From: a virus
Direction: 5' to 3' (one strand)
Virus record (IMG/VR): IMGVR_UViG_3300034106_002306
Span: 1 to 61,029 of that record
DNA: 61,029 nucleotides
Numbering within the stretch: position 1 is the stretch's first letter; the number at the start of each line of letters is the position of its first letter. This document shows, in pieces, positions 1-61,029 of the stretch. The notes below the pieces were generated by a model, which did not search any database, had not been told where the DNA came from, and saw nothing but the letters and a program-made list of their open reading frames with translations. The position numbers were made by a program, and so were the translations under genes.

Positions 1-1485
1 CAAGCGGGTTCTAGATCCAGAGATAATGTCTTTAATTAGATCAGGATTATCAGAAAGAATTTTACCAATTTCTGATTGTAAAACAGCTTGTTGCCTTCCA
101 AGAGTATTTAGCCCCAAAAGATTTTTAGTCGCATCTCCAGCGAATTTAGTAAAGTTAGCTAATAGTTTTCCAATTGCAAAAGCTCCAATACCTAAACCGG
201 GACCAGTTATAAAATTAGTAACGCCACTTAATACACCAGTCGCAATTTTTTCGCCAACTCCCTCTGCGTCTTTTTCATTGTAAGACTCTAAGCTTGAATT
301 AATATAGCCTAAAACTTTTCTAATTCCGGGTCCAACGCTTGCTTCTCCAATTGAGGTAGCAAATTTTGTGAAATTAATAGTTGTCTCATTAAGTAAAGCA
401 GAAAGGCTTTCGTTTAATGCTTTATTCTTTAATATAGCTTCGTCTGCTGCCTTAGAGGAAGTTCTTGTAGCTTCTGCGAATGCAGAATTTTGTTTTGATA
501 CGTCTGCTAATGCCGCTTTTAAAATGTTAATTTGATAAACACCACCAACAAGTTCAGCAACTTGAGATTTAATAACAGGATTTAAATTTTGAAATGACTG
601 AGCCAAGTTTTCAATAACTTTAATCGTTGGCAAAGCATTTCCTGAAATATCAGTAACAGCAATACCAAAGTCTTTCAAATCACTGATAACTTGAGGTCTT
701 TCTATTCTTGTAAAAATAGTCTTTAAAGCGTTACCGATTACAGCACCACCACGGGCAGTTGTTTGCTGAACAGAAGTAACAATACCTAACAATTCATCAA
801 AACTAACTCCAGCTTCGCTGGCTGAAGAACCTACACGCTGAATAGCTTCGGACAAGTCTCTAGAACTAACTGCGAATTTAGCGTCAACGGCGGCTAACTT
901 ATTTACTACATCAGTTGTAGTGAGAGCTTCTTTTGTAAATGAGTTTACAGCAGCAGTAAGAGCCTCAGTACTAGAAACGACATCAAGACCAGAAAGACGA
1001 GTTAAGATAAGAGCATCTCTTGTTCTCTTTAATGTCTCTTCTAATCCCAAACCTTGTCTTGAAAATTCTGTTGCAGCACTGGCTACATCTTTAAAAGCCG
1101 ATCCAGTATTTTTTGCTACACTAAATAACTGATCTCCAAATTGCTTGATACCCTTAGAAGATGTATTTAATACTACATTGATATCAGTAAGAGACTTTTC
1201 TACTTCGATAGTAGTATTTACTAAAGAGGAAAATGACTTTTGAACTGCAAAAATAAGACCAGCAGAAGCTCCGAATGCGACTACACGGGCATTTGAAGCT
1301 TCCAAAGACTTTTGGAATTCATTAGCTAAACCAGTAATTTTACCCAGTGGTTGAGAAAAATTTCTTGTATTTAGAGAAAGATTACTCTTGCTCTGGATAC
1401 GGTTCAACGCCGACAACACATCTTTTTCAAGTTGCGCGGCAGCAAATGTCGCTGAAATGGGAATATTTCCTGCTGATGTAGCCAT
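1..1485 (-). CDS. Tail tape measure protein, partial (C-terminus outside window)
   Basis: The reading frame starts at an ATG at 1485 and stays open for 495 codons to the left edge, so the 3' part is missing. The N-terminus is helical and rich in Ala, Ser and Gln. Residues about 90-260 carry segments typical of the phage tape-measure core (STEALTAAVNSF near 171, GVSFDELLGIV near 230, TARGGAVIGNALKTIF after it). A Gly-rich hydrophobic stretch follows near 410-450. Such proteins set tail length and fill the tail tube until DNA ejection. The gene follows two chaperone-like genes, the usual order. A late-promoter-like box lies at 1497-1513 and AAGGA lies just before the ATG. Confidence 0.88.
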   Translation of the reverse strand, partial: MATSAGNIPISATFAAAQLEKDVLSALNRIQSKSNLSLNTRNFSQPLGKITGLANEFQKSLEASNARVVAFGASAGLIFAVQKSFSSLVNTTIEVEKSLTDINVVLNTSSKGIKQFGDQLFSVAKNTGSAFKDVASAATEFSRQGLGLEETLKRTRDALILTRLSGLDVVSSTEALTAAVNSFTKEALTTTDVVNKLAAVDAKFAVSSRDLSEAIQRVGSSASEAGVSFDELLGIVTSVQQTTARGGAVIGNALKTIFTRIERPQVISDLKDFGIAVTDISGNALPTIKVIENLAQSFQNLNPVIKSQVAELVGGVYQINILKAALADVSKQNSAFAEATRTSSKAADEAILKNKALNESLSALLNETTINFTKFATSIGEASVGPGIRKVLGYINSSLESYNEKDAEGVGEKIATGVLSGVTNFITGPGLGIGAFAIGKLLANFTKFAGDATKNLLGLNTLGRQQAVLQSEIGKILSDNPDLIKDIISGSRTRL

Positions 1486-1496
1486 ATATCCTTAAA

Positions 1497-1513
1497 CCTA
1501 AGAATAATTACAC
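1497..1513 (-). promoter_or_regulatory. Candidate late promoter box before tape measure gene
   Basis: On the minus strand this reads GTGTAATTATTCTTAGG, 11 nt before the ATG at 1485. It matches the box seen before portal, fibre and head genes. Confidence 0.5.
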
Positions 1514-2530
1514 TTAAACGCCGTGTAATTTGATTAAATCTTCAAAACTTAATGAGCCGCCTTTTTTCTTTGCGGCTTCATCTAGAGAGATGGCTCCAGT
1601 ATTGTCTTGCTTTAATTTCTTTAGGTCTTCCTTGGTAGCTCCCATCACAGAAACGGCTTGGACAGCGGTTTCTTTGCCTGAAGCCGCATTTTTATCTTCA
1701 TGCAGTTTTTCAAGATTACTACTAGACTCATACCAATCAATAATCTTATCTACATCATCATTATATTCATCAGGATGCTTGACGCTAGACTTGCTCATCA
1801 AGTCTTTGAAGTATCTAGCGTATCCAAACAATTCAACCTGATAGAATGTCAAATGAGTAACTGGTTTACCAAAGAAAAAGAATGGATTATCGTCTGCTAA
1901 GTAAAAATAATTAAGGAAAAAGCCGCTAACTCCTATTCTTTTTATATTATGGTTATTGAACTTTTGGGCGCATTTAGAATAAGCACCGACTAAATTAAAT
2001 AACTCAACTTGATCTATATCTTCAAATTCTTCTAATGTAAAAGCCTGTTTTTCGCATTTTTCATCAAGGTATACAGAATAATAAATATAAAACTCATTCA
2101 TTCTTTTGCCCGAATAAGTCTCGCAAGTGTTTTCTAGGAGATCGTCTTTCTTTTGCTGTAACCGATTAGTTTCTTCAGTTATCTCTTTCATCTGCCTATC
2201 AATATTCTCCAAGTCTCTAGTTAAGTATAATTTGCGGCGAGTTTTCATTAAATTCGCAAGAGTAAGTCTATTATTTTCTATCTTTTTATCGTCTTTTTCG
2301 TTGTATATATTTTCTTTAATTAGCTCTTTTATCTTTTCTTCGTTTGTTGGAATACCTTGGGATTTAGCTTTGTTATAATAGTAATTTTCTTGAACTTCAA
2401 TTGTTCCTGCGTCTTTTGGAGACATATGCTTAACATAGTAAGTCTTACCATTTAATTTAAATGAAGAAGACCCAGTTACTATATCCCAATAAAGAGATTT
2501 TAGATTTTTATTAAAAGCTTCTAGATCCAT
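1514..2530 (-). CDS. Putative tail assembly chaperone-like protein (paralogue of next gene)
   Basis: 338 aa, no firm family match. The N-terminal third is alpha/beta-like. The middle (about 95-140) is a charged coiled coil. After it comes a segment with the pattern Leu-x-x-Asn-Thr-x-Glu-Thr, then an aromatic-rich helical part. The gene upstream (2583-3323) has the same layout, with LFDNTAETRARNK where this protein has LLENTCETYSGKR, so the two look like diverged duplicates. Position directly before the tape measure gene suggests tail-assembly chaperones, which is inference. A terminator hairpin lies between the two genes and ends almost at this start codon. Confidence 0.55.
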   Translation of the reverse strand: MDLEAFNKNLKSLYWDIVTGSSSFKLNGKTYYVKHMSPKDAGTIEVQENYYYNKAKSQGIPTNEEKIKELIKENIYNEKDDKKIENNRLTLANLMKTRRKLYLTRDLENIDRQMKEITEETNRLQQKKDDLLENTCETYSGKRMNEFYIYYSVYLDEKCEKQAFTLEEFEDIDQVELFNLVGAYSKCAQKFNNHNIKRIGVSGFFLNYFYLADDNPFFFFGKPVTHLTFYQVELFGYARYFKDLMSKSSVKHPDEYNDDVDKIIDWYESSSNLEKLHEDKNAASGKETAVQAVSVMGATKEDLKKLKQDNTGAISLDEAAKKKGGSLSFEDLIKLHGV

Positions 2531-2534
2531 ATAC

Positions 2535-2562
2535 TAAAAAGCCCCCGCTCTCGCAGGGGCTA
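2535..2562 (-). terminator. Rho-independent terminator after 2583-3323 gene
   Basis: On the minus strand AGCCCC and GGGGGCT flank a short loop, followed by TTTTT. It ends 5 nt before the ATG at 2530, so expression of that gene needs read-through or a start inside this region. Confidence 0.75.
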
Positions 2563-2582
2563 GGATTAATTAACGCAAGAAA

Positions 2583-3323
2583 TTAAAAGATTTTTTGTTC
2601 TAACTTTAGCACATCGAAGTCCTCCTTCGAATTTGCTCTACCGACGTACCAGAAACTAATAAAGTAAATGAAAGCGTTAGCTACTTTTACTAGATGAGGA
2701 TCTTCTGATTCAAAGATTTCGTCATACCTGTTCATTCGGGCTTCATAATCTCCTTCACCAAAGAATGGTTGTTTCTCCCCGTTTTTCTCATAGTATGACA
2801 AAAATAATATCCACCAAGTAATTACTTTATTACGCGCCCTTGTTTCTGCGGTATTGTCAAACAACGACTCTTTTTGTACCTCTAGTTCTGTTAGAGAGTT
2901 TTTAATTACAGTAATCTTGGTTTCTAGCTCTTCTTTTTTAGCTGTAAAATAATCTGGTCGATCTTTCTCTTCTAAAGCAAGAAGTCTTTGCAACTCGTTT
3001 TGAGCATCATACAAATCCTTATAAGCATCTGCTTCTGCGTTTTTAGTTCTATCTGCTAAAATTCCACCATCATCAACATATCTCTTATTTAGTAGAGTAC
3101 GAGTAAGAAGACCAGCTTTTACTCCTTCAGAAAGCTTAACGCCATAAAACAATTCAGCTTCGTCAAACAAAGCTCTAGTAGGCTTTTTGATAAAATAGTT
3201 ATGAGGAATCTGAGTAGTTACGTCTTTAGTAATCGTGACTTTTTGACCAGCCTCGTTTACAGACTCTTCTGTTTCTTTTACAACACCTTCTTTATTTATT
3301 GCAAATTCGTATATCGTTTTCAT
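2583..3323 (-). CDS. Putative tail assembly chaperone-like protein
   Basis: 246 aa of unknown family. It shows a charged coiled coil at about 110-160, then an NTAETRARNK segment and an aromatic-rich helix (WWILFLSYYE, FIYFISFWYVG). Layout and the conserved segment mirror the neighbouring 1514-2530 product. The start overlaps the stop of the upstream gene as TAATG at 3321-3325, pointing to translational coupling. The chaperone role rests on position upstream of the tape measure gene only. Confidence 0.5.
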   Translation of the reverse strand: MKTIYEFAINKEGVVKETEESVNEAGQKVTITKDVTTQIPHNYFIKKPTRALFDEAELFYGVKLSEGVKAGLLTRTLLNKRYVDDGGILADRTKNAEADAYKDLYDAQNELQRLLALEEKDRPDYFTAKKEELETKITVIKNSLTELEVQKESLFDNTAETRARNKVITWWILFLSYYEKNGEKQPFFGEGDYEARMNRYDEIFESEDPHLVKVANAFIYFISFWYVGRANSKEDFDVLKLEQKIF

Positions 3324-3541
3324 TATAAATCTATATTATTTAGTTCTTCTTCGAACTGTCTGATGGTATCATTGCCAGAATCAAGAACTTTTTTTCTTAG
3401 CCTTTGATACTTATCTTCAGAGATATTATAACCATCTTCTTTTAAATCTTCAAGTAAGATTAAAAAGTTTTTATATAGATTAATAACTTTACGCCGATTT
3501 TGAAAGAGAATAAACTCTTTCATTTTTATATCCATAGCCAT
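3323..3541 (-). CDS. Small helical protein, unknown function
   Basis: 72 aa, highly charged, probably all helical. It begins MAMDIKMKEF, and an in-frame ATG at 3535 is an alternative start. It is coupled to the following gene by TAATG. A late-promoter-like box lies at 3563-3579 and a terminator for the tube-like gene lies beyond it, so 3541-2583 forms a unit of its own. In many tailed phages a small protein at this position belongs to the tail-assembly set; that is inference. Confidence 0.55.
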   Translation of the reverse strand: MAMDIKMKEFILFQNRRKVINLYKNFLILLEDLKEDGYNISEDKYQRLRKKVLDSGNDTIRQFEEELNNIDL

Positions 3542-3562
3542 AATACCTTTGAAATGCCTTTA

Positions 3563-3579
3563 CCTAATAATCTTTACAC
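3563..3579 (-). promoter_or_regulatory. Candidate late promoter box
   Basis: Minus strand reads GTGTAAAGATTATTAGG, downstream of a terminator at 3590-3620 and upstream of the 72-aa gene. Confidence 0.5.
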
Positions 3580-3589
3580 GCATAAAAAC

Positions 3590-3620
3590 AAAAAAGCCCC
3601 AGTTTTTAGGCTGGGGCTTT
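3590..3620 (-). terminator. Rho-independent terminator after tube-like paralogue A
   Basis: Minus strand AAGCCCCAG and CTGGGGCTT form a stem followed by TTTTTTG. Confidence 0.8.
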
Positions 3621-3639
3621 GAAGTTGATATTTATTTAA

Positions 3640-4824
3640 TTAGTGGAGAGGCAAGGTCTCAAGCATGAATAGTCCTCTATCATTTTGTTGAGGAGAACCG
3701 ACTTGAGTAGAGAAGTTCAATGTAACCTGCTTGTTGGCTCCGATTGAAGAAGAGAAGTCTTGTGAATCCAAGTTAAGTCTCTTTAGAACGTAACCAACTC
3801 CCTCGCTGGCGATTAGATCTGTATTAGCAGTAGCAGGAGCAGCGAGAGTAATAACAGCGTCATAAAGACCGTCTGTATTTACTAGATCAACCAAGTTACC
3901 AGTAGTAAGATCTTGTACTAAAGCTGTGACAGAAAGAGTTACGGTAACTGGGAAATCAATTTCTCTTGAATAAGCGTATCTGCTTCCGATCTTTTGCAAT
4001 GGAGTTCTGTTTAGACCCATTGAGATAGAGAAGTTTTGAATAGCAGCAGAGGTAGTTAAATCTGTACCACCATAAGACTGACCTTGAGTCTTTGTTAGAG
4101 AGAAGGAAATATCTCCGTGTCTAAGAGCAGCAACTTTTCCTAAAGCATTTTCACCATTAGGATTGCCTGTAGCTTGAGGTAGAATAAAAGCACCTCCAGC
4201 AACGTTTCCAGCAGAAGTGACTCCGGGGGCTGCGCCTGAATTTCCATTGCTGAAATTCATGTTTAAGCACTCCAAACTAACAGAAGTAGTTGGGAAATCT
4301 CCTACGGCGGCATTAATCGAATAATTAGTTAAGAAACCATTTCCTAATCCAATTGTACTTCCTACTGTTTGGTTAGCAGCAGTATCACCAGCAAAAGAGG
4401 AAGCATCATTACCTTCAGAAACTGTTCTGATAAAATAATTTTTAGTATTGACAAATCCACTAGTAAGAATTCCAGACAAGCAAGATTGAGTAGCAGCAGC
4501 ACTAGTTATATTAACGATGCCAGTGATTCCAGCGTCAATAACTGAGAAGCCAAGATTTTTTTCATTAGCCATGTCTGTTAGCAAGTAAGTAAAATCAACT
4601 CCTACAGTGGGTTGCTCTAGAATAATACGATCAATAGCAGCTAGATCGCCGAATTGGTTAACGTCTCTTCTTGCAATATTGAAATTATAATTACAAGATT
4701 GGACGCGAGAAAACTGGTTAATATATAAATTTCCAGTTTGTGGTGGTGTAGAAGCCGCTACGTCAACAATGTCTTTTGTGTTGAATAGTGCTTCTGATTG
4801 GTAAATTACACGATTTCTTGGCAT
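3640..4824 (-). CDS. Tail-tube-like virion protein, paralogue A
   Basis: 394 aa, rich in Thr, Ser, Asn and Val, predicted beta. It starts MPRNRVIYQSEALF and has RRDVNQFGDLAAIDRI at about 53-68, then a segment ending in NEKNLGF. The same signatures occur in 4885-6546 and 38039-39313, so it is one of three paralogues. Its C-terminus keeps the shared pattern DFSSSIGANK. A major tail tube or related repeating virion protein is the best guess from abundance-type composition and location; an outer decoration of tail or head is possible. It has its own terminator. Confidence 0.6.
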   Translation of the reverse strand: MPRNRVIYQSEALFNTKDIVDVAASTPPQTGNLYINQFSRVQSCNYNFNIARRDVNQFGDLAAIDRIILEQPTVGVDFTYLLTDMANEKNLGFSVIDAGITGIVNITSAAATQSCLSGILTSGFVNTKNYFIRTVSEGNDASSFAGDTAANQTVGSTIGLGNGFLTNYSINAAVGDFPTTSVSLECLNMNFSNGNSGAAPGVTSAGNVAGGAFILPQATGNPNGENALGKVAALRHGDISFSLTKTQGQSYGGTDLTTSAAIQNFSISMGLNRTPLQKIGSRYAYSREIDFPVTVTLSVTALVQDLTTGNLVDLVNTDGLYDAVITLAAPATANTDLIASEGVGYVLKRLNLDSQDFSSSIGANKQVTLNFSTQVGSPQQNDRGLFMLETLPLH

Positions 4825-4845
4825 ATTTTTAATCCTTTAAATTTC

Positions 4846-4860
4846 TTTTTATTATTACAT
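4846..4860 (-). promoter_or_regulatory. Candidate late promoter box
   Basis: Minus strand reads ATGTAATAATAAAAA in the 60-bp gap between the two tube-like paralogues, about 22 nt before the ATG at 4824. Confidence 0.4.
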
Positions 4861-4884
4861 TTTTTATTCTGTTTTGAGAAATTA

Positions 4885-6546
4885 TTATATGATTTCTTGT
4901 CTTTGCATCCAATAATCTCCCTGCATAAATACACCTTTAGTGGAATCTTGAGGAGAACTCATTTGACCTCCAAAGGTTAAAGTAGCTGTTTTGTTAGCTC
5001 CAATTGAGGAACTAAAGTCTAAAGATTCTAACTGCGCTGATTTAATTAAATATCTTACACCAGTTATCTTACCATAACTTGAAACTTCAGTTCCGGGTTT
5101 AATAAAAGATACTGAAGTATTGAATTTGATATCTTTACTAGAAACTACATCAACTAAATTACCAGTTGCTAATTCTGAAACTAAAACATTTACAGAAAAA
5201 GAGTAATTAATTGGGAAAGTTATTTCTTTAGCAAAATTAAAAGTATTTCCAAGTTTATTTAGAGACTCTCTAGATAAACCAATTGATAAAGTGAAATTTT
5301 GAGCGTTTAAAGAAGAAGATCTTGTGTCAATTCCTAATCCTCCAGAAGCATAAAAAGGACTTAAATCAAGTACAATACTTCCGGGTCTAAATGCAGATAT
5401 ATTTTGTGATAGATCTGATCTGCTATTGAAATCAGGAAGAGAATAAGTTCCATTTACTCTTGTGCCGCCTTCGTCTATTGAAGGCAAAGGATAACGTTTG
5501 CCAGCGGCACTAGATTTAAAGTCATTTGCTCCAGTAACGATAGAAAAGTTTCTAGCTTCGTTACTAATCGCTACGTTTGGAATATCTCCTACTGCTGCAT
5601 TTACGGCATAATTTGTAATAACTGAATTTCCAAAAGCAATAATAGCTTGATCTAATGTCCCAGTAGTCGCAACGCTTACGTCATTACCTTGAGGGACTGT
5701 CCTTACAAACAAGTTTCTTTCATCGCTTGCTTTTGTGAGTATTCCACTTAAACAAGTTACGTCTATAATGCTAGAAGTACCTTCTGGATAGTTATTTGCA
5801 AGAGTTGGAGAGAAAGTAGAAGCATTACTTGTTCCTCCAATACCAACATTGACAGGAACATTAGTATAAGAATTTGTAAAAGCTACTTGAGAAGAATTAA
5901 TATAAATAACACCTGATCCACCATTAGTTATTGAAACGCCAGTAGCTTGACCTGCATAGACACCTCCAGTCGCCACATTAAAAGAAAGGACGGGAGGTAC
6001 ATTCGCTCCTACTTGAGGTAATGTTAAAGTAAACGAATTTAAATAGCCTTGACCCCCATCGGCAATAGAAACCTCAGTAATTCCAAATTCGGATTGCCCA
6101 GAAACAGTAACTGTTAAATTTACAGCAGCACTTCTCTTCAAAGAAGTTGTAGTGAAACCTAATTCTTTTTCGTTCTTAAGACCGTTTTGATAGTAATTAA
6201 AATCAATATTTATTACTGGTTGCTCTATAATGATTTTGTCTATTGCGGCCAAATTTCCAAATTGATTTACATCTCTTCTGCCAACATTAAAGTTATAATT
6301 AATACTTTGTATACGATCCAAATTAGCTAAATTTGGAAGCAAACCTGCTTGCATAGTAGCAAGATTAGTTGTGGTAGTACCTGCTCCAGAAGTTAAAGTT
6401 CTTGTAGCAAGAGGATCTAATTGATTTAATTTTTGAGTAGGAACGTTTACGTTACTTCCTGTTACGAACTTATAGTGACCAGATATGGCTGGCGAAGGGC
6501 CAACGTATAATGCTTCGTTTTGGTAAATTACTCTAGTTTTCGCCAT
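4885..6546 (-). CDS. Tail-tube-like virion protein, paralogue B (with insertion)
   Basis: 553 aa, beta-rich. It shares with paralogue A the start MAKTRVIYQNEALY, the segment RRDVNQFGNLAAIDKI, a KNEKELGF motif and the C-terminal DFSSSIGANK. It is about 160 residues longer. The extra part (roughly 150-265) is Gly-rich with repeats such as VSIADGGQGY and VSITNGGSG, which resembles a surface-exposed adhesive or Ig-like insertion. The tube call is inference from the three-paralogue family. A decorated tube subunit or tail-tip ring would also fit. Confidence 0.6.
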   Translation of the reverse strand: MAKTRVIYQNEALYVGPSPAISGHYKFVTGSNVNVPTQKLNQLDPLATRTLTSGAGTTTTNLATMQAGLLPNLANLDRIQSINYNFNVGRRDVNQFGNLAAIDKIIIEQPVINIDFNYYQNGLKNEKELGFTTTSLKRSAAVNLTVTVSGQSEFGITEVSIADGGQGYLNSFTLTLPQVGANVPPVLSFNVATGGVYAGQATGVSITNGGSGVIYINSSQVAFTNSYTNVPVNVGIGGTSNASTFSPTLANNYPEGTSSIIDVTCLSGILTKASDERNLFVRTVPQGNDVSVATTGTLDQAIIAFGNSVITNYAVNAAVGDIPNVAISNEARNFSIVTGANDFKSSAAGKRYPLPSIDEGGTRVNGTYSLPDFNSRSDLSQNISAFRPGSIVLDLSPFYASGGLGIDTRSSSLNAQNFTLSIGLSRESLNKLGNTFNFAKEITFPINYSFSVNVLVSELATGNLVDVVSSKDIKFNTSVSFIKPGTEVSSYGKITGVRYLIKSAQLESLDFSSSIGANKTATLTFGGQMSSPQDSTKGVFMQGDYWMQRQEII

Positions 6547-6550
6547 AATT

Positions 6551-7399
6551 TTATGTTTGTCTTGGCTCTCTAAATTTAACTAATTCAAAATCAATTAGTC
6601 CATAATAAGAACCGGGATTAATATTGTTCTCTCTATCTCTTACACCTGCGACCTTTGAGACGGAAACCCTATCTATCATGCAGTAGTCTTTGCCGCTTGT
6701 AATGTTATTATAATTAAAAACTACCCCGCTCTTAAAGCTGCCTAAAACATTAAATGGATTGTATGTTGGATCAATTAGAGGAACGTTGTCGTAATTTCTA
6801 TCTCTAAATAATGAACAAACTGCATCTAATGTATATTGTGAATCAGCAATAACAATGGCTCTAAAGTCTACTCTCGTTTCGTCTGTTCCGCCGAAAGCCC
6901 AAGGATCATTTGTGCTTCCATTATTTTTGATGAAAATTACAGGGTAAGTTATTGTATTTTCTTTTAAAGAATCCTTTAAAGATCCAGCAGGGGTTTTATT
7001 TCTTCTAACGTATTGAGTTTCAAATAGCAGCACCTCTTCTGGTTGAGATGTCATCAACACGTTAAACTCTTTAACCGAATAAGTTCCAGAAACATTAAGA
7101 GATCCAGAACTTAAATAAATCTGCCCCTCTGAATAGTTTATACCACTTAGAGGGCTTTGACCTAAATTGTAATTTGCGCCATTTATGCTAACTCCCGTCA
7201 TTACTGTTGCTCCAGCAATTGAAGAGTCATATACTAATCCTTTATAAGGTCCGTTATAAGCATAAAAACCATTCACATAAGAAGAATTGGCGGGAAATGT
7301 AGTAGTTACATTATAGTAAGCCTCACCCTTGGATAATAGAGTGTGATCAAACCACATTAAAAATGATGAAGATATTTGATTGTCAAATTGCGGTTTCAT
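6551..7399 (-). CDS. Putative tail terminator/connector protein
   Basis: 282 aa, mostly beta. No motif assigns it firmly. It lies between neck-like genes and the tube-like proteins, where tail terminator or tail completion proteins usually occur. Its stop is 4 nt before the ATG of paralogue B, and its start overlaps the stop of the 7396-8010 gene by 4 nt (ATGA). The C-terminal half includes a plausible alpha/beta core (VDFRAIVIADSQYTLDAV). Function is inferred from synteny. Confidence 0.45.
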   Translation of the reverse strand: MKPQFDNQISSSFLMWFDHTLLSKGEAYYNVTTTFPANSSYVNGFYAYNGPYKGLVYDSSIAGATVMTGVSINGANYNLGQSPLSGINYSEGQIYLSSGSLNVSGTYSVKEFNVLMTSQPEEVLLFETQYVRRNKTPAGSLKDSLKENTITYPVIFIKNNGSTNDPWAFGGTDETRVDFRAIVIADSQYTLDAVCSLFRDRNYDNVPLIDPTYNPFNVLGSFKSGVVFNYNNITSGKDYCMIDRVSVSKVAGVRDRENNINPGSYYGLIDFELVKFREPRQT

Positions 7400-8010
7400 T
7401 GTTTGAGTTTATCCTTTAGATTTTTTAGTATTGTACTCAAGTATTTTACAGTAGAGAAAGAGCCTGATCTAACTTTGTCATCTGCCTGAATACCGCCGCC
7501 AGATCGGCTAGGCTCAGGAGATTTAAATTTTCCAGACAAGTAATACCCCAATCCAGAAATACCTCTTTCAATTCCTCTAACCCAGCTTCTTCCAGCTTCC
7601 CAAGGTAATGGAGTTTTTTGTTCTATTGACTTTAATGTAGGAACTGAAACAGGGAATTCGAATTGAACACCTGTTTCTGTAGTTCTTGTTTTGGGAGTTC
7701 TATTTAGTAGGATTTCTTCTTCTAAAGCTTGCCTTACCTGCTGCGTAGGCTGAGAGTCTTGATCAAATCCAATAAATGAAAATAAATTAGAGTCAGGTTT
7801 TGTTCCGGGTAAAGTTTTTGAGATATTCTTTCCTTCGGCTCCCATTTCTAATTCGACAGTAACTGGGTGCTGATCAAATTCTTTTATTGTTTGATTTTTA
7901 AGTCTTTGAAATTCTTTTTCGGCTCTTTGGTAGGCTAAATTCTGAATATCTTTACTGAAAAGAAGTTTTTTGACTTCTCTATTTAAAATTGTCTTATTTA
8001 TTGTAGCCAT
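7396..8010 (-). CDS. Putative neck/tail completion protein
   Basis: 204 aa, basic. An N-terminal helical half has many Lys and Arg residues, and a Gly/Ser-rich part lies near 165-185. It overlaps both neighbours: ATGA with the next gene, and one base with the previous one. No recognised domain. The tightly packed block 8947-6551 has the shape of a head-tail connector operon, so a neck or tail-completion role is likely but unproven. Confidence 0.4.
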   Translation of the reverse strand: MATINKTILNREVKKLLFSKDIQNLAYQRAEKEFQRLKNQTIKEFDQHPVTVELEMGAEGKNISKTLPGTKPDSNLFSFIGFDQDSQPTQQVRQALEEEILLNRTPKTRTTETGVQFEFPVSVPTLKSIEQKTPLPWEAGRSWVRGIERGISGLGYYLSGKFKSPEPSRSGGGIQADDKVRSGSFSTVKYLSTILKNLKDKLKQ

Positions 8011-8450
8011 TACATTATTTCCTTCATCATGTACTCGTAATAAGGTTCATCAATATACCTTTTAACTACAAAACCATATTGCACATTCCAAGACTTATTG
8101 TCGAAAGTTATTCTTTCTGTTTTACCATTTTCAATGTAATCTTTAGCTTCTAAGCGAACTCTTATTCTTGCAGTAGTATTAGGATTTTTAATCTCAGAAT
8201 TTAAAGACACAATGTCTTCATCTGGACTACCATAAAATATTCTAGCTTTATAAACTCCAGAGACTGGTGTATAAGTTACACTATCAGGCAATTGATCTGT
8301 AGGATAACCAAAGACAGGAGTTTCATTAACAGAAGTTATATTTTTAATAGGCTCTTTGTAAACGACAATATCCCTAGACAATGTATCAAAAAGATCATTG
8401 TAATTTGATCCAAAGCTAAGTCTTTGTGCGTCTGTTAGTAAAGATGCCAT
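8010..8450 (-). CDS. Putative head closure/neck protein
   Basis: 146 aa, beta-rich after an N-terminal helix. Length and order fit the head-closure (gp16/Hc1-like) protein that follows the adaptor in many siphophages. No diagnostic motif is visible. The ATG follows the stop of the upstream gene by 2 nt. Confidence 0.4.
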   Translation of the reverse strand: MASLLTDAQRLSFGSNYNDLFDTLSRDIVVYKEPIKNITSVNETPVFGYPTDQLPDSVTYTPVSGVYKARIFYGSPDEDIVSLNSEIKNPNTTARIRVRLEAKDYIENGKTERITFDNKSWNVQYGFVVKRYIDEPYYEYMMKEIM

Positions 8451-8452
8451 AA

Positions 8453-8947
8453 TTAAATTCTATTGAATGGTCTGATTGAATAATACTTATCGGTAATATA
8501 AGACCCAGCTACGGTATCGTCGCCAGCAACTTGTAGAGGACCAACGTCGTTAATATTGTAATCATTAACCATCGCAGTTAATTCATTAAGTGAATTTTTC
8601 TTTGCTTCTAAGTATATTTTACTGGTTTCGTTTCGGTTGATTCTGCGAACAGTTCCACCGCCATCTGTAACTTCCAACAAGCTATCTCCATTTATTGCAT
8701 TTAAAGTTTGCTTGACTTTTAGATCGTAGAAATAACATTCATAGATCTTTTTATAAATAGACTTCTCTGTTTCTCCCAAATTGGGCACAAGCTCCAAAGA
8801 AGCGTCGTCTATAATAATGTCTTTGTTCAGTTTATTATTAAGAATACCTATATTGCTCCTAAGCCAATAACTAATGGCTGGTACTGATAGATCACTTGGT
8901 TGACCTAATTCGAAATAGAGTTCTTGAGCCATGTCTACGATTTTCAT
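8453..8947 (-). CDS. Putative head-tail adaptor protein
   Basis: 164 aa, largely helical. It opens MKIVDMAQELYFELGQPSD and has a helical region near 65-130. Length, helical nature and order before the closure-like gene fit a head-tail adaptor (gp6/gp15-like). The match is to general features only. It starts 1 nt after the stop of the upstream gene, so it is probably coupled to it. Confidence 0.42.
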   Translation of the reverse strand: MKIVDMAQELYFELGQPSDLSVPAISYWLRSNIGILNNKLNKDIIIDDASLELVPNLGETEKSIYKKIYECYFYDLKVKQTLNAINGDSLLEVTDGGGTVRRINRNETSKIYLEAKKNSLNELTAMVNDYNINDVGPLQVAGDDTVAGSYITDKYYSIRPFNRI

Positions 8948-8948
8948 A

Positions 8949-9329
8949 TTAGTATGTTATTTCTGGATTAATTACAAAATAGCCACCTTCAACAGTACGA
9001 GCATAATCTTCTCCCGAGAAAACTTGAACATCGTATAATAAGTAACTAGATGGTAAAGCCGCCATTCCTGTTCTACCTATGCTGATATCGATATATCCGC
9101 TGACAAAACTTTCTCCTGCGGCTCCTGATATGATTTGTGGCTTTAAGTCTAATAAAATACCAGAGCTTGGTACATACACATTGTCGTTTGTATACCCTGC
9201 CCCATAACTTGCCCTTACATAGCCAGAAGCCGTGAAGCCCGATAAGTTCATTACAACTCCATCAGAGTCACGGGCAACAAGTCTCTTATAAAAAGAGTTT
9301 CCTTGTGTACCTGTTAAATTCATACACAT
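8949..9329 (-). CDS. BppU-like N-terminal domain virion protein
   Basis: 126 aa. It has the pattern of small phage baseplate or fibre-attachment domains: LTGTQGNSFYKRL at the start, DGVVMNLSGFTASGYVR, then a Leu-rich strand pair, and an ending close to FVINPEITY. This resembles the BppU N-terminal fold found in baseplate upper proteins. Two starts are possible, ATG at 9329 or at 9323; the second gives the cleaner family start MNLTG. A late-promoter-like box overlaps the start region. Confidence 0.55.
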   Translation of the reverse strand: MCMNLTGTQGNSFYKRLVARDSDGVVMNLSGFTASGYVRASYGAGYTNDNVYVPSSGILLDLKPQIISGAAGESFVSGYIDISIGRTGMAALPSSYLLYDVQVFSGEDYARTVEGGYFVINPEITY

Positions 9330-9337
9330 TATTACAC
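9330..9337 (-). promoter_or_regulatory. Candidate late promoter box
   Basis: Minus strand TGTGTAATAATG overlaps the first possible ATG (9329), directly after a terminator T-tract. If used, the start at 9323 would be the likely translation start. Confidence 0.4.
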
Positions 9338-9361
9338 AAAAAAAGCCCCTTTCGGGGCTTG
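9338..9361 (-). terminator. Rho-independent terminator after Ig-domain gene
   Basis: Minus strand AAGCCCC-GAAA-GGGGCTT followed by TTTTT. Confidence 0.85.
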
Positions 9362-9380
9362 AGAAGAGATATTTTAAAAA

Positions 9381-10208
9381 TTAAGCATTATCTCCAGTTG
9401 GGACTGGTGGAGGAGGAGGTGGAGGAGTTGGCTCATTTACAGTTACAATAGCCACATCACTCTTTACAGATCCAGCAACGTTACTAACTGTTACAGAATA
9501 GTTTCCTGAATCAGAGATTTGAGCGTTAGCAATTTGGAAAGCACTTCCAGTGGCGGCTAGAATAATTTCACCATCTTTATCCCATTGGAAAGACAAAGGC
9601 TGATCACCCATGACTCCTACGTTCAAGTAACCAAATCCGCTAACATTCAAATTAAGATTTTGAGGTTGAGATGTGATTACTGGAGCCTGAAACAAACTCA
9701 AGTAAACACTAGAGCTAACAGTTGAACCTGCTGGATTATTAATCTTAACATTATAAGAACCCAAGTCTCCAGTTCCGACGCTTGCTATAGAATAAATTGA
9801 AGAATTCGCTCCTTCAACATCTAAATTATTTTTAGTCCACTGGTAAGTTAATGGAGAATCACCACTTGCCACTACGGAAAATTCAGCAGCTTGTCCATCT
9901 AGAACCTTTTGATCTACTGGTTGAGAAGTAATAAACGGAGCAACAGCTTCAGTGTATCCTAAATTTTCTAATACTACATTTTTTACATAATCATAATCAG
10001 CCTGAGCGGTTTGCTCAGGTGGCCAATCCTGCCAGTCATCTCCTGCAAGATTAGTATAAGTCCTATCTAATACTAGATCTGCTGGATTTTTCATCACAAC
10101 AGAGAATTTCACTCCTTCATGAGGATCAAATGCATTAAAGTCAACGCAAAGCTGCGTCACATTTGCGCCAGATGGCTTTGGGTAAACGGGGATAAATATT
10201 GTATTCAT
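9381..10208 (-). CDS. Virion protein with two Ig-like domains
   Basis: 275 aa. An N-terminal 90-residue part of unknown fold is followed by two immunoglobulin-like repeats (about 92-172 and 173-258). Each has the ITSQP start, a LTYQWTKN or LSFQWDKD tryptophan strand and a final Gly-x-Tyr-x-Val strand (GSYNVKINN, GNYSVTVSN). The tail is Pro-rich. Ig-like domains on phage virions are thought to help weak binding to cell surface or mucus glycans. Here the gene lies next to lectin-like genes, which supports an adhesion role. Confidence 0.75.
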   Translation of the reverse strand: MNTIFIPVYPKPSGANVTQLCVDFNAFDPHEGVKFSVVMKNPADLVLDRTYTNLAGDDWQDWPPEQTAQADYDYVKNVVLENLGYTEAVAPFITSQPVDQKVLDGQAAEFSVVASGDSPLTYQWTKNNLDVEGANSSIYSIASVGTGDLGSYNVKINNPAGSTVSSSVYLSLFQAPVITSQPQNLNLNVSGFGYLNVGVMGDQPLSFQWDKDGEIILAATGSAFQIANAQISDSGNYSVTVSNVAGSVKSDVAIVTVNEPTPPPPPPPVPTGDNA

Positions 10209-10255
10209 TTTCTTATTTTAATCTAAAATTAATTTATTCTAATATTTTTTACACT

Positions 10256-12376
10256 TTATAATCCGAATCTTCCTTTTGTAGCGTTGTAATTTTGCAAGAC
10301 TTGAGCGGCTGTTAATTGTTTTGTATATAATCTTAAACTTGCGATAGTGCCAGTAAATCTTTCTCCTGTAGTCGCTGGATTAGATGCTATTTGAGGGGCA
10401 GAAGCAGATAATGTCGCACTGGATGTAGCATTAGTAGTAGATGCCACTCCGTTTACATAGACTATATATTGATTTGATGCATTTCTTACTCCCACGACAT
10501 GATACCAAACATTTTGCGATACAGCAGTTTGATGCGTTGTAGTTGTTCTTACTCCTACCGCGTTAAAATCAGTTAAAGCAAATCCAGATCCATTTGGATA
10601 ATATAAAGCAATAAATCCAGCAACATTTGATGACTGTGAAGCGTAAATAATATTATTTGTTACTGCTGCTGTAGAATATACCCAAACTTCAATTGCAAAT
10701 TGTCCAGTTCCAAATGCAAGTCCACTTGTAGGCAATGTGCCATACTTAGCATTTGAATCAAATATAATTCCACCATTATTATTAGAAGTATAAACTGGAG
10801 ATCCTATCAAAGTACCATTGTATCCATTTCCACTAACATCATACCAAGTTGCTCCCGATCCAGCATAACTATCCGTATTGCCAGCGTCTAAATCTAATAC
10901 TAAATTTTCTCTTGCTATGTTGTTATCAAATCTAGCTTTAAAAGATTGATAATTAGACACTACTTCTGATTGACTTAAAGCCCTTTGATACATTCTGACT
11001 AAGTAATATTCATGTTGAGCAGGCCAGATATATCCTTGCGTAGTTGGATTTCCAACATAAGCAGATCCAATATTCATTTGAGCATAAGCAACTTGAGCAG
11101 TTGTCGCGGCTACAGTTGTAGGACCAGCAACTAAATTTCCATTTATATAAAGACTTAATACATCTCCTGATCTAGTAGCAGTAATGTGCATAATTTTATC
11201 TTGATAACTTGCAACATTGCAAGATATGCCTACAACAGTAGATGCGCTATTCCAATAAACATACCATAAATCTGTTCCAGCAAAGTATAATCCGCTATGT
11301 TGTCCTGTCCATAAAACTATTGCTTGTACTGTTTGTGTTGTTAATGCATTATCATAAGTATAAACGCTTCGAAAACCTTTTGGATTTACTGCTACTTCTA
11401 CTGTGTGGTCTCTGTATATTAAATTTAAAATTGTACTTGTTAAATTTTGACCACCAAATGAACTTATAGCATAAGGAGTGCTAGTATTAAAATTAGAAAC
11501 AAATGCTTTAGCGTTATATCTTGGATTTGCCCCATTAAAAACAAAATCAAAACCATTACCACTCAAATCAAATACGCATCTATCTGTATTAAAAATACCC
11601 CATTTTTGCCCAAGATATGTGTGGACTTGTTTCATCTCAGTAGAGTTTAATGCTCTATTGAAAATAAGTATCTCGCACATATCGCCGTTATAATATCTTC
11701 CACCACCGTGGCCCCAATATCCTATAGCTAAAGCAGTAGTAACCTGTGCAGTATTAGCATAAACAGTTCTTGTAGTCTGCGCAGTCCCGCTTATATAAGG
11801 AGTTGCATTCGCACCAGATTTATTTAATGATAATAATTGGATAACATTATCAGTATAAGTCCAAGGACTAGCAGAAGCATCTACGAAAGAAGATCCGTTT
11901 CCATTTGCATAATAAAATTGACTTAAATTATTAACTCTTTGTATTACAAAACCTGCGGTTCCACCACCATGATAATTATCAATTAAAACTGCATAATTAT
12001 AAACTTGTGTTGCCGGTTTATAAATTATAAAAATACTTGCATCAGTTGGGAGAGATATTCCTGATGATATAATTAAATTATCAAGATTACCTGCATTAAA
12101 ATTCACACCTTTTCTGCTATTAATTATTGAACTTCTTGAAGGTTGATATGAAGAATTTGACTGATTTGCGTGAAAATTGTTTCCACTTTTATCACGCCAT
12201 TGACTTACTTCTGTTCCAGAACTATAACTAAAAGTTGAATCATCTGAAGCATCAAGCCAAAGCAGTAATCCATTTTTTACAGGCAAATCTGTAGTTGGAT
12301 ATGATTTATTTTGTGATGAATCTAAACACATCACTAAACCATCTGTTATTAGGCGAGGAGAATATTGTAATGCCAT
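10256..12376 (-). CDS. LamG/concanavalin-type lectin virion protein 1
   Basis: 706 aa with about three LamG-like beta-sandwich segments. Each begins near a DLDA or WLDA signature (LLLWLDASDDSTFSY, NLVLDLDAGNTDS) and contains WYHVVGVRN-type strands. The C-terminus QNYNATKGRFGL is nearly the same as in the next two genes. Such domains bind carbohydrates and are common on phage fibres. The gene sits in a tandem of three related genes, probably from duplication. No chaperone domain is present. Confidence 0.72.
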   Translation of the reverse strand: MALQYSPRLITDGLVMCLDSSQNKSYPTTDLPVKNGLLLWLDASDDSTFSYSSGTEVSQWRDKSGNNFHANQSNSSYQPSRSSIINSRKGVNFNAGNLDNLIISSGISLPTDASIFIIYKPATQVYNYAVLIDNYHGGGTAGFVIQRVNNLSQFYYANGNGSSFVDASASPWTYTDNVIQLLSLNKSGANATPYISGTAQTTRTVYANTAQVTTALAIGYWGHGGGRYYNGDMCEILIFNRALNSTEMKQVHTYLGQKWGIFNTDRCVFDLSGNGFDFVFNGANPRYNAKAFVSNFNTSTPYAISSFGGQNLTSTILNLIYRDHTVEVAVNPKGFRSVYTYDNALTTQTVQAIVLWTGQHSGLYFAGTDLWYVYWNSASTVVGISCNVASYQDKIMHITATRSGDVLSLYINGNLVAGPTTVAATTAQVAYAQMNIGSAYVGNPTTQGYIWPAQHEYYLVRMYQRALSQSEVVSNYQSFKARFDNNIARENLVLDLDAGNTDSYAGSGATWYDVSGNGYNGTLIGSPVYTSNNNGGIIFDSNAKYGTLPTSGLAFGTGQFAIEVWVYSTAAVTNNIIYASQSSNVAGFIALYYPNGSGFALTDFNAVGVRTTTTHQTAVSQNVWYHVVGVRNASNQYIVYVNGVASTTNATSSATLSASAPQIASNPATTGERFTGTIASLRLYTKQLTAAQVLQNYNATKGRFGL

Positions 12377-12387
12377 ATAGTTTTAAA

Positions 12388-13569
12388 TTATAATCCGAAT
12401 CTTGATTTATCTGCTTGGAAATTTTGCATAATTTGTTGTGCGGATAATGCAGTATTATATATTAATACATTAGCTATCCTACCATCAAAATATTCTCCAT
12501 TTAATTCTCCTTGTCTACCAATGATAAGCGGACCAGTTCCTGTATAAGTGAAGCCAGATCCTTTTGTAGCGACTAATACTCCATTTAAATAAATATAAGC
12601 ATTTGATACAGTGTATACTCCAACTAAATTCATCCAAACGTTTGTATTACCTGCGCCAGCCACTGTAACAGGAGTCCAATTATCAGTAAATCTTACATTA
12701 CTATTCTCAAATCCAAAATAAAAAGAATTACCAGAATTTGCATTTGTCCATTGAGATAATAATTCTCTATAACTTAAATTATTAGAATTTCGATAACACC
12801 ATACACTTACTGTATAGGGAGCAGTTGATGTAGGAACTATAGAAGAACCAACACTAGTTATATAATCATCCGAACCATCAAACGCAATACTTCCATAATT
12901 AGAAGCATTTAATAATGGACCATTAGTTAATGTTCCAGATCTATTGTTACCGCTTACATCTCTCCAAATAGTATTACCAATATAATAAGGATTAAAAGTC
13001 GTAGCACTAGAAGCTCTTTCTACTTGCATTCCATCCCACCAAATATTAATACCTGCACCACCTGAATTTGGTCCATCCAATCGACCTTGGATGAAAGCTG
13101 TTGTTGCCGCTGATATTGTAGCGGTAAATGAAACCCTTGTCCATGAAGTAGATATTGATATTGCTCCATAATAACTAGTGATAGCCACTCCATTAGAATC
13201 TGCGGGTATTAGAAATAATTCTCCAGTAGTAGCTACACTAGCTTTTACATAAACACTTATTGTCCAAGTTTGACCATTGGCTGCTGGAGCTAAATTCCAA
13301 GTAGATAACGCGCCGGGACCATAGTTAATTGTATTGGTGAATGGATCGTTTCCCGTAACTGCCATTTTCATTGGAATAGATCCATACTGCCTAGTCATCG
13401 TTGTATCTCTAGAAAGAGTTGCCGCATTTGCAGCATTAACTCCAGCCCATGCAAAAATATCAGTTGGATTTGGCATTACATTTGGACTATAACTTCTCAT
13501 ATAAGAAGCATCTAAATCTAAAACCAATCCATTTCTAACTATTTGCGGTCCATTATTTACTGTACTCAT
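12388..13569 (-). CDS. LamG-type lectin virion protein 2
   Basis: 393 aa. The start LVLDLDASYMRSY is followed by a carbohydrate-binding-module-like segment (about 30-190) and a LamG domain (about 205-385). The C-terminus QNFQADKSRFGL matches the neighbouring paralogues. It lies 11 bp from the previous gene and 3 bp from the next. A receptor-binding or surface-attachment role is inferred. Confidence 0.7.
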   Translation of the reverse strand: MSTVNNGPQIVRNGLVLDLDASYMRSYSPNVMPNPTDIFAWAGVNAANAATLSRDTTMTRQYGSIPMKMAVTGNDPFTNTINYGPGALSTWNLAPAANGQTWTISVYVKASVATTGELFLIPADSNGVAITSYYGAISISTSWTRVSFTATISAATTAFIQGRLDGPNSGGAGINIWWDGMQVERASSATTFNPYYIGNTIWRDVSGNNRSGTLTNGPLLNASNYGSIAFDGSDDYITSVGSSIVPTSTAPYTVSVWCYRNSNNLSYRELLSQWTNANSGNSFYFGFENSNVRFTDNWTPVTVAGAGNTNVWMNLVGVYTVSNAYIYLNGVLVATKGSGFTYTGTGPLIIGRQGELNGEYFDGRIANVLIYNTALSAQQIMQNFQADKSRFGL

Positions 13570-13572
13570 ATT

Positions 13573-15873
13573 TTATAATCCATATGTTGCACGGGTTGCA
13601 TTGAAATTTTGTAATACTTCTGAAGAGGTCAATGATCGGCTATATATTTTTACATTAGGAATTTCTCCATCGTAACTTCTTGTTAAAACTCCACCAGCAG
13701 CCCCATCAAAATCTGCGCCTATCGCAATTGGTGTTGTTACTGAGCGTAGAGGCTTGTTGCCATTAGTGTCTGTTTGAATAAAGACTCCATTTCTATACCA
13801 AGAAACATTACCATTATCATATACAACTGTATAATTGATATATGATGAAGTTGAAAGGCTATGAGGTATAGAATGTGTACTATAACCATCACCATTTGCG
13901 CTGCCCACCAAGAAATAAATACTTCCTTGAGCAAACCAATTAAAAAATAATAAGAAACAAAAGTTAAAATCAGCACTAGACCCCCATTTAGATACCAAAC
14001 TAGTTTGCGTTGTTGTACTATTTGGTTTTGTCCATACATCAATTGTTAATTGTGTATTGCTAGGTAATGTGATTATATTTGTATTTATAAAACTCTTATT
14101 TGCAGGAGTAAAAGTATAACCGCTAGAACTATAAAGTATATTTGATATATTTGAATTGTTATTATTTCCACTTAAATCTACTATTCCTGCTCCACCAGAA
14201 GCAGTTCCTGTTTCGTATGGTCCAAATGCTAAATTGTAAACTTGTACGTTGTTATGATAAAAACTACTATCAAGATACAAAGGACTAGTTGAAGTTCTTC
14301 TGACTGACCTTGTTAGAACTCCATCTACAAAATAACTAACGTTTATTCCATCGTATATGATCTCAAAAAGTGTTGAAGAAGTGTAAGCTATTGAAGCACC
14401 AATACCAGTACCGCTTTCAAACACAACTGCCGTGGCAGTGTCTGTTATATACCAAGCATAATCTAATGTTGTATATTGAATACCTTTAATTACTGGGTTT
14501 GTGTTTAAAGATATCATCGCCGCCAAATTTGTTTGGCTTGCATAGAAACTTACATAGCATGGAGTTGTATATGATTCTGTGCTATAAATTCTAGCATTTA
14601 CCCAGCTATTTCCTGCTGTATTTTTTGTAAATCTTGATTCTCCAGAAACAGATTGAGTTACGTTTGCTAAATTTGCAGTAAATGAATTACCGGGGTATTT
14701 AAAAGCGGCTGGTTTTTTTAATGTATTTATTGTTAATGTCGGATTTTTCATTAACAGGTATCCGCTTGTAGCAAATCTACTTGGATTACAAAATCCGGGA
14801 TATAAAAACACTGCCAATGTTCCGCCTCCTGCTCCTGCAACAGCACTGGTTAGAGTTACAGTTCTCCAAACCCCTTTAGTCAAGTCAGGAACACTTAAAG
14901 TACCTGCCGGTGCATTTCCTCCATAATTTTCAAGCACTAAAAGAGTAGCATTATTTCCATTTACTCCGGGATCAACAGCATCTGAACTAATAAAATAATC
15001 GCATGAGAAAACGGCATATTCTCCAGATTTTATATTGACAGTATTTCCATGATAATGACAACCATTTGTTCCCAAGTCGTACCTATAAACGATGTCATTT
15101 TGTTTTATTATGTAATCTCCAAATATTTGATTATAACCAAGTCTTGTAAACGTTCCAGTTCCATTAATAGCAAACGTTACGTTATTGTTCGCGCCAGATC
15201 CTTCGCCAGATGTTCCATATGATTTAAACCAATTAATATCTTTTTCTCTACGAGGAACAATGTCGTTATTTTTAAGTTGATAACTTCTTACAAATGGAGT
15301 AGCATAAGATTTCTGCTCCAATTGCCTACCATCAATATAATAAGTAGTACCTACAGTATTAATTCCTGCAAAATTTATTCTACAAACAACGAAAAAAGTA
15401 TTAGACTGTGTTGTAAAAGTATGAGTAACTCTTTTCCATTTTCCAACATCTGCTTGAGTTATCGCTCCGCCACCATTTTCTGTTATATATCCAATATCAG
15501 ACCCATATTGCACGGGTCGTAATACATCTAAAGAAACTCCAGCAGGCATACTCTCTACATATACATAACAACTATAAGTATATACAGTTGAACCTCTAAC
15601 AGGAATGATTGATTCCATGTCTAACATTGCATCAGCGCCAGTACTATTTCTAGACGCTCTTAAAGAGTAATCTCCAAAATAAGAAAATGCAGTAGATCTA
15701 GCTGCTGTAGCATTTGCTGGATAATAAGTACTTACAGCGTTTTCAAAAGAGTCATAATCAGCAAAAATTAAATTAGTTGTAGGCTCACCACGAAAACTCT
15801 TTAAAAATTCTCGGTTATAGTACAACTGTAAATCTTTTTTTACTATTCCTCTGTTGGCGTGTTGAACGGACAT
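13573..15873 (-). CDS. LamG-type lectin virion protein 3
   Basis: 766 aa. Two jelly-roll-like segments in the first 400 residues (with YYIDGRQLEQKSYATPFV typical of CBM-type sandwiches) are followed by at least one LamG domain near 560-760 (TIDVWTKPN, GEIPNVKIYSRSL). The C-terminus QNFNATRATYGL matches its two paralogues. A late-promoter-like box lies directly upstream (15874-15887). Confidence 0.7.
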   Translation of the reverse strand: MSVQHANRGIVKKDLQLYYNREFLKSFRGEPTTNLIFADYDSFENAVSTYYPANATAARSTAFSYFGDYSLRASRNSTGADAMLDMESIIPVRGSTVYTYSCYVYVESMPAGVSLDVLRPVQYGSDIGYITENGGGAITQADVGKWKRVTHTFTTQSNTFFVVCRINFAGINTVGTTYYIDGRQLEQKSYATPFVRSYQLKNNDIVPRREKDINWFKSYGTSGEGSGANNNVTFAINGTGTFTRLGYNQIFGDYIIKQNDIVYRYDLGTNGCHYHGNTVNIKSGEYAVFSCDYFISSDAVDPGVNGNNATLLVLENYGGNAPAGTLSVPDLTKGVWRTVTLTSAVAGAGGGTLAVFLYPGFCNPSRFATSGYLLMKNPTLTINTLKKPAAFKYPGNSFTANLANVTQSVSGESRFTKNTAGNSWVNARIYSTESYTTPCYVSFYASQTNLAAMISLNTNPVIKGIQYTTLDYAWYITDTATAVVFESGTGIGASIAYTSSTLFEIIYDGINVSYFVDGVLTRSVRRTSTSPLYLDSSFYHNNVQVYNLAFGPYETGTASGGAGIVDLSGNNNNSNISNILYSSSGYTFTPANKSFINTNIITLPSNTQLTIDVWTKPNSTTTQTSLVSKWGSSADFNFCFLLFFNWFAQGSIYFLVGSANGDGYSTHSIPHSLSTSSYINYTVVYDNGNVSWYRNGVFIQTDTNGNKPLRSVTTPIAIGADFDGAAGGVLTRSYDGEIPNVKIYSRSLTSSEVLQNFNATRATYGL

Positions 15874-15887
15874 AATAAGTTTTACAC
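15874..15887 (-). promoter_or_regulatory. Candidate late promoter box
   Basis: Minus strand GTGTAAAACTTATT is adjacent to the ATG at 15873. Confidence 0.4.
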
Positions 15888-15900
15888 TATTATTATATTG

Positions 15901-16176
15901 TTAATTTGAGGGTAAGAATACTTTACCTACTACTGAATCTCTTTTACTCAATAGTTTTTGTTTTAGGACTTCAATTCGGTCTTTAACTTTTTCATAAACT
16001 AATTGGCACACCTCTTCTTGGTCTTTTCCTGTGCATTCCAATAAAGTAGCCACCTCTTCTATGTTTAAAGACTTATTATTAGTTGTGTCAGTTAATAAAA
16101 ACCCAACAATAATTCTGTCAGGACTATCAACTGGGCATAACTCGTATTTGTATATTTTGTATTCAATTTCTTCCAT
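15901..16176 (-). CDS. Small acidic protein between fibre genes, unknown
   Basis: 91 aa, acidic, alpha/beta N-terminal half and helical C-terminal half. It lies 6 bp after the stop of the 2477-aa fibre. Small genes after fibre genes often encode assembly chaperones, but no motif supports that here. Confidence 0.5.
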   Translation of the reverse strand: MEEIEYKIYKYELCPVDSPDRIIVGFLLTDTTNNKSLNIEEVATLLECTGKDQEEVCQLVYEKVKDRIEVLKQKLLSKRDSVVGKVFLPSN

Positions 16177-16182
16177 AAAATT

Positions 16183-19100
16183 TTATTTGTATAGTGGTAT
16201 AAATACTGTATCTCCGGGATTGGCCGCGCCAGTTTGAATTGGCATCCATCCAACAAATGTTTTACCAGCCGTACCTCCTGCTGCTCCTACAAGTTGAGCA
16301 GTTTCAACTCTAAGAACTGGAGCAGTACCATCGCCTTTAATATGAAGCCTTGCTGCGGCTGGATTAGTTAAACCAATTCCAACGTTACCATTAGTTTCTA
16401 ATGAGTGATAAGTGCTTGCTCCAGCGCCCAAAAGGAGTTTTCCATTGTCTGTCCTAATTGTAGAGTTTCCTAATCCGCCGTCTGTTGATCTATTAGAAGA
16501 ATTAGTGAACATCACCAATCCATTAAGGTTACTATTTCTACGGAATACTAACGCAGCAAAAGCATTTGATCCTGTATTAGCATTTCTAACGGCAGAAATA
16601 TTCCCTCCGTTTACATCATCATAAACATCAAACTTTGTATCAGGAACTGTAGTTCCAACACCAACGTAACCATTGCTTGCGTCAATGCGCATTCTTTCTG
16701 ATGTACCATTAGCATAGAATCTTAAGTGAGCCGCAGTTGCACCATTGCTGTTATAATTAATGAACATACCATCTGTATTGACCGTAGATTCATTTCTAAG
16801 AACTCTTATGTTTGCGTATATATCGTTAGCGCTAGAGGCAGTGTTTAATACCGCGACTGTTCCAAATCTTAGAATGTTTGCAGAAGCAATGCTAACATCA
16901 CCACCAGAGACTTGCAATCTATAAGCTGGATTTGTTAAACCAATACCAACATTGCCTAAATTATTAATTCTAACTCTTTCTACGTTAGGAAGATCAAATG
17001 GAGAAGTATGCAATGCAAGACCGACTTTTCTATTATAACCTGCTCCTGCTCCACCAGCGCCGATGTCTTCTTCTGAAACAGCATATATACAAGCAGATTT
17101 TTCAAGAGCATTTGGCGCATCAACGCTGCCGCCACCCATCTTTATACCCCATTTTGCATTATTATTTGAATTAGACGCTGGAACAGCGTTAAATGGAGCA
17201 GTTAATATTAAGAAGTCATTAACCAAATTAGCATTCATTAACGCACTGGTGCTAATTGAACCTAATTGTATTCTTGAACCTGTAGGAGTAGTTTCTACAA
17301 CATGTAATCTACTGGTGGGAGTAGTTATATTTATACCAAAATTTCCACCATTTTTTAATGTAACTTGTTGAGAACCAGATCCAGCAGCACCAAATATTAG
17401 ATCTCCGCCATTTGTATGGAGACGAACGTCATTTGAACCAGCCTCTCTTCTCATTCCATGAGACGAACCTCCAACGAAAAATCCTCCTGCTACCGCATTA
17501 CTATTAGCATCAGATACCACGAATCCTCTAACATCTAATTTTTGAGCAGCGGCTGTCGCGCCTATGCCTACGTTGCCATTTGTAACAGCTAAATATGTAT
17601 TATAGTTTGTGCTTACAGTTCCATCACCATAAACAACCATTGAAGTAAGATTATTAGAGCTTCCTCTAAAAGATGTTGATCCACCATTAGTAGAGGATAT
17701 AATGTTAGAACCGCCATCTAAATAATTCAAATGAGTGAAAAAAGAAGAACTTGATGCGATACGAATCTCACCGTTAACTTGTAATTTAGAAGCTGGATTA
17801 GTTGTGCCAATACCTAAATTTCCCTCAACGATTAATCCATTCGCAGGAGCAGCGACATTATAAGTATTTGAACCTATACTTGCGTTACCAATAACAGATA
17901 ATTTATTAATAGGATTATTTGTGCCAATTCCTACTTCGTTATTTTTTACTACTAAGTCGCCGCTGCCATATTGACCCATTACTATTCTATCGTCTGCGAA
18001 TACTTCAAGCACTGGTAAACCAGCAGAGTTATTAACGGACATCAAAGAGTCGCTCAAATCATCTACAACACTAAACAACGTACCATTTGTTCCATCCGCT
18101 CTAAATACAGTATCATTTGAAACAGAAGAAACGACATGAAGTTTACCACTAGGCAATGTCGTACCTATTCCAAGATTTCCTGCGGTAGTAGTATTAATAG
18201 ATCTAATATAATCTAATCGTGCTACCGCTTCAGACTCAGAAGTATCTCTTGTAAACCAAGTTAGCCAATTGCTCCCTGCTTTATTTAAGAATCTAATATT
18301 ACTATAGTGATAAAGAATATCGCGTAATTCTAGAGATCCAACTATTTGGAAATTGCCATCTGTTTTTAAAATATTTTCACCAATACGGTAAAGATTCACT
18401 TCAGTGTCTCCACCAAATGTTATACCACTAGCTGCCGTTGTAGAACCTAAACCACCAACAGATAATAAAGTAGTTGGGGTATTTGTACCAATACCGACTC
18501 TACCATTTTGTTTAATACGCATGGTTTCGGGGCGGTTATAAAGATTTTCATTTACATAATTATTTTGAAATATATGATCTTGATAAGCACCATATATCAT
18601 ACTATCTGAACCTACAGCCGCTCCTGCATTTCCAAATGCGACATATCCACCAACATTATTATCTAAGAAAACTAAACCTGCATATGTTCCATTATCAGCA
18701 GAATTTCTGAATGTTATGTAATTACTTGCATTAGAATCAAGTAACACATTTGTTCCTGCTGGAGTAGTGCCGATTCCCGCTGGAATAGAAGCGCGGACAT
18801 TCAATAGCGCAGTAGGAGTAGTTGAACCTATACCGACAAATGATCCATCAATAACCATCCTTGTAGTACCACTTGTACCAAAAGAAAGAGGTTGGTTATT
18901 TAAAGTTTGTAATTTAACTTGATAGCTAGTTCCATCTCTTACAGCAGAAAATTCTCCCAAAGCAACCCCTAATTCACTCAATTTAAAACCTACTTTATTA
19001 TTAGCAGAAACTCCATTGCTTCTAATATTAGCTAATATATTTTCGCCGCTATTTAAGTTAACTTGGAATTTGTCTCCGGGATTTGTTATACCTATACCAA

Positions 19101-22100
19101 CATTACCATTACCAACTGGTACAACACAAACATCATTTCCACCATAATTTAAATAAAGAGGTACACTTCCTTGGCTTTGAACTTCGGCTGCTGTCGCATT
19201 AGTGCCTAATGCTAAAGTAGTTGTCCCATTAGTTATTTTTTCTTGAAAGACTGAACCTAATGTTCCCGGACCGCTTACATTAAGTAAAGATGAAGCATTT
19301 GTTACTCCTATTCCAACATTGCCACCCATCAATGCCAACTTTTGTGTATCAATTCTTAGACGGGTAGTATTGATTATAAAAATATTTCTATTACTGAAAT
19401 CAAAACAGACTATATTGCTTCCATTCCAAGCCCAACCAGTAATATTTGGCGGGAAAGTAGTTATAGTAGCAAGCGGAGTTCCATCTAATCCTACTTTATA
19501 AATATTTGCACCATTTTGTGTTGCCCATAAATAAGAACCATCATAAGTAATAGCTTGCGCAGATATAGTCCCCGCCGCCCCTACATACGTTGAAACTAAA
19601 TCAATAGAAGAGCCATTCCATTTATAAATATACAATGTTCCAGAATAAATTAAATATAAATGACCATCTGCATATTCAACATCGTAAGTAGCATTAATAG
19701 CAAGAGTCGCTGATTCCGCAATTATTGTAGCTGTTTGAGTTGTAGTGTCTAAATCATAACCTACTATTTTACTTGCGGAACCTGTATAAACTACGCACCA
19801 TAAATATCTACCATCCCAAGCAGCACCATGAGGAGCGCCATATCCAGATGGAAGAGGTAATGTTACGAAATAATAACCATAAGCATTAGTTATTTGAACA
19901 AAATTATTATCATAAAAATACGCACGATAATTCGCTTGATCAGTAAAAATATAATGCTTGCCAGTCCAAACAATGCCTCTAAATTGAGTATTTGCGACAA
20001 GCTTACCAGTATCATAATAAGTTATGCCTGAATCAGTAGCGTCTGCGCCAAAAGAACTAATACCCGGATAAGAAGTGGTATAAGAAGCTGTTTTGTGAGA
20101 GAGGATATTAGAACTAGGTCTAATCGTACCAACTACGTCTAATTTTGCCCCCGGAGCAGTAGTTCCTATTCCAACATTATTGTCATAACCTACTGACATC
20201 ATTACAGTAGCGGCAACATTAGCTACTCTATTTATAGCAAAATCAATTCTTGTATCTGTGTTGCTATTCCAATAAGGAGTAATTTGAGCGCGATAACCAG
20301 TGCCAGTATCGAATCTTAATTGAATACCTTTGCCTTGAGTAGAAGCTATATCTAAATTAAAAAGAGCATTTTGTAAATTTCCTACTCCAAGATAACCACC
20401 ATTTGTAAGTACAAGGACATTGTTAGCATTTACATTTCCATTATAAGCTATATTTAAAAAGTTAGTATCAAGACCAACAGAATAAAAAACACCACCATTT
20501 CTTTGAAGTCTTACTACTTCAGAAAAAGCTCCCTGAGCATTATTAATATGCAAACCTCCAGAAGGAATAGTGGTGCCAATTCCTACGTTAGCACCATTTG
20601 GATTTAATAAAAGTGGATAATTAAAATTTAATGCAGTTTCATCTGTTGATTGAATCCAAGCACCATTTCCTGCTGCTCTAATGCCAAAATCTAGGACAGC
20701 GTTGTCTGTAGTATTGCTTATTCTGAAAATTCCACTTTGAGTTGCGGCAATAGAAGCAGGATTACCAACAGTTCCATCGATTTGGAATTTTTGAACTGGG
20801 AAAGCTGTACCAATTCCTACTCTCCCCGCTTCATTTGTAAATATCTGTTTTGTATTTGCGGAAGTGGCGATTTGATAAGTGTAAGGTTGAACCCAGAAAT
20901 TTGATAATGATACCGCACTAGGAGAAGGGCCATTTACTGTTACTGTAATAGTATTAGCAAGACCAGTACCGAGACCATTATTTACAGCACCATTAGTTTT
21001 TAAAACTAAAGATACGCCTCCAAAACCAGTAACAGGATTATCAGATAAAACTAATAATGTGACATCATCAGGGCTGCAACCATAAACAGCAAATTCTTGC
21101 AATTTTGCAGAACACCATATTTCATTTGGCCTATAAGATATATTAGAACTAACTAGAAATGATCCCGCCCAACTAATATTTCCACCATTTACTAAAACTT
21201 TGACTGTTTGAGATGTATAACTAGAATTTCCTAATATTATAGAGTATTGGCCCCAGTTAGCAGCAGCAGTCTTAGTGACTGAAGAATAATAAGCAGAGTT
21301 AGAATTATAAATTAATCCTGCGACGTTAAGAGATCCATCTGTTTTAATGGTATCTTCGGCGGCGCGATAAAGATTTGCTTGAGCATCATTGCCAAATGTA
21401 ATACCGCTTGCAGCAGTCGTTGAACCCGCTCCACCAATTGCGAGAAGAGAAAGAGGGGTTACTCCACCAATTGAAACTTGAGAGTTATTTAAAACTTTTA
21501 ATGAACTTTTCCAGTTAGCGTGAGAAACTGCTCCTCCAATATAAGATCCAACATCTACTAGTGGAGTAGTCGTGCCACTATAATCACCTACTAATCTTAA
21601 ACCAGCAGTAGACTGATCCATTCCAATACCAGCCCATCCACTATATGTACTTAAAATTAAAGGATTATTAGCTACAGTATTACCAAAAGAAAGAGCAATC
21701 GCCGCAGTTGTTCCTGAGATAGATAATTTAGATTGAGGATTTGTACTTCCTATTCCAATAAATCCATTATTCTTAATAAATAAACCATCATAAGTGCCTT
21801 TAAATCTACTATCTGTTACTGGAAATTCATATCTGTTGAAGCCAAGAAGACCAGCAACAGTTGCGCCTGTACCTGTCGCAGTAGTTTCTGTTAATACAGT
21901 GTTTGCCTTTATTCTCGCAAAAACCGCCATTGCGGCACAAGCACCACCCAAGGATCTAAAACGCAAATCAACAGCACCGCCAGTAGTAGCTAATCTAGCA
22001 TCAACAACCACACCATTAGGCTCACCTGCATAATGAGCTTGAGTTCTACTTGGTAATTGAACCCAATCTGTTGTCGCTCCAGTATAAAAATTAGCAATCA

Positions 22101-23616
22101 ACTCAAACATTGAGTATTCAATTGTGCCGCAATCATGATGAAATATTTCAATAGTAGCTCTAATAGAATTAGCAGAAGCAGCTAAAGCTCCAATTTCTGT
22201 AAAACTACCTGCTGCGGCGGCGACACTTCTTGCTATAGCTATTACATGCTCGTCTGCATTAGTATCATTTAAATTCCAATACAAACTTCCTTTTACATGC
22301 AGCCTTTTAGTTGGGTTAGTTGTATTTATTCCAAAATTACCATTTGATCCAATATAAGCACTTTCGTTGCTAGTATTTGTCCTAAAATACATCGCAGAAT
22401 TTGCCGCTAATATCATGTTTCCATTACTTGACGCTTTCGTAGCTATGCCAAATGAACCACCATCTCTACCTCCAACTATTTGGTTACTACCAATTGTTCC
22501 TAATTGAACTTCGTCACCATTGGTTCCAGTTACATGTAGTTTAAAAGCAGGATTTGTTAAGCCTATACCAACATTCCCACCGCTTGCAATATAAACAGTA
22601 GCACTTCCTAAAATGTCTGTAAATTGAATACCATTTGCTCTACCATATAATTGGCCAATAAAATTATTCGTTTGATCATTAAATAATGCAATACCATAAC
22701 CACCAGCAGGTCCAATTTGACCAACGCCAGTAACCCTCAAAGACCCAGCGACTTCTAATTTCGCTGAAGGATTATTTGTACCTATGCCAACATTACCATT
22801 AGTAGTAGAGAATATAGGAGCAACAAGCATTGAGTCTCCTCTAGACAAATACTGACCCCTTACTTCGCCATAATCTAAACCTTTGCCTTTATATATTTTA
22901 ACTTCATCTATTATTCCATAGAAGAATTGGCCGACGGCGTGAGCGGATCTACCAATGTATCCCGCTGAAGCCACTTGAATGTTTGAACTATTTGCAACAG
23001 AAGATATTCTTGTTCCGTTAGAGTATACATTTAAAACAGAACTAACTCTTGTTACGACAATATGATACCAAACATTAGCTGCCCAAACTATAGCAGGAGC
23101 AGTTATTAAAGAATTTTGGACATATACCTCTATAGTATTAAGATTAGCTTGAGGTCTAATTAGTATACCTGCTGTATACAGGCCAATTTCTATTAAGGTA
23201 TTATTGAAGCCAGCAAAGCTACTATTGGGTCTACACCAAAGTGAAACAGCAAAATCTCCAGTTCCAAAATCAAAATCAGTACTATCAGGCACAACTACAT
23301 AATTAGCATTGCCTCCAAAACCATCTAAAGCTGTACCTCTTATAGCAGTCGTCGTATAAGTTAAGCCAACAGAAGATGTATTATTTCTTCCTGTTTTATC
23401 TGATATTAATAATCCTGACCCTTCGTCAAATCCATAATAAGCCACTAACCCGTGATCGCTTGGAGCTGTTATTGTAGAATCGTTTGCTATTCTATAAAAA
23501 GACGAGCCGTCTATATTAACATTTCCAACGACATCTAGTTTAGCTCCGGGAGCCGTTGAGCCTATGCCTACGTTATTTTCATTTGTTTGAATTGCGGGAA
23601 TTGTTTTATTAGCCAT
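16183..23616 (-). CDS. Giant repeat-built tail fibre, 2477 aa
   Basis: The protein consists of dozens of units ending in a signature such as GNVGIGTTNPxxKLHV, a hallmark of trimeric beta-helical phage fibre and adhesin stalks. Residues about 50-265 form a LamG lectin domain (GLVAYYGFDEGSG, VSLWCRPN). An unrelated insertion near 1160-1430 has YDGSYLW and WDGRYLWCVVYTG repeats that resemble beta-propeller blades. No intramolecular chaperone (peptidase S74) motif is seen at the C-terminus, which ends in PGDTVFIPLYK. Long internal modules are shared with the next gene. Probable role: side or central fibre for host attachment. Confidence 0.85.
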   Translation of the reverse strand: MANKTIPAIQTNENNVGIGSTAPGAKLDVVGNVNIDGSSFYRIANDSTITAPSDHGLVAYYGFDEGSGLLISDKTGRNNTSSVGLTYTTTAIRGTALDGFGGNANYVVVPDSTDFDFGTGDFAVSLWCRPNSSFAGFNNTLIEIGLYTAGILIRPQANLNTIEVYVQNSLITAPAIVWAANVWYHIVVTRVSSVLNVYSNGTRISSVANSSNIQVASAGYIGRSAHAVGQFFYGIIDEVKIYKGKGLDYGEVRGQYLSRGDSMLVAPIFSTTNGNVGIGTNNPSAKLEVAGSLRVTGVGQIGPAGGYGIALFNDQTNNFIGQLYGRANGIQFTDILGSATVYIASGGNVGIGLTNPAFKLHVTGTNGDEVQLGTIGSNQIVGGRDGGSFGIATKASSNGNMILAANSAMYFRTNTSNESAYIGSNGNFGINTTNPTKRLHVKGSLYWNLNDTNADEHVIAIARSVAAAAGSFTEIGALAASANSIRATIEIFHHDCGTIEYSMFELIANFYTGATTDWVQLPSRTQAHYAGEPNGVVVDARLATTGGAVDLRFRSLGGACAAMAVFARIKANTVLTETTATGTGATVAGLLGFNRYEFPVTDSRFKGTYDGLFIKNNGFIGIGSTNPQSKLSISGTTAAIALSFGNTVANNPLILSTYSGWAGIGMDQSTAGLRLVGDYSGTTTPLVDVGSYIGGAVSHANWKSSLKVLNNSQVSIGGVTPLSLLAIGGAGSTTAASGITFGNDAQANLYRAAEDTIKTDGSLNVAGLIYNSNSAYYSSVTKTAAANWGQYSIILGNSSYTSQTVKVLVNGGNISWAGSFLVSSNISYRPNEIWCSAKLQEFAVYGCSPDDVTLLVLSDNPVTGFGGVSLVLKTNGAVNNGLGTGLANTITVTVNGPSPSAVSLSNFWVQPYTYQIATSANTKQIFTNEAGRVGIGTAFPVQKFQIDGTVGNPASIAATQSGIFRISNTTDNAVLDFGIRAAGNGAWIQSTDETALNFNYPLLLNPNGANVGIGTTIPSGGLHINNAQGAFSEVVRLQRNGGVFYSVGLDTNFLNIAYNGNVNANNVLVLTNGGYLGVGNLQNALFNLDIASTQGKGIQLRFDTGTGYRAQITPYWNSNTDTRIDFAINRVANVAATVMMSVGYDNNVGIGTTAPGAKLDVVGTIRPSSNILSHKTASYTTSYPGISSFGADATDSGITYYDTGKLVANTQFRGIVWTGKHYIFTDQANYRAYFYDNNFVQITNAYGYYFVTLPLPSGYGAPHGAAWDGRYLWCVVYTGSASKIVGYDLDTTTQTATIIAESATLAINATYDVEYADGHLYLIYSGTLYIYKWNGSSIDLVSTYVGAAGTISAQAITYDGSYLWATQNGANIYKVGLDGTPLATITTFPPNITGWAWNGSNIVCFDFSNRNIFIINTTRLRIDTQKLALMGGNVGIGVTNASSLLNVSGPGTLGSVFQEKITNGTTTLALGTNATAAEVQSQGSVPLYLNYGGNDVCVVPVGNGNVGIGITNPGDKFQVNLNSGENILANIRSNGVSANNKVGFKLSELGVALGEFSAVRDGTSYQVKLQTLNNQPLSFGTSGTTRMVIDGSFVGIGSTTPTALLNVRASIPAGIGTTPAGTNVLLDSNASNYITFRNSADNGTYAGLVFLDNNVGGYVAFGNAGAAVGSDSMIYGAYQDHIFQNNYVNENLYNRPETMRIKQNGRVGIGTNTPTTLLSVGGLGSTTAASGITFGGDTEVNLYRIGENILKTDGNFQIVGSLELRDILYHYSNIRFLNKAGSNWLTWFTRDTSESEAVARLDYIRSINTTTAGNLGIGTTLPSGKLHVVSSVSNDTVFRADGTNGTLFSVVDDLSDSLMSVNNSAGLPVLEVFADDRIVMGQYGSGDLVVKNNEVGIGTNNPINKLSVIGNASIGSNTYNVAAPANGLIVEGNLGIGTTNPASKLQVNGEIRIASSSSFFTHLNYLDGGSNIISSTNGGSTSFRGSSNNLTSMVVYGDGTVSTNYNTYLAVTNGNVGIGATAAAQKLDVRGFVVSDANSNAVAGGFFVGGSSHGMRREAGSNDVRLHTNGGDLIFGAAGSGSQQVTLKNGGNFGINITTPTSRLHVVETTPTGSRIQLGSISTSALMNANLVNDFLILTAPFNAVPASNSNNNAKWGIKMGGGSVDAPNALEKSACIYAVSEEDIGAGGAGAGYNRKVGLALHTSPFDLPNVERVRINNLGNVGIGLTNPAYRLQVSGGDVSIASANILRFGTVAVLNTASSANDIYANIRVLRNESTVNTDGMFINYNSNGATAAHLRFYANGTSERMRIDASNGYVGVGTTVPDTKFDVYDDVNGGNISAVRNANTGSNAFAALVFRRNSNLNGLVMFTNSSNRSTDGGLGNSTIRTDNGKLLLGAGASTYHSLETNGNVGIGLTNPAAARLHIKGDGTAPVLRVETAQLVGAAGGTAGKTFVGWMPIQTGAANPGDTVFIPLYK
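17930..18140 (-). repeat. Module shared between the two giant fibre genes
   Basis: Encodes SDSLMSVNNSAGLPVLEVF and flanking residues. Near-identical copies occur at about 25130-25340 and 30800-30990 in the 2685-aa fibre. Confidence 0.75.
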
Positions 23617-23620
23617 ATTA

Positions 23621-26600
23621 TTATGTTACTGATGCTTGTTGTCCCATTACATGATATGTAATTAGAGATGAATTTGTTGAAGAAGTTGCAGAAATTAATT
23701 TTAATTGTATTAAAAAGTTTTGAGTACCTGCGGCTGCTGGATCTACTATTTGGATATCTATTTTGTCTCCAGCGGGTCCTCTTGTATTGTCATGAGCAGT
23801 TATGATAGTTCCGGGTTCTCCGTACCCAGCATTATCACCATTCTGAATAAATAGTTCAGATACAAACGCTACTGCGCTATGATTACTCCAGTCTCCAAAT
23901 GCTCCAATCTTGACATAGCAAGAATTGTGAGCCAACATATTAACTGTCAATACAGTAGTCCAAGAAGCAGTGCTTAATGTCACTGTCTTTTGACCATATA
24001 TGTGACCATTTAAACTGGTAGTACCTGCTACTACTAGATTTCCATCTGTTTTTATTGTATCTTCGGCAGATCTATATAAATTTGCTTGAGCATCGCCTCC
24101 AAAAGTTAATCCGCTTGCTGCTGATGTAGAGCCGGGACCACCAACTGATAATAATGTAGTTGGACTTACTGTTCCTATTCCGACACTGCCAGCAAAATAA
24201 GCAGAGCCATTTGTTAATGAAATATAAGACTGTAATGTGCTGGTTCCTCCGCCAATGAAACCAATTGAATTTGCAGGAAGATTTGATACAGCCGAGTCAA
24301 TTTGACGATGATAAATTCCCCAGTTGCTTGATGTATCAGCGGAATCCAAATAAATCCAAGAATCTCTGTCATTTGCTTGAGAATATAAAAATACATTTGA
24401 TGCTGGATTAACGGTGGTATAAGTATTGAGAACTAGGCTATTTATTCCTCTGTATCTTTCTCCCCTTATTGTTCCACTAACGTCTAAAGTATAAATTGGT
24501 ATTGTTGTAGCTATGCCTACATTTCCATTATTACGGAAATACATTCTGGCACCAACGCCTTCCTGCCAAATGTAAAGGGCAGGACTAGTTGCATCAGTAT
24601 CTCCGACATTACCAATTCTCCATTTTCTTACTCCGTTAGTATGTATGAAAAGTCCACCATATCCATTAGAAGAAGCATAATCGACAATAAATCCGGGTTC
24701 TATCGCTCCACTTGCAAAAGATCTTATCGCTGTTCCGCTAACATCTAATGCCCATGCAGGGCTTGTCGTTCCTATTCCAATTGCGTTAGAAGTTAGTGAG
24801 ATAGTACCTTTAGGTATAAATCCATAAGTAAGGTCTAATCTATTACTAGCATAATAAATTAATCTAGCATTAGAATCACCTCCAACAGAATTTGTAAAGT
24901 CAATATAAGCTCCATTTGTTCCCAACAATTGTAATTGAGCATAATTATCTGCATTATTAAAGCCCATTGAACCCGCTTTATTTAATCCATATCTACTTCC
25001 AGCAGAAGAATTATCAGAAACTACAAAGGGCCAGTTAGTATCAGAAGTTGAAGCGTTTATTCCTAATGAGCCATTTACATCTAATTTGTAAGATGGATTA
25101 GAAGTTCCAATTCCAACTTTATTATTAACCAATACAAAATCACCACTTCCATATTGCCCAGCAACAATTCTATCATCAGCAAATACCTCAAGAACTGGGA
25201 GACCAGCAGAGTTATTGACCGACATTAAAGAGTCGCTTAAATCATCAGTGACTGAAAAAAGAGTACCATTGGTTCCATCTGCTCTTAATACGGTTTCTCC
25301 AGCAACAGAAGAAACTATATGAAGTTTTCCGCTAGGAGTATTGGTGCCAATGCCAACATAACCACCCTTCTTTATCGTAAGAGGATAGCTTTCCCAATTA
25401 TTACCAGCATTATTGCCAACATTTAAAACTAAATCAGTAGTAAAACTTCCGGGATAAATATTACCATTAGATGTTTGTAAATAAGTTCCCGCAAGTATAT
25501 ACGCACCTGCTACAAAACTGCCATCTGTTTTAATTTGACTAGTTGATGATCTATAAAGATTCGCAGAAGCATCTCCACCTAAAGTTATACCGCTTGCTGC
25601 TGTTGTAGAACCTGCGCCACCAACTGACAAAAGAGTAGTTGGAGTATTCGTACCTATTCCTAATTTACCATCAGATGTAATTCTAGCTTTTTCAGTGTTA
25701 TTTGTATAAATTTGAATGGCATGAACACCGATTGTAGATAATACTGTTCCATTATTGTCTGCTCCTATAGCGAATCCTGCATCCGTAGCAAGATCTCTCG
25801 TAAACGTAGCAAGAGTAGCAGATGTATTAAATACATGTAGTGGAGAACTAGGAATTGCTGTACCTATTCCAACTTTGCCATCATAAGTAAATCTAACCGA
25901 CTCTGTTAAATTGCTATTTCCAGTAGCTCTTCTGGAAGAGAAAGCTAAATCACCTATACCAAATCCTTGACCATTTAAAAATAAAGATTTAATTGCCCAC
26001 TGAGGAGTATAAGTATTAGCATCATTTAAAGTAGCAAATAAAACTGCGCCACCTTGATTTGAATTATTAAGAGAGCTTCCTACTAGAATTGAACCTCCTT
26101 TATTACCACCATCAACTAAATCAGCAGTTGCTTGATTTGCGCCAATTACTGTTAATTGATAATTTGGATTCGTTGTTCCTAAACCAACATAACCATCGCT
26201 TTTTAAAACAAGAGAATTTACCATATTTGTATTAGTAAATGCTCCCGCTGTTACGTTCATGAACCCAAATATCTTATATCCAACTGCTGGCGCAAATGCT
26301 TCAAAATAAGGTCTATAAGCTTGTGTAGATTCAACGGTTCCTGCTAATTCATTTGTCCAATTTAAATTTTGACCATAAGTATACCAAGGGCTGTTTTGCG
26401 AAGAATGATAAGTATGTTCAGATGTTCTGATGCCTCCATTAAGTCTTGTTATATTTAATCCAACGTTAGTAACCGAGTCGTTACCAATTTGAGCATTTCC
26501 TTGTACTTCTAATCTTTGAGTAGGATTTGTCGTTCCTAAACCGACATTGCCAGCAGTCGTCAAAATATGTTGACTTCCTCCCGCTCCTAAAAGTAAATTA

Positions 26601-29600
26601 CCATAATCAGTTCTTATTGTAGAATTACCTGTACCACCGTCAGTGCTTCTAGTAGATGAATTTGTAAATAAAACTATGCCATTATTTCCACCATCTCTGC
26701 GCAATACAAATGCTGTATATGCGTTTGATCCTGCGTTTAGATTTCTGACATAAGACAATAATGGACCATCTGTATTATCATAAACATCTAATTTACCAAT
26801 GGTGCTTACTGTTCCAATTCCAACAGTGCCATCTGATCTAATTCTAACTTTTTCTGAAGAAGCCCCATCTAAAGTCGTATAAAAAGCCAAATAACCATCT
26901 TGAGTACTTGCAGTTGAAGTGAAATTTTGCTCTGCGGCGGCGACTATTCTTGCTCCCAAAATTGCAGTACCTGCCGCAGCAGAATTACCTCCATATCCTA
27001 AATTAAAATTAATAGAGGCACCATAATTTGTTCCTGTTTGAGTATTTTCAAGAGTTAATAAGTTATAAGCACTATTATCATTTCCTTTTATTAATAATCC
27101 AAGAACTGAAGAGAAAGTAGAATATCTTGCATTAGCGTCTCCTTGAACTACCTGCAATTTTCCAGCAGGATTGGTTGTAGCAATTCCAACATAACCATCA
27201 GAATTAATCCTAATTCTTTCTACATTATTAGTATAGATTTGCCAGTATCCACCACTAGATGGTAAATATCTTATTGCTGTATGAGAATTTGTTGCATCCC
27301 AAATAGAAAAAGAATTAGAACCATTATTATCTTGATCAACATAAAATGCATATTTTGCATCATTATTTGCTATATCTAAAGCTAGTAATTGATCTTTAGC
27401 TCCTTTATTAATAGACAACTTAGCGGTTGGAGCAGTAGAGTTTATACCGACATTACCGGCAGATGTAATTCTAACTCTTTCTGTTTGTTGAGTATGAAAT
27501 GTTGTATGATTCCAACTGCTTAAAATCATTCCGTCAATTACAGAATCATATTTTAGATACTGAGAAGAAATATCATTCGCCCAACTTATAGCAGAGCCGC
27601 TTCCAGCGGCCATATAAATACTACCATTAACATTTAGTTTTAAAGGAGCAACGCTTGTGCCAATTCCAATATTACCATTAGATAAAATTCTTAAAGCTTC
27701 TGTTTGAGTAGCAAAGCCTACTCCAAAAGCCATTCCATAAGATGCACCGCTTGGATTAAATTCAATATAAGCTTGATTTGTTACATCTGTACGTTTTTGG
27801 ATCTTTGTGCTGGCAGTTGTCCAGTCTCCTCCTGTTGCAAAACGTGTTTCTACTAAATTAATTTGCGAAACATTTCCATTATTAACAGCATAAGTAAATC
27901 CAGTAATAGTAGACCCAGCAGGAATACCGGGTAATGTTCCTGCATTTATATTTAAAGTAGTAACGGTAGTAGTATTAGTGTTAAAATTGCCATTAACTAC
28001 TAAGCTACCATCTGTTCTTATCGTATCTTCGGCTGATCTATATAAATTTGCCTGAGCGTCTCCTCCAAAAGTTAATCCGCTTGCTGCTGAAGTTGATCCA
28101 AGTCCGCCAAGAGAAAGAAGTGTTTGTGGATTTATAGTTCCAATTCCAACTTTGCCATCAGCCTTAAATACAGATATACCACTAGCACCAGCAGAAAGAA
28201 CAATAGAATTAGGATTAGCTGAAAGTAAAATCAAATCATCAGAAATGCCTCCGGTGACAGCAGACGCTAACCCGATGCTGGCTTCTGGAGTTTGTGCTTT
28301 ATAAAATTCAATTTGAGAACCTGCATTATTTCCCGTACTTCCTACTAGTCTAACCGTAGCAATGCTTGATACTGTACCGCTATTTATTATATGTAATTTT
28401 ACGGTAGGATTAGTTGTTCCTATTCCAACATTTCCGCCGTTTGCTACAGTAACAGCATTAGAATTAGTAGTTCTATTAAAAATAGCAAATCCATTTGTGC
28501 CATCTGCACCAGCGGACCATAAATTACTTGTACTGCTTTGGAAATCCATCCAAGTACCAGCAGTTGATCCAGAAATGAATATCAATTGGTTGTCGCTTGA
28601 AGTGATATGAAGTTTTCTAAGTGGATTAGTTGTGCCGATACCAACATTACCTACATCAGTTACTGTCATTTTTACTGTTGGATCTGTAAGAACGCCTCTG
28701 GTGTATATATCTAAAATTCCCCCAACACTTCCAGCACTAACCGGCCTATTTCTAAACACAACGTGACTATATAGTCCTAATGCGAGAGATGTTGGATTAG
28801 CATCAGTTGCGGCGTCTATTAAATTCAACGTATGAGTATAAACACTTGTATTAGTTGTAATATCAGCGTTGATAAACATTGCTCTTTGATTTAAACCAAG
28901 TGTACCTGCTGAAACATAAAGTTTAGCATTTGGTGATGTTGTGCCTATACCAATATTACCATTATGGTAAATACGCATTCTTTCGGCATAAGTTTGGTCA
29001 TTGAGTTGATTTGTATAAAATGCTAAACTTGTGCCTCTATTGTAACCCAAAGTATCTTCGCTGACAGCATAAATTGCTGAAGTTTTCCCTAAGCTATTTG
29101 AAAGAGAATCGACCGCTCCAATAAATTTAATACCCCATTTTGCTCCAATATTAGAAGTTGTCGCTGAATTAACGCCATAAGGAGCATTTAAAATTAATAA
29201 ATCATTTGTAGAACCCGAATTCATCAAAGCACTTTCAGAAGAAGTACCTAATTGAATTCTTGTTCCTGTTGCAGTAGTTTCTACTACATGCAATTTAGAA
29301 GTAGGAGAAGTCGTATTTATACCTACATCACCACTACTATCAATATAGACGGCATTGGTTAATCCATTTGTTTGAAAGTATAAATCTGAACCGCCTAATA
29401 TTAAACTTTGATAAGAGCCAGCCAAAGTATTGTCTACGCCCTGTATATAAGTGCCAGCAGAGTTGAGATTAAATCTTACTCCTTTAGTTGCGCCTGCCAC
29501 AGAAAAAGCATATGTACTATCAGGACTTACAACATGTAATCTACCATTTGGAGTAACTGTACCTATTCCTACATTTCCTCCAGAAGTTATACTCATTAAA

Positions 29601-31678
29601 GTACTTCTTCCGCCACCACCAACAGAAGTCTGAGTACTAAAATATAAACTTTGACCACTTGCCCAATCAAAATAATTTATTCCATTATTTCTAAACAAAG
29701 AAAGTCTAGAGTTATTTCCTTCGCTAATTAATTCTCCACTTGCTCTTACTGATCCAATTACATCTAATTTATAACCGGGGTTACCTATTCCAATTCCTGC
29801 GTTTCCACTAACTAATAAATTTGAGGTTATATTGGTAGTGCCATTTATTTTTGAATCACCAAATACTTCAAAAGTATCAGAAGACTGAGAGTGCGCTCCA
29901 AATCTTACTAGATTTATGTATTGATTAGCAGTGCCTCCCGCTTGTTGTAAGTATAAAGGAATATTTGAGGAGCGATCTACTTTTATGAATCTATGTCTAT
30001 ATTGACCATTTGTATATGTATTATGATCGAAAACTAAACCAAAAACTCCAGTAGCATTTGGAAATATATTAGAATCAGGAATTCCTGATTGACTAGTAAA
30101 TCCCATGTTTCTCAAGTGTAGTTGACCTGATGGATTAGTTATACCTATTCCAACGAAGCCATTATCATAAATGCTTCCAGTAACTAATTCTTTAGACGTA
30201 TTCCAACGAGGAACATAATATTGCGTTCCAGATCCAGAAAGAAAAGTTTGAATTTCGTAACCACTTAGAGAATTAATCCTAGCGTTAAGAGTTGAACCAG
30301 TTGCAGCTAGGTTCGTGTTCGTAGTGTTGATCTTCGTATCAAGAGTCGAACCAGTGGCAGCTAGGTTAGTGTTCGTAGTGTTAATCTTAGTATCAAGGGT
30401 AGAACCAGTAGCAGCTAGGTTAAGGATCGTCGCAAAGTTCGCGTTGGAATAACCACTCAGAGCATTGATCTTCGTATCAAGGACCGAACCCGTAGCAGCT
30501 AGGTTAAGGATCGTTGCAAAACTGTTGTTGGAGTACCCACTCAGAGTGTTGATCTTTGCGTCGAGAGTCGAACCAGTTGCAGCAATGTTTCCGCTCAAAG
30601 AAGTAATCGTTGGAGAAATTATCCCAATAGCGACCTCTAAAGAACCATCGGTTTTAATTCTTGAGCTAGATATCCTATACAGGTTAGCAACAGCATCGCC
30701 ACCAAAAGTTAAGCCGCTTGCTGCTAAAGTAGAGCCCGCGCCACCAACTGACAACAGAGTAGTTGGAGAGGCTGTGCCTATACCAACTTTATTATTTATA
30801 AGAACAAAATCATTTTGTCCATACTGACCCATCACGACTCTATCATCTGCAAATACTTCCAATACTGGTAAACCTGCGGAATTATTCACCGACATCAAAG
30901 AGTCACTTAGATCATCATTTACAGAAAATAAAATTCCATTTGTACCGTCTGCTCTAAGGACAGTTTCACCAGCAACTGAAGAGACGATATGAAGTTTACC
31001 TGTTGGTTGAGTAGTTCCAATTCCAACATAAGAACCTCTTCCAATAAATAAACCAGCTTCCCAAGCATTTTGGGCAATATTTCCAACAAATACTGTTAAA
31101 GCTCCATAAGGAGCCCCGGCATAAATTTGTCCACCAGCAGTTTGTAAATACGAAGCAGCATATACATAAGAAGAAGATGCCAAAGAAGCAGCAGTAAAAG
31201 CAGCATCTGTTTTTAACACAGAATCAGAAAGTCTATATAAATTTACAACGGCGTCTCCACCAAAAGTTATTCCACTTGCCGCAGAAGTGGAACCCGCACC
31301 ACCAACAGACAAAAGGGTTGTTGGACTAATAGTACCTATTCCAACATTTGTACCATTATCATATATACTTCCAGTAATTAATAACTTGCTCCCATTCCAA
31401 CGAGGAACATAATTAGTAATACCATTACCAGATAAAAAAGTATTATTCGCATATCCACTAAGAGAATTTATTCTATTATTTAATAAGGTTCCAGTAGCAG
31501 CAATCTGCCCACTTAAAGCAGCAAGATCAGTATTACTTGAATCTGCTTGCCACATTACGCCAGATGATGTAGACGTTAGAACTTGACCGGGAGTTCCTAA
31601 ACGACTAGAGTAGTCAAATATAAAACCGGATATCTGAATGCCCGTAGCAAATAATTCATCTATAGCAAATTGCGCCAT
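23621..31678 (-). CDS. Giant repeat-built tail fibre, 2685 aa
   Basis: Largest gene of the window. After a short N-terminal attachment region it has a heptad-like part with repeated LAATGSTLDTKINT units (about residues 350-470), then tens of VGIGTTNP-type units. Recurrent modules include TTLLSVGGAGST and the SDSLMSVNNSAGLPVLEVF block. The C-terminal 130 residues form a different, beta-rich domain, a candidate receptor-binding tip. It is followed 4 bp later by the 2477-aa fibre, so the two are probably co-expressed. A late-promoter-like box lies at 31693-31710. Confidence 0.85.
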   Translation of the reverse strand: MAQFAIDELFATGIQISGFIFDYSSRLGTPGQVLTSTSSGVMWQADSSNTDLAALSGQIAATGTLLNNRINSLSGYANNTFLSGNGITNYVPRWNGSKLLITGSIYDNGTNVGIGTISPTTLLSVGGAGSTSAASGITFGGDAVVNLYRLSDSVLKTDAAFTAASLASSSYVYAASYLQTAGGQIYAGAPYGALTVFVGNIAQNAWEAGLFIGRGSYVGIGTTQPTGKLHIVSSVAGETVLRADGTNGILFSVNDDLSDSLMSVNNSAGLPVLEVFADDRVVMGQYGQNDFVLINNKVGIGTASPTTLLSVGGAGSTLAASGLTFGGDAVANLYRISSSRIKTDGSLEVAIGIISPTITSLSGNIAATGSTLDAKINTLSGYSNNSFATILNLAATGSVLDTKINALSGYSNANFATILNLAATGSTLDTKINTTNTNLAATGSTLDTKINTTNTNLAATGSTLNARINSLSGYEIQTFLSGSGTQYYVPRWNTSKELVTGSIYDNGFVGIGITNPSGQLHLRNMGFTSQSGIPDSNIFPNATGVFGLVFDHNTYTNGQYRHRFIKVDRSSNIPLYLQQAGGTANQYINLVRFGAHSQSSDTFEVFGDSKINGTTNITSNLLVSGNAGIGIGNPGYKLDVIGSVRASGELISEGNNSRLSLFRNNGINYFDWASGQSLYFSTQTSVGGGGRSTLMSITSGGNVGIGTVTPNGRLHVVSPDSTYAFSVAGATKGVRFNLNSAGTYIQGVDNTLAGSYQSLILGGSDLYFQTNGLTNAVYIDSSGDVGINTTSPTSKLHVVETTATGTRIQLGTSSESALMNSGSTNDLLILNAPYGVNSATTSNIGAKWGIKFIGAVDSLSNSLGKTSAIYAVSEDTLGYNRGTSLAFYTNQLNDQTYAERMRIYHNGNIGIGTTSPNAKLYVSAGTLGLNQRAMFINADITTNTSVYTHTLNLIDAATDANPTSLALGLYSHVVFRNRPVSAGSVGGILDIYTRGVLTDPTVKMTVTDVGNVGIGTTNPLRKLHITSSDNQLIFISGSTAGTWMDFQSSTSNLWSAGADGTNGFAIFNRTTNSNAVTVANGGNVGIGTTNPTVKLHIINSGTVSSIATVRLVGSTGNNAGSQIEFYKAQTPEASIGLASAVTGGISDDLILLSANPNSIVLSAGASGISVFKADGKVGIGTINPQTLLSLGGLGSTSAASGLTFGGDAQANLYRSAEDTIRTDGSLVVNGNFNTNTTTVTTLNINAGTLPGIPAGSTITGFTYAVNNGNVSQINLVETRFATGGDWTTASTKIQKRTDVTNQAYIEFNPSGASYGMAFGVGFATQTEALRILSNGNIGIGTSVAPLKLNVNGSIYMAAGSGSAISWANDISSQYLKYDSVIDGMILSSWNHTTFHTQQTERVRITSAGNVGINSTAPTAKLSINKGAKDQLLALDIANNDAKYAFYVDQDNNGSNSFSIWDATNSHTAIRYLPSSGGYWQIYTNNVERIRINSDGYVGIATTNPAGKLQVVQGDANARYSTFSSVLGLLIKGNDNSAYNLLTLENTQTGTNYGASINFNLGYGGNSAAAGTAILGARIVAAAEQNFTSTASTQDGYLAFYTTLDGASSEKVRIRSDGTVGIGTVSTIGKLDVYDNTDGPLLSYVRNLNAGSNAYTAFVLRRDGGNNGIVLFTNSSTRSTDGGTGNSTIRTDYGNLLLGAGGSQHILTTAGNVGLGTTNPTQRLEVQGNAQIGNDSVTNVGLNITRLNGGIRTSEHTYHSSQNSPWYTYGQNLNWTNELAGTVESTQAYRPYFEAFAPAVGYKIFGFMNVTAGAFTNTNMVNSLVLKSDGYVGLGTTNPNYQLTVIGANQATADLVDGGNKGGSILVGSSLNNSNQGGAVLFATLNDANTYTPQWAIKSLFLNGQGFGIGDLAFSSRRATGNSNLTESVRFTYDGKVGIGTAIPSSPLHVFNTSATLATFTRDLATDAGFAIGADNNGTVLSTIGVHAIQIYTNNTEKARITSDGKLGIGTNTPTTLLSVGGAGSTTAASGITLGGDASANLYRSSTSQIKTDGSFVAGAYILAGTYLQTSNGNIYPGSFTTDLVLNVGNNAGNNWESYPLTIKKGGYVGIGTNTPSGKLHIVSSVAGETVLRADGTNGTLFSVTDDLSDSLMSVNNSAGLPVLEVFADDRIVAGQYGSGDFVLVNNKVGIGTSNPSYKLDVNGSLGINASTSDTNWPFVVSDNSSAGSRYGLNKAGSMGFNNADNYAQLQLLGTNGAYIDFTNSVGGDSNARLIYYASNRLDLTYGFIPKGTISLTSNAIGIGTTSPAWALDVSGTAIRSFASGAIEPGFIVDYASSNGYGGLFIHTNGVRKWRIGNVGDTDATSPALYIWQEGVGARMYFRNNGNVGIATTIPIYTLDVSGTIRGERYRGINSLVLNTYTTVNPASNVFLYSQANDRDSWIYLDSADTSSNWGIYHRQIDSAVSNLPANSIGFIGGGTSTLQSYISLTNGSAYFAGSVGIGTVSPTTLLSVGGPGSTSAASGLTFGGDAQANLYRSAEDTIKTDGNLVVAGTTSLNGHIYGQKTVTLSTASWTTVLTVNMLAHNSCYVKIGAFGDWSNHSAVAFVSELFIQNGDNAGYGEPGTIITAHDNTRGPAGDKIDIQIVDPAAAGTQNFLIQLKLISATSSTNSSLITYHVMGQQASVT
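25130..25340 (-). repeat. Shared fibre module, copy 2
   Basis: Encodes the SDSLMSVNNSAGLPVLEVF block and VGIGT border, close to the copies near 17930 and 30800. Confidence 0.75.
30270..30580 (-). repeat. Tandem coding repeats (LAATGSTLDTKIN units)
   Basis: Five or more copies of a short unit encoding LAATGSTLDTKINT and LSGYSN-type linkers. Two adjacent copies are almost identical at DNA level. Codon choice is less AT-rich than in the rest of the fibre gene. Confidence 0.75.
30800..30990 (-). repeat. Shared fibre module, copy 3
   Basis: Third copy of the block encoding SDSLMSVNNSAGLPVLEVF. Confidence 0.75.
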
Positions 31679-31692
31679 TTTAAAACCTTATA

Positions 31693-31710
31693 CCTTATTA
31701 TTATTTACAC
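31693..31710 (-). promoter_or_regulatory. Candidate late promoter box before giant fibre
   Basis: Minus strand GTGTAAATAATAATAAGG, 14 nt before the ATG at 31678 and immediately after a terminator. Confidence 0.5.
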
Positions 31711-31752
31711 AAAAAAATCTTTAGCCCCCTAAAAATCGAGAGCTAAAGATTG
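31711..31752 (-). terminator. Rho-independent terminator after 31779-32003 gene
   Basis: Minus strand ATCTTTAGC and GCTAAAGAT pair over a long loop and are followed by TTTTTTT. Confidence 0.75.
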
Positions 31753-31778
31753 CGTTTCTAATATTTTGGTCTAATATT

Positions 31779-32003
31779 TTAGACTTGCATCTTTGGGAAC
31801 GGAGGAATCTCTGGTCCCTTTGTGTTGCTGATTAGATTTTGAAGAGCAGCGGTACACTTATCAAGATACACATGCTCATCATAACTCAATCTGCTTTGAC
31901 GAGCTAGACCTACAAAAGTGTTTAGCGCAACTTGTGCAGTAGGATCTGGCAAGTCTTTGACGGATGGAGGTTGCTGTGGTTGCTGTTGATTAGTCTGTTC
32001 CAT
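31779..32003 (-). CDS. Small Gln/Pro-rich protein, unknown
   Basis: 74 aa. The N-terminus is rich in Gln and Pro, followed by about 45 residues of helix. It lies 9 bp downstream of the SAP-like gene. It is probably a virion or assembly protein by position; no family is recognised. Confidence 0.5.
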   Translation of the reverse strand: MEQTNQQQPQQPPSVKDLPDPTAQVALNTFVGLARQSRLSYDEHVYLDKCTAALQNLISNTKGPEIPPFPKMQV

Positions 32004-32012
32004 ATATTTGTA

Positions 32013-32369
32013 TTATCTTCCTTCGGCTAAAATTTTCTTTACAGTATCAGAAACACTAGTATCTAAAACTTTCTTGGTGCTGGATACTCTCAAATAAGAA
32101 TTATTGTATCTGCGAAACTCGTTCAACAATCGCTCTCTTAGCATCTTCATATTGTCAACGGGAATAAGATTCATCTTAAGAGCATGATTTTGAAGGTCGC
32201 TTTTAGTCATTGCATTTAGCTGACTCCAATACTCATCTTCACTAAAAGTACCATATTTATCAGCACCAGAATCACCAAGAATTTGGTCAAGAGTTTGATA
32301 TTCTTTTTCTTCGATCTTGGCGTGAGTTTGACTCAAGTTTTCGATATTTTGCTTCTTCTTCTTAGCCAT
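32013..32369 (-). CDS. SAP/Rho-N-like small head-region protein
   Basis: 118 aa, Lys-rich N-terminus. Residues about 70-100 (LQNHALKMNLIPVDNMKMLRERL) have the helix-turn-helix spacing of SAP or Rho N-terminal domains, which bind nucleic acid. Its place just after the major capsid gene suggests a head-neck role. AAGG lies one base before the ATG and a weak late box (ATGTATTAATATAAGG) at 32371-32386. Confidence 0.5.
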   Translation of the reverse strand: MAKKKKQNIENLSQTHAKIEEKEYQTLDQILGDSGADKYGTFSEDEYWSQLNAMTKSDLQNHALKMNLIPVDNMKMLRERLLNEFRRYNNSYLRVSSTKKVLDTSVSDTVKKILAEGR

Positions 32370-32370
32370 A

Positions 32371-32386
32371 CCTTATATTAATACAT
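32371..32386 (-). promoter_or_regulatory. Candidate late promoter box
   Basis: Minus strand ATGTATTAATATAAGG, directly before the ATG at 32369 and after the capsid terminator. Confidence 0.4.
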
Positions 32387-32404
32387 ATAGTTAAAAATGT
32401 AAAA

Positions 32405-32437
32405 TAAAAAACCCCGGAGGGGTTACCTCCGGGGTTA
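32405..32437 (-). terminator. Rho-independent terminator after major capsid gene
   Basis: Minus strand AACCCCGGAGG and CCTCCGGGGTT form a long GC-rich stem followed by TTTTT. Confidence 0.9.
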
Positions 32438-32453
32438 AAACCTAACTTAGATT

Positions 32454-33611
32454 TTATACGTCATCGAATCTCATACCGACGACAGCGCGAGCGTCGATAC
32501 AGATACGGCCTTCCTCTAGGAATCCGTAGAATCCAGTCTTCTCGGCGCGGGTGATGAATTGATCATCAGGGAGAACAGTGAGTTGTCCACCGCTCTCAGC
32601 GTTTGTAGCAACTGGGCGAATGAAAGCATCGCGGCTTAGATCAAGTCCGATAGCAATTTCCTCTGTGCTGGCGAAAGCAGCAGAGTTGTTTCCGTTAATA
32701 TCAGTATAGGTGTTAGCACCAGTAAAGTTACTGAGAAGAACGTTATACTTTTGGCTTGCACCCAACTCAAGCAACTCAATGATATTGATACCAAAGAGGC
32801 TTTCCATACCACCACCTCTGAAGATCTCAGTGCGAACATCCTCAGACAATTGAGTTTGAGTAGTGGAAGTAGTTGCGAAGAGAGGATTGAATGAGAACTG
32901 ACGAATCTTAGCTTTAGCTTCAGGACTGACGAAAAGATCAGTCAAGCCGCGAGCAGAATTATCAGAAGGAGTACCACCAGCAAAAGAAACATTAATTCTC
33001 TTGGTGCGGAGGATCAAATCATTTAACATTTGAAGATTAAATGTAGCTGCACTGAAAGTTTGAGCAGGAGAAAGAATGTGCTTCAAAGCTCCAGAAGTTC
33101 CGAAAGCAACTGAACGTCCATCCTTGGTGGAGGCGTTGGCTAGAGCCTTAAGAATAACAGCCCAAGCATTGCGCTCTTGCTTAACAAGAACCTCTTGAGC
33201 CATGCGATCCAAAGCTCCACTAACTACGTCAAGACGAGCTTTGCGAGCATACTTCTTATTGAAGGAAACGGCAGAGTCAAGACGGTAAGTAGCAATCTTC
33301 AACTCTTGAACTGGTTGATCCATGTAGTTGGAGGGTAGACCACCAGCAACATTTTGTGCCCAGACGGAAACTAGACCAGCAGCCTCATTGTAATAGAGAT
33401 CAAGAGGATAAGAAGGACTATCGTCCTCATTAAACTCCATATCTCTATAGATCATACCGGCAGTACCAGCTTGAGCGAGTACCTTTTGGATAACTGGTCC
33501 AACGAAAGCGGCCAAAGCCTCCATAGCTTCAGCGGACTCAACGACATTGCGAGAACCAACCTTTTTGATTAGCTCTACTTGTTCTGGCGTATTTTTTAAT
33601 TTAAGTCTCAT
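32454..33611 (-). CDS. Major capsid protein
   Basis: 385 aa. Size, position after the protease-scaffold and decoration genes, strong terminator and balanced Ala-rich composition fit an HK97-fold capsid subunit. The N-terminal part has a helical stretch (SAEAMEALAAFVGPVIQKVL) followed by beta strands (YPLDLYYNEA). The middle has NAWAVILKALAN, and the C-terminal part has RAEKTGFYGFLEEGRI. Codon use is more GC-rich than in neighbouring genes, as expected for a highly expressed protein. No maturation site can be placed with confidence. Confidence 0.75.
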   Translation of the reverse strand: MRLKLKNTPEQVELIKKVGSRNVVESAEAMEALAAFVGPVIQKVLAQAGTAGMIYRDMEFNEDDSPSYPLDLYYNEAAGLVSVWAQNVAGGLPSNYMDQPVQELKIATYRLDSAVSFNKKYARKARLDVVSGALDRMAQEVLVKQERNAWAVILKALANASTKDGRSVAFGTSGALKHILSPAQTFSAATFNLQMLNDLILRTKRINVSFAGGTPSDNSARGLTDLFVSPEAKAKIRQFSFNPLFATTSTTQTQLSEDVRTEIFRGGGMESLFGINIIELLELGASQKYNVLLSNFTGANTYTDINGNNSAAFASTEEIAIGLDLSRDAFIRPVATNAESGGQLTVLPDDQFITRAEKTGFYGFLEEGRICIDARAVVGMRFDDV

Positions 33612-33648
33612 ATTATTTAGTTAATTAGTTAGTTGTTCTTGTTGGTTA

Positions 33649-34218
33649 TTATAGGTCGAGGTTCAATAAGGCATAGCCATCAGTATCAGCAGAACCTAAA
33701 TAAGTTCCAACCTTAGCACCACCGCTACCACCATAAATGGCAGCATTGGTTTCCAATTCACCATTAGCATTGATGAAAGCAGAGTTACCAGCGGTAGCTC
33801 CAGTTGCATAAGCCAAGATGATGCCGCGCTTGAGAACGGGAACAGTTTGTCCAGAGACAACTGCGCTCAACTCAGCAGCTTTGCGAGGGTTATAGATAAG
33901 TTTCTCGCCGTTTTCGTCTGTTTCACGAACGTCATTGAGAAGGATTCCGATAACCTTGCCCAAGTCTCCAGTGCCAGCAGTAGTAACGCGAGCAGTGGTG
34001 GAATAACGATCAGAAACGACGTTGCTGTAAGAAGCTCCTACAGCACCATTTGATAGAATGTTTAGAGCGTCGTCAGTGTTTCTCCAACCTGAGCCAAGGA
34101 CTTTAACGAAAGTTCCTTTGTTTACAGTTTCGAGATCAAAAGCGAACATGTTGATAACTTCATGCTCACCATAACCACGAAATGGTTTAATTAATCTTTT
34201 AGTAGATGAATATGGCAT
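33649..34218 (-). CDS. Putative head decoration/stabilisation protein
   Basis: 189 aa, Gly/Ala/Thr-rich, beta-type. It lies between the scaffold-protease and the capsid gene. Strands such as GTFVKVLGSG and VPVLKRGIILAYATG fit trimeric decoration proteins of the gpD or DUF2190 kind, but the match is by character only. Codon use resembles the capsid gene, suggesting high expression. Confidence 0.5.
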   Translation of the reverse strand: MPYSSTKRLIKPFRGYGEHEVINMFAFDLETVNKGTFVKVLGSGWRNTDDALNILSNGAVGASYSNVVSDRYSTTARVTTAGTGDLGKVIGILLNDVRETDENGEKLIYNPRKAAELSAVVSGQTVPVLKRGIILAYATGATAGNSAFINANGELETNAAIYGGSGGAKVGTYLGSADTDGYALLNLDL

Positions 34219-34249
34219 AGTGTTTTCCTATTATATATTTATTGTTTGT

Positions 34250-34900
34250 TTATTTTGTAATAACGAAGCCTTCGTCATTAAAAGCTGATTGATATTTTTG
34301 CTTAATTGTCTTTGATGGAGCAACAACGCCAGCAGTGATCTTGTCAGTTTGCTGAGTTCCGTTGCTAATAGCGTCATCAACGACAGTAGCATTTTCGGTA
34401 GAAGCAACAGATTGCTTGTCCTCTGTAGCCATTGTCTCTTTTTTCTCTTCTTTTGGCATCTTAGAGGCTTTATAAACTTTGTTCTTCTCCTTCATTAGAA
34501 CGCCCATTTTCTTTTTGTAGGCGGCGAAAGAATCATCGTCTAAATCTCTGATATCGTTAGCAATTACTTCCCTATCTTCTGAATCAAGATCAAACTCTTC
34601 ATCAAGTCCAGCCATTCTGGAAGAGAATAGTTCTTGCTTCTCCTTAGAAGCTTTTTCTTGTTGTAGGGTTTCTAAAGATTGCTTGAGGGTCTCAAGTTCT
34701 TTCTTTAGGTTTTCAGAATCAGTAGAGAGACTAGCGTACTTCTCTTCAGCATTCTTGATTGCGTCTTCTTTTGCTTTCTTCTCAGCAGCAAATTTCTCAG
34801 AGGCTTCTTTGAGTTGCTCTCCAATGAAATCTCTGATGGAAGAAGCGGTTGCTTCTTTAAGCAACTCATCAGTAATTTGCGATACTTCAGATATTTTCAT
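34250..34900 (-). CDS. Internal start: separate scaffold protein (nested)
   Basis: In-frame ATG at 34900 starts MKISEVSQITDELLKEA exactly where the coiled-coil part begins. AAAGAAAGAAT precedes it, and ATGTAATTAT, similar to the late box, lies 13 nt further up. Nested scaffold genes inside protease genes are known in lambda-like phages (C/Nu3). Proposed by analogy. Confidence 0.5.
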   Translation of the reverse strand: MKISEVSQITDELLKEATASSIRDFIGEQLKEASEKFAAEKKAKEDAIKNAEEKYASLSTDSENLKKELETLKQSLETLQQEKASKEKQELFSSRMAGLDEEFDLDSEDREVIANDIRDLDDDSFAAYKKKMGVLMKEKNKVYKASKMPKEEKKETMATEDKQSVASTENATVVDDAISNGTQQTDKITAGVVAPSKTIKQKYQSAFNDEGFVITK

Positions 34901-35719
34901 ATTCTTTCTTTCGATAATTACATTAGATTCTAGGGTTTGTGAAATTTCTTCTGCTTTTTGCTGTATCATTTCTTCTGATTCTAGTTTTTTAATACTAACA
35001 CCGGCGACATCAGCGGCAGGATTCGCAGTTAAGCCAACTCCTAAAGGAAGCACTCTTCCTTTAATTTTACGGTAAACAGATTGATTTTCGCTTATTCTTC
35101 CGCTGCCGCCATATCCGGTTAATTTACCTTTAATTTTTTCAATCTCTTCTTTGTCAGAAATGATGGAAGCGTTCTCTATATTTTTCTCGCCGCCTTCTAA
35201 AACAGCTATCTCAAAATCATTAAATCCTAGCTCCCAAGAGGCACTAACTTTCATGTAGTTATTGGAAGTAGGATCATTTGACTCTTCTATTACATTTGCT
35301 AGATCTTTATTTACGATTTTCCAAACAACGCCGCCAAGAGTAATGTTGTATGGCTCTTTTTTATCTTTTACTTGCTCTTCTGTAAGAGGTAAATCCGTTC
35401 CAAACTCAGAAAATCCTGCTGATAAAATAACACCAACTACATTTGAGCGATTATGTTCAATGTTAATTGGTTTATTTATAAAATTTTTGTATACTTCAGT
35501 GGCAATAGAAGAATCAATTACATCTCCATTTTTATTAACACGATTTACAACACAAGCATTAAATGCAATAGGCAAAAGATCCATATTAGAATCAGCATTG
35601 ACTTCAGGAATGAAATTCCCTACGTCAACTAGACTGGCTAATGATAGATATTTATCTTTTTCCTCAGATACTAAAGGTCTTATTGAGGAACTAAACGTTG
35701 TTGAAAAATCAAAATTCAT
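34250..35719 (-). CDS. Prohead protease fused to scaffold protein
   Basis: 489 aa. Residues 1-250 look like a phage prohead protease domain: INKPINIEHNRSNVVGVI has the conserved His of the S78/S14-like family, and a Ser-containing strand (NYMKVSASWELGF) follows. Residues about 275-400 are a long charged coiled coil typical of scaffolds, and the tail is acidic. The usual head gene order (portal, small proteins, protease, scaffold, capsid) supports this. An internal ATG at 34900 probably gives the scaffold on its own. Confidence 0.72.
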   Translation of the reverse strand: MNFDFSTTFSSSIRPLVSEEKDKYLSLASLVDVGNFIPEVNADSNMDLLPIAFNACVVNRVNKNGDVIDSSIATEVYKNFINKPINIEHNRSNVVGVILSAGFSEFGTDLPLTEEQVKDKKEPYNITLGGVVWKIVNKDLANVIEESNDPTSNNYMKVSASWELGFNDFEIAVLEGGEKNIENASIISDKEEIEKIKGKLTGYGGSGRISENQSVYRKIKGRVLPLGVGLTANPAADVAGVSIKKLESEEMIQQKAEEISQTLESNVIIERKNMKISEVSQITDELLKEATASSIRDFIGEQLKEASEKFAAEKKAKEDAIKNAEEKYASLSTDSENLKKELETLKQSLETLQQEKASKEKQELFSSRMAGLDEEFDLDSEDREVIANDIRDLDDDSFAAYKKKMGVLMKEKNKVYKASKMPKEEKKETMATEDKQSVASTENATVVDDAISNGTQQTDKITAGVVAPSKTIKQKYQSAFNDEGFVITK

Positions 35720-35721
35720 AT

Positions 35722-36018
35722 TTATTCTAGAAAATAATTAATACTGCCGATTGCACTAGCTGTAGAAATTGCTACTCCTGAAAGATCAGGAACTCTAACA
35801 GGTACAGAAAAATTACAATTACCTTGAGCTACATAAGCTAAAACATTTCCAGAAGTAACAGAAGAAGCATTAGTTAAAGTTATAGCAGAATTAGTAGCAA
35901 TAACATCAGTAATATAAATTCTACCAACAGTTGGCGGTTGGATTACAACGCCGGTAGTTGTAAAATTAACAGTACTGATTGGTACTGAAGGAACTCCATA
36001 TCTTATAAATTCTTTCAT
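35722..36018 (-). CDS. Small beta-rich head-associated protein
   Basis: 98 aa, rich in Val, Thr, Ser and Ile, with alternating strands throughout, compatible with a head fibre or minor decoration protein. Stop of the upstream gene overlaps its start by 4 nt (ATGA). Unknown family. Confidence 0.5.
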   Translation of the reverse strand: MKEFIRYGVPSVPISTVNFTTTGVVIQPPTVGRIYITDVIATNSAITLTNASSVTSGNVLAYVAQGNCNFSVPVRVPDLSGVAISTASAIGSINYFLE

Positions 36019-36380
36019 TTTAAAGTTAGTAAATATTTAGTTTTATTAACGCTTCCTAAAATTTCATCTCTGATATTTAGAAGATCAGTATCCTTAGCAG
36101 GGTCTAGCTGAGAAGGTAGATCAGAGCTAAGGAAAGAAATAAAATTATTCATTGCCTCCAATGGGCTAACGGATTTGTAATTTTGAAGAGTTAGCACAAA
36201 TGAATCTTTTGCAATGATGCGCCCATATTTACCCATGAAAACTTCAACAAATTCATCAACATGTCCAGAAAGGCTATCGTATAATTCTCCAAAACTCTGA
36301 TGCTCTGAATAACCATAAGTTTGCCAATGGAAAATTTTGACTTGATTTTGAAACTCTAACATTGCAGACAGCATATTCAT
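36015..36380 (-). CDS. Ferritin/Dps-like phage protein (DUF5856-like)
   Basis: 121 aa, all helical. The segment QVKIFHWQTYGYSEHQSFGELYD matches a small ferritin-like family of phage proteins resembling Dps, with His and Glu placed as in the first helix pair. The helix HVDEFVEVFMGKYGR follows. In head regions it may be a minor head protein or a Dps-like factor. Full ferroxidase residues cannot be confirmed by eye. A late box containing TATAAATA lies directly upstream. Confidence 0.6.
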   Translation of the reverse strand: MNMLSAMLEFQNQVKIFHWQTYGYSEHQSFGELYDSLSGHVDEFVEVFMGKYGRIIAKDSFVLTLQNYKSVSPLEAMNNFISFLSSDLPSQLDPAKDTDLLNIRDEILGSVNKTKYLLTLK

Positions 36381-36383
36381 ATT

Positions 36384-36400
36384 CTTTAGTATTTATACAC
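36384..36400 (-). promoter_or_regulatory. Candidate late promoter box (contains TATAAATA)
   Basis: Minus strand GTGTATAAATACTAAAG, just before the ATG at 36380. The core equals the T4 late promoter consensus TATAAATA. Confidence 0.55.
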
Positions 36401-36403
36401 TCT

Positions 36404-37420
36404 TTAACCTATTTGAACTAACTGGTCTTGCGTTTTAGTAAGAAGATCTCCCTTTTTGTATGTTGGACCTTCATTTGTAACTTCATAAGAAATCACTTTA
36501 CCCATGCGATTGGGTAAATCTTTAATTTCTTTTATAACTCCTTCGCTTCCATAATGATCACAGTCTTTGTTTACGTTCTTAACCATATTTCCAACCATGA
36601 ACATTGGTCCCATAGGATAAGAAGCATCGCTTTCTTGAGCAAACATTACATAATTATGTATCATTACCATGTAATCTTCTGTGATAGCGATCTTGCCTTG
36701 TAAGAACGACTCAGTTAAATTTTCTTTAACCTTTTCATTATTTAAAGCATTAAGAATATTTTCCGCATGAGTTTTAATAGAATTTAAAGAGCCAACTGAC
36801 ATTTCTAAATATTCATTCTTGTACTCTTCCATTTCGCTCTCTTCGGATTCCATCTCATCTTCAGGCTCCATCATTTCTTCGGCCTTTGATAAATCAGGCC
36901 AAATTTTTAAGAGTTCACTTTGATCCCAAAGAGTAAAACCATCCCACTCTTCTTCATTAGCTTGAGCTTTCTTTAAAGCATCTTGCTTTGGATAGTCTTT
37001 TTCTCCGGGCTTTGCTGGCTTATAATTCTTACCAAGACGTTGTTTCTTCTTTTGGATATTGTACCAAAGACCTTTTCCAGCTTCTGTTTCTAAACTAAAA
37101 ACTCCTTCTGAAGCTTTAACTGGAGAACCCGCCCTCCATTGATAGCATGACCAATATTTAGCCTTCCATTTTGGTCCGGGGTTTTTGTCGCAGCCATGTC
37201 TTGCTCTAAAACTTTTTCTTCTAGCAGGATCATCTCTCTTGATCTCCATGTTAGGATCACCAAAGTTAACCTTTACGACATTTCCTTTGTCATTTTTGAC
37301 ATAAACAGAAAACTTTTTAGGCCCATCAGGAGTCCTGAATGGCTTATTTAATGTTTTCTTTTCTTTATCTGCGGCGACGATCTTAGAAGAAATATCAATT
37401 TCTAATTCTTTGGTTTTCAT
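36404..37420 (-). CDS. Phage head-region protein with RKSFRARHGCD motif
   Basis: 338 aa. Residues about 65-98 read DPARRKSFRARHGCD then a Cys/Trp-rich stretch (KYWSCYQW), a signature of a phage domain (DUF5872-like) often found next to portal and protease genes. The middle is acidic (DEMESEESEMEEY). The C-terminus forms a small beta domain with KKGDLL. Role unknown, probably capsid assembly. It starts 1 nt after the stop of the previous gene. Confidence 0.55.
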   Translation of the reverse strand: MKTKELEIDISSKIVAADKEKKTLNKPFRTPDGPKKFSVYVKNDKGNVVKVNFGDPNMEIKRDDPARRKSFRARHGCDKNPGPKWKAKYWSCYQWRAGSPVKASEGVFSLETEAGKGLWYNIQKKKQRLGKNYKPAKPGEKDYPKQDALKKAQANEEEWDGFTLWDQSELLKIWPDLSKAEEMMEPEDEMESEESEMEEYKNEYLEMSVGSLNSIKTHAENILNALNNEKVKENLTESFLQGKIAITEDYMVMIHNYVMFAQESDASYPMGPMFMVGNMVKNVNKDCDHYGSEGVIKEIKDLPNRMGKVISYEVTNEGPTYKKGDLLTKTQDQLVQIG

Positions 37421-37421
37421 A

Positions 37422-37991
37422 TTAAATATATTCTAGCCAGTTTGCTTTTTCTTGTTCTGTATCTAAATATAAGTCATTCTCATCTTCAAAATCATAATCA
37501 AGATTATAATCTTGGATATCGGTATCGGCTTGAGAAAAGTCGCTATCATTTGGTTCCCAAGAATCAGAGATATCAATCTCTGAAGCTCTAGCAACATCAC
37601 TATCAGCTTTACGATAAGAATCTTTAACAGGTTTACCAGCCATCATTCTTAAAAACATATTTACCCTTGCTGCGGCCCATCTCCCTCTAGTCATTCCGGG
37701 TCTATGAGAAGAACTAAATGCACCAGCACCTCTGCGGTATACTTTCTTTAACTGAGTTAAATTAACTTTCCTAGAGTGCTTTGCATTATGATTCTTTACT
37801 TTGTTTTTAAGCATCTCTATAACTTTAGCAGAAAACTGTATTGCTTTGTCGCTTTTTGTACCTGCGCTACCGGCAGGATTTTTCGCAGATCCTTTGCGTC
37901 TTTCAGAGGGTTTCGAAGGGGTCTGAGCAGAGCTTTTAGGCCCAGACCTCTTTGATTCTAAGATTTCAATTTCTAAACCCTGTAGATTCAT
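37422..37991 (-). CDS. Phage head-region protein with GAFSSSHRPGMTRG motif
   Basis: 189 aa. The N-terminus is rich in Ser, Lys and Pro. Residues about 70-120 carry GAGAFSSSHRPGMTRG then ARVNMFLRMMAGK, a signature common in phage structural regions (DUF5824-like). The C-terminus is strongly acidic (DYDFEDENDLYLD). Function unknown. A TATAAATA-containing box precedes it at 38001-38016. Confidence 0.55.
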   Translation of the reverse strand: MNLQGLEIEILESKRSGPKSSAQTPSKPSERRKGSAKNPAGSAGTKSDKAIQFSAKVIEMLKNKVKNHNAKHSRKVNLTQLKKVYRRGAGAFSSSHRPGMTRGRWAAARVNMFLRMMAGKPVKDSYRKADSDVARASEIDISDSWEPNDSDFSQADTDIQDYNLDYDFEDENDLYLDTEQEKANWLEYI

Positions 37992-38000
37992 ATTTTGTAG

Positions 38001-38016
38001 CTTATTATTTATACAC
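38001..38016 (-). promoter_or_regulatory. Candidate late promoter box (contains TATAAATA)
   Basis: Minus strand GTGTATAAATAATAAG, 9 nt before the ATG at 37991. Confidence 0.55.
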
Positions 38017-38038
38017 TAAAATTTACCGATTAAGGAAA

Positions 38039-39313
38039 TTATAATGGACCGTTAGTATTAAAATTCGTGTAACTTAATCCTTTTAATAGTCCGCTCATAA
38101 ACAAACCATTAGAATGAGGATAAGAATTTAGATCCATGTCACAATAAAAACTAAAATCTAAAACAGCATTTGCACCGATTGAAGAGTCGTAAGACAAGTC
38201 TTTGAATTTTGCGCCTCTGATATCGTATCTAATAATCGTATCAGAACTCTTATTCATCTTGATAACAATATCGTATTTAGAATTAGACTTTATATCTGAT
38301 AATAAATCTCCTGAATAGTTTAAATTCCTATAAATAGTAGAAAAAGACCCTTCAACAGTAATTGGAGTGTTTATTTGTCTATCTACGGGATAAATATAGC
38401 CTAATGTTTTTAAAGGCTCTCTCTCTAGAGGAACGCTAAAGTTGAAGCTTTGTATTGCAGCATCTTGAACTATTCTATTAGACTTAGTTTTAGAAGTAGA
38501 ATTTACATCATAAATATCAATAACAATCTCACCGGGAAGCAAAACAGAAATAGCATTTCCAGTTTCTTCCACTAATGAATTGTAGTTTGGAATGTTGAAA
38601 CGAACCCCAGTATTTAGTGAGCCACTTTTTGGATCTAGGTAAGGAGATGTTGCGTTTATTCCAGAAGAATAGTATATTACATTATGAGCCGCATAATTAA
38701 CAGTAGCTTTAGGAAAATCATTTACTTGAGCCTGAACTCCATAAGAAGTTATGTAGCAATTGCCAAAAGCTAAGACTGGAAAGCCAGAAATATTATTTCC
38801 TATTGCGTCTGTATTATTTGGAGTGATAGTTAAGAATAAATTACGCTGATCTCTGTATTTGAATGGATATTTAAAGGTGTTATTGGTGGCTTGAGTTAGG
38901 TCTGTATTAAAAGCATAACTTTGATCTCCAAAAGAAAATCCAGAAAGGATATTGCCACTAGGATAAACTTGACCGCCATCAAATTGGTCTAAGTTTGGAG
39001 GCCCGAGGTTAACATAGAAGCCCATACGAGCTTCATTTCTCAAATCTTTTATGTTATAATTAAAACTAATACTAACATCAGGAGGGGTTAATGTATAATC
39101 ATAAATTGCAGAAGCATTTCCAATCTCTGAGAATCTTAATGGCTGAGTATTGATTTGATAACTGAATTGATTTATTCTTTTAAGAGGTTGAATTAGATTG
39201 TAAACCCCAGTATTAAACAAGTTACCATTTGGATCAGAAAAAAAGTAACCACTCGCTGGAGCAGGTCCAACGAATAGCAATTCGTTATTATATATTACTC
39301 TATTTGTAGCCAT
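38039..39313 (-). CDS. Tail-tube-like virion protein, paralogue C
   Basis: 424 aa. It starts MATNRVIYNNELLFVGP like paralogues A and B, has a related segment ending in RNEARMGF, and shares the C-terminal DSSIGANAVLDFSF. Similarity to A and B is weaker than between A and B. It lies in the head region, next to the portal, 32 kb from them. This placement is unusual for a tail-tube gene. Its start overlaps the portal stop. Confidence 0.6.
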   Translation of the reverse strand: MATNRVIYNNELLFVGPAPASGYFFSDPNGNLFNTGVYNLIQPLKRINQFSYQINTQPLRFSEIGNASAIYDYTLTPPDVSISFNYNIKDLRNEARMGFYVNLGPPNLDQFDGGQVYPSGNILSGFSFGDQSYAFNTDLTQATNNTFKYPFKYRDQRNLFLTITPNNTDAIGNNISGFPVLAFGNCYITSYGVQAQVNDFPKATVNYAAHNVIYYSSGINATSPYLDPKSGSLNTGVRFNIPNYNSLVEETGNAISVLLPGEIVIDIYDVNSTSKTKSNRIVQDAAIQSFNFSVPLEREPLKTLGYIYPVDRQINTPITVEGSFSTIYRNLNYSGDLLSDIKSNSKYDIVIKMNKSSDTIIRYDIRGAKFKDLSYDSSIGANAVLDFSFYCDMDLNSYPHSNGLFMSGLLKGLSYTNFNTNGPL

Positions 39314-41199
39314 TATATTTTGCTATGGTACAGCAAACTAGCCATGTAAGAATCGACTTGATGCTCGCAAGCTATTTCGTGAATTTCTTCAATTCTTTGA
39401 GGATTTTTATCTACAGGAGTTTCAATATATTCATTTATTTTAGAAGTCCAATTAGATTTGTCTTCATTAGCGACAATAATCTTAGTAATATCAAGGGCAA
39501 CTTCTTTTTGTTTATCGTTTAGCTTTTTAAGCTTATGTTTCTTCTTTAAAGAAGCTTCTACTTCATCTCCTAATTTGCTTGTAGCTTCTACAATGTTTTT
39601 TAATTTCATAACACTGTAATTAGCTTTAGAAGAAGTGCCGATTGGCTTAACATTTTTGGTAGCTTGTTTAATCCCTGTGGTTCCTCCGGGTCTACCCGCT
39701 TCTACTTTAGGACCACCAATTAAGGGCTGATAAAATCCTTTGTCTTTCAAGTCAACAAACGATGTTTGAGACTGAACAGACTCATCTGGAGTTGGAAGGA
39801 CTCCCGTTTCAATAGCCTTAAGACCCTCTTCTGGAGTGAGAACTCCAAGTTCAATAAGGCGAGTATAAATTCTGTTAAGATTTTGATCTGTCTTGAGATC
39901 CATATCCTCAAAGAAAGGAGTAGGAAATACTTTAAATCCAATTTCTTTAGAAATTCTTTTTACTTCAGGAAGCAGAAAGTCAGTTACGAAAGCTTGTCTA
40001 GCTTGTAATAATTTTTGACTCAATAAAGAAATCTTTGCGCTAGTGTTAGCAAATTTTTCGTTTGTTATTAAGATATTATTTAATCCAATATTAATGTCCT
40101 TATCAATTACTTCATACTTTTTAGGATCAAGAATGTCAGCAATTTGAGGGATAACAAACTCTGCTTTTGTTGTATAGTCTGCAATCAAAACTCTGCCAAT
40201 TGATTGATTAGCAAAGAGATTTTGCATTGTTTTTAAGTTCTCTTGGTTAACGCCGCCCTTGTCAGGTTCAGCACCCATTGTTACGAGCAAGATAACTTGC
40301 TGGATTGTTCTTGTAAGAGCCATATCCATACGGCGCATTTCGATTTTTGCGCTAATATCTTCAAGAACTGGGAAACCCATAGGCACAGCAAAAGGTTCAT
40401 AGTCTTGCTTTTTGTAGAATACAGCATAGAATTTCTTGGTATCCAAATGTAAGAGAACTGCTGTAGCTTTTCCTTTTAAAACTTGCTCTTTTACTAATGG
40501 ATCAAGAGAGTCTAATATTTCTTTGTCTTCTTCTGTTCTTGGATGTCTGATTTGCTCAAGTTCATAATCAGTCAATACTTTATAGTACTGCCCTCTATTG
40601 AAAGAAAGGTTACCATTTACTTGAACATCTGCTGGATTAATAATTATGTATCTAGCAGGAAGAGAAACTTTTGCCGCCAAAGCTTCAGATCCGAAAACTT
40701 GGCTAATTTTAGACACATCTTCTTCTCTTATGGTAGTATCGTATCTATAAATGAAAACATTTCCAGAACGATAATACTCTCTAAAGAATTTATCTTGAAG
40801 AGCAGTAATATTTATCTTATTAAATAAGGCTTGAAAGAAATCTCTTGCACTTTTATTGCCACCTTTAAGATGAATGTTACCACAAGACAATTCTGACATT
40901 AGGTCAATGGTATTTCTAAAAAGACCAAAATTATAATAAGCTTTTTGGCATAGAATTACTGTGTCTCTTACATCAATATTAGACTTATTATAATTATATC
41001 CAGTGGCATAATTAAATGGCACCATTCCATCATCGATATTGCGAAAACGATCTGTTCTCTCAATCGTTGATGCGGCATTTCTACGGCTTCTCGTTTCAGT
41101 GACTTTGCTTGCTACGCCGCCATGAGCAGGAGTAGAGCCTTCTACCATCATTGGAGCGAAAGAAGATTCCTCAAATTTTTCTTTTTTAACCTTTGCCAT
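39313..41199 (-). CDS. Portal protein
   Basis: 628 aa, directly downstream of the large terminase, as expected for the dodecameric portal ring through which DNA is packaged. The central region has the helical Gln/Asn-rich pattern of portals (MALTRTIQQVILLVTMG, KISLLSQKLLQARQAFVTDFLL). The C-terminal part after about 500 is Lys-rich and variable. An own late-promoter-like box lies in the 24-bp gap before it. Confidence 0.8.
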   Translation of the reverse strand: MAKVKKEKFEESSFAPMMVEGSTPAHGGVASKVTETRSRRNAASTIERTDRFRNIDDGMVPFNYATGYNYNKSNIDVRDTVILCQKAYYNFGLFRNTIDLMSELSCGNIHLKGGNKSARDFFQALFNKINITALQDKFFREYYRSGNVFIYRYDTTIREEDVSKISQVFGSEALAAKVSLPARYIIINPADVQVNGNLSFNRGQYYKVLTDYELEQIRHPRTEEDKEILDSLDPLVKEQVLKGKATAVLLHLDTKKFYAVFYKKQDYEPFAVPMGFPVLEDISAKIEMRRMDMALTRTIQQVILLVTMGAEPDKGGVNQENLKTMQNLFANQSIGRVLIADYTTKAEFVIPQIADILDPKKYEVIDKDINIGLNNILITNEKFANTSAKISLLSQKLLQARQAFVTDFLLPEVKRISKEIGFKVFPTPFFEDMDLKTDQNLNRIYTRLIELGVLTPEEGLKAIETGVLPTPDESVQSQTSFVDLKDKGFYQPLIGGPKVEAGRPGGTTGIKQATKNVKPIGTSSKANYSVMKLKNIVEATSKLGDEVEASLKKKHKLKKLNDKQKEVALDITKIIVANEDKSNWTSKINEYIETPVDKNPQRIEEIHEIACEHQVDSYMASLLYHSKI

Positions 41200-41202
41200 A
41201 AG

Positions 41203-41220
41203 CCTAATAATTAATTACAC
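41203..41220 (-). promoter_or_regulatory. Candidate late promoter box before portal
   Basis: Minus strand GTGTAATTAATTATTAGG fills the gap between terminase stop and portal ATG. Confidence 0.5.
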
Positions 41221-41223
41221 ATT

Positions 41224-43065
41224 TTAAATTAAAATTGGTGTAAATCCCGCAGCTACTATTTTATTTTCAGTAGTCATGATATCATTATAGCATTTGGAAC
41301 CCCATTTCGCTAACATTAAAGCCGTGTAATTATCTTTTCTTGCTCTGTTAGGGGAATTGGAGCGTTTTAAGTGTTGAGGTAAATCAAAATTAACAGATCC
41401 ACGGCTGCTAGTAGTAAATTCTACAAGCGAGCATTGCTTTTTGGTATTGTAAACCAATAAATCTTGATGCTCTATAAGGTCTAGCTTATTCCAATCTTTA
41501 ATGTCTTCTATGAATATAAGATCTTCAGGTATTCTCTTGTTTATTTCTTCATTAAAGAAAGATTCATTGGCTACAGTTTTAGATGCGAACCAAATTTTCT
41601 TATAGTCAATGGCTGCTTGCAGATTTTCGTTACCTCTTCGAATAAATGTAGTTGTGAATACCTGAGTTACTGCTATTTGCCTATTCTCAAGATTATATTG
41701 ACTCTTAGCCTTCTGAACCATCTTCGTATATTCAATACCCTCAAGATCAGAATCGAAGTCAATAAACTTTATCTTCTCAGATTCCGAGTTTACATACTGA
41801 GATTCATTATAAGTGTTGAAGAAAATATCAGCACCAGCATTATCGCAAATGATATAAACAATATTAAAGCTAGTCATTAAGTAATGAAAATATTTAATAT
41901 GACTATTTAAGCTTCCAAGACCTGCGTATGCATGAACAAGAACATCATTCTTATTTTCTCGGTCTATTTCTAAAATTGCCATTGCAAAATAGTCAGCATT
42001 TGGACTGTCGCTCATGTTAGGGTCCATTGCTAAGATATATTGCTTGCCAGAATCTCCTCTGATTTGAGAATGTGGCCTTTCTTCAAACTTAAGAGTGCAT
42101 TCTTCCATCTTCTTCATGCTGAAGTAAGAATCGCTACCGTCAGTAAACTGAGCGCAGTATTCTCTCAAGAAAGAAGCATGAGAAGAGCCACCGTTTTGAG
42201 CTTCTTCTGTAATAGAAGAGTCAATCATCTCTGGCGGCAAAGCTTCATAACTTAATTGTGATACAAAGTAAGTTGCACTTGTTGGTTCTTTGGAATAAAT
42301 GTTGTCGCACCATTCTTTATAAGTTTTATAAAGGTTTTCAAAAGTATAAGAAGCAGAGGAAAGAGCAATCATCTTGGAAGTATTCTTAAATTCCATGCGA
42401 TCAGCTTCTGTCATTGCGCCTTGGCGAATTAATTCATCTTCTTGTTCACGAATACTAATACGTTCTTTAATGTCTTGAGGAACAATCAAGAATGGCATCA
42501 ATACGTTTTTAATAATATCTTCTGGCAATAATAAAAACTCGTCTAGTACAAGAACATTAGCACGGAAACCACGAATCTTTTCACCGCTTAGAGGAATAGC
42601 TTTGATAGAGCCTTCGTTTATTGACCAATCATATTCGTCATTGCGTTTTGATTTTGCGCCGAACGCTTGCATCAATAAATCTGCGCCTTTAGACTCAGTA
42701 ATCTTTTCTATTGAATTAAAAATACTTCTTGCTGTTCTGAATGTAGGACCAGCAATTAGGATTTTGCTCTTAGGCTCAAAGATGCATTGCAAAAAACAGA
42801 ATACCGCAGCAGAGAAAGACTTGGAAGCACCACGACCCCATACGTTCATGCAGAAATTGCGATTCAACATTCCTTTGATTACGATCTCTTGATAAGGCCA
42901 TAATTTTATACCAGAAATTAGCTCTGTAGTTATGCCTATATTTGAACGCAAAAATTTAGCCAAAGTTATTTTGGCTTCTTTATCTTCAAGAGTATCTTTT
43001 AGTTTAGAATATTCGTCATTTAAGTTAGGAATTATTCTATTGTACTTTTCTGGGGTATACCACAT
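41224..43065 (-). CDS. terL: Terminase large subunit
   Basis: 613 aa. ATPase domain: Walker A WGRGASKS at 76-83 and Walker B VLVLDEF at 171-177. Nuclease domain: YILAMDPNMSDSPNADYFAM near 345-365 and IICDNAGAD near 405 supply acidic metal ligands of the RNase H-like fold. It packages DNA through the portal. It starts 1 nt after the ERCC4-type nuclease gene, so both are probably translated together. The long 613-residue size is in the range of T4-type TerL. Confidence 0.92.
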   Translation of the reverse strand: MWYTPEKYNRIIPNLNDEYSKLKDTLEDKEAKITLAKFLRSNIGITTELISGIKLWPYQEIVIKGMLNRNFCMNVWGRGASKSFSAAVFCFLQCIFEPKSKILIAGPTFRTARSIFNSIEKITESKGADLLMQAFGAKSKRNDEYDWSINEGSIKAIPLSGEKIRGFRANVLVLDEFLLLPEDIIKNVLMPFLIVPQDIKERISIREQEDELIRQGAMTEADRMEFKNTSKMIALSSASYTFENLYKTYKEWCDNIYSKEPTSATYFVSQLSYEALPPEMIDSSITEEAQNGGSSHASFLREYCAQFTDGSDSYFSMKKMEECTLKFEERPHSQIRGDSGKQYILAMDPNMSDSPNADYFAMAILEIDRENKNDVLVHAYAGLGSLNSHIKYFHYLMTSFNIVYIICDNAGADIFFNTYNESQYVNSESEKIKFIDFDSDLEGIEYTKMVQKAKSQYNLENRQIAVTQVFTTTFIRRGNENLQAAIDYKKIWFASKTVANESFFNEEINKRIPEDLIFIEDIKDWNKLDLIEHQDLLVYNTKKQCSLVEFTTSSRGSVNFDLPQHLKRSNSPNRARKDNYTALMLAKWGSKCYNDIMTTENKIVAAGFTPILI

Positions 43066-43066
43066 A

Positions 43067-44005
43067 TTATAACATCTTTAGATCGTAGCAAAGTTGTAGA
43101 TCGTATTTAAAAAAGTTCTCATCAGTTGAGAACATCTTCTCAATAATCCTAACAGATTCCTTACGCCCCTTTGCAAACAAGAATTGAACGTGTGGATATT
43201 TTTGTATTAGCTCTCTAACGTTATGAAAAATAAATTCTGGATTTACCTTCGTTGCTTTCTTATACACATGAGGTAAATAGTTAAATGAGAGTGTATTGCT
43301 CAAGCTTTCTTCAACAATAATAACCATGTTAGCTTTTGCTTCGCTGGCTTTTTCAATCTCTCGACAGAATCTTTCGTACCCAGCACTCAAAGTTCCTATA
43401 AAATCAGAGATAGACTTTCTCTCAAAGTAAAGTTTGCCATCATAACTTGGATGACTAAATCCATAATCACCAAATTTAAGAGTGCGAACTTCAGAAGCCA
43501 TGTTAAATATAAATGGTTTCTGTTCGCGGGTATCAATATAAATTATTGAGTCCTTAGTTTGTAGCTTGGGAAGGTTTTCCAAGCTCTTTGGATATACATA
43601 TTTATTTTTAAATCCAATTTCTTCAGCAAGCTTATAGTAGTCGCCAAAAATTTCTTGCAAATAAATAACACTTGGACTTAGAACGCTCCTTAACTCAACT
43701 TGAGAAGGAGTATATTCTAGATTTTTCTTTTCTTTGCGTTTAACTAAAAAGTTTCTACAGTACTCTTGCTGTTTCTCTAAGGACTGAGCTTTGAGCCAGT
43801 TTTTAAGATTGTTTTTATTGTTAAAATCAGTAGAGAAATACTGTTCTTTATTTTTGTAATTGATAATAGAATTATCGAAGAGATCATAGCGAGGCAATTG
43901 CTGTTGATAATATTCAATTACTCTTATTTTATGAGCTTTAAGATGTCGATTAAAGTCTACATCAGTTTCATAAACTTTTTGACATATTTTACAGGTCTCA
44001 GCCAT
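43067..44005 (-). CDS. ERCC4-type nuclease with N-terminal C2H2 zinc finger
   Basis: 312 aa. Cys5, Cys8, His21 and His25 form a C2H2 finger. From about 153, IIYIDTREQKPF, KFGDYGF and YFERKSISDF give the GDY and ERKxxxD catalytic motifs of ERCC4/XPF-type nucleases (ERK 195-197, Asp201). The middle is Lys-rich. These nucleases cut branched or structured DNA. Placed beside TerL, it could resolve branched DNA before packaging, similar in purpose to T4 endonuclease VII; that is inference. Confidence 0.78.
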   Translation of the reverse strand: MAETCKICQKVYETDVDFNRHLKAHKIRVIEYYQQQLPRYDLFDNSIINYKNKEQYFSTDFNNKNNLKNWLKAQSLEKQQEYCRNFLVKRKEKKNLEYTPSQVELRSVLSPSVIYLQEIFGDYYKLAEEIGFKNKYVYPKSLENLPKLQTKDSIIYIDTREQKPFIFNMASEVRTLKFGDYGFSHPSYDGKLYFERKSISDFIGTLSAGYERFCREIEKASEAKANMVIIVEESLSNTLSFNYLPHVYKKATKVNPEFIFHNVRELIQKYPHVQFLFAKGRKESVRIIEKMFSTDENFFKYDLQLCYDLKML

Positions 44006-45116
44006 TTAACACCTCATCTTCTGAAATTCCCAAGATGCGACATTTGATTTCATCCATTGTAGAAAGCCTGTCGATCTCATTTTTAACCATTGCTTTTCTT
44101 CTTTCAGCAAGTTTCAATAGTTGAGCGCGGGACTCTTCTTCTTTCCACATCTGAACAAGATTAAGAATACTGGCATTTTCTTTTATTTGCTTGCTAAGGC
44201 GATCACTGCGCTTTACTTTGAGGTCATTGAGAAGCTTTTGTTGGCGAATAGTAGATTGATTATACTCATCTCTTGCTCCGCTAATTGCTTCAATGAGACC
44301 CATTGGAATTTTGCCGCCGCCGTCTACCTCTACATCAATCTGATCTTGTAAAGTTTGAATTGTCTCTTGAATATTAGCCGAGATTACTACTTCAGTAGCC
44401 AACACAATGTATTGGTCTACTTCTTCTTGAGTGAGATCTGGTTTGTCAAACGTATAACGTACAAATGAGCTTTCAAATAATTCACGATCAATGTTAGAAG
44501 TATAACTATTTATCTGATGCAAGAAACGATAAGTGTGCATGTAGCCAATGATAGCATTAATAGCAGCTTTCTGGCGTGAAGTTACTTTGTCTTTATCAAT
44601 ACCTTCGTGAACATATTTATTTATGCGAAACAACATCCGCTCAAATGTCTTTGGCGGCATATATTCAGAGTTAGCAAGAGTCTCTACTTCTCTTTGAGAT
44701 ACTGGACCTGCTTGAATTACTTTCTGATCAAGAGTTTTAATGAAATCAATAACTGTACGAGTCTCTTGACTGAGACTAGTAAGATTTTGGTTATTAAAAA
44801 TACTCTTAGTGATCTCAAGTGCGCCCATTGAACCGGCATTATTAGCAATAAATTCTCTCTGGTCTGGAGATAGTTCAATTTTATCTTTCGCTAAGTATTC
44901 GTAGGATGCTCTTGCTTTAATTTGTCTTGTTGACAAGAACTCTTTGACCTTTTTACCGTGCCAACTTCTACCGTCTGCGCCATCAACGTTAGGAAAAGCA
45001 AGCCTGACAAGTTCAAGCAAAGAAGGAGGATTAGTAGGACGATTGTTCCACTCATTTAAAATTGCCAATCTTTGTTGATCATTAAGTTCTTGAGGCTGGT
45101 TTCCATTTTCAGACAT
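43998..45116 (-). CDS. Putative DNA-binding protein, terminase small subunit candidate
   Basis: 372 aa, helical. Two successive segments (about 35-75 and 88-135) look like helix-turn-helix repeats (SLLELVRLAF...GKKVKEFL and QREFIANNAGS...TRTVIDFI). The C-terminal half is a coiled coil. It overlaps the nuclease start by 8 nt and the sigma-like gene stop by 8 nt. Position upstream of nuclease and TerL fits a small terminase or packaging regulator, but it is larger than usual small subunits. Confidence 0.45.
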   Translation of the reverse strand: MSENGNQPQELNDQQRLAILNEWNNRPTNPPSLLELVRLAFPNVDGADGRSWHGKKVKEFLSTRQIKARASYEYLAKDKIELSPDQREFIANNAGSMGALEITKSIFNNQNLTSLSQETRTVIDFIKTLDQKVIQAGPVSQREVETLANSEYMPPKTFERMLFRINKYVHEGIDKDKVTSRQKAAINAIIGYMHTYRFLHQINSYTSNIDRELFESSFVRYTFDKPDLTQEEVDQYIVLATEVVISANIQETIQTLQDQIDVEVDGGGKIPMGLIEAISGARDEYNQSTIRQQKLLNDLKVKRSDRLSKQIKENASILNLVQMWKEEESRAQLLKLAERRKAMVKNEIDRLSTMDEIKCRILGISEDEVLNG

Positions 45117-45801
45117 AAATTTCTACTTCTCCATTTACAATGCACTTCTTAGCTTTGACAATAATAGAACGCTTAAGGTTCTTTATCTGCTTGTAACCGG
45201 GGGAACGATTTTTTTCAGTAGTCTTAAATCCTAATACTTTAGCTACTTCTTCTTCTTTTTGATTTCTTAGACAAAGCATTTCATACACAACCCACTCTGC
45301 TGGCTTTAATACTTTCTTTAGTGCTGACGATAAGCTTTGTGTGCTTCTCAAGAGATCAAAGCCTTCGTTTGTCATGTCATGAACTTCTTTAATGTGATTT
45401 TCAAGAGGAAGAGTTACTTTTGTATTGAAAGCGTCTTTTTTATTATTCTCCCAATGAGCATACAAGGGGCACTTCTTGCATTGCTCACCATATATTGAAC
45501 AAGAATCATCCCATTCTGCCGCCGCACACTTCAAACAAGGTCTAGCATAATTGCCATAGTTGTTTCTTATGATGTTTTTTATTTGATTAGAAATGATAAT
45601 GTTTAACCAAGGGGCAAGAGGTTTCTTTGGATCATATAAAGTCCACTTTTTGTAAATATGAATCCTTAATATCTGCTCAACGTCCTCGAAATCAATCCAA
45701 GACAATGCAGCAAGGTTCCACTTGTTCTTGCGTTTGCGAATTTCTTCGTCTATTATAGCAATGTTCTTTTCAAATGATTCTTTTTGGACTTTATGAGCCA
45801 T
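45109..45801 (-). CDS. Phage sigma-like factor with zinc-cluster insertion
   Basis: 230 aa. Residues 36-84 (DFEDVEQILRIHIYKKW, YDPKKPLAPWLNIIISNQIKN) match sigma region 2. A Cys-rich insertion follows (Cys89, 92, 101, 108, 111), and a region-4-like HTH lies at about 160-225 (VVYEMLCLRNQKEEEVAKVLGF). This layout suggests a phage-encoded alternative sigma for late genes. Candidate late boxes containing TATAAATA occur before structural genes. It overlaps the next gene by 8 nt. Confidence 0.7.
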   Translation of the reverse strand: MAHKVQKESFEKNIAIIDEEIRKRKNKWNLAALSWIDFEDVEQILRIHIYKKWTLYDPKKPLAPWLNIIISNQIKNIIRNNYGNYARPCLKCAAAEWDDSCSIYGEQCKKCPLYAHWENNKKDAFNTKVTLPLENHIKEVHDMTNEGFDLLRSTQSLSSALKKVLKPAEWVVYEMLCLRNQKEEEVAKVLGFKTTEKNRSPGYKQIKNLKRSIIVKAKKCIVNGEVEIYV

Positions 45802-45802
45802 T

Positions 45803-46204
45803 TTATTTTTGTCTTAATGTACCGGCTTCTTGCTTAATCATTTTTAATATCTCTTTTTCAGAGAAGCCTTGTGGTTTTCTATCTATTGAACGGGAAAGAT
45901 TATCAGGAAGTGAAGCGGCGATTTTAGAAAGAGATTCTTTTCTTGGTGAATCAAATTCAATATCGACATCTAGTCCGCCCCTTAATTCAGGAATGGGAGT
46001 TGACTCTTGGTCGTCTTCACCTTCATCATCATCTTCTTCATCATACTCTTCTTGAGCGCGAACTTTGTTTTCTCTTGCCTTTTTATCTTGTGGCTTTTCT
46101 ACGATAACACCATAGAATGCTGTACCACAGGCAGAGCAGAACTTTGGTTTCGCTTGCGTGTATAAATTAGGATTTCCACATTGAGAGCAGTAAATTTTTT
46201 GCAT
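45803..46204 (-). CDS. Zinc-ribbon protein, unknown function
   Basis: 133 aa. YCSQCGNPN and FCSACGTAFYG at the N-terminus form one zinc ribbon of two CxxC pairs. A strongly acidic stretch (EEYDEEDDDEGEDDQE) follows, and the rest is helical. It starts the leftward operon of sigma-like factor, nuclease and terminase, and may be regulatory. Confidence 0.6.
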   Translation of the reverse strand: MQKIYCSQCGNPNLYTQAKPKFCSACGTAFYGVIVEKPQDKKARENKVRAQEEYDEEDDDEGEDDQESTPIPELRGGLDVDIEFDSPRKESLSKIAASLPDNLSRSIDRKPQGFSEKEILKMIKQEAGTLRQK

Positions 46205-46217
46205 AATTCATTAATTT

Positions 46218-46245
46218 ATTATAGGTTAATAACAGTAAAAAGTAA
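46218..46245 (-). promoter_or_regulatory. Sigma70-type promoter for zinc-ribbon operon
   Basis: Minus strand TTACTT, 16 bp, TATAAT; the ATG at 46204 lies 13 nt after the -10 box. It shares a 57-bp divergent region with the rightward HExxH gene. Confidence 0.5.
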
Positions 46246-46260
46246 GTGTAATTGTAATAG
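46246..46260 (+). promoter_or_regulatory. Candidate late-type box before HExxH gene
   Basis: GTGTAATTGTAATAG ends directly before the ATG at 46262; same consensus as boxes before structural genes, but on the plus strand. Confidence 0.4.
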
Positions 46261-46261
46261 A

Positions 46262-46537
46262 ATGAAGTATTCGTTTAAAAATTACGAAAAAGTTGAGTAT
46301 TTCATCAATTGGGTTAAACCTCCTAAAGGGTGCTATGGCATATGCGACTCTCCAGAGATGGAAAACCCAAAGATTAAAATTGACCCAACTCTAACCAAAC
46401 AAAAGACAGTCAACATTCTAATACATGAAGTATTACACGCATTCTTCTGGCAAGAATCTGAATCAAAAGTAACTAAATGCGCTAATACTTTATCAAGACT
46501 CATCCACCAAAGGATGAAACAAAAGTTTAATGAATAA
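46262..46537 (+). CDS. HExxH zinc metallopeptidase-like small protein
   Basis: 91 aa. The motif HEVLHAFFW (HExxH) at about residues 60-64 marks a zincin-like active site. A conserved-looking CYGICDSP lies earlier. The start at 46262 is chosen because an upstream extension would run through the divergent promoter. Its 3' end overlaps the PhoH stop on the other strand by 11 bp. Substrate unknown. It could act on host or virion proteins. Confidence 0.6.
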   Translation: MKYSFKNYEKVEYFINWVKPPKGCYGICDSPEMENPKIKIDPTLTKQKTVNILIHEVLHAFFWQESESKVTKCANTLSRLIHQRMKQKFNE

Positions 46538-47249
46538 TTGATTTGTATTTAGTGATCTTATCAACGATAAAGCGAGTAATACCACTTCTCATAATATCTT
46601 CTTGCCCAAGTTTAAAGTATTGAATGCCATTGTCTCGACTATCTTGGTCTTGGAAGATATCGCAGAACTCTTTGAACCCAGACTTCTTGCCTAAGTCATT
46701 TTGCATAATAGTATCACCACAAATAAATAGCTTACTAAATTTACCCATTCGGGTTGCCGCCGTTACAAGAGAATCAAACATCATGTTCTGACCCTCATCC
46801 AAAATAACGGAATTAACATTGAAAGTATAACCGCGAAGCAGAGAAACAGGATAAGTTTTGATCCTTTCTTGCTTATTTAGTAATTCGATGCTGGATTTAT
46901 TTAGTAATTCTTCTAGCTTATCAAATAGAGGTACGTTATAGAAGAAAGTCTTTTCGTCTAAGTCGCCAGTTAAGAAGCCAGTTTGACCATCTGTGCTTTG
47001 AATTAGGGATCGGATATATACAATATCAGAAATCTTTTTGGCCTTTAGTAATTCTAGCGAGCAATAAACACTCAGTAGAGTCTTGGCTGTTCCGGGAAGC
47101 CCATCTAGAATGATTATATTAGTAGACTTGTCTAAGGCCGCTTGTATAATTTGTTCTTGTTTCGGGGTCCATTTTAATTTACGAATTTCAAAGTCATCTT
47201 TTACTTTGTCTTTTTGGGACACATGTGGGGAGTTATCTTTTTTTGACAT
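46527..47249 (-). CDS. phoH: PhoH-like ATPase
   Basis: 240 aa. Walker A GLPGTAKT at 50-57 and Walker B VILDEGQN at 148-155 lie in the order and spacing of the PhoH family, and GDTIMQNDLGKKSG matches its C-terminal sensor region. PhoH-like proteins are widespread in phages; they are P-loop NTPases related to RNA metabolism, with unclear exact function. A late-type box lies at 47259-47278. Confidence 0.85.
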   Translation of the reverse strand: MSKKDNSPHVSQKDKVKDDFEIRKLKWTPKQEQIIQAALDKSTNIIILDGLPGTAKTLLSVYCSLELLKAKKISDIVYIRSLIQSTDGQTGFLTGDLDEKTFFYNVPLFDKLEELLNKSSIELLNKQERIKTYPVSLLRGYTFNVNSVILDEGQNMMFDSLVTAATRMGKFSKLFICGDTIMQNDLGKKSGFKEFCDIFQDQDSRDNGIQYFKLGQEDIMRSGITRFIVDKITKYKSIIH

Positions 47250-47258
47250 TTTAATTAG

Positions 47259-47278
47259 CCTTACTATTTTAATTACAT
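47259..47278 (-). promoter_or_regulatory. Candidate late-type box before PhoH gene
   Basis: Minus strand ATGTAATTAAAATAGTAAGG, 9 nt before the ATG. Confidence 0.35.
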
Positions 47279-47290
47279 GTATTATATATA

Positions 47291-47632
47291 ATGAGGAACA
47301 AATTTCAAGTTACAGTTGTGAACCCTAAGACTTGTAGGAAGAAGATTTGTTGTGAGGGGTGCGAACTGTCATATAGCAAAGAAGATTATTTATTATTCTT
47401 CACTGTTCGTAAACTTGTTTATTTTAATATGATTGCTGAAGATGGGAAGCAAATGAAGATTTGTGACTCTTGTTTAGTGTCTCTCGCTTCGATGACTTGC
47501 GCGAAATATGATTTACCATATATTACTATTATAATTAAAGGTGAGGAAAATACAAAACAAATAAATATCGAGTATACTGAAGACAAGTTATTCGAAGAGG
47601 AGTTAATGAAAGTATTTAAGAAGATTAAGTAG
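47291..47632 (+). CDS. Small Cys-rich protein, unknown
   Basis: 113 aa. CCEGCELSY near residue 20 and CDSCL near residue 60 suggest one zinc site. The C-terminus is charged. It is transcribed from the divergent region with PhoH (AT-rich ATGTATTATATATA before the ATG). The last 30 bp overlap the 3' end of the HNH gene on the other strand. Confidence 0.55.
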   Translation: MRNKFQVTVVNPKTCRKKICCEGCELSYSKEDYLLFFTVRKLVYFNMIAEDGKQMKICDSCLVSLASMTCAKYDLPYITIIIKGEENTKQINIEYTEDKLFEEELMKVFKKIK

Positions 47633-48118
47633 TCTATTGTATTTTTCGCCGTTTCTCTCTTCTCGCGGTGAGTTGATTATTATATATTCCAGCATGTTAA
47701 TCGCGGAATGGAAATTGTTTCTATTTTTTAGGGAGTTGCCTTCATAAGAAACAATCTTAACATTCCCCGGCACATAGCCCTTATTTGGATCTATCCTATC
47801 TAACGATGCTGATCTTTTATTATCTATTCCTGATTTGTATAGGATTTCGTGGCCTAAAATGGGGCAGGTATTATTTTTAATGTTTATTAAATCCCCCAGC
47901 GTAAGGTTGAATTCCAGATTTTTCTTTTTTGAACGCTTTTTTGCTTTGCTTAAGATGACTTTTTTGAGATAAACTATCTCGCCTCCATCAACGTTTCCCA
48001 TCTTTTCTTTAATTTTATTGTATTCTTGGGAGTAGCAACAGGTGTTACATTTGCCTTTTACTCTGTTGAAATCTGTATCTTCTTTGTTAGCCCCGCAGAC
48101 AGAACATTTGATTAACAT
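47603..48118 (-). CDS. HNH endonuclease-like protein
   Basis: 171 aa. Two N-terminal CxxC pairs (CSVCG, CNTCC) form a zinc ribbon, followed by a basic linker. The region CPILGHEILY, then SLDRIDPNKGYVPGN and a following NxxxN, is the signature of phage HNH-type nucleases related to free-standing homing endonucleases. No intron is visible nearby. It may be selfish or act in DNA processing. Confidence 0.72.
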   Translation of the reverse strand: MLIKCSVCGANKEDTDFNRVKGKCNTCCYSQEYNKIKEKMGNVDGGEIVYLKKVILSKAKKRSKKKNLEFNLTLGDLINIKNNTCPILGHEILYKSGIDNKRSASLDRIDPNKGYVPGNVKIVSYEGNSLKNRNNFHSAINMLEYIIINSPREERNGEKYNRLLNLLKYFH

Positions 48119-48489
48119 TAGATATATCTACACAAGCTATATCTAAAAAAGGTATTTTTCAGGGGAGGCTCCGGGGATTTTTTGACCCTGCAAAGTTTCT
48201 GGGTTCTCTTTTTTGTTTTATTTTTTAAGAAATAGGGGGGTCTTATATATGGAGATATATATTATTACATAGAGATAGTAAGTATTTATTAAATTAGGGG
48301 CAGAATGAATAGACTTCTTTAATAGGTATATTAAAAAACAAATGGTTTAATAAATTAGGGCAGAATGATTTTTAGACCCCCCCGCCCCTGTATTTGAGAA
48401 ACGTCGGGCATTATTTCGAAAAATGGGGGGGAGTGTCAAGACAGAATCAGGGCACAAAAAACCCCGCCGTGTGGGCGGGGTCGCGTTGG
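48119..48489. other. Gene-free stretch with G-runs and short repeats
   Basis: No convincing gene. It holds a palindrome TAGATATATCTA at the HNH start, C- and G-runs of up to seven, and a direct repeat AAATTAGGGGCAGAATGAAT (48291) / AAATTAGGGCAGAATGATT (48352). A terminator ends it. It marks the border between the phage core and the cassette region. Confidence 0.6.
48456..48481 (-). terminator. Rho-independent terminator of unit A
   Basis: Minus strand CCCCGCC-CACAC-GGCGGGG followed by TTTTTT. Confidence 0.85.
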
Positions 48490-48924
48490 CTATTCTACGT
48501 TCGCCACGCTGTCAAGCCTGAAAAGCAGGAACTCGGGATCGTCCTTGTCGGGAGTGTATTCCCGGATCGTGGCGATTTCTTCGGGAGTGGCTTCCCGTCC
48601 GTCCACAAGGAATCGGATCGTCCTTTGGGCGTTGCTTGGCAAGCCCACAAGGTAAAGGTTCCCGTCCGTCTTATGGCGAGCCACGCCGTCCTTGACCCAT
48701 TCCCACCAAGTCGGCTTTCCGACAGGCTCCCGTCCGTCCTTTTCCAAGCGGCGACCGTAGGAACCAAGCCCCGCCACGTTGACGACGACCCTGTGATCCC
48801 TTGTGACCCTTCCCGTCAAGGGATTGAGGGGAACGCCAGACCTGCCGCCCTTGTTCATTTTATGCTCGCCCTGAATCAGGATCGTGGCGACTTGACCGGC
48901 CCGGATGTTTTCGATGTTGATCAT
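48490..48924 (-). CDS. Conserved phage protein, GC-rich copy (unit A)
   Basis: 144 aa, about half identical to the product of 49352-49780 (IRAGQVATIL, GGRSG, GKPTW, DGREAT, DSVANVE are shared). The start at 48924 is chosen because homology begins at MINIENIRAGQ; upstream residues have no counterpart. The gene is GC-rich while its homologue is AT-rich. Function unknown; a small beta-rich fold is likely. Leader about 52 nt after a TTGCAA/TAACTT promoter. Confidence 0.7.
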   Translation of the reverse strand: MINIENIRAGQVATILIQGEHKMNKGGRSGVPLNPLTGRVTRDHRVVVNVAGLGSYGRRLEKDGREPVGKPTWWEWVKDGVARHKTDGNLYLVGLPSNAQRTIRFLVDGREATPEEIATIREYTPDKDDPEFLLFRLDSVANVE

Positions 48925-48976
48925 GCTGTGTTGCGTTTTTAGTTGGTGATCACAAGCGTCTCGCTTGCTTGACCTG

Positions 48977-49004
48977 AAGTTACTAAAGGCAAAGGACATT
49001 GCAA
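48977..49004 (-). promoter_or_regulatory. Promoter of unit A
   Basis: Minus strand TTGCAA, 16 bp, TAACTT. The -35 box lies 13 bp from the 20-bp dyad, the same distance as in units C and E. Confidence 0.65.
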
Positions 49005-49017
49005 CGGAAAAGTGCGA

Positions 49018-49037
49018 TTGTCACACAAAAGTAACAA
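49018..49037. promoter_or_regulatory. 20-bp dyad TTGTCAC/TAACAA, unit A
   Basis: TTGTCACACAAAAGTAACAA; same length and spacing recur at 50774 and 51759. Likely a binding site for a dimeric regulator. Confidence 0.55.
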
Positions 49038-49043
49038 ATGCGT

Positions 49044-49081
49044 TTGGCACGGTCCATGCTCCCCAGCACGTTTCATGCCAA
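49044..49081. repeat. 38-bp dyad R1
   Basis: Arms TTGGCA and TGCCAA, centre TGCTCCCCAGCA, 7-bp gaps on each side. Confidence 0.75.
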
Positions 49082-49088
49082 GTCTAAG

Positions 49089-49126
49089 TTGGCACACTTT
49101 TTGCTCCCCAGCAAGTCCTATGCCAA
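49089..49126. repeat. 38-bp dyad R2
   Basis: Same arms, centre and length as R1. Each half also fits TGGCA(C/T)-N5-TTGCT, the sigma54 -24/-12 spacing. Confidence 0.75.
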
Positions 49127-49138
49127 GTCCGTCCAAAC

Positions 49139-49179
49139 GATAGTTTTCCAATCTGGGGTCCCCAATTCCGAAAACTATC
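49139..49179. repeat. 41-bp boundary dyad 1
   Basis: Outer arms GATAGTTTTC and GAAAACTATC are perfect complements; core GGGGTCCCC. It separates divergent units A and B. Confidence 0.85.
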
Positions 49180-49191
49180 AAATCCCCATAG

Positions 49192-49229
49192 TTGGCATGG
49201 TTTCTGCTCCCCAGCAAGGGTCGTGCCAA
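49192..49229. repeat. 38-bp dyad R3
   Basis: Same arms and centre as R1 and R2. It lies 12 bp right of dyad 1, mirroring the 12 bp between R2 and dyad 1. Confidence 0.75.
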
Positions 49230-49293
49230 GTGCCCGTTAACGTAGAAAATTAAAGTAGATTTAGTTCTTGTATATATATAAGTATATAGTAAA

Positions 49294-49321
49294 TTGGCAT
49301 AGTCAGTTTGGTTCTTATATA
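49294..49321 (+). promoter_or_regulatory. Promoter of unit B
   Basis: TTGGCA, 16 bp, TATATA. Two copies of TATAAATACAAC follow before the ATG, which may be a second, TATAAATA-type start region. Confidence 0.5.
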
Positions 49322-49351
49322 AATACAACGTCACTATATAAATACAACATC

Positions 49352-49780
49352 ATGATCAATATAAATACAATACGCGCTGGTCAGATCGCTACTATACTAC
49401 TAGAAGGCGAGTATAAATTAAACACTGGTGGCCGTAGTGGTATACCACTAAATATATACAAAGGCCGTGTCACTAGAAAGTTCCGTTTTACTATATCGTT
49501 GGCGGGTGAAGAAACCTATTATAATATCAATCCCGATGCTATTGGTAAACCCACTTGGTTTGAGTTTATCAAAGACGGCGTAGTGAGAAACAAGAAAACC
49601 GGCCAATTGTATTTGGCTGGCATTCCTCATAACAACAAGAACAACAAGTTTGATTTATATATAGACGGTCGTCCTATTACTAAAGAAGAATACGACTATA
49701 TTCAACAATATCGCCAAGATAAAGAAGAATGCAAGTTCCTCACTATGTCTGTTGATAGTGTAGTAAATGTCGAAGACTGA
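49352..49780 (+). CDS. Conserved phage protein, AT-rich copy (unit B)
   Basis: 142 aa. Homologue of 48490-48924 with shared IRAGQIATIL, GGRSGIPLN, GKPTWFEF and DSVVNVED. Base composition is that of the phage core rather than of unit A. The two genes face away from each other around the dyad cluster. Function unknown. Start chosen by homology; a longer upstream reading frame runs through the promoter and is unlikely. Confidence 0.75.
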   Translation: MININTIRAGQIATILLEGEYKLNTGGRSGIPLNIYKGRVTRKFRFTISLAGEETYYNINPDAIGKPTWFEFIKDGVVRNKKTGQLYLAGIPHNNKNNKFDLYIDGRPITKEEYDYIQQYRQDKEECKFLTMSVDSVVNVED

Positions 49781-49834
49781 TATATAAACAGTGGGGCGCG
49801 AATACTATAAACGCGCATTTAATACTAAAACACT

Positions 49835-50032
49835 ATGAATGCTAATAAAATAGGTGTTATGGAAATGATTGATATACGAATTGCTATTCAAGCAGAGATA
49901 GACAAATGTAATACGCTTATAGCAGAGTGTGACAAAGGTAATTACAATAAGGACATCTTTGTTGATAAAAGAGATAGCCTTACTAGAGGTCTAGCTAAAT
50001 TGAATAAGCAATACTATGATTTCATGCTATGA
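49835..50032 (+). CDS. Small coiled-coil protein (unit B)
   Basis: 65 aa, helical and charged (IDIRIAIQAEIDKCNTLIAEC). It resembles the 62-aa protein at 55527 in pattern. TATAAAC-like sequences and a GCGCG/CGCGC pair lie before it. Its stop overlaps the start of a 15-aa hydrophobic peptide. Confidence 0.6.
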   Translation: MNANKIGVMEMIDIRIAIQAEIDKCNTLIAECDKGNYNKDIFVDKRDSLTRGLAKLNKQYYDFML

Positions 50033-50076
50033 TAATACTACTTCTTGTTGTCGTGTTAATAGGCATGACTAGATAA
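50029..50076 (+). CDS. 15-aa hydrophobic micropeptide
   Basis: MIILLLVVVLIGMTR: ATGA overlap with the preceding stop and a hydrophobic run that could span a membrane. A very similar peptide lies at 57047-57115, also coupled to a coiled-coil gene. Too short for firm prediction; the repeat of the pattern is the main support. Confidence 0.4.
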   Translation: MIILLLVVVLIGMTR

Positions 50077-50088
50077 GCCCTTAATGAC

Positions 50089-50117
50089 AAACCCTCTGTA
50101 GTAATACAGGGGGTTTC
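50089..50117 (+). terminator. Rho-independent terminator of unit B
   Basis: AAACCCTCTGTA and TACAGGGGGTTT form the stem. Confidence 0.8.
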
Positions 50118-50146
50118 TTGTTTATAAATAGTTGTTTATAAATAGC

Positions 50147-50187
50147 GATAGTTTTTGATTTTGGACACCCCGAATCCAGAAACTATC
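50147..50187. repeat. 41-bp boundary dyad 2
   Basis: Arms GATAGTTTTT/AGAAACTATC, core GGACACCCC. It lies between the 3' ends of convergent units B and C, so it cannot be only a promoter part. Confidence 0.85.
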
Positions 50188-50192
50188 AAATC

Positions 50193-50206
50193 AGTGATAA
50201 ATCACT
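50193..50206. repeat. AGTGAT palindrome right of dyad 2
   Basis: AGTGATAAATCACT; the same sequence follows dyad 5 at 51862. Confidence 0.6.
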
Positions 50207-50216
50207 AGTACTACTA

Positions 50217-50259
50217 TTATTTGGCATTTATTTGTTTAATATTTATTTAATATTTGCAC
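50217..50259. repeat. CAAATA block 1
   Basis: Minus strand carries several CAAATA(T)TAA units at about 12-bp steps, next to the unit C terminator. Similar blocks lie at 51887, 57881 and 59418. Confidence 0.5.
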
Positions 50260-50290
50260 AAAAAAACCCCACTGTTTATCACAGCGGGGT
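50260..50290 (-). terminator. Rho-independent terminator of unit C
   Basis: Minus strand ACCCCGCTGTG and CAGTGGGGT pair and are followed by TTTTTT. Confidence 0.8.
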
Positions 50291-50308
50291 ATTGTATTTG
50301 TTTAGTGT

Positions 50309-50725
50309 TTATTCATAATGTGGGCGAGGCTCCGCGCTATTGTCGGATTCGCCGCGCACCTGTTCGATGGTCACCCACAGTTCGCCGCCATCGTTCCATC
50401 CTGTGGGGATGTAGCCCTCATCGTGGTACGCCGTGTCACATTCCTCGCCCGGAAGCGCGGCCATCGCACGATACCGCGCAGGGGCTTCCTCGCGGTTCTC
50501 GCGCTCCACTTCCGCCTTGGCCTTTTCAAGCCAAGCCTCGGCCCCCTCCGTGGTGGGGAAGTAAATTGACCCCTCCAGCGTATTCCTATCGTACCACCAG
50601 CCACCTTCCTCGGGTCCACCGTAGTTCTGGCTTCGGCGATACACACTGACCCACGCGCCTTGCGGCACGTTGAAGTCAGGATGGGATTCGATTTTTTCGA
50701 TCAGCGACTGCATTGTTGTTTTCAT
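50309..50725 (-). CDS. GC-rich cassette protein, unknown (unit C)
   Basis: 138 aa, acidic, Trp- and Tyr-rich (GAWVSVYRRSQNYGG, EEGGWWYDRN). No known family. Base composition is far more GC-rich than the phage core, suggesting recent transfer. The start at 50725 lies 7 nt after the -10 box, so the mRNA is probably leaderless; an ATG at 50737 lies inside the -10 region. Confidence 0.65.
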   Translation of the reverse strand: MKTTMQSLIEKIESHPDFNVPQGAWVSVYRRSQNYGGPEEGGWWYDRNTLEGSIYFPTTEGAEAWLEKAKAEVERENREEAPARYRAMAALPGEECDTAYHDEGYIPTGWNDGGELWVTIEQVRGESDNSAEPRPHYE

Positions 50726-50732
50726 CGTCCAC

Positions 50733-50760
50733 ACCATAACACCCGCACAAGGGAAAACAA
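50733..50760 (-). promoter_or_regulatory. Promoter of unit C (leaderless)
   Basis: Minus strand TTGTTT, 16 bp, TATGGT; 7 nt to the ATG. Confidence 0.6.
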
Positions 50761-50773
50761 GGGCGAAAGTGAT

Positions 50774-50793
50774 TTGTCACAGGAATTTAACAA
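50774..50793. promoter_or_regulatory. 20-bp dyad, unit C
   Basis: TTGTCACAGGAATTTAACAA, 13 bp beyond the -35 box and 6 bp from the TTGGCA half-site. Confidence 0.55.
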
Positions 50794-50799
50794 TCGCAC

Positions 50800-50816
50800 T
50801 TGGCATGGTCCTTGCT
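50800..50816. repeat. Half of 38-bp dyad (TTGGCA...TTGCT)
   Basis: TTGGCATGGTCCTTGCT; 22 bp from its first base to ATAGTTT of dyad 3, the same distance as at 51785. Confidence 0.6.
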
Positions 50817-50820
50817 TCAC

Positions 50821-50861
50821 CATAGTTTTCCGATTTTGGCACCCCAAAAGCAAAAACTATA
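50821..50861. repeat. 41-bp boundary dyad 3
   Basis: Arms CATAGTTTTC/AAAAACTATA, core TGGCACCCC; between units C and D. Confidence 0.85.
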
Positions 50862-50891
50862 AAAACTCCGCTATAGTAGTATAACGGAGTT
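50861..50891 (-). terminator. Rho-independent terminator of unit D
   Basis: Minus strand AACTCCGTTATAC and ATAGCGGAGTT followed by TTT; its T-tract runs into dyad 3. Confidence 0.8.
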
Positions 50892-50918
50892 ATGTTATTT
50901 GTTATCTATTTAACAAAG

Positions 50919-51335
50919 TTAGTCCCATTTTAATGTCCATTCTTTACCAATAAAGGGACGCATTTCACGCAATTCAAAAGAACTAATACAAGAACTTCCG
51001 CACCTAGTCAATTCAGGATTATCATTAGTCTTCCAATAAACAGTAGATCCATGTATAGAATTAACTATACAAGTACGGGGGCGATAGAAACCAAAATGCA
51101 AAAACTTATCTCCCACTTTAATACTATCAGAAAGATCTTTCAATCCAAGTGAGTGACAGACAGAAGCTAATCTGCAATTGATCTTATCAAGCTCCAAAGC
51201 AATATCACTAGCAGAATGGAAATTAGCATTTGTTATGTTATTAGCGCAATCGTTGATTTGTTGAATGACAGACTTCACCTCATGCGCGAGCGCGAGGGTG
51301 GCGGCGGTAGTGGCGGGGCAGGAGGAGGAACTCAT
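50919..51335 (-). CDS. Cassette protein, unknown, with GC-rich 5' end (unit D)
   Basis: 138 aa. Helical N-terminal two thirds (ALAHEVKSVIQQINDC), beta C-terminus with a KVGDKFLHF strand and NSIHGSTVYWK. The first 75 bases are about 60 percent GC, while the rest is close to 36 percent, with the frame intact. The start at 51335 lies 9 nt after the -10 box; an upstream in-frame ATG at 51407 lies inside dyad 4 and is rejected. Confidence 0.65.
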   Translation of the reverse strand: MSSSSCPATTAATLALAHEVKSVIQQINDCANNITNANFHSASDIALELDKINCRLASVCHSLGLKDLSDSIKVGDKFLHFGFYRPRTCIVNSIHGSTVYWKTNDNPELTRCGSSCISSFELREMRPFIGKEWTLKWD

Positions 51336-51344
51336 GGTGCCCAA

Positions 51345-51372
51345 AGGGTAGCTGTCGGGAATGAGATTGCAA
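51345..51372 (-). promoter_or_regulatory. Promoter of unit D (leaderless)
   Basis: Minus strand TTGCAA, 16 bp, TACCCT; 9 nt to the ATG. The -35 and spacer (TTGCAATCTCAT) are shared with unit M. Confidence 0.65.
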
Positions 51373-51380
51373 ATCAATTT

Positions 51381-51421
51381 GATAGTTTTTCTTTTTGACC
51401 TGCCCAAAAGCGAAAACTATG
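51381..51421. repeat. 41-bp boundary dyad 4
   Basis: Arms GATAGTTTTT/GAAAACTATG, degenerate core GACCTGCCC; between units D and E. Confidence 0.8.
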
Positions 51422-51452
51422 AAAAAACCCCGCTGTACTAATACAACGGGGC
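51422..51452 (-). terminator. Rho-independent terminator of unit E
   Basis: Minus strand CCCCGTTGTATT and GTACAGCGGGG followed by TTTTTTC, abutting dyad 4. Confidence 0.85.
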
Positions 51453-51470
51453 TGTTTATTTATCACTATT

Positions 51471-51674
51471 TCACCAATCAGAATCTTGCCCAGTGGGGTC
51501 TTCGTCCCACCCGCGCTGCCACTCAGAATGGCAGGGTTGGCAAACCGCGCTCCGTGCCTTCGGGGGCATCAAAACGCTGCAACGGGCGCAATGGAAACGC
51601 TCTGCGCCGTTTTCGTCGATGACGGGGCAACCGCCAGCTTCGTGCCCACAACAAGGGAAGTCTTCGCAAGCCAT
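51471..51674 (-). CDS. Small Cys-rich zinc-binding-like protein (unit E)
   Basis: 67 aa, GC-rich. CEDFPCCGHEAGGCP, then CARCSVLMP and CQPCHSEW give two or three CxxC-type zinc knuckles. The N-terminal pattern is typical of a small protein family that recurs in phages and bacterial mobile elements. Function unknown. Leader of about 42 nt. Confidence 0.65.
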   Translation of the reverse strand: MACEDFPCCGHEAGGCPVIDENGAERFHCARCSVLMPPKARSAVCQPCHSEWQRGWDEDPTGQDSDW

Positions 51675-51716
51675 AATTTTGTATTGATTTTTTAATTGAT
51701 TCTAACCGTCGCGCAG

Positions 51717-51745
51717 ATTGTCGCTGACTTTTCATCTCAAATCAA
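51717..51745 (-). promoter_or_regulatory. Promoter of unit E
   Basis: Minus strand TTGATT, 17 bp, GACAAT. Its -10 is weak, but the -35 keeps the 13-bp distance to the 20-bp dyad seen in units A and C. Confidence 0.45.
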
Positions 51746-51758
51746 CGGCAAAAATCAT

Positions 51759-51778
51759 TTGTCACCAGAATTTAACAA
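51759..51778. promoter_or_regulatory. 20-bp dyad, unit E
   Basis: TTGTCACCAGAATTTAACAA; 6 bp to the TTGGCA half-site. Confidence 0.55.
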
Positions 51779-51784
51779 TTGGCT

Positions 51785-51801
51785 TTGGCATGAGATTTGC
51801 T
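51785..51801. repeat. Half of 38-bp dyad (TTGGCA...TTGCT)
   Basis: TTGGCATGAGATTTGCT, 22 bp from first base to ATAGTTT of dyad 5. Confidence 0.6.
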
Positions 51802-51805
51802 TCGG

Positions 51806-51846
51806 GATAGTTTCTGAAATCGGGCACCCCAGATCCAAAAACTATG
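51806..51846. repeat. 41-bp boundary dyad 5
   Basis: Arms GATAGTTTCT/AAAAACTATG, core GGGCACCCC; between units E and F. Confidence 0.85.
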
Positions 51847-51861
51847 AAATAGTGATAAATC

Positions 51862-51875
51862 AGTGATAAATCACT
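51862..51875. repeat. AGTGAT palindrome right of dyad 5
   Basis: AGTGATAAATCACT, with a partial extra copy just to its left. Confidence 0.6.
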
Positions 51876-51886
51876 ATTCTTTATTT

Positions 51887-51930
51887 ATATTTGGTTATTA
51901 TTTGCAGAACATTTGATTAATATTTGACAC
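51887..51930. repeat. CAAATA block 2
   Basis: Several CAAATA units on the minus strand next to the unit F terminator, arranged like block 1. Confidence 0.5.
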
Positions 51931-51961
51931 AAAAAAACCCGCCGTATTACTACAGCGGGTC
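51931..51961 (-). terminator. Rho-independent terminator of unit F
   Basis: Minus strand ACCCGCTGTAG and TACGGCGGGT followed by TTTTTTT. Confidence 0.85.
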
Positions 51962-51977
51962 TCGTATTGTTATTGAA

Positions 51978-52235
51978 TTATGGTTCGTTGATGTATTGAT
52001 TCCATTTATCAATAGCGTTTGTCAGAATGTATTCGTCAATCTCAGTGATAGAATCAGCATCAAACACTGATTTATCATAAGCAACGATACTGACATACTG
52101 TTGGCGAGTTTCGAGATCATAATCAAATATCACTTCAACAGCAATATCAGAACCAAACACATTAATTTTGGAGTTACAAACACTGAGATTCCCTTTGTTT
52201 TTAAGGGTTCCGTTTACAATAGGAATGAGATGCAT
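51978..52235 (-). CDS. Small protein, unknown (unit F, second gene)
   Basis: 85 aa, beta-rich first half (INVFGSDIAVEVIFDYD) and helical end (ITEIDEYILTNAIDKW). It starts 8 nt after the stop of the first unit F gene, typical of a two-gene unit. No family recognised. Confidence 0.55.
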   Translation of the reverse strand: MHLIPIVNGTLKNKGNLSVCNSKINVFGSDIAVEVIFDYDLETRQQYVSIVAYDKSVFDADSITEIDEYILTNAIDKWNQYINEP

Positions 52236-52243
52236 ATGATTTA

Positions 52244-52441
52244 TCAGAAGCGGCTGAGATGCAATTCGTACAATTCCTGAAAGTATAAATCAGTGATACT
52301 ATCACACTCAGCTTCTGTTAAATCGCGATTCAATTGTTTATGAAAAGCGGAATCGACATAAGCATTGCAGCTACCGGGATTAATGATAATAACTTCCTCT
52401 AAATCACTAAACTTGATTGTGGTTTTTGTATTAGTACTCAT
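52244..52441 (-). CDS. Small protein, unknown (unit F, first gene)
   Basis: 65 aa. Start at 52441 (MSTNTKTTIKF) is chosen because the upstream extension runs through the promoter and dyad 6. C-terminal helix EAECDSITDLYFQELYEL. TATAAACACAAC lies directly before the ATG, similar to unit B. Confidence 0.55.
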   Translation of the reverse strand: MSTNTKTTIKFSDLEEVIIINPGSCNAYVDSAFHKQLNRDLTEAECDSITDLYFQELYELHLSRF

Positions 52442-52475
52442 GTTGTGTTTATAAATAAGAACAGTCCGACACTGA

Positions 52476-52503
52476 AGCTTACCACGCCCACGGAAGGAGT
52501 AAA
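52476..52503 (-). promoter_or_regulatory. Promoter of unit F
   Basis: Minus strand TTTACT, 16 bp, TAAGCT; 34-nt leader. Confidence 0.45.
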
Positions 52504-52535
52504 CAGGTATTTTTGACCAATTTTGATACCTAATC

Positions 52536-52576
52536 GATAGTTTTCCGTTTTGGGCTGCCCAGATCCAAAAACTATG
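52536..52576. repeat. 41-bp boundary dyad 6
   Basis: Arms GATAGTTTTC/AAAAACTATG, core GGGCTGCCC; between divergent units F and G. Confidence 0.85.
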
Positions 52577-52647
52577 CCGAGAGCATAGGCGACAAACCCT
52601 GTCAAGCACTTTATTTGCACTTTATTTGCGTCAAATTGGAATATTTT

Positions 52648-52675
52648 TTGACAACCGCCAGCGATCTGATAACTT
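52648..52675 (+). promoter_or_regulatory. Promoter of unit G (leaderless)
   Basis: TTGACA, 16 bp, TAACTT; 9 nt to the ATG. The sequence TAACTTGTCCCC recurs in unit I. Confidence 0.7.
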
Positions 52676-52684
52676 GTCCCCGTC

Positions 52685-52963
52685 ATGAATCAACACCAAC
52701 ACATCGACACCGCCAGCGACCTCCGCGACCTCATCGCCATTGCGCCCACGGAGGAAACTCCCGTCGCCGAAGTCCCCACAACCCAAGTGCAAGTCAGTCA
52801 AGACATTTTTCTGGAAATGCGCGTCCAGCTTATGGCCTATCGCTCCGACGTTCGCTACTTCATGAACGGCATCATCGGCGAAGAAGAGAAGAAGAAAACC
52901 ATTGACAAGTTGAACCAAGTCCTTGAAGACTCGGCTTGGGGAAAAGTCAAGATGATTTACTGA
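52685..52963 (+). CDS. GC-rich cassette protein, unknown (unit G)
   Basis: 92 aa, acidic first half, helical second half (FLEMRVQLMAYRSDVRYFMNG). GC-rich codons unlike the phage core. No Shine-Dalgarno site, and the ATG is 9 nt from the -10 box. Function unknown. Confidence 0.65.
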   Translation: MNQHQHIDTASDLRDLIAIAPTEETPVAEVPTTQVQVSQDIFLEMRVQLMAYRSDVRYFMNGIIGEEEKKKTIDKLNQVLEDSAWGKVKMIY

Positions 52964-52970
52964 AAAAACT

Positions 52971-52991
52971 CACCCCGCTTCGGCGGGGCTT
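52971..52991 (+). terminator. Rho-independent terminator of unit G
   Basis: CCCCGC-TTCG-GCGGGG followed by CTTC, one base before dyad 7. Confidence 0.8.
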
Positions 52992-53032
52992 CATAGTTTC
53001 CAGAACGGGGCACCCCAGACGCAAAAACTATC
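52992..53032. repeat. 41-bp boundary dyad 7
   Basis: Arms CATAGTTTCC/AAAAACTATC, core GGGCACCCC; between units G and H. Confidence 0.85.
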
Positions 53033-53072
53033 CCCTTCGCTCCCGCGAAGAAAAAGATTTTTGGTTTTTTAT

Positions 53073-53100
53073 TTGACTCTTTCGGGCCAAAGTTTAATCT
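53073..53100 (+). promoter_or_regulatory. Promoter of unit H (leaderless)
   Basis: TTGACT, 16 bp, TAATCT; 9 nt to the ATG. Confidence 0.65.
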
Positions 53101-53109
53101 GTAGGGGTC

Positions 53110-53310
53110 ATGAGCAAAACGATTGAATTTTACAACCGCGAAGTCTACGGCAACCTGCGCGAGTACGTTGCCAACGAAGGTGACGCAAACATCATTTACC
53201 GCTTGACGGGAAAGAAAACCATCACTAGTGTGGAGCGCGAGTTGATTCGTGACCTCTCCGGTGGTCTGATTCATTTCAAACAAATTTTGCCCCCTTCGAA
53301 GTCGAAGTGA
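53110..53310 (+). CDS. Small protein, unknown (unit H)
   Basis: 66 aa, mixed charge, helix-turn pattern (YRLTGKKTITSVERELIRDLSGG). Composition is intermediate in GC. Followed by two hairpins with the same sequence (53340 and 53416). Function unknown. Confidence 0.6.
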   Translation: MSKTIEFYNREVYGNLREYVANEGDANIIYRLTGKKTITSVERELIRDLSGGLIHFKQILPPSKSK

Positions 53311-53339
53311 GGGTGGGTTAAGGCACAAGCGGCATGGTA

Positions 53340-53356
53340 CGCAGGGAGACCCTGCG
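53340..53356. repeat. Hairpin CGCAGGG-AGA-CCCTGCG, copy 1
   Basis: Perfect 7-bp stem. ATGGTACGCAGGGAGA and CCTGCGGC are shared with the second copy 76 bp downstream. Confidence 0.7.
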
Positions 53357-53415
53357 GCGGGTTAGTTGAACCTTTAGAAACACCGCTTTTTAGATTGGGT
53401 TCGCGTCAAATGGTA

Positions 53416-53445
53416 CGCAGGGAGATCCTGCGGCAGGGTTTTTTC
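53416..53445 (+). terminator. Hairpin copy 2 with T-run, terminator of unit H
   Basis: CGCAGG-GAGAT-CCTGCG followed by GCAGGG and TTTTTT. The duplicated hairpins could form a small 3' RNA structure. Confidence 0.6.
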
Positions 53446-53508
53446 TAAGAGAATAAGACTTGTTCTCTTTTGGGTTTTGACCCTCATGAAACAGACGCGA
53501 ATCCTTTC

Positions 53509-53549
53509 GATAGTTTCGGGCAATGGGCACCCCCAACAAAAAAACTATG
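53509..53549. repeat. 41-bp boundary dyad 8
   Basis: Arms GATAGTTTCG/AAAAACTATG, core GGGCACCCC; between units H and I. Confidence 0.85.
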
Positions 53550-53566
53550 AAAAACGATTTTTCTTT

Positions 53567-53595
53567 TTGACAATCAACGCCGATTCCATTAACTT
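53567..53595 (+). promoter_or_regulatory. Promoter of unit I (leaderless)
   Basis: TTGACA, 17 bp, TAACTT; 7 nt to the ATG. Confidence 0.7.
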
Positions 53596-53602
53596 GTCCC
53601 CG

Positions 53603-53908
53603 ATGAAATTAATGACGAAACAACTCACTGAAAAACTCAAAAAGGCCGGTTCTGACGGCATGGTCCCCATTTGTAAGCTTTTCACCCCGTGGGGTGCCGT
53701 TACTTGGTTGATCACTGGGATCGAAGGTGGCATCCTTTACGGGTTCGCTGACTTGGGCATGGGTTGCGTTGAATGGGGCGGGATCGCTTCCGTGGAAGAA
53801 TTGGAAGCAATCAAGGGACCGCTTGGAATGACCATTGAGCGTGACTTGTACTGGCAACCCAAGGAAGGCGTGAATTACTTTGAACTTGAAACCCTCGCGG
53901 CTGTTTAA
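53603..53908 (+). CDS. DUF2958 family protein (unit I, first gene)
   Basis: 101 aa. LTEKLKKAG, CKLFTPWGAVTWLITG, YGFADLGMGCVEWGGIASVEELEAI and GPLGMTIERDLYW follow the DUF2958 pattern from end to end. The family is common in plasmids, phages and integrative elements; its function is unknown. GC-rich. The start at 53603 is chosen by family match and promoter spacing; the upstream extension crosses dyad 8. The next genes in the unit are AT-rich. Confidence 0.8.
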   Translation: MKLMTKQLTEKLKKAGSDGMVPICKLFTPWGAVTWLITGIEGGILYGFADLGMGCVEWGGIASVEELEAIKGPLGMTIERDLYWQPKEGVNYFELETLAAV

Positions 53909-53910
53909 TT

Positions 53911-54093
53911 ATGAGAGAATCTGTTTATGCTGCCGAGTGTTGGGCTACTGATAAATCAAAAGAAGAAATCCAATCAGAAATCAATTACTTACAAAACCTT
54001 TGGAAGATTAAACACCCAAACCCTTTCCCTAAAAACGCACACTATAGTCACATCAGGATTGTAACACTAAAAGAAATCCTTAAGAATAAATAA
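53911..54093 (+). CDS. Small protein, unknown (unit I)
   Basis: 60 aa, AT-rich, 2 nt after the DUF2958 stop. Helical, with YLQNLWKIKHPNPFP in the middle and a basic C-terminus. It is AT-rich directly after a GC-rich gene. Confidence 0.55.
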   Translation: MRESVYAAECWATDKSKEEIQSEINYLQNLWKIKHPNPFPKNAHYSHIRIVTLKEILKNK

Positions 54094-54095
54094 AT

Positions 54096-54299
54096 ATGAA
54101 TCCAAACTATAGACAACTCGCTGAACGTGAAAAACATTTAATCCCAAAAGAGTTCTGGGATATGATGGAATCACAAGCTTGGGAGCGTGGACATTCAAGT
54201 GGACAACAGGAAGTCGATTTACTACTGATGAATCTAGTGAATGATTTTGTTGACGCTACTATCAAATACACTATAAGAACTGGTAAGACGCTTGTTTAA
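54096..54299 (+). CDS. Small helical protein, unknown (unit I)
   Basis: 67 aa, 2 nt after the previous stop. Pattern IPKEFWDMMESQAWERGHSSGQQEVDLL in the middle, helix at the end. Unknown family. Confidence 0.55.
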   Translation: MNPNYRQLAEREKHLIPKEFWDMMESQAWERGHSSGQQEVDLLLMNLVNDFVDATIKYTIRTGKTLV

Positions 54300-54303
54300 T
54301 AAT

Positions 54304-54429
54304 ATGTCAATCGACGAAATTCTTTTTAATTACAACAAAGCATACGATAAACTAGTTCATTGCGCCGAAAATGAATATGAAGTAGCAGAAAAGAAATTGC
54401 AATATTGGCGGCATTTATTTTTCAGATAA
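54304..54429 (+). CDS. 41-aa coiled-coil protein (unit I)
   Basis: MSIDEILFNYNKAYDKLVHC start, helical throughout. AATAAT spacer before ATG as between other genes of the unit; 1 nt before the next ATG. Small but well packed in the operon. Confidence 0.5.
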   Translation: MSIDEILFNYNKAYDKLVHCAENEYEVAEKKLQYWRHLFFR

Positions 54430-54430
54430 T

Positions 54431-54625
54431 ATGAAAGCTCTCACACTTCAACAGATACAAGCTAACTTAAAAGAATGGATGGGTGATAGTATAAAGCCCG
54501 ATACCAGAAGCGGAAAACTTGCAGAGCGTACTTACATAAAGGCTCTTTTAGATACAGGCGCAACTGTTCCGCCGATTTGCATTATACTACTACAGAGTGG
54601 ACGTAGTATTGTAAACTTCAAATAA
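54431..54625 (+). CDS. Small protein, unknown (unit I)
   Basis: 64 aa. Helical first half (TLQQIQANLKEWMG) and a hydrophobic C-terminal part. A DTGA string occurs but with no other aspartic protease feature, so it is not used for a call. Confidence 0.5.
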   Translation: MKALTLQQIQANLKEWMGDSIKPDTRSGKLAERTYIKALLDTGATVPPICIILLQSGRSIVNFK

Positions 54626-54630
54626 ATAGT

Positions 54631-54652
54631 AACCCCGCCCCGGCGGGGCTTT
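54631..54652 (+). terminator. Rho-independent terminator of unit I
   Basis: CCCCGCC-CCGGCGGGG-type stem then CTTT, abutting dyad 9. Confidence 0.8.
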
Positions 54653-54693
54653 CATAGTTTCCGAAATTGGCCTCCCCGAATCAAAAAACTATC
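54653..54693. repeat. 41-bp boundary dyad 9
   Basis: Arms CATAGTTTCC/AAAAACTATC, core GGCCTCCCC; between units I and J. Confidence 0.85.
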
Positions 54694-54710
54694 AAATCGA
54701 AAAAAAATCT

Positions 54711-54738
54711 TTGACACTCTCCAAGAATCTGATATTTT
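54711..54738 (+). promoter_or_regulatory. Promoter of unit J (leaderless)
   Basis: TTGACA, 16 bp, TATTTT; 7 nt to the ATG. Confidence 0.7.
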
Positions 54739-54745
54739 CTCTCAC

Positions 54746-55138
54746 ATGAACAAAATCACTTTGTCTCTATTTGTCGTCGCCCTTGTAACCCTTGGGTTTT
54801 CCCGCCGCAACCACGGCACGAAGGAAGACTTGTTTCGCGCAATGGCCCAAGTTGAATCTTCAGGCAATCCCAAGGCAATCAACGCCAAGGAAACTGCCCT
54901 TGGAATTTACCAAATCCGCCCCATGTATTTTCTTGACGCTGGAGTCAAGGGGGCGCATAGTCAGGTGTATGACCCTGCGGTCGCCCGTAAGGTCTGTGAG
55001 CGTTACTTTATGCGATATGAGCCTAAAGCTTTTGCCAATAATGACATAGAGACTTTGGCTCGCTTGCATAATGGCGGTCCTAATTGGCGCAAAAAAGATA
55101 CTGATAAATACTGGAATAAAATCAAAAAACACTTGTAA
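54746..55138 (+). CDS. Lytic transglycosylase-like (lysozyme-fold) protein
   Basis: 130 aa. Residues 1-19 form a basic-hydrophobic signal-like or membrane segment. The rest has the SLT fold pattern: FRAMAQVESSGNP with Glu37 as the likely catalytic acid, GIYQIRPMYF (the GxxQ motif) and LARLHNGGPNW. It probably cleaves peptidoglycan, as an endolysin or host-entry enzyme. The first 260 bases are GC-rich and the last 130 are AT-rich, with the reading frame intact. Confidence 0.8.
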   Translation: MNKITLSLFVVALVTLGFSRRNHGTKEDLFRAMAQVESSGNPKAINAKETALGIYQIRPMYFLDAGVKGAHSQVYDPAVARKVCERYFMRYEPKAFANNDIETLARLHNGGPNWRKKDTDKYWNKIKKHL

Positions 55139-55142
55139 TAAT

Positions 55143-55244
55143 ATGAGCAACAAAACCTTTGATAGAATCATAAATACTGTAATTACATTACTCGTCATTG
55201 CTACTGTTGTTAGTGTTACTGTGGTTTACAATATTATCTTTTAA
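55143..55244 (+). CDS. 33-aa membrane peptide, holin-like candidate
   Basis: MSNKTFDRIINTVITLLVIA start and a single hydrophobic span to the C-terminus. It follows the lysozyme-like gene by 4 nt (TAATAATATG spacing). Position next to a muralytic enzyme suggests a holin or holin helper, which is inference. Confidence 0.5.
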   Translation: MSNKTFDRIINTVITLLVIATVVSVTVVYNIIF

Positions 55245-55248
55245 TAAT

Positions 55249-55530
55249 ATGGAACTCACTTTTCTTTCTGACCCCGGCCACGGTTGGCTTCGCGTTCCTC
55301 ATAAATTGCTTGAAGACTGGAATATTGATATCTTAATATCAGAGTATAGTTATAGAACAAGAGACTTTGCTTACTTAGAGGAAGACTGTGATGCTTCTAT
55401 CTTCATTGACGAAGCCAAGAAAAGGAATTACAAATATTCTATTCACTATAAGTTGATTAAAGACTTCGATTACTATCTCAAAAGCGTTGGCAATTACTAT
55501 AGATTCAACAATAACCTAAGAACAGCATGA
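55249..55530 (+). CDS. Small protein, unknown (unit J)
   Basis: 93 aa. MELTFLSDPGHGWLRVP start, then LEEDCDASIFIDEAKKR. The first about 70 bases are GC-richer than the rest. The start at 55249 follows the same TAATAAT-ATG spacing as its neighbours. This N-terminal pattern (DPGHGWLxV) recurs in many phage and plasmid proteins of unknown role. Confidence 0.6.
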   Translation: MELTFLSDPGHGWLRVPHKLLEDWNIDILISEYSYRTRDFAYLEEDCDASIFIDEAKKRNYKYSIHYKLIKDFDYYLKSVGNYYRFNNNLRTA

Positions 55531-55715
55531 GTGCAGAATTAAAAATAACAATACAAGAAGTAGTAGAACTCCGTGTAGCACTAAATAACGCAGAACGCCG
55601 TATCAAAGAGCTAATGGCGTTAAAGCATGAAGACTGGCATAAATTGTATCATTTAGATATTGATTCAATAGAAAAAGGGAAACAAGCCCTTAAAACTATT
55701 ATACAAAGAGATTAA
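55527..55715 (+). CDS. Small coiled-coil protein (unit J)
   Basis: 62 aa, heptad-like (VVELRVALNNAERRIKELM). ATGA overlap with the previous gene. Similar in type to the 65-aa protein at 49835. Confidence 0.55.
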   Translation: MSAELKITIQEVVELRVALNNAERRIKELMALKHEDWHKLYHLDIDSIEKGKQALKTIIQRD

Positions 55716-55720
55716 ATCAC

Positions 55721-55742
55721 AACCCCGCTTCGGCGGGGTTTT
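55721..55742 (+). terminator. Rho-independent terminator of unit J
   Basis: AACCCCGC-TTCG-GCGGGGTT followed by TT, abutting dyad 10. Confidence 0.85.
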
Positions 55743-55783
55743 CATAGTTTCTGGAATCGGGCACCCCGAAGGAAAAAACTATC
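55743..55783. repeat. 41-bp boundary dyad 10
   Basis: Arms CATAGTTTCT/AAAAACTATC, core GGGCACCCC; between units J and K. Confidence 0.85.
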
Positions 55784-55809
55784 CCTTGCAAGAAAAGTGA
55801 TCATTTCCA

Positions 55810-55838
55810 TTGACGCTTTCCCTTTCAAGGGCTACTGT
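55810..55838 (+). promoter_or_regulatory. Promoter of unit K (leaderless)
   Basis: TTGACG, 17 bp, TACTGT; 8 nt to the ATG at 55847. Confidence 0.65.
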
Positions 55839-55846
55839 TGGGGCGT

Positions 55847-56722
55847 ATGAATAACACAGTTAAAAACGCTATCCGCCACCTCGTTTGCAAAGCCTATGAC
55901 GCTTTCGCGCAAAACAAAATAGACATTAGTGTCATATCACTCCCCGGTTCTTCGTGGGAGTTTGAGAAATACGTTGTTAATCACAGAGACTATTCTAATA
56001 CGTTTACTACAAACGGATATGGTCTTGAAATGTCACTGTTTGAATGTGACAGCAGTGAGTATCAGAGCAACTTGCGCCCAGTTGCTGCTATCTTTCCGCA
56101 TAACAAGACTAGCGCATACATGCTTTCTTGTTCTAATATTACTTATCGTAATGAATACATAAACGCTGATAGTGTTAATAAACTCAAATCCAAAAACATT
56201 TTCGCATGGTTTGATTTCTGCGGTAATCCTACTACACAAAATCTTGATTTAATTAATACCGCTAAGGGCAAGACTGCTACTTTTGTTTTTACTTTCAATA
56301 CGCACTGGCGTTCTGTCAGTAATCTTAGCCCTGAGATTCTTGAAGTTGCTAATCAATACAACAAAGGATATGCCATTCAATGCTACTTGCTGCGATTGGC
56401 TATTGATTTAGGTTTGTCACTGATTTGGTCTTTTGAGTATGTGTCAAATAATAATCCCATGATGACTATCTGTGTCAGTAATGACATTAATGTTATCACA
56501 AATCGTCCTTTGCAGGTTAAGGACTTCATCACTCACGAAAAGAAAGACAAAAAGATCAATCTTAATAAGACTAAATTGGTTCTCAATAAACGCGAATTGA
56601 GTGCCGTCTATGCGGATTTGAAAGAGCGTGTTAGTGATAGTGAAATCTGTAACAAACACAATATTAGTACAGGCACACTTGCGGCTTGTAAGGCTTGGAT
56701 GACTATGTGGAAAGCTTGGTAA
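55847..56722 (+). CDS. Unknown cassette protein, possible methyltransferase-like core
   Basis: 291 aa. No firm family. The segment NIFAWFDFCGNPTTQNLDLI followed by FVFTFNTHWR has the strand-loop look of SAM-dependent methyltransferases, but no full motif set can be shown. The C-terminal 45 residues (RELSAVYADLKERVSDSEIC...ISTGTLAAC) look like a helix-turn-helix. The first 60-70 bases are GC-richer than the rest. The start at 55847 fits promoter spacing; 55838 overlaps the -10. Confidence 0.5.
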   Translation: MNNTVKNAIRHLVCKAYDAFAQNKIDISVISLPGSSWEFEKYVVNHRDYSNTFTTNGYGLEMSLFECDSSEYQSNLRPVAAIFPHNKTSAYMLSCSNITYRNEYINADSVNKLKSKNIFAWFDFCGNPTTQNLDLINTAKGKTATFVFTFNTHWRSVSNLSPEILEVANQYNKGYAIQCYLLRLAIDLGLSLIWSFEYVSNNNPMMTICVSNDINVITNRPLQVKDFITHEKKDKKINLNKTKLVLNKRELSAVYADLKERVSDSEICNKHNISTGTLAACKAWMTMWKAW

Positions 56723-56737
56723 TACAATAGCATTATC

Positions 56738-56760
56738 ACCCCGCCTTCGGGCGGGGTTTT
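56738..56760 (+). terminator. Rho-independent terminator of unit K
   Basis: CCCCGCC-TTC-GGGCGGGG then TTTT, merging with dyad 11. Confidence 0.85.
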
Positions 56761-56800
56761 ATAGTTTCCAGATCCGGGCACCCCGAATCCAAAAACTATG
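56760..56800. repeat. 41-bp boundary dyad 11
   Basis: Arms TATAGTTTCC/AAAAACTATG, core GGGCACCCC; between convergent units K and L, flanked by two terminators. Confidence 0.85.
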
Positions 56801-56802
56801 CG

Positions 56803-56834
56803 AAAAACCCCCTAGTGTTAAACACTAGAGGGTG
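56803..56834 (-). terminator. Rho-independent terminator of unit L
   Basis: Minus strand ACCCTCTAGTGTT and AACACTAGGGGGT form a long stem, then TTTT. Confidence 0.85.
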
Positions 56835-56855
56835 CTTTATTTGTTATTTGTTGCT

Positions 56856-57050
56856 TTATTCTTTAATATTTTCTTTCTTATCAACAAGCCTATAGACTTT
56901 GAAACGAATATTATTAAGGTCTTTTCTAATACTCGCTAATTCGGCGCGAATCTTTTCGCGTCTGTTTAACAATAGCCTTGCAGACTTTTTCATCTGCTTA
57001 AGGTTATTGATTTTAGTTTGCAACTTAGTTATCTGCTTTTCTTGTGTCAT
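56856..57050 (-). CDS. Small basic coiled-coil protein (unit L, third gene)
   Basis: 64 aa with heptads (ITKLQTKINNLKQM, LASIRKDLNNIRFKV). Start overlaps the stop of a 22-aa membrane peptide as ATGA. Coupling to a membrane peptide recalls small lysis pairs but function is unknown. Confidence 0.6.
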   Translation of the reverse strand: MTQEKQITKLQTKINNLKQMKKSARLLLNRREKIRAELASIRKDLNNIRFKVYRLVDKKENIKE

Positions 57051-57115
57051 TTTCTTTTATTGTTTTCTGTTATTATACCTATAACTAATACTATTACAAG
57101 TATTGCTATAATCAT
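57047..57115 (-). CDS. 22-aa membrane micropeptide (unit L, second gene)
   Basis: MIIAILVIVLVIGIITENNK start: one hydrophobic span and a basic tail. It is coupled on both sides, TAATG with the GP88-like gene and ATGA with the coiled-coil gene. It closely resembles the 15-aa peptide at 50029 (MII-L-VVVLIG). Confidence 0.55.
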   Translation of the reverse strand: MIIAILVIVLVIGIITENNKRK

Positions 57116-57750
57116 TAGTGCAATTTGTAACTAACGTTTTTAACTGATTTATCCCAACAGGCGCGGCAATTGAGACATTTATTATCTTGATTGGAGGCAG
57201 GACAATTGAATGTTTTATCTTTTGACACACCAGAAGTCGTTAATCCTAATATCTTAGCAATACCAGTAGGCGCATTGCCGTTTATCATTAGGGAAGAAAG
57301 GCGAATAGTGAGATTGGAAGGAATATCACCAAATTGTTTCTTGTATTGAGTAACAAATGAATATTCCCTAGTGGGTAACCAGAATTTAATACTAGGAAGA
57401 TTGATAGCAATCTGACAAATCTTTCTCAAATGCTCCACAGATTGAATATCTCCACTATCATGCCACCGGAAATAGCCACTAGTTTCTTTTCCAGCAATAG
57501 CAATAGTCATAGCGTCAACCCACTCGGGTTTGTTAATAGAGTCAAATCGTTTTTGTAAAGCGTTTCTGACATTGGGCATGTTATAGAAACCTTTTAATGC
57601 ATAACACTTAGAACAAACACTATTCTTAATAGACACTAATTTTCCGCCCGTTTTACAATACTTTGCCGGGATTGAATAGGAGCGGCACGGCATTTTTGAG
57701 GGCGCAGAGAGTCCACCAACGAGGTCAAGGGCAAGGTCAAGATTCATCAT
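57115..57750 (-). CDS. GP88-like phage protein (unit L, first gene)
   Basis: 211 aa. KMPCRSYSIPAKYC, SVCSKCYALKGFY, YFRWHDSGDIQSVEHL and FWLPTREYSF match the phage 'gene product 88' family; C22, C32, C46, C49 and a second Cys cluster (CLNCRAC) at the end suggest a metal or Fe-S centre. Function unknown. The first about 110 bases are GC-rich and the rest very AT-rich. The second ATG (57747) is 7 nt from the -10 and is the more likely leaderless start. Confidence 0.78.
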   Translation of the reverse strand: MMNLDLALDLVGGLSAPSKMPCRSYSIPAKYCKTGGKLVSIKNSVCSKCYALKGFYNMPNVRNALQKRFDSINKPEWVDAMTIAIAGKETSGYFRWHDSGDIQSVEHLRKICQIAINLPSIKFWLPTREYSFVTQYKKQFGDIPSNLTIRLSSLMINGNAPTGIAKILGLTTSGVSKDKTFNCPASNQDNKCLNCRACWDKSVKNVSYKLH

Positions 57751-57754
57751 GGAA

Positions 57755-57783
57755 AGGTTAACGCAAAGGGCAAACCAGCGCAA
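57755..57783 (-). promoter_or_regulatory. Promoter of unit L (leaderless)
   Basis: Minus strand TTGCGC, 17 bp, TAACCT; 7 nt to the ATG at 57747. Confidence 0.65.
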
Positions 57784-57802
57784 CACTTTTGTTGCGTTTT
57801 TC

Positions 57803-57843
57803 AATAGTTTTTCGCGCCGGGGTGTCCAGTTTCAAAAACTATC
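57803..57843. repeat. 41-bp boundary dyad 12
   Basis: Arms AATAGTTTTT/AAAAACTATC, core GGGGTGTCC (opposite core orientation); between units L and M. Confidence 0.85.
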
Positions 57844-57857
57844 AAAATGTAATAATA

Positions 57858-57882
57858 AACCCCAATCTATCAAATCGGGGCT
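57858..57882 (-). terminator. Rho-independent terminator of unit M
   Basis: Minus strand CCCCGATTTGATAGATTGGGG-type hairpin, stem CCCCgAt/AttGGGG, then TTTATT. Confidence 0.7.
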
Positions 57883-57920
57883 TATTTGACTTATTTGCGG
57901 TTAATGTTTTTAATATTTGA
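57881..57920. repeat. CAAATA block 3
   Basis: TTATTTG units on the plus strand with TTAATGTTTTTAATATTTG, nearly repeated at 59418; here it lies between stop and terminator of unit M. Confidence 0.5.
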
Positions 57921-57923
57921 AGC

Positions 57924-58187
57924 TTAATGAAAGAAAATTCTTGACTCGTCTTTGAATGTTTTCTCTTTGCCAGTTTCGTCCCATTCGATACCGTATGTCA
58001 AACCTTCTTCGACATGATGTTTATGTAAATAATTGAAACCCTTGTATTGCTTTGCTTCCATCAGCAGGTCCGTCACGAAGAACTGGAGAGTTCTGCGTTG
58101 AATGATCGCTTCGTTTTTGCTGGTGCAAAAGAAGTGATTGGCTTTCAGTTTGACTGATTCAAGGCTAACCGTTTTACGTTTTGTCAT
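57924..58187 (-). CDS. Small conserved phage protein, unknown (unit M)
   Basis: 87 aa. Basic start, helical middle (AIIQRRTLQFFVTDLLMEAKQYKGF) and a beta end. QYKGFNYL is a pattern seen in many small phage proteins of unknown role. Start lies 7 nt after the -10 box. Confidence 0.6.
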   Translation of the reverse strand: MTKRKTVSLESVKLKANHFFCTSKNEAIIQRRTLQFFVTDLLMEAKQYKGFNYLHKHHVEEGLTYGIEWDETGKEKTFKDESRIFFH

Positions 58188-58194
58188 CGGGGAA

Positions 58195-58222
58195 ATAGTA
58201 ATTCATGGGCATGAGATTGCAA
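58195..58222 (-). promoter_or_regulatory. Promoter of unit M (leaderless)
   Basis: Minus strand TTGCAA, 16 bp, TACTAT; 7 nt to the ATG. Confidence 0.7.
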
Positions 58223-58230
58223 GGGTTTTT

Positions 58231-58271
58231 CATAGTTTTTTTATTCTGGCACCCCAGACCCGAAAACTATC
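58231..58271. repeat. 41-bp boundary dyad 13
   Basis: Arms CATAGTTTTT/GAAAACTATC, core TGGCACCCC; between units M and N. Confidence 0.85.
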
Positions 58272-58280
58272 GTGGGCAGC

Positions 58281-58308
58281 GAAAAGGGGCACCCCGTAGG
58301 ATGCCCCG
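58281..58308 (-). terminator. Rho-independent terminator of unit N
   Basis: Minus strand GGGGCATCC and GGGGTGCCCC form the stem, followed by TTTTC. Confidence 0.75.
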
Positions 58309-58334
58309 TGCTGCTTCTATTTGGCGATCTGGCG

Positions 58335-59195
58335 TTAGTTGCTGGCGAGTTTCTTGAACTCGGCTTCGATCAGGCTGGCCTTGTTGAGGGCGACCAACGT
58401 GCCCCGGTTGATGCGTTGCGCCAGTTCGTATGAGGTAGGCTCGACCTGATGCGAGGTGAATTGGGTGACGGCGTTGTACAGGCTCCAGAGACTCCGGTTC
58501 TTGTCCTCGCGGTGCGAGGGGTCGTTCCAGATGATTTTGATTTTGTCCGTGTTGCGGTCAGCGATCACCTTGGCCTTGGTGAGCTTGTCGAGGATAGTGT
58601 GCCCCTGATCCTGCTTGATGGAGCGGTCAGCCAAGCGGCTAAACACGCTGGTGCTTTCCTTGAAGCCCTCGACCGCGCCAGCCACAACGTCCACAAGGCG
58701 GGAAACGTCGAGCTTGTCGGAGTGCTTCTGGGTGAGGCTGAACTCATCCTGAAGCGTCTTCAGGCCGTTGGTGCAAACAAGGCGAAGGATGCCCATCTCG
58801 AAAGAGACGCGACAGGTGCGGTCGAACGAGTTGTTGAGGATCAGGCGCAAGCCAAGCTCATCCCCAACCTTGGGCAGCTTCACCAGTTGGTTCTTGAAGT
58901 CATACTGGACGTAGACTCGCGCACCGTCGCGCATGGAGTACTCCTTGCGGGTGAACTCGCCCAACTTGTTGTCGGCGAAGGCGTTCTCGACGGTATCCAT
59001 CAGGGAGCGGTTCTGAACGAGGGTGTAGCGTTCAGTGCAAACCCCAAGCATCTGCTTGGTGTCGGTGCGGCGATTGCCGAGCCAACCAGTGGCTTCGCCG
59101 TCAGGGGTGAGAAGCGGGATAGTCTCGACCGTGTAGTCGAGCAAGCTATCGGCGCGAGTGGTGGCAGTGGCGGGGGTGACGTTGATCTCGGTCAT
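58335..59195 (-). CDS. DUF932 family protein (unit N)
   Basis: 286 aa. The run LGVCTERYTLVQNRSLMDTV, RVYVQYDF, LILNNSFDRTCRVSF and RLVCTNGL is characteristic of DUF932 (phage/plasmid-like protein). The family is abundant on plasmids and phages, linked in literature to mobile elements, with unknown biochemical role. GC content is the highest of the cassette genes. Leader of about 39 nt. A long open frame on the other strand is a GC-codon shadow. Confidence 0.85.
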   Translation of the reverse strand: MTEINVTPATATTRADSLLDYTVETIPLLTPDGEATGWLGNRRTDTKQMLGVCTERYTLVQNRSLMDTVENAFADNKLGEFTRKEYSMRDGARVYVQYDFKNQLVKLPKVGDELGLRLILNNSFDRTCRVSFEMGILRLVCTNGLKTLQDEFSLTQKHSDKLDVSRLVDVVAGAVEGFKESTSVFSRLADRSIKQDQGHTILDKLTKAKVIADRNTDKIKIIWNDPSHREDKNRSLWSLYNAVTQFTSHQVEPTSYELAQRINRGTLVALNKASLIEAEFKKLASN

Positions 59196-59234
59196 AAGTG
59201 CAGTGTTGATGTTAAGTGTTAACTGACGGACCAG

Positions 59235-59263
59235 AGGTTAGACGGCAATCAAATCAGCCGCAA
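59235..59263 (-). promoter_or_regulatory. Promoter of unit N
   Basis: Minus strand TTGCGG, 17 bp, TAACCT; leader about 39 nt. Confidence 0.6.
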
Positions 59264-59300
59264 GTCCTTTTCGCACTTTTTTTTCAGAATCTTTCGGACC

Positions 59301-59341
59301 CATAGTTTCCTGTGCCGGGGTGCCCAAATCCAAAAACTATC
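59301..59341. repeat. 41-bp boundary dyad 14
   Basis: Arms CATAGTTTCC/AAAAACTATC, core GGGGTGCCC (opposite orientation); last copy, ends the cassette region. Confidence 0.85.
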
Positions 59342-59417
59342 ATTATCAAAAAAATAATCCTTGACAAACTATCTCATCTACTATCTATCTCCTTATATAT
59401 TTCAATCAATAACTGGT

Positions 59418-59459
59418 ATTATTTGGCTTATTTGCTGGTAATGTTTTTAATATTTGCAA
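59418..59459. repeat. CAAATA block 4
   Basis: Near copy of block 3, downstream (leftward) of the tRNA-Gln terminator. Confidence 0.5.
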
Positions 59460-59489
59460 TAAAAAAGCCCCCTTTATTTAGGAGGCTGA
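59459..59489 (-). terminator. Rho-independent terminator after tRNA-Gln
   Basis: Minus strand AGCCTCCT and AGGGGGCT around a short loop, then TTTTTT. Confidence 0.75.
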
Positions 59490-59500
59490 TCTTTATTATT

Positions 59501-59574
59501 TGGTTGGGGATGATGGAATCGAACCACCACAAAGAGCTTCAAAGGCTCCCGCACTACCATTATGCAAATCCCCA
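59501..59574 (-). tRNA. tRNA-Gln (anticodon UUG), CCA encoded
   Basis: Acceptor TGGGGAT/ATCCCCA with the U1-A72 pair usual for tRNA-Gln, D-stem GCAT/GTGC, anticodon stem GGAGC/GCTCT with loop CTTTGAA, T-stem GGTGG/CCATC. CCA is encoded at the 3' end. Confidence 0.88.
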
Positions 59575-59581
59575 GTAAAAG

Positions 59582-59612
59582 AAAAACCCACTAGTATATT
59601 AAACCAGTGGGC
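59582..59612 (-). terminator. Rho-independent terminator after 59630-59845 gene
   Basis: Minus strand CCCACTGGTTTAA and TACTAGTGGG stem followed by TTTTT. Confidence 0.75.
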
Positions 59613-59629
59613 TGTTATTATTTTGATTA

Positions 59630-59845
59630 TTACGCCTTAACGTACTTAATCTTACCAGACTTAACAGATAGAATCTTACTGACAGGAACACGACGATCAG
59701 CATCAGCATTCACATCATAAAAAGAAACAGTCTTATTAGATGCAGATAGGATCTGAGCGCAGAACGTGGTGTTCTCCTTCTTAGAACCAACGACTAGGGT
59801 AGTGAAACGACCGGCAGTATTATTTAGTGTATCAGTTAATGACAT
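59630..59845 (-). CDS. Small basic protein, unknown
   Basis: 71 aa, beta-rich (RFTTLVVGSKKENTTFCAQIL, SFYDVNADADRRVPVSKIL). It looks like a small SH3- or OB-like barrel, but no family is recognised. It lies 10 nt after a small membrane gene and ends at a terminator, with tRNA-Gln beyond. Confidence 0.6.
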   Translation of the reverse strand: MSLTDTLNNTAGRFTTLVVGSKKENTTFCAQILSASNKTVSFYDVNADADRRVPVSKILSVKSGKIKYVKA

Positions 59846-59855
59846 ACACTACATA

Positions 59856-59996
59856 CTAGTCACCGGAGATCTTTTTATACAAAAAAAATAAAGAAATTCC
59901 AATCAATGCAAAACCTGCGGGAATCTTAATCATCATCAATCCAAATAAGAATAATAGCAAGATAAAAGAATAAGACTGCTCAGTTTCGATTTGCAT
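59856..59996 (-). CDS. Small membrane protein, two hydrophobic spans
   Basis: 46 aa from ATG at 59996 (MQIETEQSYSF). SFILLLFLFGLMM and AGFALIGISLFFL are two likely spans, ending in KKISGD. A longer frame starts further upstream but would cross the promoter at 60028-60055. Unknown function; a holin-like role is possible. Confidence 0.5.
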   Translation of the reverse strand: MQIETEQSYSFILLLFLFGLMMIKIPAGFALIGISLFFLYKKISGD

Positions 59997-60027
59997 ATAA
60001 GAAAGAAAAAATAAGTAGAAGGCCCCG

Positions 60028-60055
60028 ATTTTATGAGTTACGGCGCAGGTTTCAA
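60028..60055 (-). promoter_or_regulatory. Sigma70-type promoter before small membrane gene
   Basis: Minus strand TTGAAA, 16 bp, TAAAAT, about 31 nt before the ATG at 59996. Confidence 0.6.
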
Positions 60056-60087
60056 TGAGGTACGAATAACACAGCACAACACGACCT

Positions 60088-60109
60088 ATTCTAGCAGACA
60101 ATCTAGAAT
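60088..60109. repeat. Inverted repeat ATTCTAG/CTAGAAT
   Basis: 7-bp arms, 8-bp loop, between the 104-aa gene and the promoter at 60028. No T-run, so it could be an operator or a weak terminator. Confidence 0.4.
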
Positions 60110-60149
60110 ATACTCTTTACCTTTAATTTACTTCTACTTATTTAAAAAG

Positions 60150-60464
60150 TTAAACTGCGGCGAGCTTAGAAAGCTTGTAGAGAGTAATAGTCATGCACCA
60201 ATTGTTTCGTTCAAAATGCTTCGCATCAATTTCAATAGTACCATCTGGGCATGTAATAACAGCAGCGTTAAGGCTCTCATTTGACACCATCAATTCGCCC
60301 ACATCTCCATTATCAATGTCACACTTCAGACCTTCACCAGTAAGATGTATTTGACCATAATACAACCTTTCATCAATTACGCCATAATCAATATCTACCG
60401 CATCAGCAGACATAATCTGATTAACAATGTCTTGTGCCTTCTTAGTCAGCTTAACTACTTTCAT
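60150..60464 (-). CDS. Hypothetical protein, 104 aa
   Basis: Helical start (KLTKKAQDIVNQIM), then alternating strands (CDIDNGDVGELMVS, TCPDGTIEIDAKHF). Unknown family. Third protein gene behind tRNA-Arg; AAATAAAT spacer before ATG. Confidence 0.55.
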   Translation of the reverse strand: MKVVKLTKKAQDIVNQIMSADAVDIDYGVIDERLYYGQIHLTGEGLKCDIDNGDVGELMVSNESLNAAVITCPDGTIEIDAKHFERNNWCMTITLYKLSKLAAV

Positions 60465-60472
60465 ATATTTAT

Positions 60473-60604
60473 TTAATTACCACCGAATAGTTGAGCTATC
60501 TCCCAACTCTCCAAACCATACTTGACGAATTGCTCTATGTCAAGCTCCTCATACCGGAAATACGACAGGGAATATCCGTCCCCTTCTTTCTTAATGAGAA
60601 TCAT
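60473..60604 (-). CDS. Small protein, 43 aa
   Basis: MILIKKEGDGYSLSYFRYEE start and a helical end (ESWEIAQLFGGN). It overlaps the end of the upstream gene by 14 bp in another frame and ends 8 bp before the next ATG, typical of packed phage operons. Confidence 0.5.
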   Translation of the reverse strand: MILIKKEGDGYSLSYFRYEELDIEQFVKYGLESWEIAQLFGGN

Positions 60605-60755
60605 TGTGTGTGGCGGGTAGAGTTGCATTTGATTTCTTTTCGATTTCAATTATTTCGCCGATTAGATCATAAAGTTTGTCACTAATATTCCACAAGTTTT
60701 TGGTGGCATGGCGATTAATGAACTCCTGTACAATGAATAACTGCTCTTTTTGCAT
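60591..60755 (-). CDS. Small helical protein, 54 aa
   Basis: MQKEQLFIVQEFINRHATKN start, helical, acidic second half. The start at 60755 is chosen because upstream extension enters the tRNA-Arg gene. Unknown function. Confidence 0.5.
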   Translation of the reverse strand: MQKEQLFIVQEFINRHATKNLWNISDKLYDLIGEIIEIEKKSNATLPATHNDSH

Positions 60756-60778
60756 ATTTACTAAGTGTTTGTTAAAGT

Positions 60779-60857
60779 TGGCGTTCCCGACAGGATTCGA
60801 ACCTGTGACCATTCGCTTAGAAGGCGAAAGCTCTAAATCCAACTGAGCTACGGGAAC
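60779..60857 (-). tRNA. tRNA-Arg (anticodon UCU), CCA encoded
   Basis: Acceptor GTTCCCG/CGGGAAC, D-stem GCTC/GAGC, anticodon stem TTCGC/GCGAA with loop CTTCTAA, T-arm ACAGG-TTCGAAT-CCTGT, discriminator G then CCA. Reads AGA, a codon preferred by AT-rich phages. Confidence 0.93.
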
Positions 60858-60876
60858 CCAAAAAACCTTATACTCC

Positions 60877-60904
60877 ATTATACACTTTTCTTGCGAAAAG
60901 TCAA
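60877..60904 (-). promoter_or_regulatory. Strong sigma70-type promoter of tRNA-Arg
   Basis: Minus strand TTGACT, 16 bp, TATAAT; 19 bp before the tRNA 5' end. The remaining sequence to 61029 shows no gene. Confidence 0.75.
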
Positions 60905-61029
60905 ATCAAAACCTCACTAGAATCTTCTAGCAAGGAAAATATTCGATGTTGGTTTACGGGAAAATATTCAGTATTTTTATAATCTACAACACGATATCTT
61001 GCGTAGATCAACCCACTCACTCTCCACGA

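Follow-up and report, generated by a model that had tools for sequence, protein, structure and literature searches.

Dyad families at a divergent gene hub and at the cassette borders of an uncultured tailed phage: a putative operator system

In lambda-type phages, the divergent small genes of the cI/cro region flank a group of operators. The stoperators of cluster A mycobacteriophages are 13-bp asymmetric sites, dispersed in many copies of one motif and mainly in one orientation, and the motif differs among related phages in step with the repressor (PMC6550527, PMC9283540). In Bacillus phage SPbeta, a repeated intergenic element (SPBRE) is bound by the phage master repressor MrpR, a protein of the tyrosine-recombinase fold; the passages on SPBRE in that report do not describe the element as a cassette boundary (PMC10516654). 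PeSLs, as far as they are characterized in a paper that cites them (PMC4503421), are regulatory elements repeated in intergenic regions and serving as sites of accessory-gene shuffling; each combines an early promoter with a terminator stem-loop. The open-access literature searched holds no description of the dyad system reported here, which we class with the dispersed operators of phages, as a variant, without assigning it to the stoperators, SPBRE or PeSLs.

The window (the whole stretch of DNA analysed, 61,029 nucleotides, IMG/VR record IMGVR_UViG_3300034106_002306) contains a cluster of three 38-bp dyads (R1 to R3) and one 41-bp dyad (D1), placed between two divergent paralogous genes, c1- and c1+ (Table 1). 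The original prediction listed these four dyads with their spacing, and both are exact in the sequence, with gaps of 7 bp for R1-R2 and 12 bp for R2-D1 and D1-R3. All three R dyads have TGCTCCCCAGCA between TTGGCA and TGCCAA, a 12-mer absent elsewhere in the record, and each is imperfect owing to the central CCCC; the three copies of the 38-mer compare with 3e-8 expected by base composition in 61 kb. The symmetry ascribed to the segment 49089-49229 is present in the window, but the segment is no conserved unit, as in one relative (G004) the R3 side has moved with an inverted c1+ cassette. In the case of D1, the dyad itself had been noticed, while its membership in a 14-copy family spread over 10 kb had been missed. 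The reading of the cluster as a regulatory hub is in keeping with its position between divergent paralogous genes and with the recurrence of the R-13-D-13-R layout in nine related hubs. The hub resembles the lambda cI/cro region in that divergent small genes flank grouped putative operators; unlike there, c1- and c1+ are paralogues with no recognised DNA-binding fold.

Table 1. Coordinates of the hub genes, the R and D dyads and the adjoining features in the window.
Feature	Position	Strand	Remarks
c1-	48490-48924	-	144-aa hub protein, leftward; paralogue of c1+
R1	49044-49081		38-bp dyad TTGGCAC..TGCTCCCCAGCA..ATGCCAA
R2	49089-49126		38-bp dyad, starts 7 bp past R1
D1	49139-49179		41-bp dyad GATAGTTTT...AAAACTATC; 39-bp core member 49140-49178, core GGGGTCCCC
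R3	49192-49229		38-bp dyad on the c1+ promoter side
AT-rich tract	49268-49300	+	contains TATATATATA (at 49271); within c1+ leader
c1+	49352-49780	+	142-aa hub protein, rightward; versions A and B follow D type
D2	50148-50186	+	between convergent genes, flanked by two terminators
Single R half-site TTGGCATGGTCCTTGCT	50800-50816	+	5 bp left of D3; upstream of minus-strand gene, pointing away
D3	50822-50860	+	
D4	51382-51420	+	
Single R half-site TTGGCATGAGATTTGCT	51785-51801	+	5 bp left of D5
D5	51807-51845	+	
D6	52537-52575	+	between divergent genes
D7	52993-53031	+	
D8	53510-53548	+	
D9	54654-54692	+	followed by sigma-70-like promoter TTGACA-16-TATTTT at 54711-54738
D10	55744-55782	+	
D11	56761-56799	+	between convergent genes; adjoining terminator 56738-56757
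D12	57804-57842	+	
D13	58232-58270	+	
D14	59302-59340	+	final array member

D1 is the first of 14 copies with exact arms (ATAGTTT-N25-AAACTAT) that are found between 49140 and 59340 at a spacing of 0.4-1.1 kb, whereas 0.002 copies of the arm pair are expected by base composition in 61 kb. A fifteenth, weaker match at 56206, inside a gene, is probably due to chance. Each small-cassette junction between 49.1 and 59.3 kb carries exactly one D, whatever the strand of the genes, and the D-to-D intervals (GC 0.34-0.57) hold one to five small ORFs. The assigned strand of most cassette genes with comparable relatives is backed by codon-position substitution patterns; the late genes of this record are found to the left of the hub, on the minus strand. 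Like D6, D1 separates divergent genes, and apart from these two and the convergent pairs at D2 and D11 the neighbouring genes point in the same direction. Terminator-like sites are enriched (29 against 11.4 in shuffles) and many of them adjoin D; several D sites are flanked by terminators and TTGACA-type promoters, while D itself is neither. The distance from D to the promoter varies between ~5 and 40 bp, a variation not usually seen at simple activator or repressor sites. Ahead of D2, at 50118-50145, there is a perfect direct repeat (two copies of TTGTTTATAAATAG), which is kept in relatives.

In a scan of 2.9 million viral contigs, the D pattern of this type (type A) was found in 15 related contigs (a match in G012 is probably fortuitous), and the R pattern in 26 DNA stretches, some with D and others without this D. 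The longer related arrays hold 9-19 copies of D per contig (19 in G009). For type A, 70 distinct sites give a consensus close to ATAGTTTCCnGnTTTGGGCWCCCCAAATnCAAAAACTAT. Within each contig the orientation of D is uniform relative to the backbone, though the genes lie on both strands, and among distinct type-A sites the core orientation is CC in 45 and GG in 4. The complete layout R-7-R-13-D-13-R (counted on the 39-bp core) is exact in G007; R half-sites 13 bp either side of D are also present in G002, G003, G009, G010, G011, G013 and G015, and in G001 they are 12 and 13 bp from D. Named phages gave distant terminase matches only, with no match to c1 or to the hub, and no R 38-mer was found in the GTDB genomes searched. 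Terminase relatives at 37-38% occur in MAG contigs labelled uncultured bacterium, Flavobacteriaceae and Verrucomicrobiales, in which R is absent. The R-D-R arrangement is an easily searched marker for a large group of uncultured phages. Elsewhere in the window, the region 16183-31678 encodes two probable fibre proteins (2477 and 2685 aa) rich in repeat units of the GNVGIGTTNP type.

When the genes of 16 contigs were grouped, the same small genes were found in D-bounded units that vary in presence and order. Among relatives, cassettes have been gained, lost, moved or inverted with breakpoints at D; for the most part, the order of cassettes is conserved. Seven arrays were compared: of their 1006 homology-block edges, 38% are 10 bp or less from a D, in comparison to 8.5% at random (maximum 10.4% in 200 draws); the edges of related pairs are not independent, and these values describe an enrichment, not a probability. 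Site pairs with one common neighbour match at ~0.9 (left neighbour shared) or ~0.7 (right neighbour shared) on that side, and at background level on the other. G004 carries the entire c1+ cassette in inverse orientation between D1 and D2, with the R3-to-D distance of 13 bp kept at the new border, and in G003 and G009 a DUF2958 cassette is inverted and moved. In marking the borders of shuffled modules, as seen from the enrichment of block edges, D is similar to the PeSLs as far as these are characterized in the citing paper; it differs from them in being a dyad resembling a protein site, with an alphabet that switches between relatives. D-bounded cassettes offer a natural system for studies of accessory-gene shuffling. 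In nearly all relatives an endonuclease VII-like gene (47603-48118 in the window) adjoins the hub, and it is possibly relevant to recombination.

In four contigs (G018, G021, G030 and G033), type-A D is absent and a second type, B (AGAGTTGC-N23-GCAACTCT), occupies the hub and the junctions. The core GGGCWCCCC is common to both types, and the arms (AGAGTTGC in B, ATAGTTTY in A) differ at two positions, 2 and 7. The terminases of the four contigs are 96-99% identical to that of the window; G018 and G033 are nearly identical over their overlap and were counted as one observation. There are 15 type-B sites each in G018 and G021, some with up to three mismatches. In alignments of orthologous junctions with D11-D14 of the window, the flanking genes are conserved and the core is kept (GGGGTGCCC at D14); in each arm, the same two positions have changed in place on nearly the same backbone. 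An exact scan of the 2.9 million viral contigs revealed no A/B hybrid sites, and the two types were never found together in one contig. The terminase and most backbone genes of G018 are nearer to those of the type-A window than to those of type-B G021, so alphabet and backbone do not go together. The concerted change of the arms fits a site whose DNA-binding protein changes its specificity. That ~15 sites have changed in concert between phages with 96-99% identical terminases, with no intermediates in the collection searched, opens to testing how a regulator and its many operators shift specificity together.

With stoperators, D shares the many dispersed copies of one motif per phage genome, the prevalence of one orientation and the variation of the motif between related phages (types A and B, whose backbones are almost the same). 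It differs in being a 39-bp dyad with two fixed arms, not the short asymmetric site of a monomeric repressor, in its confinement to small-cassette borders, and in its orientation, which is constant though the genes lie on both strands, whereas that of stoperators follows transcription. In the case of SPBRE, the likeness is that of a repeated intergenic element; the sequence differs from D. PF00589 gave no match in 17 records, and MrpR-like proteins may be too divergent for this search.

Our preferred explanation, which we hold with slightly better than even confidence, is a phage-wide system of operators and cassette boundaries, comparable to stoperators and PeSLs taken together and comprising a divergent-switch hub, D and R as operators, and D as shared homology. 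On this reading, c1- and c1+ would be a divergent two-gene switch of a tailed phage and the cluster would hold their operators, the hub genes being likely autoregulated. D1 would be one of 14 operators for a DNA-binding protein acting on all early or accessory cassettes at 49-59 kb. Since the arms change in concert, and given the position of D, we infer a protein site, which would act as a roadblock or repressor site. Typically, D has the terminator of the preceding cassette on one side and the promoter of the following cassette on the other, and here the bound protein, contacting both arms and the core, may control or insulate the cassettes. Against the operator reading count D2 and D11, as between convergent genes there is no promoter that would need control. 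R would be a second operator, densest in the hub, for another, more conserved factor in contact with the D protein. Being common to all cassette borders, D could also serve as short shared homology, at which cassettes would be exchanged, moved or inverted by homologous recombination. A bolder version, in which one phage protein reads every border dyad and controls both cassettes and exchange, so that a change of its specificity would rewrite all borders in place and set exclusion groups on a single backbone, is speculative and in our opinion rather improbable.

The D arms are presumably read by a phage protein, possibly c1+. This protein splits into A and B clades (support 97/95 and 100/99), with identities of at least 62% within A and at most 58% between A and B among true orthologues. 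Two of the 18 genes testable for separation by D type separate, namely c1+ and the c36 lysozyme cassette, which does so as cleanly as c1+ (at least 83% within A, at most 62% between A and B), while no separation is seen for terminase, portal and PhoH. The paralogue c1- was rejected as the arm reader, as no split of its versions by D type is seen. Neither hub protein has a family match. The AlphaFold model of c1+ (pLDDT 90.7) weakly resembles SH3/Sm-like barrels, and the c1 model lacks a helix-turn-helix. In comparison with the PDB, no significant match was found; the best hits, at a VIA-align Z of 4.7, are Pelota and Tudor-like barrels, a resemblance that means little. BFVD gave three matches, all of them uncultured phage proteins, of which one is below E 0.001 and two are weaker. 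DNA binding by c1+ is a guess. The case for c1+ is weakened by G031, as this contig has B-like arms and no c1+ homologue was found in it. The product of c36 (54746-55138) is an SLT lysozyme, and the sharpness of its A/B difference, equal to that of c1+, is perhaps a sign of different hosts.

The original prediction also considered that the cluster might be an origin of replication, made up of iteron-like protein sites and an adjacent AT-rich tract. The dyads are indeed clustered next to such a stretch (69% AT over the 200 bp to the right), and in several relatives three TATAAATACAA repeats follow on the right. These repeats are absent from several other relatives, however, the AT tract is a part of the c1+ leader and leaves with the inverted c1+ cassette, and D recurs at every cassette border, in up to 19 copies per genome. 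Among the proteins scanned (a subset of ORFs), none was recognised as a replication initiator. Cumulative GC skew, proposed as a check, shows no extremum around 49.1 kb; it reaches its minimum at the right end, and its slope flattens from ~38 kb, near the end of the all-one-strand genes. We therefore consider an origin highly improbable. Equally improbable is a function of D and R as hairpins, in RNA or in single-stranded form (terminators or processing sites). Both are foldable (z about -1.6 to -3.9), but positions 8-15/25-32 of D pair no more than in shuffled controls (70 type-A and 28 type-B sites; the exception is the fixed arm position 8 of type B), ordinary terminators stand beside D, and tRNA is the sole Rfam family matched. 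In this lack of internal covariation for a folded single-strand structure, D is also unlike the attC sites of integrons. The comparison with integrons has more to recommend it if D is taken as the target of a dedicated site-specific recombinase, the region as an integron-like cassette array and the alphabets as recombinase specificities: exactly one D is present per junction regardless of gene strand, its orientation is constant with an asymmetric core (CWC), and exchange breakpoints fall inside it. Unlike an integron array, the system shows no tyrosine-recombinase integrase, as neither tyrosine nor serine recombinases were found in 17 records, some of them fragments, nor a Y1 transposase in 14; these searches took in a 79-kb type-B contig and a 203-kb phage, and the contigs may not be whole genomes. 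A directional recombinase would not normally invert cassettes that lie between D sites of the same orientation, and the cassette order is largely kept. This explanation appears unlikely to us, and the operator and shared-homology reading of D is retained.

In respect to R, a further alternative has to be weighed, which is compatible with that reading of D. The R half-site is TTGGCAYR-N5-TGCT, with T favoured right before TGCT and an exact GG-N10-GC spacing; in 42 distinct half-sites, the free position 7 is Y in 98% and position 8 is R in 100%. In the cluster at 49044-49229, and likewise in L038 and L084, it is identical to the bacterial sigma-54 -24/-12 promoter consensus with its GG-N10-GC. 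The R dyads could then be head-to-head -24/-12 elements, serving as bidirectional promoters, decoys or blocks for host RpoN-RNA polymerase. Besides the agreement of profile and spacing, five direct R copies in L084 and the conservation of R where D is not conserved speak for it. On the other hand, all 11 distinct single R sites beside D face away from the gene they precede, and no sigma-54 activator domain was found in 33 records and no sigma-54 in 14, both of which the host could supply. On balance, the sigma-54 reading of R is a tentative one, possible but below an even chance. Its narrower form, a sigma-54 promoter for the cassette genes, was rejected, the orientation of the single sites being wrong and neither activator nor sigma-54 being encoded in the records searched.

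The spacings between R and D are fixed, at 13 bp on both sides of D1 (39-bp core) and at 5-7 bp at some other D. R is kept in phages with terminases down to about 37% like that of the window, where other dyads stand in place of D, such as GTAAGTC..GACTTAC in G024, G029 and G027. The 203-kb phage (G025, L036) carries a 41-bp dyad, TTTTGGAGGTGTC..GACACCTCCAAAA, in 12 copies near one end of the contig (ten of them at 2807-14221), and identical R dyads are found beside two of these; the layout recurs here, in a distant phage, with a third alphabet. R half-sites also form tandem arrays, namely in L084 (12463-12605; five direct copies 26-28 bp apart), in L092 (6629-6950) and L107 (736-1090), where they are paired with a ~68-bp period, and in L101 (15-162). 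In appearance, these arrays are similar to centromere or iteron arrays.
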